Below, one piece after another: positions 1 to 33,210 of a DNA stretch of 33,210 bases. Location: contig QIKW01000155.1 of NCBI GenBank assembly GCA_003231975.1, forward strand, positions 1 to 33,210, read 5' to 3'. Both the position numbers and the translations under genes were made by a program. The notes beneath the pieces are model-generated. The model did not search any database and had not been told where the DNA came from. It saw only the letters and a list, made by a program, of their open reading frames with translations. Source of the DNA: Acidimicrobiia bacterium (lineage in GTDB: Bacteria > Actinomycetota > Acidimicrobiia > Acidimicrobiales > SZUA-35). Numbering within the stretch: the first letter of the stretch is position 1; the number at the start of each line of letters is the position of its first letter.

Positions 1-166
1 AGAGCCCGTCACGCGTGGTCGCCATCGGCGACCAGCTAGAACCCGATGACCCAGATAGCCGAAGGCGGACCTGCGAAAGCAGGTCCCAATACAATTGTCT
101 CACTCCGTGCGTAAGGTCTGAATACGGCTTCCCCCATACATCCGCTCCATTAATCGGAGTCCCAAA
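1..166. other. Hairpin-rich non-coding segment at window edge
   Basis: No convincing protein is seen here. Two perfect inverted repeats stand out: an 8-bp stem with a 3-nt loop (16-23 with 27-34) and an 8-bp stem closed by a GAAA tetraloop (67-74 with 79-86). A weaker CTCC/GGAG stem lies just before the next gene, near 149-163. There is no T-tract, so a classic rho-independent terminator is not supported. The segment could be the leader of the following gene, the tail of a structured RNA beginning outside the window, or paired terminator hairpins. I could not match it to tmRNA, RNase P RNA, SRP RNA or a riboswitch class from memory. Confidence 0.4.
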
Positions 167-1279
167 ATGCACACTGCAAACCCGTTGGAAACCAACTACC
201 CAATCCGCAGGCTGGCAAAGTCACTGGAACCAATGTGGCGCCGCGGCTGGCACCCGCTTGACATTGCCCGCCTGATTGGAGACAAAGAAAAAGCCGCGCT
301 GAACCTCTATGTGGATGCCCTCACCGTGTCTCGTGAGGGTTGGCATCCTCGAGCCGCTCCTTTGTGGGCCCAGCAGGCAAGCAGCCTCGGCGCCCAACAG
401 CCTTGGTGGCACGAAGGGCCCTATTGGCTTCAGTTCCTGGCTCGCCACAAACTAGCGGCCGCCGCGGGAGCCAAAGCTGTCGCCCTCTTCAACAGCGTCT
501 TGGTGCACCCGGCCCTGCCAGTTCTGGAGACCTCGCCGTACACACCTGGCTCTGGCGGCACCCATTCAGCTGATGCACCCGTGTTGGCCAAGGTAAGAGG
601 GCTTCTGGCCAAGGCAGAAAGAACAACCTTTCCCGAAGAAGCCGAGGCTCTGTCGGCCAAAGCCCAGCAACTGATTGCCCGCCACTCCATCAACGTGGCG
701 CTTCTGGACGCCCCAACCGACGTGCCAGGAGGTCGCCGAATCTACATCGATGCGCCGTACTCGAAACCCAAGTTCACTTTGCTTGCTGGAATCGGCAGTG
801 CAAATAACTGCCAGTGCTGCTGGGCTGAAGTTGTCGACACTGCCACCGTCGTTGGCCACCAGGCCGACATGCGCTTAACCGAAGTGTTGTTTACCTCTCT
901 GCTACTTCAGGGCACAAACGCCATATTGGCAGCTGGCTCCCAAACAAACGTGTGGGGCGAGGCAACAACACGCTCTTGGCGAAACTCGTTCTGGTATGGC
1001 TACGCGGCTCGTATTGATCAGCGACTGGAGGACGCGGCCCAGAGCGCCCGAGCAGAGCACCAGGCAACAACACAGGGCGCCAACCTGCTGCCGGTTCTGG
1101 CCGCCAGAGCAGACCAAGTGCAGCGAGTGTTTGAGGAGACATTCCCCGACATCCGAAGAATCTCAACCTCGGTGTCCAACCGCGATGGGTTGCTGGCGGG
1201 GCACCGCTTTGCCGACAAGGCCGAGCTATCGGCTGACCGTTCTGTTCCTGGCAACCAGCAGCGTCAGCTTTCGGCATAA
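167..1279 (+). CDS. DUF2786 domain protein
   Basis: This is a 370-residue protein of unknown function. Its centre, around residues 140-178, has the pattern of the DUF2786 family: KVRGLLAKAERTTFPEEAEA followed by LSAKAQQLIARHSI. The region after it resembles the domain that usually follows DUF2786. The N-terminal 100 residues are rich in Trp and Arg (for example WRRGWHP) and have no signal peptide or membrane helix, so the protein should be cytoplasmic. The start is the first ATG after the hairpin-rich leader. It ends 10 bp from the 3' end of convergent pdxH. No enzymatic role is assigned to the family, and I infer none here. Confidence 0.75.
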   Translation: MHTANPLETNYPIRRLAKSLEPMWRRGWHPLDIARLIGDKEKAALNLYVDALTVSREGWHPRAAPLWAQQASSLGAQQPWWHEGPYWLQFLARHKLAAAAGAKAVALFNSVLVHPALPVLETSPYTPGSGGTHSADAPVLAKVRGLLAKAERTTFPEEAEALSAKAQQLIARHSINVALLDAPTDVPGGRRIYIDAPYSKPKFTLLAGIGSANNCQCCWAEVVDTATVVGHQADMRLTEVLFTSLLLQGTNAILAAGSQTNVWGEATTRSWRNSFWYGYAARIDQRLEDAAQSARAEHQATTQGANLLPVLAARADQVQRVFEETFPDIRRISTSVSNRDGLLAGHRFADKAELSADRSVPGNQQRQLSA

Positions 1280-1289
1280 GGATCCACCG

Positions 1290-1925
1290 CTAGGGCGCCA
1301 ACCTCTGCACCAACCAAGCCTGGTTGGGTTGCTGTTCGTACATCAGGCGGTCATGAAGACGGCTGGGCCTCCCTTGCCAAAATTCAACTGCTGACGGCAT
1401 CAGCCGAAAGCCGCCCCAATGTTCGGGCCTTGGCACTTCGCCCGGGAAGCGGCTGGCGCACCGGGCCACCTCGGCGGCCAACACCTCCCTGCTGGCAATA
1501 GTGCTGCTCTGCTGGGAGGCCCAGGCTCCCAGTTGTGCGCCGCGAGGGCGCAGCGCGAAATAGGCATCTGAGTCGGCGTTGCTTACCACCTCTACCTGGC
1601 CGGTGATGCACACCTGACGGTGCAGGCCCAACCACGAAAACGTCGCTGCCGCGTGGGGGTTGGCCGCAAGGTGTTGGCCCTTTCGGCTTCCATAGTTTGT
1701 GTAGAACTCAAATCCACCGCCCTCCAATCCCTTCAGTAGGACGTTGCGGGCGAACGGTCGACCAAGCTCGTCTGCGGTTGCCAGCACCATCGCGTTTGGC
1801 TCGTGCAGCCCGGCGTTGACCGCATCGTCAAACCAACGCTGAAACTGGTCAAGGGGATTAGCCGTCAGGTCAGTTTCATCCAGGCCTGCGGTTTCGTATT
1901 CGTGGCGCATTCGGGCCAGATCCAC
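1290..1925 (-). CDS. pdxH: Pyridoxamine 5'-phosphate oxidase
   Basis: This FMN-dependent oxidase converts pyridoxine or pyridoxamine 5'-phosphate to pyridoxal 5'-phosphate, the last step of vitamin B6 coenzyme synthesis and salvage. Family landmarks run in order: an N-terminal MRHEYETAGL segment, NPLDQFQRW, the VLLKG and FYTNYGSRKGQ flavin-binding stretches, RPRGAQLGAWAS, and the C-terminal WGGFRLMP...EFWQGRPSRLHDR...QRLAP signature. Length is about 211 residues, close to the 218 of E. coli PdxH. The start is uncertain: a GTG at 1925 gives the N-terminal residues normally aligned in the family, while the first ATG is at 1910. A reading frame continues upstream but runs into the divergent ABC gene and is unlikely to be translated. 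Confidence 0.93.
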   Translation of the reverse strand: MDLARMRHEYETAGLDETDLTANPLDQFQRWFDDAVNAGLHEPNAMVLATADELGRPFARNVLLKGLEGGGFEFYTNYGSRKGQHLAANPHAAATFSWLGLHRQVCITGQVEVVSNADSDAYFALRPRGAQLGAWASQQSSTIASREVLAAEVARCASRFPGEVPRPEHWGGFRLMPSAVEFWQGRPSRLHDRLMYEQQPNQAWLVQRLAP

Positions 1926-1964
1926 AGCACCATTCAAGCCGATGGCGGGCGATAGCGTGGCCTG

Positions 1965-2891
1965 GTGATCAAGCAGCCCTCTTCCCCCGAGGCCGAGGAG
2001 CCGATTGAGTTGGTTGACGTCACCCTCCAGCACGGCGACCTCACCGCCGTCTCCGAAGCCAACTTCGGGGTGGCCAGGGGCGAGGTGGTGGCCCTTGTTG
2101 GGCCAAACGGGGCGGGAAAGACAACGCTCATGGAAGCGATTCAGGGCTATCTGCGGCCTTCGGCGGGCAAGGTTCGGGTGTTCGGGCAGAACCCTGCCAC
2201 CAGCCGCGCAAACATAGCTGGGCGCTGGGGGGTGATGCCCCAGAATGGCGGCCTGCCGATGGGGCTTACCGTTGGCGAGTGTGTTGCCCTTTTCGCCGAA
2301 CTTCACGGTTGCTCAGTCGAGCCATCCGAGATTCTGAATTTGACCGGGTTGGCCGGTCTGGCCAAGCGTCGCTGGCGGCGGCTAAGCGGCGGCGAGCAAC
2401 AACGGCTCAGCCTTGCCATCGCCTTGTGCGGGGGCCAAGACCTGATGCTGCTTGATGAGCCAACAGCAGCGGTTGACTCAGCAGGCAGAGACCTGGTTCT
2501 GAATCTCATAACCCAGCGAGCCGCCAACGGCACCTCGGTTCTGCTGACCACCCACCGCTTCGACGACGTTGAACGGGTGGCATCCAGAGTTGTGATGATC
2601 AATCAGGGCAGGATCGTGTGCAATCAGTCTGTCGACTCCCTCACGGTGGACACCGAACACATCAGATTCACCGCCCCGGCAGAGCTTGACACACGGCGCC
2701 TGGCAGAATTGGTTGGGCCAGTGACCGAGAAATCGCCCGGTCGGTTCGAGGTGACCGTTGCGCCAGAGCCCGCCAACCTTGCTGCGGTTGTTTCGTGGCT
2801 TGCTGGTGAAGGGGTTGCGCCCGAGTTGGTTACCGCCGGGCGCACCTCGCTTGAGGCCCGATTCCGAGAACTAACAGGAGGCGCGGGATGA
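1965..2891 (+). CDS. ABC transporter ATP-binding protein
   Basis: This is the nucleotide-binding subunit of an ABC exporter, 308 residues. It shows a Walker A GPNGAGKTTL near residue 47, a Q-loop (MPQNGG), the signature LSGGEQQRLSLA, a Walker B LMLLDEPTAAVD and an H-loop LLTTHR. A C-terminal extension of about 90 residues follows, as in drug- and antibiotic-type ATPases that pair with ABC-2 permeases. The start is a GTG about 40 bp from the divergent pdxH start, with only a weak ribosome site. Its stop overlaps the permease start by four bases (ATGA), so the two are translationally coupled. The exported substrate cannot be told from the sequence. Confidence 0.9.
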   Translation: MIKQPSSPEAEEPIELVDVTLQHGDLTAVSEANFGVARGEVVALVGPNGAGKTTLMEAIQGYLRPSAGKVRVFGQNPATSRANIAGRWGVMPQNGGLPMGLTVGECVALFAELHGCSVEPSEILNLTGLAGLAKRRWRRLSGGEQQRLSLAIALCGGQDLMLLDEPTAAVDSAGRDLVLNLITQRAANGTSVLLTTHRFDDVERVASRVVMINQGRIVCNQSVDSLTVDTEHIRFTAPAELDTRRLAELVGPVTEKSPGRFEVTVAPEPANLAAVVSWLAGEGVAPELVTAGRTSLEARFRELTGGAG

Positions 2892-3607
2892 AACAAAGAG
2901 TTGCGGCGCTTGTTCGGGCCGACCTCAGATCTGCAATCCGAGACGGTGAACAGTTGCTGCTTACCTTTGGAATCCCCTTGGTTTTGCTGGTCTTCTTTAG
3001 CACCATTGACCTGCTGCCAACCGGAAACCGCGAACCTGTCGACTACTTGGCACCCGGCATTCTGGCCCTAGCGTTGCTGTCAATTGCGTTTGTTCGCTTG
3101 GCCATCGGCCTCGGGTTCGACCGAAGCTTCGGTGCCATCAAACGTTTCGCCGTTACCCCCCTTCGGGTTGGGGAGTTCCTGGCGGCGAAGGTGGCGGTCA
3201 CGATTGTGCTCTTCGCGGTCCAGATGATGCTGCTGGCAGCTGTCGGGCTGGCCCTCGGCTGGCAACCCAGCCTCAACTGGCTTCTAGCGGTGGCGGTTGG
3301 CCTAGGCGTGCTGGCCTTTATTGGCTTGGGTTTTGTGGTGGCCAGCCTCGCCGAAGGGCTCAAGGCGCTGGCCGTCGCCAACGCCCTCTACATAGCCCTG
3401 CTACTGCTCAGCGGCCTACTCTTCGAACTCGGTCGACTGCCCTCGTGGCTTCAGCCCGTGGTGAAGCTTTTGCCATCCACTGCCGTTGCCGAACTGTTTC
3501 GGGAAACCCTAGCCGGGGCCTCCGGCCCGTCTTGGGCCTGGCTGACCCTTGGGGCCTGGGCCGTGGCCGCTCCCCTTGCCGCCCTCCGCCTCTTCAAGTA
3601 CACCTAA
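2888..3607 (+). CDS. ABC-2 type transporter permease
   Basis: This 239-residue membrane protein has about six predicted hydrophobic helices and the ABC-2 layout. There is a short cytoplasmic N-terminus (VRADLRSAIRDGEQ), a first helix near residues 24-42, and the characteristic cytoplasmic segment GAIKRFAVTPLRVGEFLAAK before the next helices. It should form the membrane channel for the ATPase just upstream. The start is decided by an AGGAGG ribosome site at 2876-2881, six bases before the ATG, overlapping the stop of the ATPase gene. The substrate is unknown. Confidence 0.88.
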   Translation: MKQRVAALVRADLRSAIRDGEQLLLTFGIPLVLLVFFSTIDLLPTGNREPVDYLAPGILALALLSIAFVRLAIGLGFDRSFGAIKRFAVTPLRVGEFLAAKVAVTIVLFAVQMMLLAAVGLALGWQPSLNWLLAVAVGLGVLAFIGLGFVVASLAEGLKALAVANALYIALLLLSGLLFELGRLPSWLQPVVKLLPSTAVAELFRETLAGASGPSWAWLTLGAWAVAAPLAALRLFKYT

Positions 3608-3620
3608 CCAAGGCTGCCCG

Positions 3621-4637
3621 TTGCCATCCACCCGCACTCCTTCCTCCTGGCACAATCTCGCCGGCCTCCTCGTTGTGTTTGCTCTGCTGGCGGCTGCTTG
3701 CAGTGGACCCGACCAGGGGTCGGAACAGGCGGCCGAACAGGCAAGATCGTCTGGTTCCGGGCAACTGCATGTGGAAGGTCACCGAGGAGCCCGGGGCCTC
3801 AAGCCAGAAAACACTCTGCCAGGATTCGAAACAGCGTTAGACGTTGGCGTCACCACCTTGGAGCTTGACCTTCACTTCTTGGCCGACGGCCAAGTTGTGG
3901 TGTGGCACGACAAGTCGCTGGGATCCGACAAGTGCCGGTTCGCCGACCAGGTTGATCCGAACCGAGAGTTCCCTCAGGAAGGGGTACCGATTGCCTCCTT
4001 GACCGAGGCCGACCTCAAAGACTACGAGTGCGACCTGAACCCCGACCCTCGTCGCTTCCCCAATCAGGAGAACAGCCCAACCCAGATCTACGGGCACCAG
4101 TATCAGCCCATCACGTTGGCTGCCGTTTTTGACTTGGTTGATGCGTACGTCACCTCCCCAACCAAAACCGGGGAGCAGCGGGCGGGGGCCGCCGTTGTGC
4201 AGTTCAACATTGAGACAAAGCGAGACCCAGCCGACCCTGCCTCCATTGGCGACGGCTTTGACGGAGTCAATCCTGGCCCGTTCGAACTGGCTGTGCTCGC
4301 CGTTGTTGCAGCGGCCGATATGGCTGACCGTGTGGTCATCCAGAGTTTCGATCACCGGTCGTTGTGGGCGATCCGCTCGGTCGATGCCGACATTCGGTTG
4401 GCGGCCCTAACGGTGAACGAGGCACCTGACCTGGCCGCGTACGCGGCGGGCGGGGCCAGCATCTGGTCGCCAAACTTCCGGGCGATCAGTCCGGAGCTGA
4501 TTGCCGAAGCACACGCCGAGGGTCTGCTGGTAATCCCCTGGACTGTGAATGACCGCGAGGACATGCTTGCGGTAATTGCGCAAGGGGCCGACGGACTGAT
4601 TACCGACCGGCCCGACATCGCCGCTGCTCTTCCTTAG
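3621..4637 (+). CDS. Glycerophosphodiester phosphodiesterase lipoprotein
   Basis: The protein belongs to the GDPD family, which hydrolyses glycerophosphodiesters to sn-glycerol 3-phosphate and an alcohol. Catalytic landmarks are EGHRGARGLKPENT, then LELDLHFLADGQVVVWHD with its metal-binding acidic residues and general-acid histidine, and a C-terminal VNDREDM...GADGLITDRPD. The N-terminus is a lipoprotein signal peptide (LAGLLVVFALLAAAC) with an LAAC lipobox, so the enzyme should be anchored outside the membrane. I chose the TTG at 3621 because it leaves a normal signal peptide and follows the permease by 13 bp with an AAGG site. An in-frame ATG at 3549 would add 24 residues and overlap the permease. 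It probably belongs to the same operon as the ABC genes. Confidence 0.87.
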   Translation: MPSTRTPSSWHNLAGLLVVFALLAAACSGPDQGSEQAAEQARSSGSGQLHVEGHRGARGLKPENTLPGFETALDVGVTTLELDLHFLADGQVVVWHDKSLGSDKCRFADQVDPNREFPQEGVPIASLTEADLKDYECDLNPDPRRFPNQENSPTQIYGHQYQPITLAAVFDLVDAYVTSPTKTGEQRAGAAVVQFNIETKRDPADPASIGDGFDGVNPGPFELAVLAVVAAADMADRVVIQSFDHRSLWAIRSVDADIRLAALTVNEAPDLAAYAAGGASIWSPNFRAISPELIAEAHAEGLLVIPWTVNDREDMLAVIAQGADGLITDRPDIAAALP

Positions 4638-4640
4638 GCG

Positions 4641-5957
4641 TCAATCCACCAAATCGGCAACCCGTTTGGAAGACTTCCTGGTCTTCAGATCGAAGTGCCA
4701 CACCACCGTTGTGAGGGCCAACCCAATCATGATGTTGGTTTCTGTACCGCCGGTCCACAACTTCACGCCGGTGGAAAGAAGCGCGGCCGAAATGAGGATC
4801 CGCACCAGTGACCCCTCATAGGGGGCCTTCGCCGCGAACAGGCCTTGGATTTCGAATCGTTTCACGATGCTGAGCAGAACCATCAAGAACACAAAGCTCA
4901 GCCCGATCAGGGGTGCTTTCTGAACGAACCAGTCAAGCGTTCCAACATCCGCGGTTGGCAGTCCGTCCACCAACAACAGCGCAACTCCAGCCACAACCGC
5001 GGCAGTAAAATGCCACAGGTAGACACTCATCCCAACGCTGCCAAGGACAGCGACCGTTTTGAACGACTTGGCCGACTTTGTGAGCCAGGTGTTGATGGAA
5101 GGAGCCAAAAACAGAGCGGTTGAGCAATACGCGATGCCAAAGAGCATCAGCGCAATCGACGGAGGCTGCGTTGGTTCGAAGGTCTCCTGGCCGTCGGTCA
5201 CCATGGAAGCTCTCCACGGCCCAAGCTTGACGACCACATAGGTAGTGATCCACATCGTTGGCGCAATCACGGCCAACTGCCTGCGAGATGGCACAAAGCC
5301 GTCCTTCCAGGCGAAGCCCATGATCTGGAAGATCAACCAGCCAATGACCCAGTTCACACTTTGAATCAGCGGGACCCCCAGGATTCCAAGAACCTCGAAT
5401 GCAATGAACGCAGAACCGATGCCGGCAAAGAACGCCATTGGCCTCTTGCGAAACAGCGGCAGCGTGATCGGAGCGATCGCGGTGTCGATGGTGTAGTTGG
5501 CCAGGAACCACAGCGGTATGGCGGCCGCGGCTGCTCCCTGGAATGCCATATCACCAACGCCCAATGCAGAGCCTGCTCCCAAAGCCACAATCCAGAAGTA
5601 GGCCAGAATCATTGTTGGCAGCATCATGCGGCGAAGGCGATTCGCCACCCAGTCCTGAGGGGTTCCGCCCTTGCGGTTGTGGGAGTCAAGGGACACCGCT
5701 GACGAAAAGCCGCCTGCCAGGAAGAACAAAGGCATGACCTGAAAGGCCCAGGTGATCCAGGCCAGCGAGTAGTCGAATTCGAGAGCGTTCCCGGCAACAA
5801 TCCCGCCGTCATCGTCCTTGAAGACAACAATGGCCATCCAGTGGCCGAACGCCACGGCGACCATGGCTATTGCCTTATAGAAGTCAACCGCCCTGTTGCG
5901 GTCGGGCTTAACTTCAGAGACCAGGTCTCCAACATTGATGGTTTTTTCAGTCGACAT
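4641..5957 (-). CDS. Acyltransferase 3 family membrane protein
   Basis: This 438-residue polytopic protein has about ten hydrophobic helices. The N-terminal region reads PDRNRAVDFYKAIAMVAVAF followed by GHW, the arrangement of the acyltransferase-3 superfamily, in which an early Arg and a His in the first helix are important for moving acyl groups across or at the membrane. The following AWITWAFQVMPLFFLAGGFS stretch is also typical. Substrates in the family include sugars, peptidoglycan and lipids; nothing nearby narrows this down. It is a single gene: convergent with the GDPD gene (3 bp apart) and about 100 bp downstream of the oxidase operon on the same strand. The start ATG lies 17 residues before the conserved PDRNR motif. 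Confidence 0.8.
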   Translation of the reverse strand: MSTEKTINVGDLVSEVKPDRNRAVDFYKAIAMVAVAFGHWMAIVVFKDDDGGIVAGNALEFDYSLAWITWAFQVMPLFFLAGGFSSAVSLDSHNRKGGTPQDWVANRLRRMMLPTMILAYFWIVALGAGSALGVGDMAFQGAAAAAIPLWFLANYTIDTAIAPITLPLFRKRPMAFFAGIGSAFIAFEVLGILGVPLIQSVNWVIGWLIFQIMGFAWKDGFVPSRRQLAVIAPTMWITTYVVVKLGPWRASMVTDGQETFEPTQPPSIALMLFGIAYCSTALFLAPSINTWLTKSAKSFKTVAVLGSVGMSVYLWHFTAAVVAGVALLLVDGLPTADVGTLDWFVQKAPLIGLSFVFLMVLLSIVKRFEIQGLFAAKAPYEGSLVRILISAALLSTGVKLWTGGTETNIMIGLALTTVVWHFDLKTRKSSKRVADLVD

Positions 5958-6058
5958 CCCGCAGCCAATCAGATCGCTACGGGCTTGTCTCGGCCCAAGG
6001 GAGCGCTACCTGTAGAAGAAAGACAGGATGCAGTTCCGGCGGCTAGTTTCGCTCAGGT

Positions 6059-6949
6059 CTAGCGGCTGAGGGCCTCAGAGGCCTCGGCGGAGTCTTGCGC
6101 CTCTCTATCGCGGGCGGTGCGATCAAGCCGAGCTTGGCGGTCCCGGTCGGTTTCCTCAATTGCCCACTTTGCGAAAATGAACACGATTATCAACCACAGG
6201 ACAAAGCCCCCGAGGAGCTTCATTACCAGTCCGGCAGCCTGCTGGTCTATTACGACGCTGATCCCGAAGAGCCGGTCGGGAGTGTCGTAGTTGGGGTAGA
6301 CAACTCCTTCGGCAAATAGCAGCCAAGCGCCCGGGATGGTTGGGATGATCGACATGGAAAACAGGTACAGGCACTGAAGCATCGGTGGCAGCCGCCACTC
6401 TGTGACCGCGCTGATAACCGGTTGCCACATCAACAAACCGGCACTGAAGATGGCCACGTGAAAGACAAAGTGGGCAGCGCCGTTGCTGGATGAAAGCTCA
6501 ACTACGGCAGACCAGTGAAGGAACAGCGCCACCGCGTTGAAGGTGATGCCGGCGAACAGCGGGCGAGAAACCGTTGCGAACCACCGCCAGAGCCGGGTCT
6601 CGGTGCCAAGGACAAGCTCGAGCAGCCAACGCGGGGTGGCCAACACGAAAGCCGCTGGCAGGAAGGTTGAGATAAGCATGTGCTGGAACATGTGCACCGC
6701 ATACAGGTGATCCTCGGCAATGTCATGAATCGGCCAGTCTGAGGCGGCCCACATGCCAAGCACTCCTGCCAGGTACCAGAGCTTCTGGCCGCGAGAGATC
6801 GGATCGAACCCAGCGGCAACTGCCTTTGGTTCCACCACCCGAGACGCAAACCAGGCAAGGGCGGCCGCGCCGAGAACCAGAATCCAGACCTCTGGATGAG
6901 CGTCCCACGGCACGGTGGCCACTTCTGCTTGTGACTGGGCAAAGACCAC
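6059..6949 (-). CDS. ctaG: Cytochrome c oxidase assembly protein, CtaG (caa3) family
   Basis: This is an integral membrane protein of about 296 residues with roughly seven helices, matching the caa3-type CtaG family needed for assembly of aa3/caa3 oxidases. Visible landmarks are HMFQHMLISTFLPAAFVLATP, the FLHW and FHVAIF histidine-containing helices, and YNxPDRLFGISVVIDQQAAG. The C-terminus is a charged, Arg/Asp/Glu-rich tail. It is the last gene of the eight-gene oxidase operon. The start is unsure: a GTG at 6949 lies just after the stop of the upstream gene, while a TTG at 6982 would give a 26-bp overlap. Neither has a strong ribosome site. Confidence 0.85.
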   Translation of the reverse strand: MVFAQSQAEVATVPWDAHPEVWILVLGAAALAWFASRVVEPKAVAAGFDPISRGQKLWYLAGVLGMWAASDWPIHDIAEDHLYAVHMFQHMLISTFLPAAFVLATPRWLLELVLGTETRLWRWFATVSRPLFAGITFNAVALFLHWSAVVELSSSNGAAHFVFHVAIFSAGLLMWQPVISAVTEWRLPPMLQCLYLFSMSIIPTIPGAWLLFAEGVVYPNYDTPDRLFGISVVIDQQAAGLVMKLLGGFVLWLIIVFIFAKWAIEETDRDRQARLDRTARDREAQDSAEASEALSR

Positions 6950-6956
6950 GGTCGGC

Positions 6957-7310
6957 TCAGATCTGAAAGTCAAAGGCGGCAATCATCACGATGTACACCA
7001 GCACAGCTGTCACGAGGCCGAAGCTGAAAAGGATTGTGAAAACATTCCCGTTTATGATCGACAGGTCGTATTTCAGGTGCATGAACCAGCCGGCAACGAG
7101 AACGAACTTCACAACCATCATGGCCAGCAGTGGGACAACCAGAGCCACACCATCTAAGGGGAGGTAGGACCAAAGCACCTCGACCGCTGTGAGCACAGCC
7201 AGAATAGCGAACACCTGCCAGTAGGCAGTTTCGGTTGGATGATCGCCATGGTCTGAGGAGTGACCCAGTCCGCCGTCGGCAACCGCTGTTTCAAGTGTTG
7301 TTTCAGCCAT
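6957..7310 (-). CDS. Cytochrome c oxidase subunit IV, prokaryotic (COX4_pro) type
   Basis: This small 117-residue membrane protein has three helices, like the bacterial subunit IV/CtaF/CyoD group. After a His/Asp-rich head (DGGLGHSSDHGDHPTETAYW) come the hydrophobic segments. The second contains VVKFVLVAGWFMHLKYD, the recognisable family motif, and the third is LVTAVLVYIVMIAAF. It is a non-catalytic subunit thought to help assemble or stabilise subunits I and II. It follows ctaE by 9 bp and precedes ctaG, a common order in caa3 operons. A second, CtaF-like protein is encoded at 11450-12226, so the operon has two different candidates for subunit IV. Confidence 0.87.
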   Translation of the reverse strand: MAETTLETAVADGGLGHSSDHGDHPTETAYWQVFAILAVLTAVEVLWSYLPLDGVALVVPLLAMMVVKFVLVAGWFMHLKYDLSIINGNVFTILFSFGLVTAVLVYIVMIAAFDFQI

Positions 7311-7319
7311 TGGTGATTC

Positions 7320-8117
7320 CTAGGGAATGAGGTAGACGATAGTGAAGATAAGCACCCAAACGATGTCAACGAAATGCCAGTAAAGCCCTACCAGTTCAAC
7401 GGTTTCGGCCCGATCAGATCGGAGCTTGCCCCGAAAGGAAAGGATGAGCAACGAAACCAGCATCAGGATGCCGCCGGTTACGTGAATACCGTGGAAGCCG
7501 GTGAGGGTATAGAACGCCGAGCCGAACAGGCTGCCGCCAAAGGTGAGGCCTTCACGGTAGAAGGCGGTGAACTCATAGATCTGGCCGCCGACGAAGATGG
7601 AGCCCAACAGGGCGGTGGCGCCCAACCAGATCCGCTGGTTCTTGTAGTCTCCATCAACGGTTGCCTTGTGGGCCAAGACCATGCACAGGGAACTCATGAG
7701 AAGCACAAATGAGCTGAACGAGGTGAAGGGAATGTCGAAAATCGGCTCAACCGATCCCACTTCTGCCATCTCTTGAAAGATGTACGGAAGGTCTGACAGC
7801 GTGCCGCGGACTCCCGCGTCGGCCATGGTCTGAACTTGCTCAGCAGGCAGCAGACCTTCAATGACGTCGGGGTTGCCAACAACCAACTCGCTCAAGAAGC
7901 GGGCCTTCGAGAGAAGGAACGTGCTTATGAGGGCGCCGAACAGCAAGCATTCCGAACCCAGAAACAGCCACATTGCCAGCTTCATGTTTGAGAGGCCCAA
8001 GGAGGTTTCGGGGTGCTCTGAGTGGGCGCCTGCCTCGGCAGCCACTACCTCCTGGGGCTCTTTCATGGCATCGGGTTCAGCTGCTGCGTCGACGGGGTCG
8101 TCGGCCAGGTCGGTCAT
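7320..8117 (-). CDS. ctaE: Cytochrome c oxidase subunit III
   Basis: This 265-residue membrane protein is a canonical subunit III. After an acidic/Ala-rich N-terminal tail of about 45 residues it reads MKLAMWLFLGSECLLFGALI, with the conserved glutamate, then NQRIWLGATALLGSIFVGGQ, YTLTGFHGIHVTGGI and VGLYWHFVDIVWVLIF, with the His and Asp residues typical of the family. Subunit III stabilises the catalytic subunit and proton uptake. The loop between helices 1 and 2 is longer than usual, with about 60 residues between STFLLSKA and DIPFTSFSS. The start ATG overlaps the ctaD stop in an ATGA, so the two are coupled. Confidence 0.94.
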   Translation of the reverse strand: MTDLADDPVDAAAEPDAMKEPQEVVAAEAGAHSEHPETSLGLSNMKLAMWLFLGSECLLFGALISTFLLSKARFLSELVVGNPDVIEGLLPAEQVQTMADAGVRGTLSDLPYIFQEMAEVGSVEPIFDIPFTSFSSFVLLMSSLCMVLAHKATVDGDYKNQRIWLGATALLGSIFVGGQIYEFTAFYREGLTFGGSLFGSAFYTLTGFHGIHVTGGILMLVSLLILSFRGKLRSDRAETVELVGLYWHFVDIVWVLIFTIVYLIP

Positions 8118-10111
8118 GAAGAAGCTCCAACCAATTCATGATCATCCCCATCCGAACCCTCGGGTTCGTGATCGTCGCCGTCGTGATGGCCTTCAACGTC
8201 GGGGTCATCTGCTGGCTCGAGGGCCCAGCCGAACAAGGCAACCATCATCAAAACGATGCCTGGAATAGTCAGCCACAGGGTGAAGATCACGCCGTAGCCG
8301 ATCACCGGCAAGCTGAACGCCAGGACTATTGGCCAATACGAAGGCGCTGGCAGGTGAACGCCTTCAGCGTTACCGGGCTGGGCCAGCTCGGCTCCGGTTG
8401 CCACCCGCTTGAGACGATGGTTCTCGTCTTCAACGAACTTGCGGTGCCAGAAATCATCGAGGTCGGTGACGACGGGGGTGTAGTCGAAGTTGTGCTCGGG
8501 GGTTGGGCTTTGCACCGACCACTCGAGCGTGCGGGCATCCCAAGGATCGGGGCCCGGATCGGGTCGACCTGCGGCCTTCCACCGGTTGTAGGAGATGAAG
8601 GCGTTGACCAGAACCCAGAGTGTTGAGATCGCCAGAATGAACGAGCCAATAGTGGCGACCATGTTCCAGGTGTTGAAACCCATTGCGTCGTCGTAGGCGT
8701 ACATTCGGCGCGGCATTCCCTGCAACCCCAGAATGTGCATTGGCCCAAACGTGAGGTTGAATCCAAGCACCATCCCCCAGAAGTTGAACTTGCCATGGGC
8801 CTCGTTGAGCTTGTAGCCAAACACCTTTGGCCACCAGAAGTAGAAACCGGCAATGAAACCGAACAGCGCCCCACCAAACAGCACGTAGTGGAAGTGGGCC
8901 ACGATGTAGTAGGTGTCTGTTTGCTGGGTGTCCCAAGGGGCAATGGCGTGGGACACCCCGGACAAACCACCGATGGTGAACTGGGTGACCAGGCCAATGG
9001 AAAACAGCATGGCGGTATTGAGGGTGAGTCTGCCGCCCCACAAGGTTGCCAGCCAGTTCAAGACTTTCACCCCGGTTGGCACCGCAATGAACATGGTTGC
9101 GAAGGCAAAACCGGAAACCGTGAGCGGTCCAAGCCCGGAAACGAACATGTGGTGGGCCCACACGCCCCAGCCCATGAATCCAATGGCGATGCCCGAAAAC
9201 ACCATAAACGGATACCCAAAGAGCGGTTTGCGAGCGAACGCGGGTATCACCTCGGACACAATTCCGAACGCCGGCAGGATCATCAAGTAGACCTCGGGAT
9301 GACCAAAGATCCAGAAGAGGTGCTGCCAGAGCAGCGGGTCAGCTCCCAGTTTGACATCAAAGAAGCTGGCACCGAAATTGCGATCCATCAGCAGAAGAAC
9401 CTGGGCCACGGTGAGGACCGGGATGGCGAACAGCAAAAGGAACTGGGTGACCAGGGTCATCCACACAAATACCGGCATACGCATCAGGGTCATGCCGGGG
9501 GCTCGCATGTTGAGCACCGTTGTGATCAGATTCACTGCTCCGGTGAGGGACCCTATGCCTGCAATCATCAGGCCCATGTTCCAGAAATCGATGCCAGTTG
9601 ACGGTGAGTAGATGATGCCGTTGTTCGGTGCGTAGTTGAACCAGCCACCGTCGGCTCCGCCACCAAGGAACCAACTGGTGTTGAGCATCAGGCCGCCTGC
9701 CAAGAACACCCAGAAACTGAACGCGTTGATCCGGGGGAAGGCTACGTCTCGGGCCCCAACCTGAAGCGGCATCAGATAGTTGGCGAAAGCGGCACCTATT
9801 GGCATGACAACCAGGAAAACCATCACGGTTCCATGCATCGTGAAGATCCGGTTGTAGGCGTCGGCCGACAAGAACGTGTTGTTCGGTGTCGCCAACTGGA
9901 TGCGTATCAGCAAAGCGGCCAGGCCACCGATCAAAAGGAAGAACATGGCAGCACTGCCATACATGATTCCGATCTTCTTATGGTCAACGGTGGTTAGCCA
10001 ATTCTTGAGCCCCGTTTGGTTTCGGGGCCTGGTGAACACGCCAAGTGGGCGTTCCACCGCGGGGTCATCTCCTGACGGTAAGGCCAGGGTTTCGTTTTCG
10101 ATGATCGCCAT
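8114..10111 (-). CDS. ctaD: Cytochrome c oxidase subunit I, with C-terminal two-helix extension
   Basis: This is the catalytic subunit of an aa3/caa3 oxidase, reducing O2 to water and pumping protons; 665 residues. All ligands are present: H93 and H408 (heme a), H406 (heme a3), H271, H320 and H321 (CuB), Y275 and E273 in WIFGHPEVY, and D122 at the mouth of the D channel. After the usual 12 helices and the DPWDARTLEWSVQSPTP signature (about 522-538) there are two more helices at about 592-632, then a His/Asp-rich tail. That makes it some 100 residues longer than a typical CtaD. The ATG at 10111 follows the ctaC stop by 19 bp with a GGAG site; an in-frame upstream start would overlap ctaC. Confidence 0.96.
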   Translation of the reverse strand: MAIIENETLALPSGDDPAVERPLGVFTRPRNQTGLKNWLTTVDHKKIGIMYGSAAMFFLLIGGLAALLIRIQLATPNNTFLSADAYNRIFTMHGTVMVFLVVMPIGAAFANYLMPLQVGARDVAFPRINAFSFWVFLAGGLMLNTSWFLGGGADGGWFNYAPNNGIIYSPSTGIDFWNMGLMIAGIGSLTGAVNLITTVLNMRAPGMTLMRMPVFVWMTLVTQFLLLFAIPVLTVAQVLLLMDRNFGASFFDVKLGADPLLWQHLFWIFGHPEVYLMILPAFGIVSEVIPAFARKPLFGYPFMVFSGIAIGFMGWGVWAHHMFVSGLGPLTVSGFAFATMFIAVPTGVKVLNWLATLWGGRLTLNTAMLFSIGLVTQFTIGGLSGVSHAIAPWDTQQTDTYYIVAHFHYVLFGGALFGFIAGFYFWWPKVFGYKLNEAHGKFNFWGMVLGFNLTFGPMHILGLQGMPRRMYAYDDAMGFNTWNMVATIGSFILAISTLWVLVNAFISYNRWKAAGRPDPGPDPWDARTLEWSVQSPTPEHNFDYTPVVTDLDDFWHRKFVEDENHRLKRVATGAELAQPGNAEGVHLPAPSYWPIVLAFSLPVIGYGVIFTLWLTIPGIVLMMVALFGWALEPADDPDVEGHHDGDDHEPEGSDGDDHELVGASS

Positions 10112-10130
10112 CGTGTCGGTGGGCTCCTGC

Positions 10131-11453
10131 TTAGTCGAGGGTCGCAAGATATGCGACTAGTGCTTCAAGGTCTTGTTCTGACAACTGAGGGAAGGCGGGC
10201 ATGCCAAGTGAATTGTCTGGGTCCATAGCCTTCTGACTTGGCGCGTCCTTGATCCACCGTTTCAGAGCGGCGTCATTGAAACGGAGGCTGCCGTCAAGAT
10301 CCAGATATCCCTCGCCATCGCCGCCAACCTCTTCCAGGAGGTTGTCGTCGTCGGGGTCAACCTCGACGTACTGGCTGTAGGTCGCACCGGCGAATACCGC
10401 CCGTGAGGCAAAGTTGGTGAGGTCTGGGGCCGCTCCAGAGGCCAACTCGTCTGCGGTGAAGTCCTTGGCGTAGGTGAAGGCCACCCCATCAGGGTCATTC
10501 GGATCTTCGTTCACAATGTGGCAGGAAGCGCACAACGCCTGGAAAAGGGCTCGACCGTTGGCAGCTAAGGCCTCTTCTTCGCCGCCGGTGGCGGAGGGAA
10601 TATCAGCCGGTTCGGACTGATCGGCCAGCCACTGGGCGAAGTCGTCGGGCTCCAAGGCGACCACGCTCATGCGCATCCCGGCGTGGGAAAGACCGCAGAA
10701 TTCGGTGCACCAGCCCGTGTATTCGCCAACATCGGGCGACTCGATCGACCAGGTGTTCATTCTTCCCGGCACAGCATCGCGTTTGCCGTTAAGCCTTGGA
10801 ATCCAGAAGGAGTGGATCACGTCACGTGAGGTGATCACCAGATCAATCTGCTCGCCCGTTGGAATCACTAGTTGGTTAGGAACTGCGAGGTCGTCGTCGT
10901 CGAGCGCAATGTCGAGGGGCCATTCAACGTCGTCGAGGTCGCCGCCCTCGCCGTTTGGTCCATAGATCTCGCCATCCCCGTCGGCGTCTTCAAAGAAGCC
11001 GTCTCCGTCGATGTCGTAGCGGTACTCCCACCACCACTGGTTGCCAATGACCATTACGTCAAGCTCGCCGGGTTCGTTCTTCTCTTCGAGGTCCCAGATC
11101 AGCACGATGGTTGGAATGGTGATTGCCAGCAGGATCAGTGCGGGTACAGCGGTCCACGTCCACTCGAGTTTCGGGTTTCCGTGAACCTGTTCTGGCAAGT
11201 CATCGGGGTCATAATCTTCCGGCTTCACCCGGTTCTTGATAGCTAGGCCTATGCCTCCGCCAACCACCAGGACGAAGACCACGCCCATGATGGGCCAAAT
11301 CCACAGGGCTAGGTTGTTGATGGCTTCGGCTTTGGGACCGCGTGGCTCGAACGTATTGAGCGGCTTGTCCTCGGCGCACGCTGAAAGCAGCACCGCCACA
11401 GCGCCGACGAGGAGACCCGTTCGGGCCAGGCGGCGTTTGGGAAACTTTCTCAA
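10131..11453 (-). CDS. ctaC: Cytochrome c oxidase subunit II fused to cytochrome c
   Basis: This 440-residue lipoprotein passes electrons from cytochrome c to subunit I. In order: a signal peptide with lipobox LLSAC (C26), two helices (about 48-72 and 101-120), QWWWEYRYD, a CuA site (H214, C249, C253, H257, M260), and a cytochrome c domain with CASCH (308-312) and a Met ligand in GMPAFP (M418), as in caa3 oxidases. Two acidic insertions are unusual: residues 147-190, with an EF-hand-like loop DIDGDGFFEDAD, and residues about 362-390 inside the cytochrome c domain. The start is TTG, overlapping the upstream stop (TTGA). Confidence 0.95.
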   Translation of the reverse strand: MRKFPKRRLARTGLLVGAVAVLLSACAEDKPLNTFEPRGPKAEAINNLALWIWPIMGVVFVLVVGGGIGLAIKNRVKPEDYDPDDLPEQVHGNPKLEWTWTAVPALILLAITIPTIVLIWDLEEKNEPGELDVMVIGNQWWWEYRYDIDGDGFFEDADGDGEIYGPNGEGGDLDDVEWPLDIALDDDDLAVPNQLVIPTGEQIDLVITSRDVIHSFWIPRLNGKRDAVPGRMNTWSIESPDVGEYTGWCTEFCGLSHAGMRMSVVALEPDDFAQWLADQSEPADIPSATGGEEEALAANGRALFQALCASCHIVNEDPNDPDGVAFTYAKDFTADELASGAAPDLTNFASRAVFAGATYSQYVEVDPDDDNLLEEVGGDGEGYLDLDGSLRFNDAALKRWIKDAPSQKAMDPDNSLGMPAFPQLSEQDLEALVAYLATLD

Positions 11454-12226
11454 CCCTCTTCTCCTGAACTCTCTGATTCTGGCGGATGTTCTTCAAAGCT
11501 TCTGGGTCCGACTGCGGCGCTAACGATGCCCCCAACCAGTATTACGAAGGCCCCGAATGCAACTATGCCTGCGATCGCGTTCTTTTTCAGGTCAACCTTT
11601 GCCATGAACACAGCACCGGCAAAAACGAAGATGGTGAGAATTGAGCCTGCGACAACCGCTCCCTCCTTGGAAACCGTGAGGAAGATTCGTGAAACTGCCA
11701 CCGCTACTACCGTTATGGCCAACATGCTGAGCATCGGAATCTCGATCGGCCCAAGCATCCGGGACCGAACGACCTGGTTTACGCCGTGGTCGCCGGTTGC
11801 CCGATCGGACCAGGCCAGAATTGCCCACATCACCGCAACCACGGCCAAAACTCCGATGCCAAGGGCGAAGAACACTTTCGACAACGCAAGCCCAATAACT
11901 AATGCTGCCACACCAAAAGCCGTTATTGGCCCCCAGTACGAAACACCCGATGGCGGCCTGACGGCCGGAACCAAGGCAACCCCGGCCCGGGCGGCCATTG
12001 TTTCAGCATCTCCATCTCGAACCAATACCGATACCAAGCCCAGAACAAACAAGGCAACCATGGCAAAGGCCAGCACGGTGTAGCCCAAGTGGTCCCCGAC
12101 ACCACCTTTGTAGCCGGCGCTGACTACACCGACCGGCCCACCGCCGGTGACAAGGCCATAGACCACAGCGCCCAGCAGCGCGCCGGTCATCAGACCGAAG
12201 AAGAACTTGGAACCCCAGGTGAACAT
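11450..12226 (-). CDS. Membrane protein with CtaF-like N-terminal half
   Basis: This 258-residue protein has about seven helices and lies between the subunit III relative and ctaC. Its first 140 residues follow the layout of actinobacterial subunit IV (CtaF): a first helix with KFFF...VVYGLVTGG, a second helix, then a hydrophilic loop leading to SYWGPITAFGVAALVIGLAL, comparable to the SWWP-type start of the last two CtaF helices. The C-terminal half (about 155-240) adds three more helices that I do not recognise, then an acidic tail (PPESESSGEEG). The CtaF likeness is from memory of the mycobacterial protein and needs a profile search. The position strongly suggests an oxidase subunit or assembly factor. 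Confidence 0.65.
   Translation of the reverse strand: MFTWGSKFFFGLMTGALLGAVVYGLVTGGGPVGVVSAGYKGGVGDHLGYTVLAFAMVALFVLGLVSVLVRDGDAETMAARAGVALVPAVRPPSGVSYWGPITAFGVAALVIGLALSKVFFALGIGVLAVVAVMWAILAWSDRATGDHGVNQVVRSRMLGPIEIPMLSMLAITVVAVAVSRIFLTVSKEGAVVAGSILTIFVFAGAVFMAKVDLKKNAIAGIVAFGAFVILVGGIVSAAVGPRSFEEHPPESESSGEEG
11461..11465 (-). promoter_or_regulatory. Ribosome binding site fixing the ctaC TTG start
   Basis: Reading the minus strand, AGGAG lies seven bases before the TTG at 11453-11451. The TTG begins the lipoprotein signal peptide of CtaC and overlaps the stop of the preceding gene, so this site decides an otherwise rare start codon. Confidence 0.7.
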
Positions 12227-12236
12227 CGATGCAGAC

Positions 12237-12848
12237 CTACTTGGTGATGTAGACGGCGTACCAGACAGCCATATAGAGGGCGACCGTTACGTACCAGAAC
12301 AGGGCGGCCCCATACACGCCCTCGCGATCTTTAGAGCCGTAGTTGCCAGCAAGGGTGCGGAGAGCTATGACGCCAACGTAGAGCATCGCAGCTCCAACAA
12401 TGGCCAGATGGGTTCCGATGACCGCATAGATCAGCGGGGCCTTCGAATCGTCGGCCGCCCCAAGATCCATCAAGCTGAGAAGGAATGCGGTTTGGGCGAT
12501 GTAGGCCACGCCCATGACAAGCACAAGACCAAGGGCAATGTAGGTGTTCGGACGATCATCACGACCAATTGATCCAACGGCCCAGACCATGATCAGAATG
12601 GAGAGCACCAAGGTAACGGCCATCATGTTGGGTTGTGTGAGCGGGATCACCACCCCGCTTGGCAGCCATTGCTCGCCGGTGGCGATTACGTCGGCCCGGG
12701 TTTTCAGGTAGATGCCAAGCAGCCCGGACATCAGCATGATGGTGGCGGCAGATGCCAGCGCTGTGCCGATCAGTAGGAGCCTGGGGCGGGCCGGAGGAGC
12801 GGCCGTGAGCTGCGCCGGGATGGTCTCGCGGACAGATATAGCGGTCAT
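12237..12848 (-). CDS. Divergent heme-copper oxidase subunit III-like protein
   Basis: This 203-residue protein has five helices and lines up with the last five helices of CtaE from this operon. LLLIGTALASAATIMLMSGL aligns with the MWLFLGSECLLFGALI helix, QPNMMAVTLVLSILIMVWAV with helix 2, GTHLAIVGAAMLYVGVIAL with GFHGIHVTGGILML, and ALFWYVTVALYMAVWYAVYI with LYWHFVDIVWVLIF. The family's conserved Glu, His and Asp residues are lost: GSE becomes GTA, and YWHFVD becomes FWYVTV. Its ATG overlaps the stop of the upstream subunit I relative (ATGA), so the pair is coupled. It probably partners that protein rather than CtaD, but this is inference. Confidence 0.78.
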   Translation of the reverse strand: MTAISVRETIPAQLTAAPPARPRLLLIGTALASAATIMLMSGLLGIYLKTRADVIATGEQWLPSGVVIPLTQPNMMAVTLVLSILIMVWAVGSIGRDDRPNTYIALGLVLVMGVAYIAQTAFLLSLMDLGAADDSKAPLIYAVIGTHLAIVGAAMLYVGVIALRTLAGNYGSKDREGVYGAALFWYVTVALYMAVWYAVYITK

Positions 12849-14545
12849 AGTTGTGCCTCAGAGTTGCCAGCAAGAGGGGTTGGCGACGAAACGATGGGCG
12901 GCTCTTCGAAGTTGCCCGCAATGGGTGGCGAAGCGGTTGCCCACTCAAGTGTGAGTCCTCGCCATGGCTCGGCCGAGGAACCGACCCGACCGGCAACAGC
13001 GGCAAGGAGATTTAGGAGTAGGAGGCCCACCGCGATTGCCATGAGGCCCGCACCGATCACGCTGAGCACGTTAAGGATCTCGACACCAGATTGGGGTGCG
13101 CTGTCAAGTTCTGGAAGCGCCGGCTGATCGAGGAAGGCAGCAACGATGTTGGCCGCTCCCCACAAAACCGCGCCTCCGGCAACAGCAATCGTTGCCAGCA
13201 AACCAACACGATTATCCAGGGAACGACCAAAGATCTTGATCGCCCAGTGATGTATTCCGCTGATGATCGCAAGGATCACCGAGCCGAGGACCAATGCTCG
13301 AATTCCCTCATGAAACGAAGTACCGAACAGATCGAAAGAGTAGTCGATTCGGTCTCCGCTCAACTCTTCGATGAAACCCAGAAACGGGTCTACGAGGCCA
13401 AGCAGCGCGGCCAAGCTGCCTGCCAGCAAAAGCAAGCCGGACGCCAGAGCCGCCACAAGCGGAGTGGTGAGCTTGGCTCTGCCTTTTCCGAGGCTGGGCC
13501 CCGCTAGCGCCAGAACCAGAATTACCGGCACAACTGCGAACAGGGTTGCGGCCACCAACAACGCGTTGTCGAAGGCAATTGGGCGGCCCCGCCAGGCGAA
13601 ACTGAGCATTTCTGCTCCGTAGGCGACGAACCCGTAGAGCGCCAGCACGGCCAAAATGACCTTGTGAGACCGGGCCGTGCGTTTGGTGTGAACTGAAATG
13701 ACATCAACCAGCATTCCGAGAGCAGGCACGGCGATCCAGTAAATCGCCGGGACAAGATTTACCGAGTTGGCGATTGACACCAAGACTGTGCGGTCGGCCT
13801 GGGTTGGCAGGAAGCCGTACTTGGTGTCGAGGTAGGCAAGAACCAGTTCGGCCAGAAGGACCGGAAGAGCCAAAAGGCTGCCAATCGCAAAAACGAAGAA
13901 GCCCCAGGTGGTTGCCGGCACATCTTCCAAGGACATTCCGGTGGCTCTGGCTCCAAGCACGGTGGTGGCCACACAAATCAAGGCCCACAGAAGGCTGACC
14001 ACCACCACGCCGAGGGCGAGGATCCAGAGGATCACATAGTCGAACCGACCCCCTCCAGGCCCGCCATTCATGATGTACGACAGGATCAGAATGCCAGACC
14101 CGACCAGCCATGACCAGAAAGCCGCAGCAGCTCCCCTGGCAAAAGCGATGCTCGCTGCGCCAACTTGCAGCGGAACCAGAAAGGTGGCGATTCCCACCAG
14201 AATTGGAACGATCCCTCCAAACAGGGTGAGGTCACGGCCGATCGACCAGATCTGGGTGAGCTGGTCTTGGTCTTTGGCAATGGCAAAGGAATCCAGGTCG
14301 ACCAGCTCGAGCTGCGCCACTAACGACATGACGATCCCGGCTGTGAGGAACAGTGAGCCAAACCCGATCCAGAGCCGTCCAATGGTCTTGTGGTCGCCGC
14401 TGCCAAGAACTGCGTCGATCGAGTTTGCTGGAGCGGCAGTGGTGGCGGACACCAAACCCGATGACTGTTCAGAGTCTGTCGGATCAGCTCCCGACGGATC
14501 TGAATCTGGGCGGGTTTCTGGCGATGCCGTTTCTGTCAATGCCAT
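12845..14545 (-). CDS. Ligand-less cytochrome oxidase subunit I paralogue
   Basis: An intact 566-residue protein with about 12 helices, homologous to CtaD of the same operon. GDHKTIGRLW matches VDHKKIGIMY, FLVPLQVGA matches YLMPLQVGA, VPALGMLVDVI matches LPAFGIVSEVI, and the C-terminal EPWRGLTLEWATASPP matches DPWDARTLEWSVQSPT. Aligned residue by residue, the metal ligands are gone: H93 to G103, H271 to V265, H320/H321 to L314/S315, H406/H408 to G414/R416. E273 becomes A267 and D122 becomes S132; the active-site tyrosine (Y269) remains. It cannot bind heme a, heme a3 or CuB in the usual way. It is the first gene of the oxidase operon, with an AAGG site before its ATG. A structural or assembly role is inferred. 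Confidence 0.85.
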   Translation of the reverse strand: MALTETASPETRPDSDPSGADPTDSEQSSGLVSATTAAPANSIDAVLGSGDHKTIGRLWIGFGSLFLTAGIVMSLVAQLELVDLDSFAIAKDQDQLTQIWSIGRDLTLFGGIVPILVGIATFLVPLQVGAASIAFARGAAAAFWSWLVGSGILILSYIMNGGPGGGRFDYVILWILALGVVVVSLLWALICVATTVLGARATGMSLEDVPATTWGFFVFAIGSLLALPVLLAELVLAYLDTKYGFLPTQADRTVLVSIANSVNLVPAIYWIAVPALGMLVDVISVHTKRTARSHKVILAVLALYGFVAYGAEMLSFAWRGRPIAFDNALLVAATLFAVVPVILVLALAGPSLGKGRAKLTTPLVAALASGLLLLAGSLAALLGLVDPFLGFIEELSGDRIDYSFDLFGTSFHEGIRALVLGSVILAIISGIHHWAIKIFGRSLDNRVGLLATIAVAGGAVLWGAANIVAAFLDQPALPELDSAPQSGVEILNVLSVIGAGLMAIAVGLLLLNLLAAVAGRVGSSAEPWRGLTLEWATASPPIAGNFEEPPIVSSPTPLAGNSEAQL

Positions 14546-14623
14546 TGATGCCTTGACCTCATGGGCGGGATTCGTGGGGCGGGCGGGGAAGGAATTTGTG
14601 TTGCACTAAGGACAGCACAACAA

Positions 14624-14648
14624 GCGGCAGCTTCTTGGGCTGCGCCGC
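14624..14648 (-). terminator. Possible ctaB terminator hairpin
   Basis: GCGGCAGC (14624-14631) can pair with GCTGCGCCGC (14639-14648) with a two-base bulge. On the minus strand it lies 35 bp past the ctaB stop and is followed by a T-rich TTGTTGT. The remaining 138-bp gap up to the oxidase operon presumably holds that operon's promoter, which I could not place. Confidence 0.35.
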
Positions 14649-14683
14649 CGTACTGTAACCGGCTGCTGCGAAGGAATGAAATA

Positions 14684-15589
14684 TCAGGTCCCCCATCCGA
14701 TTAGTTGATCCACCGCGACAGCTCCGAACAGCAGCGTGAGGTGGGTGATCGAGAAGCCGAAGTAGCGAATGGCCAGAGCCTCCAGCCGGATCGGATCGGT
14801 TTCTCGAACAAGCTGCAGGGCACCGCCTGAGAACATGGCCCCAACAACGATTGCGACCCCCAGGTAGATCCAGCCGGTATCGGCCACGGGCCAAAGAGCC
14901 AGGCTGACGGCCCAAACCACCAGGGAATAGACCAGCATTTGGGTAGCAGTGCGGCGCTGGCCGTGGACCACGGGAAACATCGGCACGCCTGCCGCCGCGT
15001 AGTCGTCTTTGTACCGGATGGCCAAAGCCCAAAAATGGGGCGGGGTCCAGAAAAAGACAACGCCGAACAACAAGATGGCGGGCCACTGAACCGAGTTGGT
15101 AACAGCTGACCACCCAATCAAAACCGGCATCGCCCCCGCAGCCCCGCCTATAACAATGTTCTGGGTGGAGGTTCGCTTCAGCCATATTGTGTAGACGAAG
15201 ACGTAGAAAAGCGTTGCCGCGATGGCCAGCAGAGCCGAAAGCGGGTTGACCAGGCTCCATAGCCACACAAAGGCAACCACTTCCAGTCCAATGGCAAACA
15301 CCAACGCCTCGATTGGCTGAATCTCGCCGGTGACCAGGGGCCTGTTCCTGGTGCGCTCCATCTGGGCATCGATGTCACGATCGACGACCATGTTCAGGGC
15401 ATTGGCACCGCCAGCGGCCATCGTGCCGCCGACCACGGTTGCCACCATCAACCAAACGGACGGCAGGCCTCGCTGGGCCAGAACCATCGTTGGCACAGTG
15501 CTGACCAAAAGCAGCTCAATGATGCGTGGCTTGGTGAGCGCTATGAACGCACTGGTTCGCGTTCGAGGGGACAAAGCGGTAACAGCCAC
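14684..15589 (-). CDS. ctaB: Protoheme IX farnesyltransferase (heme O synthase)
   Basis: This UbiA-family membrane prenyltransferase adds a farnesyl group to protoheme to make heme O, the precursor of heme A. Motifs are ALTKPRIIELLLVSTVPTM, the Asp-rich NMVVDRDIDAQMERTRNRPL, and the second FFWTPPHFWALAIRYKDDYA loop; eight to nine helices follow. With the GTG at 15589 the protein is 301 residues, normal for the family. The open frame extends to 15712, but that would overlap the divergent ctaA start, so an internal GTG or TTG is more likely; no good ribosome site picks one. It lies upstream of the oxidase operon on the same strand and divergent from ctaA. Confidence 0.93.
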   Translation of the reverse strand: MAVTALSPRTRTSAFIALTKPRIIELLLVSTVPTMVLAQRGLPSVWLMVATVVGGTMAAGGANALNMVVDRDIDAQMERTRNRPLVTGEIQPIEALVFAIGLEVVAFVWLWSLVNPLSALLAIAATLFYVFVYTIWLKRTSTQNIVIGGAAGAMPVLIGWSAVTNSVQWPAILLFGVVFFWTPPHFWALAIRYKDDYAAAGVPMFPVVHGQRRTATQMLVYSLVVWAVSLALWPVADTGWIYLGVAIVVGAMFSGGALQLVRETDPIRLEALAIRYFGFSITHLTLLFGAVAVDQLIGWGT

Positions 15590-15688
15590 TTTCCAGATCG
15601 TAACCAAGGTTCCCGATTGAGGGATGGCCGATTGTGAAAACGTTAACAAGATGACCTCAGCGCCCTCTTTGGGACCTACCGTGGAAGG

Positions 15689-16639
15689 ATGGTCAGTGGT
15701 CGCCAAAGCCACGGTGTAAGCCCCCAGCGCTACCTCAGGGTTGTGTTCGTGGCTGCCGTCCTTCTCACCTTGATCATCTTCACTGGCGCCGCTGTTCGCC
15801 TAACCGAATCCGGGCTGGGATGTGAGAACTGGCCAAAATGCACAGACGAGAAGCTCGTGCCCGAGTGGGCTTTCAACAGTTGGGTTGAATTCGGCAACCG
15901 GCTGCTTTCCGGAGTGGTCGCCATCGGCACGATCGCCGCTGCACTCACTGCCTACCGTCGCGTACCGCGGCGCACCGACCTGATCAGATGGTCTTGGCTT
16001 CTGGTTGCGCTGGTGGCAGCGCAGGTCGTATTGGGAGGAATCACGGTCAGGCTGGAACTTCACCCACTGATCGTTGGCTCTCACTTTTTGCTGTCAATCG
16101 TTCTGCTCTGGAATGTTGCCGTCGTCTGGTTCAAGGCCCAGGGTGGGGTTGGCAAACCCGAGCCTCTGGTTGGCCGTTCGCTGTTGAACCACAGCCTGGC
16201 CACGGTAATCGCTGCATCTGTACTGCTGATCAGCGGCACTGTCGTTACCGGAACCGGACCGAACAGTGGAGACTTCCGGGCCACCAGATTCAACCTCGAT
16301 CTCGAGATCGTCGCCAGAATTCACAGCCTTACCGCATGGACGTTCTTGGCGCTGTTGGTTTCGCTGGCCTTGCGGCTCCAGCGATCTCAGCTTTCCTACC
16401 GCCTTGCCCAACCGGCGATACTGGCAAGCGTGGCCCAGGGAGCGTTGGGATACTGGCAATTCGCAACCGGCGTACCTCCTGGATTGGTGATGTTTCACAT
16501 CGTTGGTGCCGTCACCGTCTGGTTCTTGGTACTGCGAATGCACTTCGGCATGTACCGGCGGCCACGAGAGGTTGGCGGCATTTCCCCGCCTCCCGCTGTC
16601 GGTGAGACCCAATACGAGGCAAACTTTCTCCATGGGTGA
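15689..16639 (+). CDS. ctaA: Heme A synthase
   Basis: The protein oxidises the C8 methyl of heme O to a formyl group, giving heme A for CtaD. It is a CtaA/COX15-family membrane protein of 316 residues with about eight helices. Landmarks are [15 protein letters not shown] with its extracellular cysteine pair, [11 protein letters not shown] with the conserved Glu, the [14 protein letters not shown] and [10 protein letters not shown] helices, and [17 protein letters not shown], which supply heme-ligand histidines. The start is an ATG preceded by GGAAGG (15683-15688), perhaps too close to be ideal. Its stop overlaps clpS by eight bases. It is divergent from ctaB, with about 100 bp between that must hold promoters for both. 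Confidence 0.93.
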
Positions 16640-16931
16640 GCTCACAACCGCACCAATTGAAGTAGAGGAGCCCGAGGCTGACGTTTTGGTTGAGGAGGAC
16701 CTCCCGTGGATCGTGATCGTGTGGAACGACCCAATCAACCTGATGCCCTACGTCACCTTCGTCCTTCAGAAGTTGTTCGGCTACAGCAAGGAAAAGGCAA
16801 CCAAGCTGATGCTTGACGTGCACGAAAAGGGCCGCGCCGTTGTTGCCAGCGGCACTCGAAGCGAGTCTGAACGAGACGTTCATCGCCTTCACGGTCACGG
16901 CCTTTGGGCAACGATGGAACACAACGACTAG
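16632..16931 (+). CDS. clpS: ATP-dependent Clp protease adaptor ClpS
   Basis: This 99-residue adaptor delivers N-end-rule substrates to the ClpC/ClpA-ClpP protease. The core reads [18 protein letters not shown], with the Asn-Asp pair of the N-degron pocket, then [20 protein letters not shown] and a C-terminal [17 protein letters not shown]. The N-terminal 20 residues are acidic and flexible, as usual. The chosen ATG overlaps the end of ctaA by eight bases; a longer in-frame start inside ctaA would add unrelated sequence. It is followed immediately by the DUF2017 gene, a pairing widely seen in actinobacteria. No clp protease or ClpC gene is in the window; the ClpB here is a different, non-proteolytic partner. 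Confidence 0.94.
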
Positions 16932-17419
16932 TGGCCTTTTTCAAGAGGTTGGTAAAGCGCCAGAGAGATGGCACCTACACCCACAGTTTTCCGGCCCACA
17001 TTCCCGAGCTGTTGGTTGGCCTCGGCGACCAACTAGACGCGGCTCTCGACGAAGACTCTCCCGAGCTTCGTCGCCTGTTCCCAACGGCCTACCCCAACGA
17101 CAAGGAAAAAGACGACGGCTACCAGATCTTCGCCAGGGACGAACTGATCGAGGGCAGGCGCGAAGCCATTCGCAGTGTGCGACGCACCGCCAACCAGGAG
17201 GTTCTGACCGAGGAAGAGCTTGGGGCGTGGCTGGCGCTGGCCAATGACCTGCGTCTGGTTCTGGGCACCAGACTTGACGTTTCCGAAGATGACGACCTTG
17301 TTCGCTGGGACGACCCGGAAAACGATGACCCCGAGATGGCGCTACGCCGCATCTACGAAGTGCTCGGCCACGTGGTTGGTGAATTGGTTGATGGCCTCAG
17401 CTCAGGTCTGGCCGACTGA
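16931..17419 (+). CDS. DUF2017 family protein
   Basis: This 162-residue soluble protein matches the DUF2017 family, commonly encoded right after clpS in actinobacteria. It reads FKRLVKRQRDGTYTHSFP, then a Leu/Glu-rich helical body with RELIEGRREAIRSVRRTANQ-like basic stretches, EEELGAWLALANDLRLVLGT and a C-terminal RRIYEVLGHVVGELVDGL. Function is unknown; the pairing suggests a link to Clp-mediated proteolysis (inference). The GTG at 16931 shares one base with the clpS stop (TAGTG), while a TTG at 16904 would overlap clpS further. Its last 18 bp overlap the 3' end of convergent degV, so the two transcripts are complementary there. Confidence 0.85.
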   Translation: MAFFKRLVKRQRDGTYTHSFPAHIPELLVGLGDQLDAALDEDSPELRRLFPTAYPNDKEKDDGYQIFARDELIEGRREAIRSVRRTANQEVLTEEELGAWLALANDLRLVLGTRLDVSEDDDLVRWDDPENDDPEMALRRIYEVLGHVVGELVDGLSSGLAD

Positions 17420-18268
17420 CCACCAGAACGCGCCAGCGGTTCCCGGCCCGGTGTGGGCAGCAATTGAGGGCCCAACCCGATAGTCGATGATCTCTATCAC
17501 CTCTTGGCACTGTGTCAGTTTGGCCCGGAACTGATCTGTCAGCGACGCAGTGAGAGACCCCGCCCGGCCAACACAGGCAACGACCGGCCCGCCTCTGGAG
17601 GTCACTTGGGCAACCATAGCGCTAACGGCCTGGTCGACGGAACGAACCATGCCAACAACGTCCATCTCGCCTTGGGCGGTGTGCAGAACTGCAATGTCGT
17701 CTCCTGCCTGGTCGATCTCGTCCTTGACCGAGCCGAACCGGCCCGACCTGGCAGCCATCTCGGCGGCTTGGAGAATGAAGACGCTCTGTATCTCAGCTGA
17801 CCGAAGCTCTGATGCCGCTACGGCCTGCTCCAGGGAACCGCCGCGCCGAAGAACATCAGATGCTGCCAGCACGCAGCCGGAGATTCCGAACGACGCAGTG
17901 CCGGTGTCGACGATGCGAACATCAAGGGGGGCCTCGGCTGCCGCAAGCTCGGCGCTGTTCACGGTGCCCGAGTAAACCGACCCAACCAGAATGGCCAATG
18001 CGTGGTCCGCGCCGTTGGCCGCGGCCAACTCGAAGGCTTCGGCGAAACGGGCCGGTGGTGGCAGCGTGGTGCCAAGCTCAATGCTGGAGGCGGCTTGCTC
18101 AACTCGCCGGTAGAAGTCTTGGGCGGTGAGTTCTACCCCTTCAAGGTAGTCGGCCCCGTCGATCGTGACGGTTACCGGCACAACAATGGCCTGGCACTGT
18201 TCGACGAGGCCAGGGGGCAGCTGAGCTGAGGAGTCGGTGACAATGGCGACCGCTTGATTCGGTTTCAC
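17402..18268 (-). CDS. DegV family fatty-acid-binding protein
   Basis: This 288-residue cytoplasmic protein belongs to the DegV/FakB family, which bind a single fatty acid and in some bacteria present it to a fatty acid kinase. It begins AVAIVTDSSAQLPPGL, the family's N-terminal signature, followed by VPVTVTIDGADYLEGVELT, then TTLPPPARF and VGSVYSGTVNSAELAA. The C-terminal half reads DYRVGPSIAAHTGPGTAGAF, with the conserved GP..AHTGPG motif. The start is GTG. It lies 16 bp downstream of plsY on the same strand, so a lipid-related two-gene operon is likely: PlsY makes lysophosphatidic acid from acyl phosphate, which FakAB systems supply. No FakA kinase gene is in the window. Confidence 0.9.
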   Translation of the reverse strand: MKPNQAVAIVTDSSAQLPPGLVEQCQAIVVPVTVTIDGADYLEGVELTAQDFYRRVEQAASSIELGTTLPPPARFAEAFELAAANGADHALAILVGSVYSGTVNSAELAAAEAPLDVRIVDTGTASFGISGCVLAASDVLRRGGSLEQAVAASELRSAEIQSVFILQAAEMAARSGRFGSVKDEIDQAGDDIAVLHTAQGEMDVVGMVRSVDQAVSAMVAQVTSRGGPVVACVGRAGSLTASLTDQFRAKLTQCQEVIEIIDYRVGPSIAAHTGPGTAGAFWWSVGQT

Positions 18269-18284
18269 AATGCTTGGAACCGGT

Positions 18285-18938
18285 CTATTGCCTCCCGGCT
18301 TCCCGGGGGTCGTGGTTCGTCGGGTTGGGTGCTGTCGGCGGTCGGGCGGCCATGAATCTTGAGAAGATCACCGCGCTTGACAAGGTGGCGCCAACGGGAA
18401 GTGACAGCCCAGGCGCGGGCCCCCACAGATTGGGCAGGGAGCGGCGCCACCAGAGCGCAGCGCCCGCTATCCAGGCGGCCGATGAAACCGTCGTTGCCGC
18501 AAACGCTCGCTGCTTCCAACGCGGCACCGCGGCGGTGCCGACGGCGACCGCAACGTCTACAGGGAAGTAGGCGGGGAAGGTTGCCAATACCTGGCCAACG
18601 CTTGTGGCAACGCCTTTGCCTCCCTTAAAACCGTTCCAGACCGGGTAACAATGACCAACAACTGCCATCACTGCGCCGGCTTGGGACCCAGCACCACCAC
18701 CAAGTCGCAGACCCAGCCGGCCAGCAATTGCCCCCTTCGTGATATCAGCTCCCAAGATGGCCAAGCCAGCGCCTGCGCCAAGCACCCCGGCTGCATTTGC
18801 CGCACCCGGATTGCCGGTGCCGCTACTTCGGAGGTTGGGGCCGCCAACGAAGCGAGACACGATGTCTGCACTTGGAATGGAGCCTGCCAGGTAGCCGGCA
18901 ACGCCAGATACCGCCAGTCGGGACAGGCAGCTACTCAT
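18285..18938 (-). CDS. plsY: Glycerol-3-phosphate acyltransferase PlsY
   Basis: The protein transfers an acyl group from acyl phosphate to glycerol 3-phosphate, the first step of phospholipid synthesis. It is a 217-residue membrane protein with about five helices. The family motifs are clear: AGYLAGSIPSADI, NLRSSGTGNPGAANA and VVGHCYPVWNGFKGGKGVAT, in the expected order and spacing. The final 40 residues, after LWWRRSLPNLWGPAPGL, are less conserved. The frame is open far upstream over the tRNA genes, but the ATG at 18938 gives the right length and start (MSSCLSRL). It precedes degV in a probable operon. Confidence 0.9.
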   Translation of the reverse strand: MSSCLSRLAVSGVAGYLAGSIPSADIVSRFVGGPNLRSSGTGNPGAANAAGVLGAGAGLAILGADITKGAIAGRLGLRLGGGAGSQAGAVMAVVGHCYPVWNGFKGGKGVATSVGQVLATFPAYFPVDVAVAVGTAAVPRWKQRAFAATTVSSAAWIAGAALWWRRSLPNLWGPAPGLSLPVGATLSSAVIFSRFMAARPPTAPNPTNHDPREAGRQ

Positions 18939-19082
18939 TGATGCCAGCTGTGCCTGGCGGTATCTGATGGACGATCTCACGGACGCGACGGTAACGGGTG
19001 GATGGATATTCGAACTTACTAGTACCGGCTTGGTGTTACATTGTGTCGACCCAATTCGGGTGAAACATCTAACAATCACCTC
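18939..19082. other. Divergent intergenic region, plsY and tRNA cluster
   Basis: These 144 bp separate plsY (minus) from the tRNA-Glu gene (plus) and must contain promoters for both. A poor candidate for the tRNA promoter is TTACTA (19016-19021) and TACATT (19037-19042), but the 15-base spacer is short. No operator or conserved leader is seen. Confidence 0.3.
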
Positions 19083-19155
19083 GCCCCCATCGTTCAGTGG
19101 CCTAGGACACTGCCCTTTCACGGCAGGAACACGGGTTCGAATCCCGTTGGGGGTG
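19083..19155 (+). tRNA. tRNA-Glu (anticodon TTC)
   Basis: The 73-nt cloverleaf has a GCCCCCA acceptor arm pairing with TGGGGGT (G1-U72 wobble), a GTTC D-arm start, a CTTTCAC anticodon loop with anticodon TTC at 19117-19119, and a standard GGTTCGAATCC T-arm. The discriminator is G and the CCA end is not encoded. It is the first of three tRNA genes read in the same direction. Confidence 0.95.
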
Positions 19156-19241
19156 CAAAAACTAATCGGCTGGAACAACTTTCCATGCCCTATAGTCACC
19201 AGTCTCTGGAAAGCCGGGTTCGCTCGGCCAACAGTGGCAAA

Positions 19242-19316
19242 GGTCCCGTAGTGCAGTCTGGAGTGCACGCCGCCCTGTCAAGGCGGAGGTCGCGAGTTCA
19301 AATCTCGTCGGGACCG
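19242..19316 (+). tRNA. tRNA-Asp (anticodon GTC)
   Basis: The 75-nt gene has acceptor GGTCCCG pairing with CGGGACC, a D-stem GTGC/GCAC, an anticodon stem CCGCC/GGCGG around loop CTGTCAA (anticodon GTC at 19277-19279), and a T-arm with loop TTCAAAT. The discriminator is G and CCA is not encoded. Confidence 0.95.
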
Positions 19317-19342
19317 CGGAAGACTCTCGTGGTCTTCTTCCG
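19317..19342 (+). terminator. Hairpin between tRNA-Asp and tRNA-Phe
   Basis: CGGAAGA (19317-19323) can pair with TCTTCCG (19336-19342); an alternative is GAAGAC with GTCTTC. It lies directly after tRNA-Asp and could be a processing structure or a weak terminator in the tRNA transcript. There is no T-tract. Confidence 0.35.
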
Positions 19343-19360
19343 AGGCCTTAAGGGCCCCGG

Positions 19361-19433
19361 GGTCGGGTAGCTCAGTCGGCAGAGCGGCCGCCTGAAAAGC
19401 GGTAGGTCACCGGATCGACGCCGGTCCCGACCA
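19361..19433 (+). tRNA. tRNA-Phe (anticodon GAA), atypical T-loop
   Basis: The 73-nt cloverleaf has acceptor GGTCGGG pairing with CCCGACC, a normal GCTC D-stem, an anticodon stem around CTGAAAA (anticodon GAA at 19394-19396), and discriminator A. CCA is not properly encoded. The T-stem ACCGG/CCGGT is perfect, but the loop reads ATCGACG: position 54, almost always T, is A. The rest of the tRNA is regular. Confidence 0.9.
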
Positions 19434-19482
19434 CACCCAAACGGCAGTTGCCAGTCAACGGCAAGGGCCGATCAAGCACTCT

Positions 19483-19517
19483 CTGGGTAGCTGTGCCGCT
19501 TTGGTACAGCTACCCAG
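19483..19517. terminator. Strong hairpin terminator between tRNA-Phe and purB
   Basis: A 12-bp perfect stem starts CTGGGTAGCTGT at 19483, extendable by a G-T and a C-G pair, and is mirrored by ACAGCTACCCAG ending at 19517, with a short loop. It sits between the ends of the plus-strand tRNA cluster and minus-strand purB. It has no T-tract on either side, like the I-shaped terminators described for actinobacteria, and could stop transcription from both directions. Confidence 0.65.
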
Positions 19518-19546
19518 GTCTGCCATCAAACCGGAACGGGCACCGC

Positions 19547-20962
19547 CTAGAGAATGGCGCCTCCCCGGTAGGCCGCAGCTTCGGGGCGTTCTTTCTCCAG
19601 CCGTTCCACTCGACCGACGAACTCCGTCACCTGGCTACCAACCATTCCGAGCAAGTCGGACGGGTCAGCAATCATCGCCGACAACTCGGGCTCTGACCCG
19701 GGGAAGCGGGGGTCGGCCCCCAGGCTGGAAAGCAGCAGGCGACCATCGGCCGCTCCTTTCCTCATGCCGAGGGCGGCAGCAACTGCGTGTTCCAGCACAA
19801 CCTCGTGCGCAACTTCACGGCCAACTCCTTGTTTGACCGCGTGCATCAAAAGCTTTGTTGTTGCCAAGAACGGGAGGTAGCGCTGGAGCTCTGCCTTGAT
19901 GACCTCGGGGAAGATGCCAAACCCGCCAAGAACAGAGAATGTGGTTTCGAGGATCCCGTCGATGGCAAAGAAGGAATCCGGTATTGCCACCCTTCGCACA
20001 ACCGAGCACGAAACGTCGCCCTCGTTCCACTGATCACCAGAGATCGCCGAGATCATTGCCAGGTGGCCCTTTAGCACCACGGCCAGGCCGCCTATGCGCT
20101 CACACGAGCGCGTATTCATCTTGTGCGGCATCGCCGAAGAGCCAACTTGGCCCGGTTGGAATCCTTCCGTTGCCAGATCATGTCCAGCCATCAGCCGGAT
20201 CAAGAGCGCCAAGTTCGCGGGGGCCGCAGCCAACTGCGCTAGCGCTGCCACTACTTCAAGGTCGCGAGACCGCGGGTAGACCTGACCAACAGCGTTTAGC
20301 ACGTTTGCCATGCCAAGCCTCTCGGCTATCAGCTGTTCCAACTTTGCCGCCGCCTCGGCCCCCAATAGATCTTGCTGATCCTGCTGAGACCCAACTGGGC
20401 CCTTGATGCCCCTCAGCGCAAAACGTTCCCTAACCGAACCAAGATGATCCAGCCCCGCAAGCAACTCTTCGCCAAATTGGGCAAAGCGTTTGCCAAGCGT
20501 TGTTGGCTGCGCCGCCACGTTGTGCGTGCGCCCAACCATCACCGTTCCAGAATGCGCAACTGCCAGCTCAGCCAGCTGACTGGCAAGGCCAACAACTCTG
20601 TCTTCAACAAGGCCAAGGGCCTCATACATCAGGATCTGTTCGACGTTCTCGGTTACATCTCGCGACGTCAACCCCTTGTGAACATGTTCGTGGCCAGCCA
20701 GGGCGCAGAATTCTTCGAGGCGAGACTTGACGTCGTGGAGGGTCACGGCTTCGCGCTGTCGGATCGACTCGAGGTCAACCGTGTGGAGCACCTTCTCGTA
20801 ATCGTCAAGCACAGCACGGTCAACCTCTAGACCGAGATCGATCTGCGCTTCGAGCACTGTGAGCCAGAAGCGACGCTCGGCCACAACGCGATTGACCGGG
20901 TCGAACAAGCCGGCCATATGCGGGCTGGCATAGCGGTCGGCCAGGACGTTCAAGATTGGCAT
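19547..20962 (-). CDS. purB: Adenylosuccinate lyase
   Basis: The enzyme splits SAICAR to AICAR and adenylosuccinate to AMP, releasing fumarate, so it acts twice in purine synthesis. It is a 471-residue member of the fumarase/aspartase superfamily. Landmarks are LADRYASPHMAGLFDP, the SRDVTENVEQ segment, GRTHNVAAQPTTLGKRFAQF with the active-site histidine, and the mobile signature loop GSSAMPHKMN. The ATG at 20962 follows a GGAG site by seven bases. It is transcribed toward the tRNA genes and ends at the shared terminator hairpin. purA, which makes its substrate adenylosuccinate, lies 1.5 kb away on the same strand, with one unrelated gene between them on the opposite strand. Confidence 0.96.
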   Translation of the reverse strand: MPILNVLADRYASPHMAGLFDPVNRVVAERRFWLTVLEAQIDLGLEVDRAVLDDYEKVLHTVDLESIRQREAVTLHDVKSRLEEFCALAGHEHVHKGLTSRDVTENVEQILMYEALGLVEDRVVGLASQLAELAVAHSGTVMVGRTHNVAAQPTTLGKRFAQFGEELLAGLDHLGSVRERFALRGIKGPVGSQQDQQDLLGAEAAAKLEQLIAERLGMANVLNAVGQVYPRSRDLEVVAALAQLAAAPANLALLIRLMAGHDLATEGFQPGQVGSSAMPHKMNTRSCERIGGLAVVLKGHLAMISAISGDQWNEGDVSCSVVRRVAIPDSFFAIDGILETTFSVLGGFGIFPEVIKAELQRYLPFLATTKLLMHAVKQGVGREVAHEVVLEHAVAAALGMRKGAADGRLLLSSLGADPRFPGSEPELSAMIADPSDLLGMVGSQVTEFVGRVERLEKERPEAAAYRGGAIL

Positions 20963-21039
20963 TTGAAAGCTCCAGAAACGCTTAAGGACCAGATGACCTA
21001 TGAGGGTGTTGGACCCAAAGCCTCAAGACCGCTGCCTTC

Positions 21040-21051
21040 TTAGTCGACTAA
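21040..21051. promoter_or_regulatory. 12-bp perfect palindrome, possible operator
   Basis: TTAGTCGACTAA lies in the intergenic region between divergent purB and the zinc-finger/proline-rich gene. Only its position suggests a regulatory role. Confidence 0.25.
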
Positions 21052-21098
21052 CTGAGAGGTTGGCGTTGGCCACGAATACAGAACAGGGAGATGTGCAA

Positions 21099-22436
21099 GT
21101 GAACGGTCGCTGCAAAACAGACCCGCTCGACAGAGCGGAGGATATCTGCGAAGCGTGCGGCGACTCGTTTTGCGGGAGTTGTCTTGTTTTCCCGCGGGGT
21201 AGGAAGAAGCCGCCGGTTTGCAAGGAATGCGCCCTGGCCAACAGTGGGCTGAGAGGGTCGGGCACTGGCTCTACCCTGTCAAAGCGGGAATGGAAGAAGA
21301 GGCGAAAGGACTTGCAGGAGGCCCTTGAGGCGGCTCCTCCCGACGAGCCTGCTATGCAGTTTTTCGAGTTGGTCGAAACCACAGCATCTGCGCGTGGCGC
21401 GATGAATGGCGCAGCGTCGAATGGCGCAGCAGTAACCAACACCGAGGTCTCTGAGGATGTTGCAACCGGGTTGCTCGGTGGCATATCACTGGCGACAAGA
21501 TTCGGTGCACCCGAAGAATTTGCGGGTCTTGAGGACCAGTTGGCTGACTCTCCCGCCGGAGAGCCAGACAGCCAAGCACTCGAACAGACTCTGCCCGATT
21601 CGCCGCCGACCCAGGACCCCGCAGAGATACCAGCACCGCAGCCAGCCGCGCCAAGCATCCCATCCGCAACGGCCCGCGAGAGCGCAACCGAGCTGCTTGA
21701 GAAATTGAAGGCCTCGAAATCAGAACCGGCCGCCGAGGTTCAAACTCAACCTGGGTTGGAGGTTCAAACTCAACCTGGGTTGGATCATCCTGCGTTTGCG
21801 AACACTGGGCCAGCCCCGCTCGCCAACAGCCAATACCCCAGCCCGACTGCGCCCGCCGGCAGCAAGGCCCCTGGCATAGATCTCGAGATCGACCCGTTCA
21901 GCGCCGGGGAAGCGAAGCAGACCGCTGTCCCTTCGCCCGTTGCTCCTCAACCGCCGCCGCAGCCCCAGCCCCAGCCCCAGCCGCCAGTCTCGCAGGCCGA
22001 AGCGGTTTCGTTCAACCGTTCTGCCGACGAGGAAGCGAGAGAGACTGCGGCCCCAAGCACACACCAAGCCGCCACCAACGGCTCTCAGCCCTCGCAACCA
22101 ACACCGGTGTGGACCCCACCGGCGCCACCTCCCAAGGGCACCCGGCTAAACCAAACGTCGAGCGCTCCGGCACCGGCCGTCCCAGTCGCTCCCGCCGCCC
22201 CCGTAGCAGCTGTCCAAATCACACCTACCGAAGTCGCACCTGTCCAAGTCGCACCTACCGAAGTCGCACCAGTGGCTCCACCCCCGGCTGCCCAGCCTGC
22301 CGCACCAACCAACCAGCCTTCGGCGCAGAAGGCAGACACCGACGCCACCGGAAACTGGATCCCACCCATCCTTCGGGGTATGGCCCCTCAAACGGAACGG
22401 GAAGCTACCCCCCTGCCGAAGCGGCGCCAAGAATAA
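21099..22436 (+). CDS. Zinc-finger N-terminus plus proline-rich region protein
   Basis: This 445-residue protein is not assigned to a known family. Residues 1-46 form a Cys-rich module (C5, C17, C20, C25, C28, C41, C44; motifs CEACGDSFCGSCLVF and CKECAL) like a B-box or short zinc-binding finger; D8 stands where a histidine is common. A charged linker follows (KREWKKRRKDLQEALEA), then about 300 residues of low-complexity Pro/Ala/Gln/Thr sequence with internal tandem repeats, ending in NWIPPILRGM and a basic tail. There is no signal peptide or membrane helix. The GTG at 21099 is chosen because AGGGAG ends eight bases before it. The repeats and composition suggest a flexible cytoplasmic interaction protein. 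Confidence 0.7.
   Translation: MNGRCKTDPLDRAEDICEACGDSFCGSCLVFPRGRKKPPVCKECALANSGLRGSGTGSTLSKREWKKRRKDLQEALEAAPPDEPAMQFFELVETTASARGAMNGAASNGAAVTNTEVSEDVATGLLGGISLATRFGAPEEFAGLEDQLADSPAGEPDSQALEQTLPDSPPTQDPAEIPAPQPAAPSIPSATARESATELLEKLKASKSEPAAEVQTQPGLEVQTQPGLDHPAFANTGPAPLANSQYPSPTAPAGSKAPGIDLEIDPFSAGEAKQTAVPSPVAPQPPPQPQPQPQPPVSQAEAVSFNRSADEEARETAAPSTHQAATNGSQPSQPTPVWTPPAPPPKGTRLNQTSSAPAPAVPVAPAAPVAAVQITPTEVAPVQVAPTEVAPVAPPPAAQPAAPTNQPSAQKADTDATGNWIPPILRGMAPQTEREATPLPKRRQE
21735..21782 (+). repeat. Tandem repeat, 2 x 24 bp
   Basis: Two identical 24-bp units (21735-21758 and 21759-21782) encode the peptide EVQTQPGL twice inside the proline-rich gene. The identity at DNA level implies a recent duplication or active slippage. 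Confidence 0.9.
21960..21977 (+). repeat. CAGCCC hexamer repeat, 3 copies
   Basis: Three consecutive CAGCCC units followed by CAGCCG encode alternating Pro-Gln in the low-complexity region. Confidence 0.8.
22211..22270 (+). repeat. Tandem repeat, 2 x 30 bp
   Basis: Units 22211-22240 and 22241-22270 differ at only two bases and encode two near-identical copies of a decapeptide (VQITPTEVAP and VQVAPTEVAP). They lie in the proline-rich gene. Confidence 0.85.
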
Positions 22437-22437
22437 T

Positions 22438-25526
<3,089 letters not shown>

Positions 25527-25537
25527 GCAGGACCGAT

Positions 25538-25552
25538 TTAGGCGTCGCCTAA
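25538..25552. terminator. Short hairpin between convergent sigma factor and clpB
   Basis: TTAGGC-GTC-GCCTAA forms a perfect six-pair stem in the 29-bp gap between two convergent genes. It is small and lacks a T-tract, so at best it is a weak bidirectional terminator. Confidence 0.35.
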
Positions 25553-25555
25553 GGC

Positions 25556-28078
25556 TCAGCCCCCTGGGGAAACAGCCACCGAAAGTTCTTCGCCTTCGAG
25601 GTCAACCGAAATCTTGGATCCTTCCGGTGCGTCGCCCTCCAGAATCACGTTGGCAACACGATCAACGATCTCGCGTTGGATCACCCGCTTCAGTGGGCGG
25701 GCACCGAATGCCGGGTCATAACCAAGCTTGGCCAACTTCGCTTTCGCTTCGCTGCTTACCTCCAGGCTCAGCCGTTTGCCCGTCAAGCGAGCAGCGACAA
25801 TCCCCAACTGAATGTCGACGATGTCGGTGAGGTGCTCCTCGGTAAGCTGGGTGAAGCGCACAATGTCGTCGACTCGGTTGATGAACTCGGGCCGGAAGAA
25901 GTCTTTGGGATCGCCTTGGAGGTTTGAGGTCATAATCAGCACAACGTTGCTGAAGTCAACGGTTCGACCTTGGCCGTCGGTAAGGCGTCCGTCGTCAAGC
26001 AGCTGAAGCAGCACGTTGAATACGTCGGCGTGGGCTTTCTCCACCTCATCAAGCAGCACAACCGCGTATGGCCTACGCCGAACGGCCTCGGTGAGTTGGC
26101 CGCCCTGGTCATAACCCACGTAGCCGGGAGGGGCGCCAATCAGTCGGCTGACGCTGTGTTTCTCCATGTATTCGCTCATGTCGATTCGGGTGATAGCCCG
26201 CTCATCGTCAAACAGAAAATCGGCAAGAGCCCTTGCCAGTTCGGTTTTTCCAACTCCGGTGGGGCCTAGGAACAAGAAGCTTCCGATGGGTCGATGGGGG
26301 TCGGAGAGCCCGGCCCGACTGCGCCGAATGGCAGCGCTGACCGCGCCAACAGCTTCGTCCTGGCCGATCACTCTTTTGTGCAGTTCCGCTTCGAGGCGGA
26401 GGAGTTTCCTGCTCTCAGCCTCCATCAGGCGACTAACGGGAACACCCGTCCAGCCAGCAACCACTTCGGCCACATCTTCTTCGTCAACTTCTTCTTTCAG
26501 CATTGTTTGCTCGGCCTGAAGCAGCGCAAGGGCGCCGGTTGCCGCTGAGATTTCCTGCTCAACTTCTGGCAACCGCCCGAAACGGATCTCGGCCGCTTTT
26601 TCCAGGTCGGCCTCTCGATCCAACTCTCGGCGCAACAGTTCATGCTCTTCCTTGAGCGTCTGGATACGCCCGATGGCGTCCTTTTCATTCTGCCAGTGAG
26701 CCTTCATTGCCTGGCTCTGCTCGCCCATGTCGGCCAGCTCTGCTTCCAGCTCACTCTCGCGCTGCTTCGATGCCGAGTCGGTCTCTTTGCCAAGGGCCAC
26801 CAGCTCCATCTCAACCTGGCGGATCCGGCGCTCAACTACGTCAATCTCGGTTGGGAGAGAGTCAATCTCAATACGCAACTTCGAGGCGGCCTCGTCTACC
26901 AAGTCAATCGCTTTGTCTGGCAGGAAACGGCCGGTCAAGTAGCGATCAGACAGCGTGGCGGCAGCAACCAACGCGGCGTCTTGGATGCGCACGCCGTGGT
27001 GGACCTCATAGCGCTCCTTGAGGCCACGCAGTATGGCTATTGAGTCTTCAACCGAGGGCTCGCCAACAAACACCTGCTGGAAACGCCGTTCCAAGGCTGC
27101 ATCTTTCTCGATGTACTTGCGGAACTCGTCAAGGGTGGTTGCTCCAACCATCCGCAGCTCGCCTCTGGCCAACATTGGCTTCAGCATGTTGCTCGCATCC
27201 ATTGCTGAGTCACCGCCGGCGCCGGTGCCAACAACGGTGTGCACCTCGTCGATGAACGTGATTATCTCGCCGTCGGAGTCTGTGATTTCTTTCAGAACCG
27301 CTTTGAGCCGCTCTTCAAACTCGCCCCTGAACTTGGCTCCGGCAAGCATGGCCGAGATGTCTAGGGAGATCACCCGGCGGTTGCGCAAAGATTCGGGAAC
27401 GTCGCCCTCGATGATTCGTTGGGCCAAGCCCTCGACGATGGCAGTTTTGCCAACGCCGGGCTCGCCGATTAGCACCGGGTTGTTCTTGGTGCGCCTGCTG
27501 AGCACCTGAATCACCCTGCGAATTTCTTTGTCTCTGCCAATTACCGGATCAAGCCGGTCGGCCCGGGCATCGGCTGTAAGATCTCGACCGTATCGCTCGA
27601 GGGCCTGGAACTTGTCTTCGGGGTTCTGGTCGGTAACACGATGAGAGCCACGAACGGTTTGCAGCGCGCCAAGCAGTTCGTCTCGACTAAGGCCAATCCG
27701 CTTGGCAGTAGGGCCTGCCGGATCTGGGTTGGCCAGCGCCAACAGCAGATGCTCGGTGCTGAGGTAGTCGTCGCCCAGGTCGTCACGCACCGAATCTGCG
27801 TCTGCCATCACCCGTGTGGTTGTTTTGGCAAAGCGCGTCTCGGAGCCGTACGCCTTTGGCAGGGCGGCGAGCGCCGTTTCGCTCTCGGCCCGCATTGCCG
27901 CAGGCTGTTTGCCAAGTTTGTTCAGGATGGGGAGAACTACACCCTCGGCCTGGCCGAGGAGGGCAACCAGGATGTGATCGGGGGTGACCTCGGGGTTCGA
28001 GTCGGTCTTCGCCCGTTCGATGGCTGCGTTTATTGCTTCTTGGGTTTTGACTGTCCAACGATTCGGATCGAGATTCAT
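25556..28078 (-). CDS. clpB: ATP-dependent chaperone ClpB
   Basis: This hexameric AAA+ disaggregase works with DnaK/DnaJ/GrpE to rescue aggregated proteins. It is 840 residues. In order: the N-terminal Clp_N double repeat (about 1-145), NBD1 with Walker A GEPGVGKT and Walker [10 protein letters not shown], the coiled-coil middle domain (about 395-520, rich in Glu/Lys/Leu), NBD2 with Walker [15 protein letters not shown] and Walker [12 protein letters not shown], and sensor-2 FGARPLKR. The middle domain separates it from ClpA/ClpC. The ATG at 28078 (MNLDPNRWT) follows AGAGGAG by six bases. It lies 91 bp after hspR on the same strand, so it may be the last gene of the dnaK operon. Confidence 0.96.
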
Positions 28079-28084
28079 TTGAGT

Positions 28085-28089
28085 CTCCT
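28085..28089 (-). promoter_or_regulatory. Ribosome binding site of clpB
   Basis: On the minus strand AGGAG (inside AGAGGAGA) lies six bases before the ATG at 28078. It decides the start over an in-frame codon 11 residues upstream. Confidence 0.75.
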
Positions 28090-28169
28090 CTTGGGAGCCC
28101 TTTCGGGCCAAGGTGCTTGGTGTAGTTGATTGATTTTGATGAGTGGGCGGAACGGGGGGCGGGCTACCT

Positions 28170-28550
28170 TCAGGGCTTGCGGGGCCGTCGGTAAACGGTT
28201 ACTGCCTGGCTGACCGGCACCAGATCTCGGCGATGTTCTCGCCTGGCTTGTTCAAGAGCGTTGCGCTGTGACTCTTGAAGTTCTGCGATCAAGGCCTTGG
28301 TGTGGGCCAGCTCTGCCTCCAGCTCTAGCACTCGTTTTACGCCTGCCAAATTGAGGCCGCCGGTGGTGAGCTGGTTGACCTTTCGCAGCATGTCGATGTC
28401 GGCGTCGGAGTAGCGGCGGCTGCCTCCGTCGGTGCGGGCGGGGGAAAGCAGCCCTTTCCTTTCATAGATGCGCAGAGTTTGGGGATGCACACCTGCTAGC
28501 TCGGCCGCAACCGAGATCACATATACCGCTCGGTGTGCCTCGCGTTTCAC
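28170..28550 (-). CDS. hspR: Heat-shock repressor HspR (MerR family)
   Basis: This 126-residue MerR-type regulator represses the dnaK operon in actinobacteria by binding HAIR operators; DnaK acts as its co-repressor. The DNA-binding domain is clear: [20 protein letters not shown] then [20 protein letters not shown] (helix-turn-helix and wing), followed by [23 protein letters not shown] coiled-coil segment ([20 protein letters not shown]) follows, with a basic tail ending YRRPRKP. The start is GTG, overlapping the dnaJ stop by four bases (GTGA), so it is coupled to dnaJ. A matching operator lies upstream of dnaK at 32338-32358, supporting autoregulation. Confidence 0.94.
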
Positions 28551-29695
28551 GACGTGTCACCCTTTGCGGCAAAGTCGACCAAGCGCTCACGGCCGGGACT
28601 AGACGAAATCTGGGCCAGGGCCTCGATTGCTGCCTTTTCCTCGGCACTGAGCGAGGCAGGCACGTTGACATTCACCGTTACCAGCAGATCTCCGGTTTTT
28701 GAGCCGGAGGCAACGCCCTTTCCCTTGACTCTGAAGGTCTTGCCCGATGCCGTACCGGCGGGGATCTTCAACTTAACGGTGCCGCCGTTCATGGTTGGAA
28801 CGGTGAGCTTGGTGCCAAGGGCAGCTTCAGGGTAGGTAAGTGGCACCTCCACAGTGAGGTGCGCCCCTTTGCGGCCAAACAGCTCGTGGGATGCAACGTC
28901 TACCTTCACGTACAGATCGCCATGTTGGCCACCGTTTCGGCCCGGCCCTCCCCGTCCCTTGAGCTTGATTCGTTGGCCGTTCTTGATCCCGGCAGGGACC
29001 CGTATCTTGACCTGGCGGGGACGGCGCTCCATCCCTGTGCCGCTGCAAGTTGTGCAGGGGTCGGTGACCACTCGGCCCCGGCCTCGACACTGAGGGCATG
29101 GCTGACTGAAAGAAAACATGCCCTGGTTGTCGTCAAGCACGCCACGGCCGCCGCAGCGTGAACAGATCTCGGGACGAGTGCCCGGCTTGGCTCCCGAGCC
29201 CTTGCAGGTGGAGCAGGCCGCATCGGATATGAGGTGCACCGAGGTGGTTACCCCAGCGACGGCTTCGTCGAAGCTGAGGTGGAGGTTGGTTTCCAGGTCG
29301 GCTCCCTTTTCGGGCCCGGCCTGTTGGGGCCCAGCGCCTCGGCCACGGCCACCAAATACGCCGCCGAGCAGATCGCTAAGGTCTACCCCGTCAAAGTTGA
29401 AGCCACCGGTTGACCCGCCTTGGCCGCCTCCTGGCGGCCCTTGCCTAAACCCTCCAAGTGGCCCCAGGCGCCTCATCTCGTCGTATTCAGAGCGCTTCTT
29501 TTCGTCTCCGATTACGTCGTATGCAGCAGAAATCTCCTTGAAACGTTCCTCGGCCTTTTCGTCTCCGGAGTTGGCATCGGGGTGGTACTTCCTGGCCAGC
29601 TTGCGGTACGACTTTGTTACCTCTTTTTCCTTGGCGTCTTTCGAGACACCGAGAACCTTGTAGAAGTCCTTTTCCAGCCATTCATGTTGCGACAT
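28547..29695 (-). CDS. dnaJ: Chaperone DnaJ
   Basis: This co-chaperone delivers unfolded proteins to DnaK and stimulates its ATPase. It is 382 residues: a J-domain (about 10-75, with the HPD motif in [12 protein letters not shown]), a Gly-rich linker, a zinc-binding domain with four CxxCxGxG-type repeats ([32 protein letters not shown]), and two C-terminal beta domains. The full zinc domain makes it a type I DnaJ. The start ATG has an excellent AGGAGGTG site at 29700-29707, though with a short four-base spacer. It lies 36 bp after grpE and overlaps hspR. Confidence 0.96.
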
Positions 29696-29731
29696 ATTTC
29701 ACCTCCTGGATCCACCAGGGCTCATTGCTGG

Positions 29732-30388
29732 TCATCCGACCGTCTTTACCATTGCTGGACGGAGCACCCGCCCCTTCCAGCGGTAGCCAACACGCAGCAC
29801 CTCTGCCACGGTTGGTGCTGATACCTCGTCTGAGGGTTCGTGCATAACAGCATCGTGAAGTTCGGGGTCGAAGGCGTGGCCGTCCGGCTCCAGCCGTTCA
29901 AGGCCTTGCTTGGTCAACACTTCAAGCAGGGATGTTCTGATCGGAGCAACGTCTTGCGAGCCATTCATGGTTGCCCCGTCACAGGCATCCAACACGGACA
30001 AGAGCTCAACCACAATCCTGTCGTTGGCCCTTTCTCGCGAATCGGTCTCGCGTTTGGCAACTGCCTTGCGGTAGTTCTCAAACTCGGCTTGAAGCCGACG
30101 AAGGCCGTCCAGGTAGTCGTCTCGTTCAGCGCTTACCCGCTCGAGGTCCAACACAAGAGCCTCAACATTCAATTCTTCGAGGCTCACTTCTTCGGGACTC
30201 ACTTCTTCGGTATCGCCTGCGGGCTCGTCGACCAACAACTCGCTGGCGTCCGGAGCACCCGCCCCGGACCGATTCGGGGCAGACACACCTTGCTGTGGCC
30301 CGGCCCCTTCGGACGGATCCGCTTCCGGGGCAGGCAGCCCATCGGATTGGGTACTTGACGCCTTGGCGTCTTCGCCAAGTCCTGACAT
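29732..30388 (-). CDS. grpE: Nucleotide exchange factor GrpE
   Basis: GrpE releases ADP from DnaK. It is 218 residues: a long acidic, Pro/Ser-rich N-terminal tail (about 1-75), a long coiled-coil helix (ERVSAERDDYLDGLRRLQAE then FENYRKAVAKRE), and the C-terminal beta domain with GLERLEPDGHAFDPELHDAV and a final GYRWKGRVLRPAMVKT, the family signature. The tail is somewhat longer than in E. coli GrpE (197 residues in all). The ATG shares one base with the dnaK stop (TGATG), so it is coupled to dnaK. Confidence 0.95.
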   Translation of the reverse strand: MSGLGEDAKASSTQSDGLPAPEADPSEGAGPQQGVSAPNRSGAGAPDASELLVDEPAGDTEEVSPEEVSLEELNVEALVLDLERVSAERDDYLDGLRRLQAEFENYRKAVAKRETDSRERANDRIVVELLSVLDACDGATMNGSQDVAPIRTSLLEVLTKQGLERLEPDGHAFDPELHDAVMHEPSDEVSAPTVAEVLRVGYRWKGRVLRPAMVKTVG

Positions 30389-32235
30389 CAGCCCGTTGCC
30401 TCGGCGTCATCTTCGTCTTCTTCGACGATCTCGGCGTCAACAACTTCATCGTCGTCTGGAGCATCGGGTGCAGCGGTGTCGTTTTCGGCATCGGCGGCAG
30501 CGGCTTCGTACATTTTGGCGCCCACTGTTTGCATCACGGCCATCACCTTGTCGGTGGTGTCCTTGATTGCCTCGTGATCTTCGCCTGCGATTGCCGTTTT
30601 CAGCTCGGCCAGTGGCTCTTCAATTGTGGCCTTGTCGTCGTCGCCCAAGGAGTCTGCGTTGTCTCGCAGCATCTTCTCGGCCTGGTAGACGAGGCTGTCT
30701 GCGGTGTTTCGAAGCTCGGCCTCTTCGCGCCGCTGAGCGTCTTCCTCGGCGTGAGCCTCGGCGTCTTTCACCATCTGGTCGATGTCGTCCTTTGAGAGAG
30801 TTGACTGGCCGGTGATGGTGATGGACTGCTCTTTGCTTGTGGCCCGATCCTTGGCGCTGACATGCACGATGCCGTTTGCGTCGATATCAAACGTGACCTC
30901 GATCTGAGGGATCCCACGGGGAGCCGGCGGCAGATCTACCAGCTGGAACTTGCCAAGAGTCTTGTTGTATACGGCCATCTCGCGCTCACCCTGAAGCACG
31001 TGGATCTCAACCGACGGCTGGCTGTCGTCGGCGGTTGTGAACGTCTCGGTGCGGCGGGTTGGGATGGTGGTGTTGCGCTCAATGAGCTTGTGCATCACAG
31101 AGCCTTTGGTTTCGATTCCGAGGCTCAGCGGCGTGACGTCGAGGAGGAGGATGTCTTTGACATCGCCCTTCAGCACACCGGCCTGCACGGCGGCGCCAAC
31201 GGCAACAACCTCATCCGGGTTCACTGTTTTGTTCGCTTCTTTGCCGGTGAGGCTCTCGACCAGTTCGGTGACCGCAGGCATCCTGGTGGACCCACCAACC
31301 ATCACAACGTGATCTAGATCGGCCTGCTTCATGCCTGCGTCTTTGATGGCTGCTTCGAACGGCTTGCGCACACGGTCGAGCAAATCTGAAGTGAGCTCTT
31401 GGAACTTTGAGCGGCTGAGGGTCTCTTCAAGGTGGAGCGGGCCGTCAGCGGTTGCTGTGATGAACGGCAGATTGATGGAGGTGGTTTGGGTTTGACTGAG
31501 CTCTACCTTTGCTTTTTCAGCCGCTTCCTTGAGACGCTGGGCAGCCATCTTGTCGGCCGCCAGATCTACTCCGTGAGCGTTCTTGAACTGACTTACCAGC
31601 CAGTCGATTACGGCATCGTCCCAGTCGTCTCCGCCAAGGCTGGTGTCTCCAGAGGTGCTCTTTACCTCAAAGACGCCGTCGCCGATCTCAAGGATTGACA
31701 CATCGAAGGTGCCACCACCGAGATCGAACACCAGAATCGTTTGGTCTTCACCCTCGTTTTCCAGCCCGTAGGCCAAAGCGGCGGCGGTGGGCTCGTTGAT
31801 GATTCGAAGCACGTCGAGGCCGGCGATGGTGCCTGCCTCTTTGGTTGCTGTGCGCTGAGCGTCGTCGAAGTAGGCCGGCACGGTGATAACGGCCTCGGTG
31901 ACGGTGTCTCCCAGATAGGCCTCGGCGTCTCGCTTGAGCTTCATCAGAGTGCGAGCGCTGATCTCTTGGGCGGTGTACTTCTTGCCGTCAACCTCGGTGC
32001 TCCAGTTGGTGCCCATGTGACGCTTCACGGAACGGATGGTGCGATCGGGGTTGGTAATTGCCTGGCGCTTTGCCACCTCGCCAACGAGCACGTCGCCTCC
32101 GTCTTTGGCGAAGGCCACAACCGAAGGGGTTGTGCGAGCACCCTCGGAGTTCGGGATGACAACCGGCTCACCGGCTTCAAGAACAGCAACTACAGAATTG
32201 GTGGTACCGAGATCGATACCTACGGCTTTAGCCAT
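30388..32235 (-). CDS. dnaK: Chaperone DnaK (Hsp70)
   Basis: This is the central Hsp70 chaperone, 615 residues. The ATPase domain (about 1-360) shows [36 protein letters not shown] and [19 protein letters not shown]. The linker reads [18 protein letters not shown]. The substrate-binding domain has [15 protein letters not shown] and [17 protein letters not shown], and the helical lid ends in an acidic Ala/Asp/Glu tail. Like other actinobacterial DnaKs it lacks about 24 residues in the ATPase domain compared with E. coli. A 5' leader of about 85 bases separates the start codon from the HAIR-controlled promoter. It is the first gene of dnaK-grpE-dnaJ-hspR(-clpB). Confidence 0.97.
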
Positions 32236-32327
32236 GGTTTTGAACCTCTTTCAAGGGGGTGTTTCAGAAGGGCTGTTGGGAGCGATTCGTGTAACCGCAG
32301 ACCCGGTTCTAGCAGCCAAGTAACACC

Positions 32328-32357
32328 ACTATACAAACTTGAGTGCTTTGTTGTCAA
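32328..32357 (-). promoter_or_regulatory. dnaK operon promoter
   Basis: On the minus strand TTGACA (32357-32352), an 18-base spacer, then TATAGT (32333-32328). This is a near-perfect primary-sigma promoter, predicting transcription from about 32321. The -35 box lies inside the HAIR operator, so HspR binding would block RNA polymerase. Confidence 0.85.
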
Positions 32358-32358
32358 G
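32338..32358. promoter_or_regulatory. HAIR operator for HspR
   Basis: CTTGAGT (32338-32344), seven bases, then TGTCAAG (32352-32358). This matches the HspR-associated inverted repeat CTTGAGT-N7-ACTCAAG, with an exact left arm and two mismatches in the right arm. It overlaps the spacer and -35 region of the dnaK promoter, and HspR itself is encoded in the operon. Confidence 0.9.
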
Positions 32359-32406
32359 TTTTCTGCTAGTCCATACGCAATAAATTTGCGCGTCGAGAAG
32401 CGGCTC

Positions 32407-33129
32407 TTAGATGTCTCGGCTAACAAACAACTGGCGGCCGACCAGGGCGGTGCCCCCGATCCAGGCGGCGGCCACCAGGGCTGCTGTCATGTTGCTGTCA
32501 AGCCCTACGCCACCAAAGTCAACCTCGGCCGAGCTGATCCAGCCGGCTACTTGGCCCGTAACAGAGCCCGGCATGAACTTTCCGATTCTTGGCACGAGGG
32601 CCAGCAGCGGTTGGAACACCACCAACACACCGAGGCTGGTGAGCATGGCGTATGTGTCGCTTCTGGTGATTGCGCTCACCGCGAAGGCAACGAGGTAAGA
32701 GGCAAGGGCCACGAACCCGGTGGCTGCCAGGTTTCGCACGAGCTCGTCTCCAACAGTCGTTGCGTTGTTCAGAGCGCCGACCAGATAGACACCGCCAACC
32801 GACACCGCGAACGAAGTCGCCAACATCACAGACATCACTGCCAGACCGGTAACGGCTTTGCGCACCAGCAGCACATCACGTCGAGCATCAACTGAGATGG
32901 AACGGCGCAACGTGTGCTGGCGGTATTCATGGCCGAGGACCCAACCACCAAACACGGCGGCAACCAGCGCCCAAGAGAGTTGCAATACATCTGCCACCGC
33001 GAGGGCTTCCACTACATCAGAACGGGTGAAAAGCCAGTAACCCGACGGAAGCAGCCCGGCAAGGGTGACCAAGCCGGTCAGTATCCACGGCATACGGTGT
33101 TTTCTAATCTTGAACAGTTCAGCATTCAT
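32407..33129 (-). CDS. ABC-2 type transporter permease-like membrane protein
   Basis: This 240-residue membrane protein has six helices and the pattern of ABC-2 permeases that anchor with a short cytoplasmic N-terminus. It starts MNAELFKIRKHRMPWILTGL, has the cytoplasmic HEYRQHTLRRSISVDARRDV loop between helices 2 and 3, and ends near LVGRQLFVSRDI. The HEYR...T.R motif is typical of bacitracin/lantibiotic-immunity-like permeases. The start ATG at 33129 has no good ribosome site; an in-frame ATG at 33171 would add 14 residues copied from the direct repeat below. The ATPase partner is presumably upstream, outside the window. The substrate is unknown. Confidence 0.78.
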   Translation of the reverse strand: MNAELFKIRKHRMPWILTGLVTLAGLLPSGYWLFTRSDVVEALAVADVLQLSWALVAAVFGGWVLGHEYRQHTLRRSISVDARRDVLLVRKAVTGLAVMSVMLATSFAVSVGGVYLVGALNNATTVGDELVRNLAATGFVALASYLVAFAVSAITRSDTYAMLTSLGVLVVFQPLLALVPRIGKFMPGSVTGQVAGWISSAEVDFGGVGLDSNMTAALVAAAWIGGTALVGRQLFVSRDI

Positions 33130-33146
33130 CTTTGGGGCTCTTTTGT

Positions 33147-33189
33147 TTGGTTCGGCTATCGCCGCTCTCATATTGGTTCGGCTATCGCC
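33147..33189. repeat. 17-bp direct repeat
   Basis: The sequence TTGGTTCGGCTATCGCC occurs at 33147-33163 and again at 33173-33189, 26 bp apart, just upstream of the permease start. More copies may lie beyond the window edge. Confidence 0.85.
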
Positions 33190-33192
33190 TCA

Positions 33193-33205
33193 CGGCCTTC
33201 GGCCG
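33193..33205. other. Short inverted repeat at the right edge
   Basis: CGGCC-TTC-GGCCG forms a five-pair GC stem next to the direct repeat. It might be a small terminator of the upstream gene, which is not in the window. Confidence 0.35.
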
Positions 33206-33210
33206 ATCCG

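Follow-up and report, generated by a model that had tools for sequence, protein, structure and literature searches.

A subunit I homologue stripped of its redox ligands at the front of a cytochrome oxidase operon in Acidimicrobiales

The first structural gene of a cytochrome oxidase operon in Acidimicrobiales encodes a full-length relative of the catalytic subunit CtaD in which the heme and copper ligands have been replaced. We call this protein I'; with a degenerate subunit III homologue (III') and a third membrane protein (X) it makes up a trio encoded ahead of a complete live oxidase. I' is a heme-copper oxidase subunit I by fold and by descent, and by every catalytic feature tested it is not an oxidase: the fold has been retained and the chemistry is gone. 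Our observations cover the fold, which ligands were lost and in what order, an operon with translational overlaps, the co-occurrence with one type of oxidase, purifying selection and a set of newly fixed residues. To our knowledge, the ligands of heme-copper oxidase subunit I are usually taken as invariant, and the open-licence literature that we searched yielded no account of a subunit I without ligands next to an oxidase. The window, by which we mean the whole stretch of 33,210 nucleotides that was analysed, contains the following genes of the locus.

15689..16639, plus strand: ctaA, heme A synthase, divergent (COX15-CtaA, 1e-24)
14684..15712, minus strand: ctaB, heme O synthase, directly upstream of I' (UbiA, 2e-70)
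12845..14545, minus strand: I', ligand-less subunit I homologue, 566 aa (Pfam COX1, 8e-35; ligand table, AlphaFold2 model and fold match)
12237..12848, minus strand: III', degenerate subunit III homologue, 203 aa (COX3, 3.4e-5; NF050119, 2.3e-9)
11450..12226, minus strand: X, CtaF-like PF12270 domain plus three transmembrane helices and a His/acidic tail, 258 aa (orthologue matches and alignment)
10131..11453, minus strand: ctaC, live subunit II with CuA motif and fused cytochrome c (COX2, 1.8e-21; Cytochrom_C, 9e-10; CoxB, 1.6e-50)
8114..10147, minus strand: ctaD, live subunit I with all ligands (COX1, 2.6e-156; PF12270, 3.4e-8; TIGR02891 over its cut-off)
7320..8117, minus strand: ctaE, live subunit III (COX3, 6e-23)
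6957..7310, minus strand: ctaF-type small subunit IV (COX4_pro, 1.2e-10)
6059..6982, minus strand: ctaG, CuB assembly factor (Caa3_CtaG, 9e-36)

The local order is ctaB, the trio I'-III'-X, and the live oxidase ctaC-D-E-F-G. The start codon of III' and the stop codon of I' overlap by 4 nt (ATGA), and the stop of X overlaps the start of ctaC. A preliminary description of this DNA had placed I' at 12845-14545, which is correct, the strand being minus. It had also put I' at the head of the oxidase operon; I' is the first structural gene, but the transcript need not start there, as ctaB precedes it by 138 nt on the same strand. The picture of a lone dead gene stands as far as I' itself is dead, but not as far as it is alone, since the degenerate III' and the CtaF-like X accompany it. 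Elsewhere in the window, three tRNA genes lie on the plus strand at 19083-19433, and the live CtaD (8114-10147) carries a C-terminal fused Cyt_c_ox_IV (PF12270) domain besides the separate small subunit IV gene.

The reading frame of I', read from 14545 to 12845 on the minus strand, opens with ATG and runs through 566 codons without an internal stop. Its match to PF00115 (E 8e-35) scores 120.9 bits against a gathering cut-off of 34.8, which places it in the superfamily, while its score with the CtaD equivalog TIGR02891, 155.2 bits, falls far under the cut-off of 670.75. The closest solved structures are actinobacterial CtaD proteins with 22-25% identity. AlphaFold2 run with no alignment gave a pLDDT of 50; with a 34-sequence alignment, the input for the model used here, it predicted the twelve membrane helices of a subunit I at a pLDDT of 89.2 and a pTM of 0.91. 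This model superposes on Mycobacterium smegmatis CtaD (6adq_F) with a Z score of 39.7 over 496 aligned residues at 3.2 Å. The preliminary claim of a full-length, intact CtaD relative is thereby borne out, and structure prediction of the protein alone, one of its proposed checks, returned the subunit I fold.

All the ligand substitutions first proposed for I' proved correct. Of the heme a ligands, the helix II His is G103 and the helix X His is R416; the heme a3 ligand position in helix X is G414, and the CuB positions are occupied by V265, L314 and S315. The D-pathway Asp and the Glu are replaced by S132 and A267, respectively, and the K-pathway Lys position holds a hydrophobic residue. The CuB triad is kept in none of 73 I' sequences, against all of about 100 co-aligned live CtaD save one fragment at a contig end, a difference that excludes chance. 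The active-site tyrosine, said to remain, is present here as Y269, but only 47 of the 73 I' sequences have Tyr at this position.

One part of this assignment, the register of helix X, needed care. Profile-profile alignment and phmmer place H412 of I' opposite the second helix X His by way of a 4-residue gap within the membrane helix. However, the landmarks W..K.FG that follow helix X align gaplessly between I' and CtaD, and heme-bearing relatives of I' have [AG]H.H together with the W..K.FG landmarks at identical spacing; the gapless register, with G414 and R416 at the ligand sites, is fixed by these two observations. Histidines at the ligand positions, which on realignment would have overturned the preliminary claim, are absent in this register, and MAFFT, which shifts helix X by one, still leaves no His at the ligand position. 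As an alternative ligand H412 was rejected: in the window's family about 20 of 32 members have it, as does a fraction of 0.33 of all hemeless I', and helix II, whose ligand His is absent throughout that family, offers it no partner.

The two companions of I' are more diverged from their live counterparts. III' barely passes the Pfam COX3 cut-off (E 3.4e-5) and stays well short of the cut-off of the actinobacterial CtaE model NF050119 (E 2.3e-9). The X of the window has no Pfam match of its own; its orthologue in L081 matches PF12270 at E 2.9e-5. Orthologues from L048, L046, L042 and L098 match Cupredoxin_1/Copper-bind, a domain absent from the window's X, and the C-terminal cupredoxin of the early-branch orthologues carries the type-1 copper motif C..H..M. 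Orthologues that have no cupredoxin end in a tail rich in His, Asp and Glu (11450-11520 in the window; HHGEEHSEDHSED in L051), which could bind metal or could be a mere vestigial linker. A cupredoxin seems to persist as a domain without copper ligands in the X of an Ilumatobacter-type family (L081:6122-7345, L041, L099, L100).

We then looked at how widely the arrangement occurs. The order I'-III'-X-ctaC-ctaD can be read directly in 73 loci, with ctaB upstream in nearly all; 22 further loci are cut by contig ends, affected by ORF-start artefacts or, in one case (L098), interrupted by an insertion, making 95 I' loci in all, some of them from the same genomes. The full-length trio was found solely in Acidimicrobiales and always beside the main-type oxidase. 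Full-length X occurs in many families of this order and nowhere else among 198 genomes of the class and 246 of the phylum. For the Acidimicrobiales that have no trio (L175, L176, L179-L182, L075, L076, L087), the main-type operon was not found as far as we searched, and their only ctaD is of another, shorter type. The paralogue is conserved, as had been claimed: it recurs beside ctaC across the order, and among the members of the order checked those with the same oxidase all have I'. The cultured type strain Ilumatobacter coccineum YM16-304 (L081; PMC3910706) very probably carries the trio.

Several neighbouring arrangements deserve mention. In L098, the earliest I' branch, X and ctaC are separated by an inserted ZnuABC-type metal ABC transporter and a BNR-repeat protein (589-5065). 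A TlpA/ResA-like thioredoxin gene with a WC.PC-type motif lies between X and ctaC in early heme-bearing lineages (L044:5055-5600, L046 at about 5186-5634, L048:5091-5729, L050:4726-5295); no such gene was seen in the window. L089 and L090 contain a second ctaC-ctaD type, which is shorter and lies close to a QcrB-type cytochrome b gene of the same genomes (QcrB at G045:C98 and G038:C1). Outside the order, the oxidase operons of other orders and classes encode a separate protein homologous to the three-helix half of X, with a blue-copper domain where examined within the class. Within the class, the ctaCDEFG operon of the other orders closes with this three-helix protein and its plastocyanin-like domain (L077:6923-7684, L078:2403-3173, L109:3159-3944, L110:8108-8887); other classes of the phylum have homologues of the helix portion close to ctaD. 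Such a stand-alone protein is possibly an unrecognised membrane-bound blue-copper donor for these oxidases.

Phylogenetic analysis placed the 73 I' sequences in a single clade with support of 100/100, outside the clade of the neighbouring ctaD and joined to the tree of live CtaD by a long stem (0.89). A recent tandem duplication of ctaD was rejected as the origin of I', which falls outside all CtaD clades sampled in the phylum, a placement to be read with the caution due to long branches. The tree indicates that I' is an ancient, separate subunit I lineage and not a local ctaD duplicate.

Within this lineage, eight of the 73 sequences keep the low-spin heme a His pair, five of them together with the heme a3 His, and in six of these eight loci the type-1 copper site of X is intact. 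All other I' loci, leaving aside L049 with a sequence too short for scoring, have neither the heme a pair nor the copper site. With live CtaD as the root, the branching order is L098, then L044, L046, L047 and L048 (with L050), then L042, then L035, then all hemeless I', that of the window included. One loss of CuB, one loss of the low-spin pair and two changes in the copper domain are needed on the tree. As reconstructed from it, CuB was lost first, then heme and blue copper, and repacking with new conserved residues followed. The correlation between heme pair and cupredoxin (six of eight against none of the rest) was set aside as a statistical argument, being a single transition on the tree, for which the independent-pairs test has one pair and cannot reach significance.

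To judge whether I' is decaying, we estimated substitution rates. In the less saturated pairs from the window's family, I' has a dN/dS of roughly 0.16-0.28. CtaD gives 0.04-0.12 and III' 0.09-0.19, the latter close to live III; dS approaches or exceeds 1 in these pairs, making the values rough. In other families, pairs with a low estimated dS gave values for I' of up to 0.6, with CtaD rising alongside. I' evolves about three times faster than CtaD. On these rates neutral decay of I' is excluded and the gene is under purifying selection; dN/dS was one of the checks that the preliminary description had proposed. Four residues have become fixed in hemeless I', R57 (92%), R104 (81%), A139 (94%) and W146 (92%); live CtaD has them seldom or not at all, heme-bearing I' mostly lacks them, and R104 adjoins the position that the helix II His once held.

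Measured against CtaD, conservation is also unevenly distributed along I': it is kept in helices II-V and the C-terminal segment and lost in helices VI-VIII (p 8e-12). In A-type oxidases the D-pathway runs along the first half of subunit I, which also borders subunit III; the binuclear centre and the K-pathway belong to the second half, which faces subunit II. Between them, III' and the CtaF-like part of X give the trio an equivalent of subunit III, whereas it has no subunit II, and the pattern of kept and lost conservation fits such a composition. In M. smegmatis, CtaE and CtaF together make up subunit III (PMC8361435). Evolutionary distances of I' and III' covary after correction for both CtaB and CtaD (r 0.30); with CtaD in the background, the covariation of I' is weak with CtaC (0.14) and not significant with X (0.10). 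The covariation of I' with CtaD itself (0.61 against CtaB) was discarded as a signal of coupling, since CtaD might just be the best clock; once CtaD serves as background, only the I'-III' pair is clear.

It is probable that I' serves the working enzyme as a partner, in its structure or in its assembly. We give about an even chance to the explanation that the trio is a pseudo-oxidase protomer free of cofactors, a structural partner bound to live CtaC-CtaD-CtaE. It would be made together with the live oxidase and would stay attached permanently in an asymmetric I/I' arrangement, much as heme-less CydB sits beside CydA; we infer this physical binding, the dimer and a role that is structural rather than catalytic, which might consist in stability, docking to complex III or shielding. 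By a likely route, an ancient second subunit I lineage would have dropped CuB first and kept its heme and a blue-copper domain as an electron-transfer unit, reliance on the protein surface would have outlasted the redox role, and the heme and copper sites would then have vanished as the core was repacked. A fuller version of this history is tentative and, taken whole, somewhat unlikely. It supposes that the trio of the early branches may be a working oxidase relative without CuB, equipped with low-spin heme, in most cases the heme a3 His, and membrane-anchored type-1 copper, which supplies or buffers electrons for the caa3 oxidase next to it, and that in the window's lineage the complex, stripped of its cofactors, may have become the obligate dead half of a heterodimeric oxidase, which would be the first redox-to-structural conversion in the heme-copper superfamily.

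The operon and co-occurrence evidence is equally compatible with an assembly factor, that is, a scaffold or chaperone for the live enzyme that is absent from the finished oxidase. I' might mimic subunit I to hold subunit III or II, or receive heme A from CtaA/CtaB, and the His/acidic tail of X might pass copper. Such a role would suit a trio encoded directly after ctaB and in one operon with ctaG, the abundance of His, Asp and Glu in the X tails and the thioredoxins that adjoin X in some early branches. Yet the tail is of simple composition and partly an old linker to the lost cupredoxin, sister orders build the same type of oxidase without the trio, three full-size membrane proteins would be a heavy device, and the residues fixed in the core point to a permanent protein with a stable fold; on balance we hold an assembly factor to be unlikely, though worth serious consideration. 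Slow decay, in which a redundant duplicate retained by an essential operon is turning into a pseudogene, would account for the faster evolution of I', but it is largely refuted and hardly credible. The frame of I' is neither broken nor evolving neutrally; frames are intact in essentially all genomes, with one TGA among the I' matches, dN/dS is about 0.2, residues have been newly fixed, and the lineage is monophyletic on very long branches.

The trio could also sit as an adaptor between complex III (QcrABC) and the live oxidase, the dead copy serving as a docking spacer. The trio is essentially I' plus a full subunit III equivalent, and in M. smegmatis the III2-IV contacts run via CtaE/CtaF and QcrB, so that surfaces of the CtaE/CtaF type already serve such contacts in mycobacteria (PMC8361435); a QcrB-type cytochrome b was found in 23 of the 24 genomes tested, early branches included. 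However, CtaC here has its own cytochrome c and the qcr genes lie outside the operon, and we regard an adaptor as improbable. A separate complex with a function of its own is very improbable. In the early branches it might be a CuB-less heme/blue-copper electron carrier or sensor, for which the low-spin heme pair and, in six loci, the type-1 copper site speak, and in the window's lineage it might have a non-redox task such as ion or lipid handling; purifying selection would agree with either. Against it, the trio was never found away from the oxidase operon in the genomes sampled, and hemeless I' has no D- or K-channel residue at all. The notion that heme-bearing I' substitutes for complex III was rejected because QcrB is present in those same genomes; NrfD of the alternative complex III is patchy in its presence.

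If I' is a real subunit, it would reveal a role of the subunit I scaffold beyond chemistry. Intermediates survive in living lineages, which makes the order of cofactor loss readable, and the cultured type strain makes I' accessible to experiment. For genome annotation, pipelines that count COX1 matches as terminal oxidases over-count in Acidimicrobiales.

Compared with CtaD of the A1 aa3-type (6adq_F), I' shares the fold over its whole length and the landmarks PLQ.GA, R..GM and the C-terminal TLEW..SPP..NF. It differs in having no heme a, heme a3, CuB or D- and K-pathway residues, in an identity of about 24% and in forming a separate clade. Its companions can be set beside CtaE and CtaF: III' is a CtaE homologue and the N-terminal half of X is a CtaF-like (PF12270) domain. 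Unlike CtaE and CtaF, both lie far under the family cut-offs, and X is fused to a three-helix anchor whose counterpart in other orders and classes is encoded separately, as a membrane protein bearing a blue-copper domain. Other respiratory enzymes have paralogues that lack cofactors; for heme-copper oxidase subunit I, the literature that we could search describes none. CydB of the bd oxidases has the fold of CydA, carries no heme and is related to CydA by a pseudo-twofold (PMC6853902). I' resembles CydB in being a heme-less paralogue of the core subunit encoded in the same operon as the catalytic one, a parallel that would be one of function and not of descent. The fold of CydB is unrelated to that of I', and while bd oxidases as a rule have the CydA/CydB pair, I' occurs in a single order only; unlike in CydA/CydB (PMC6853902), the stepwise loss of cofactors is still visible in the I' lineage.
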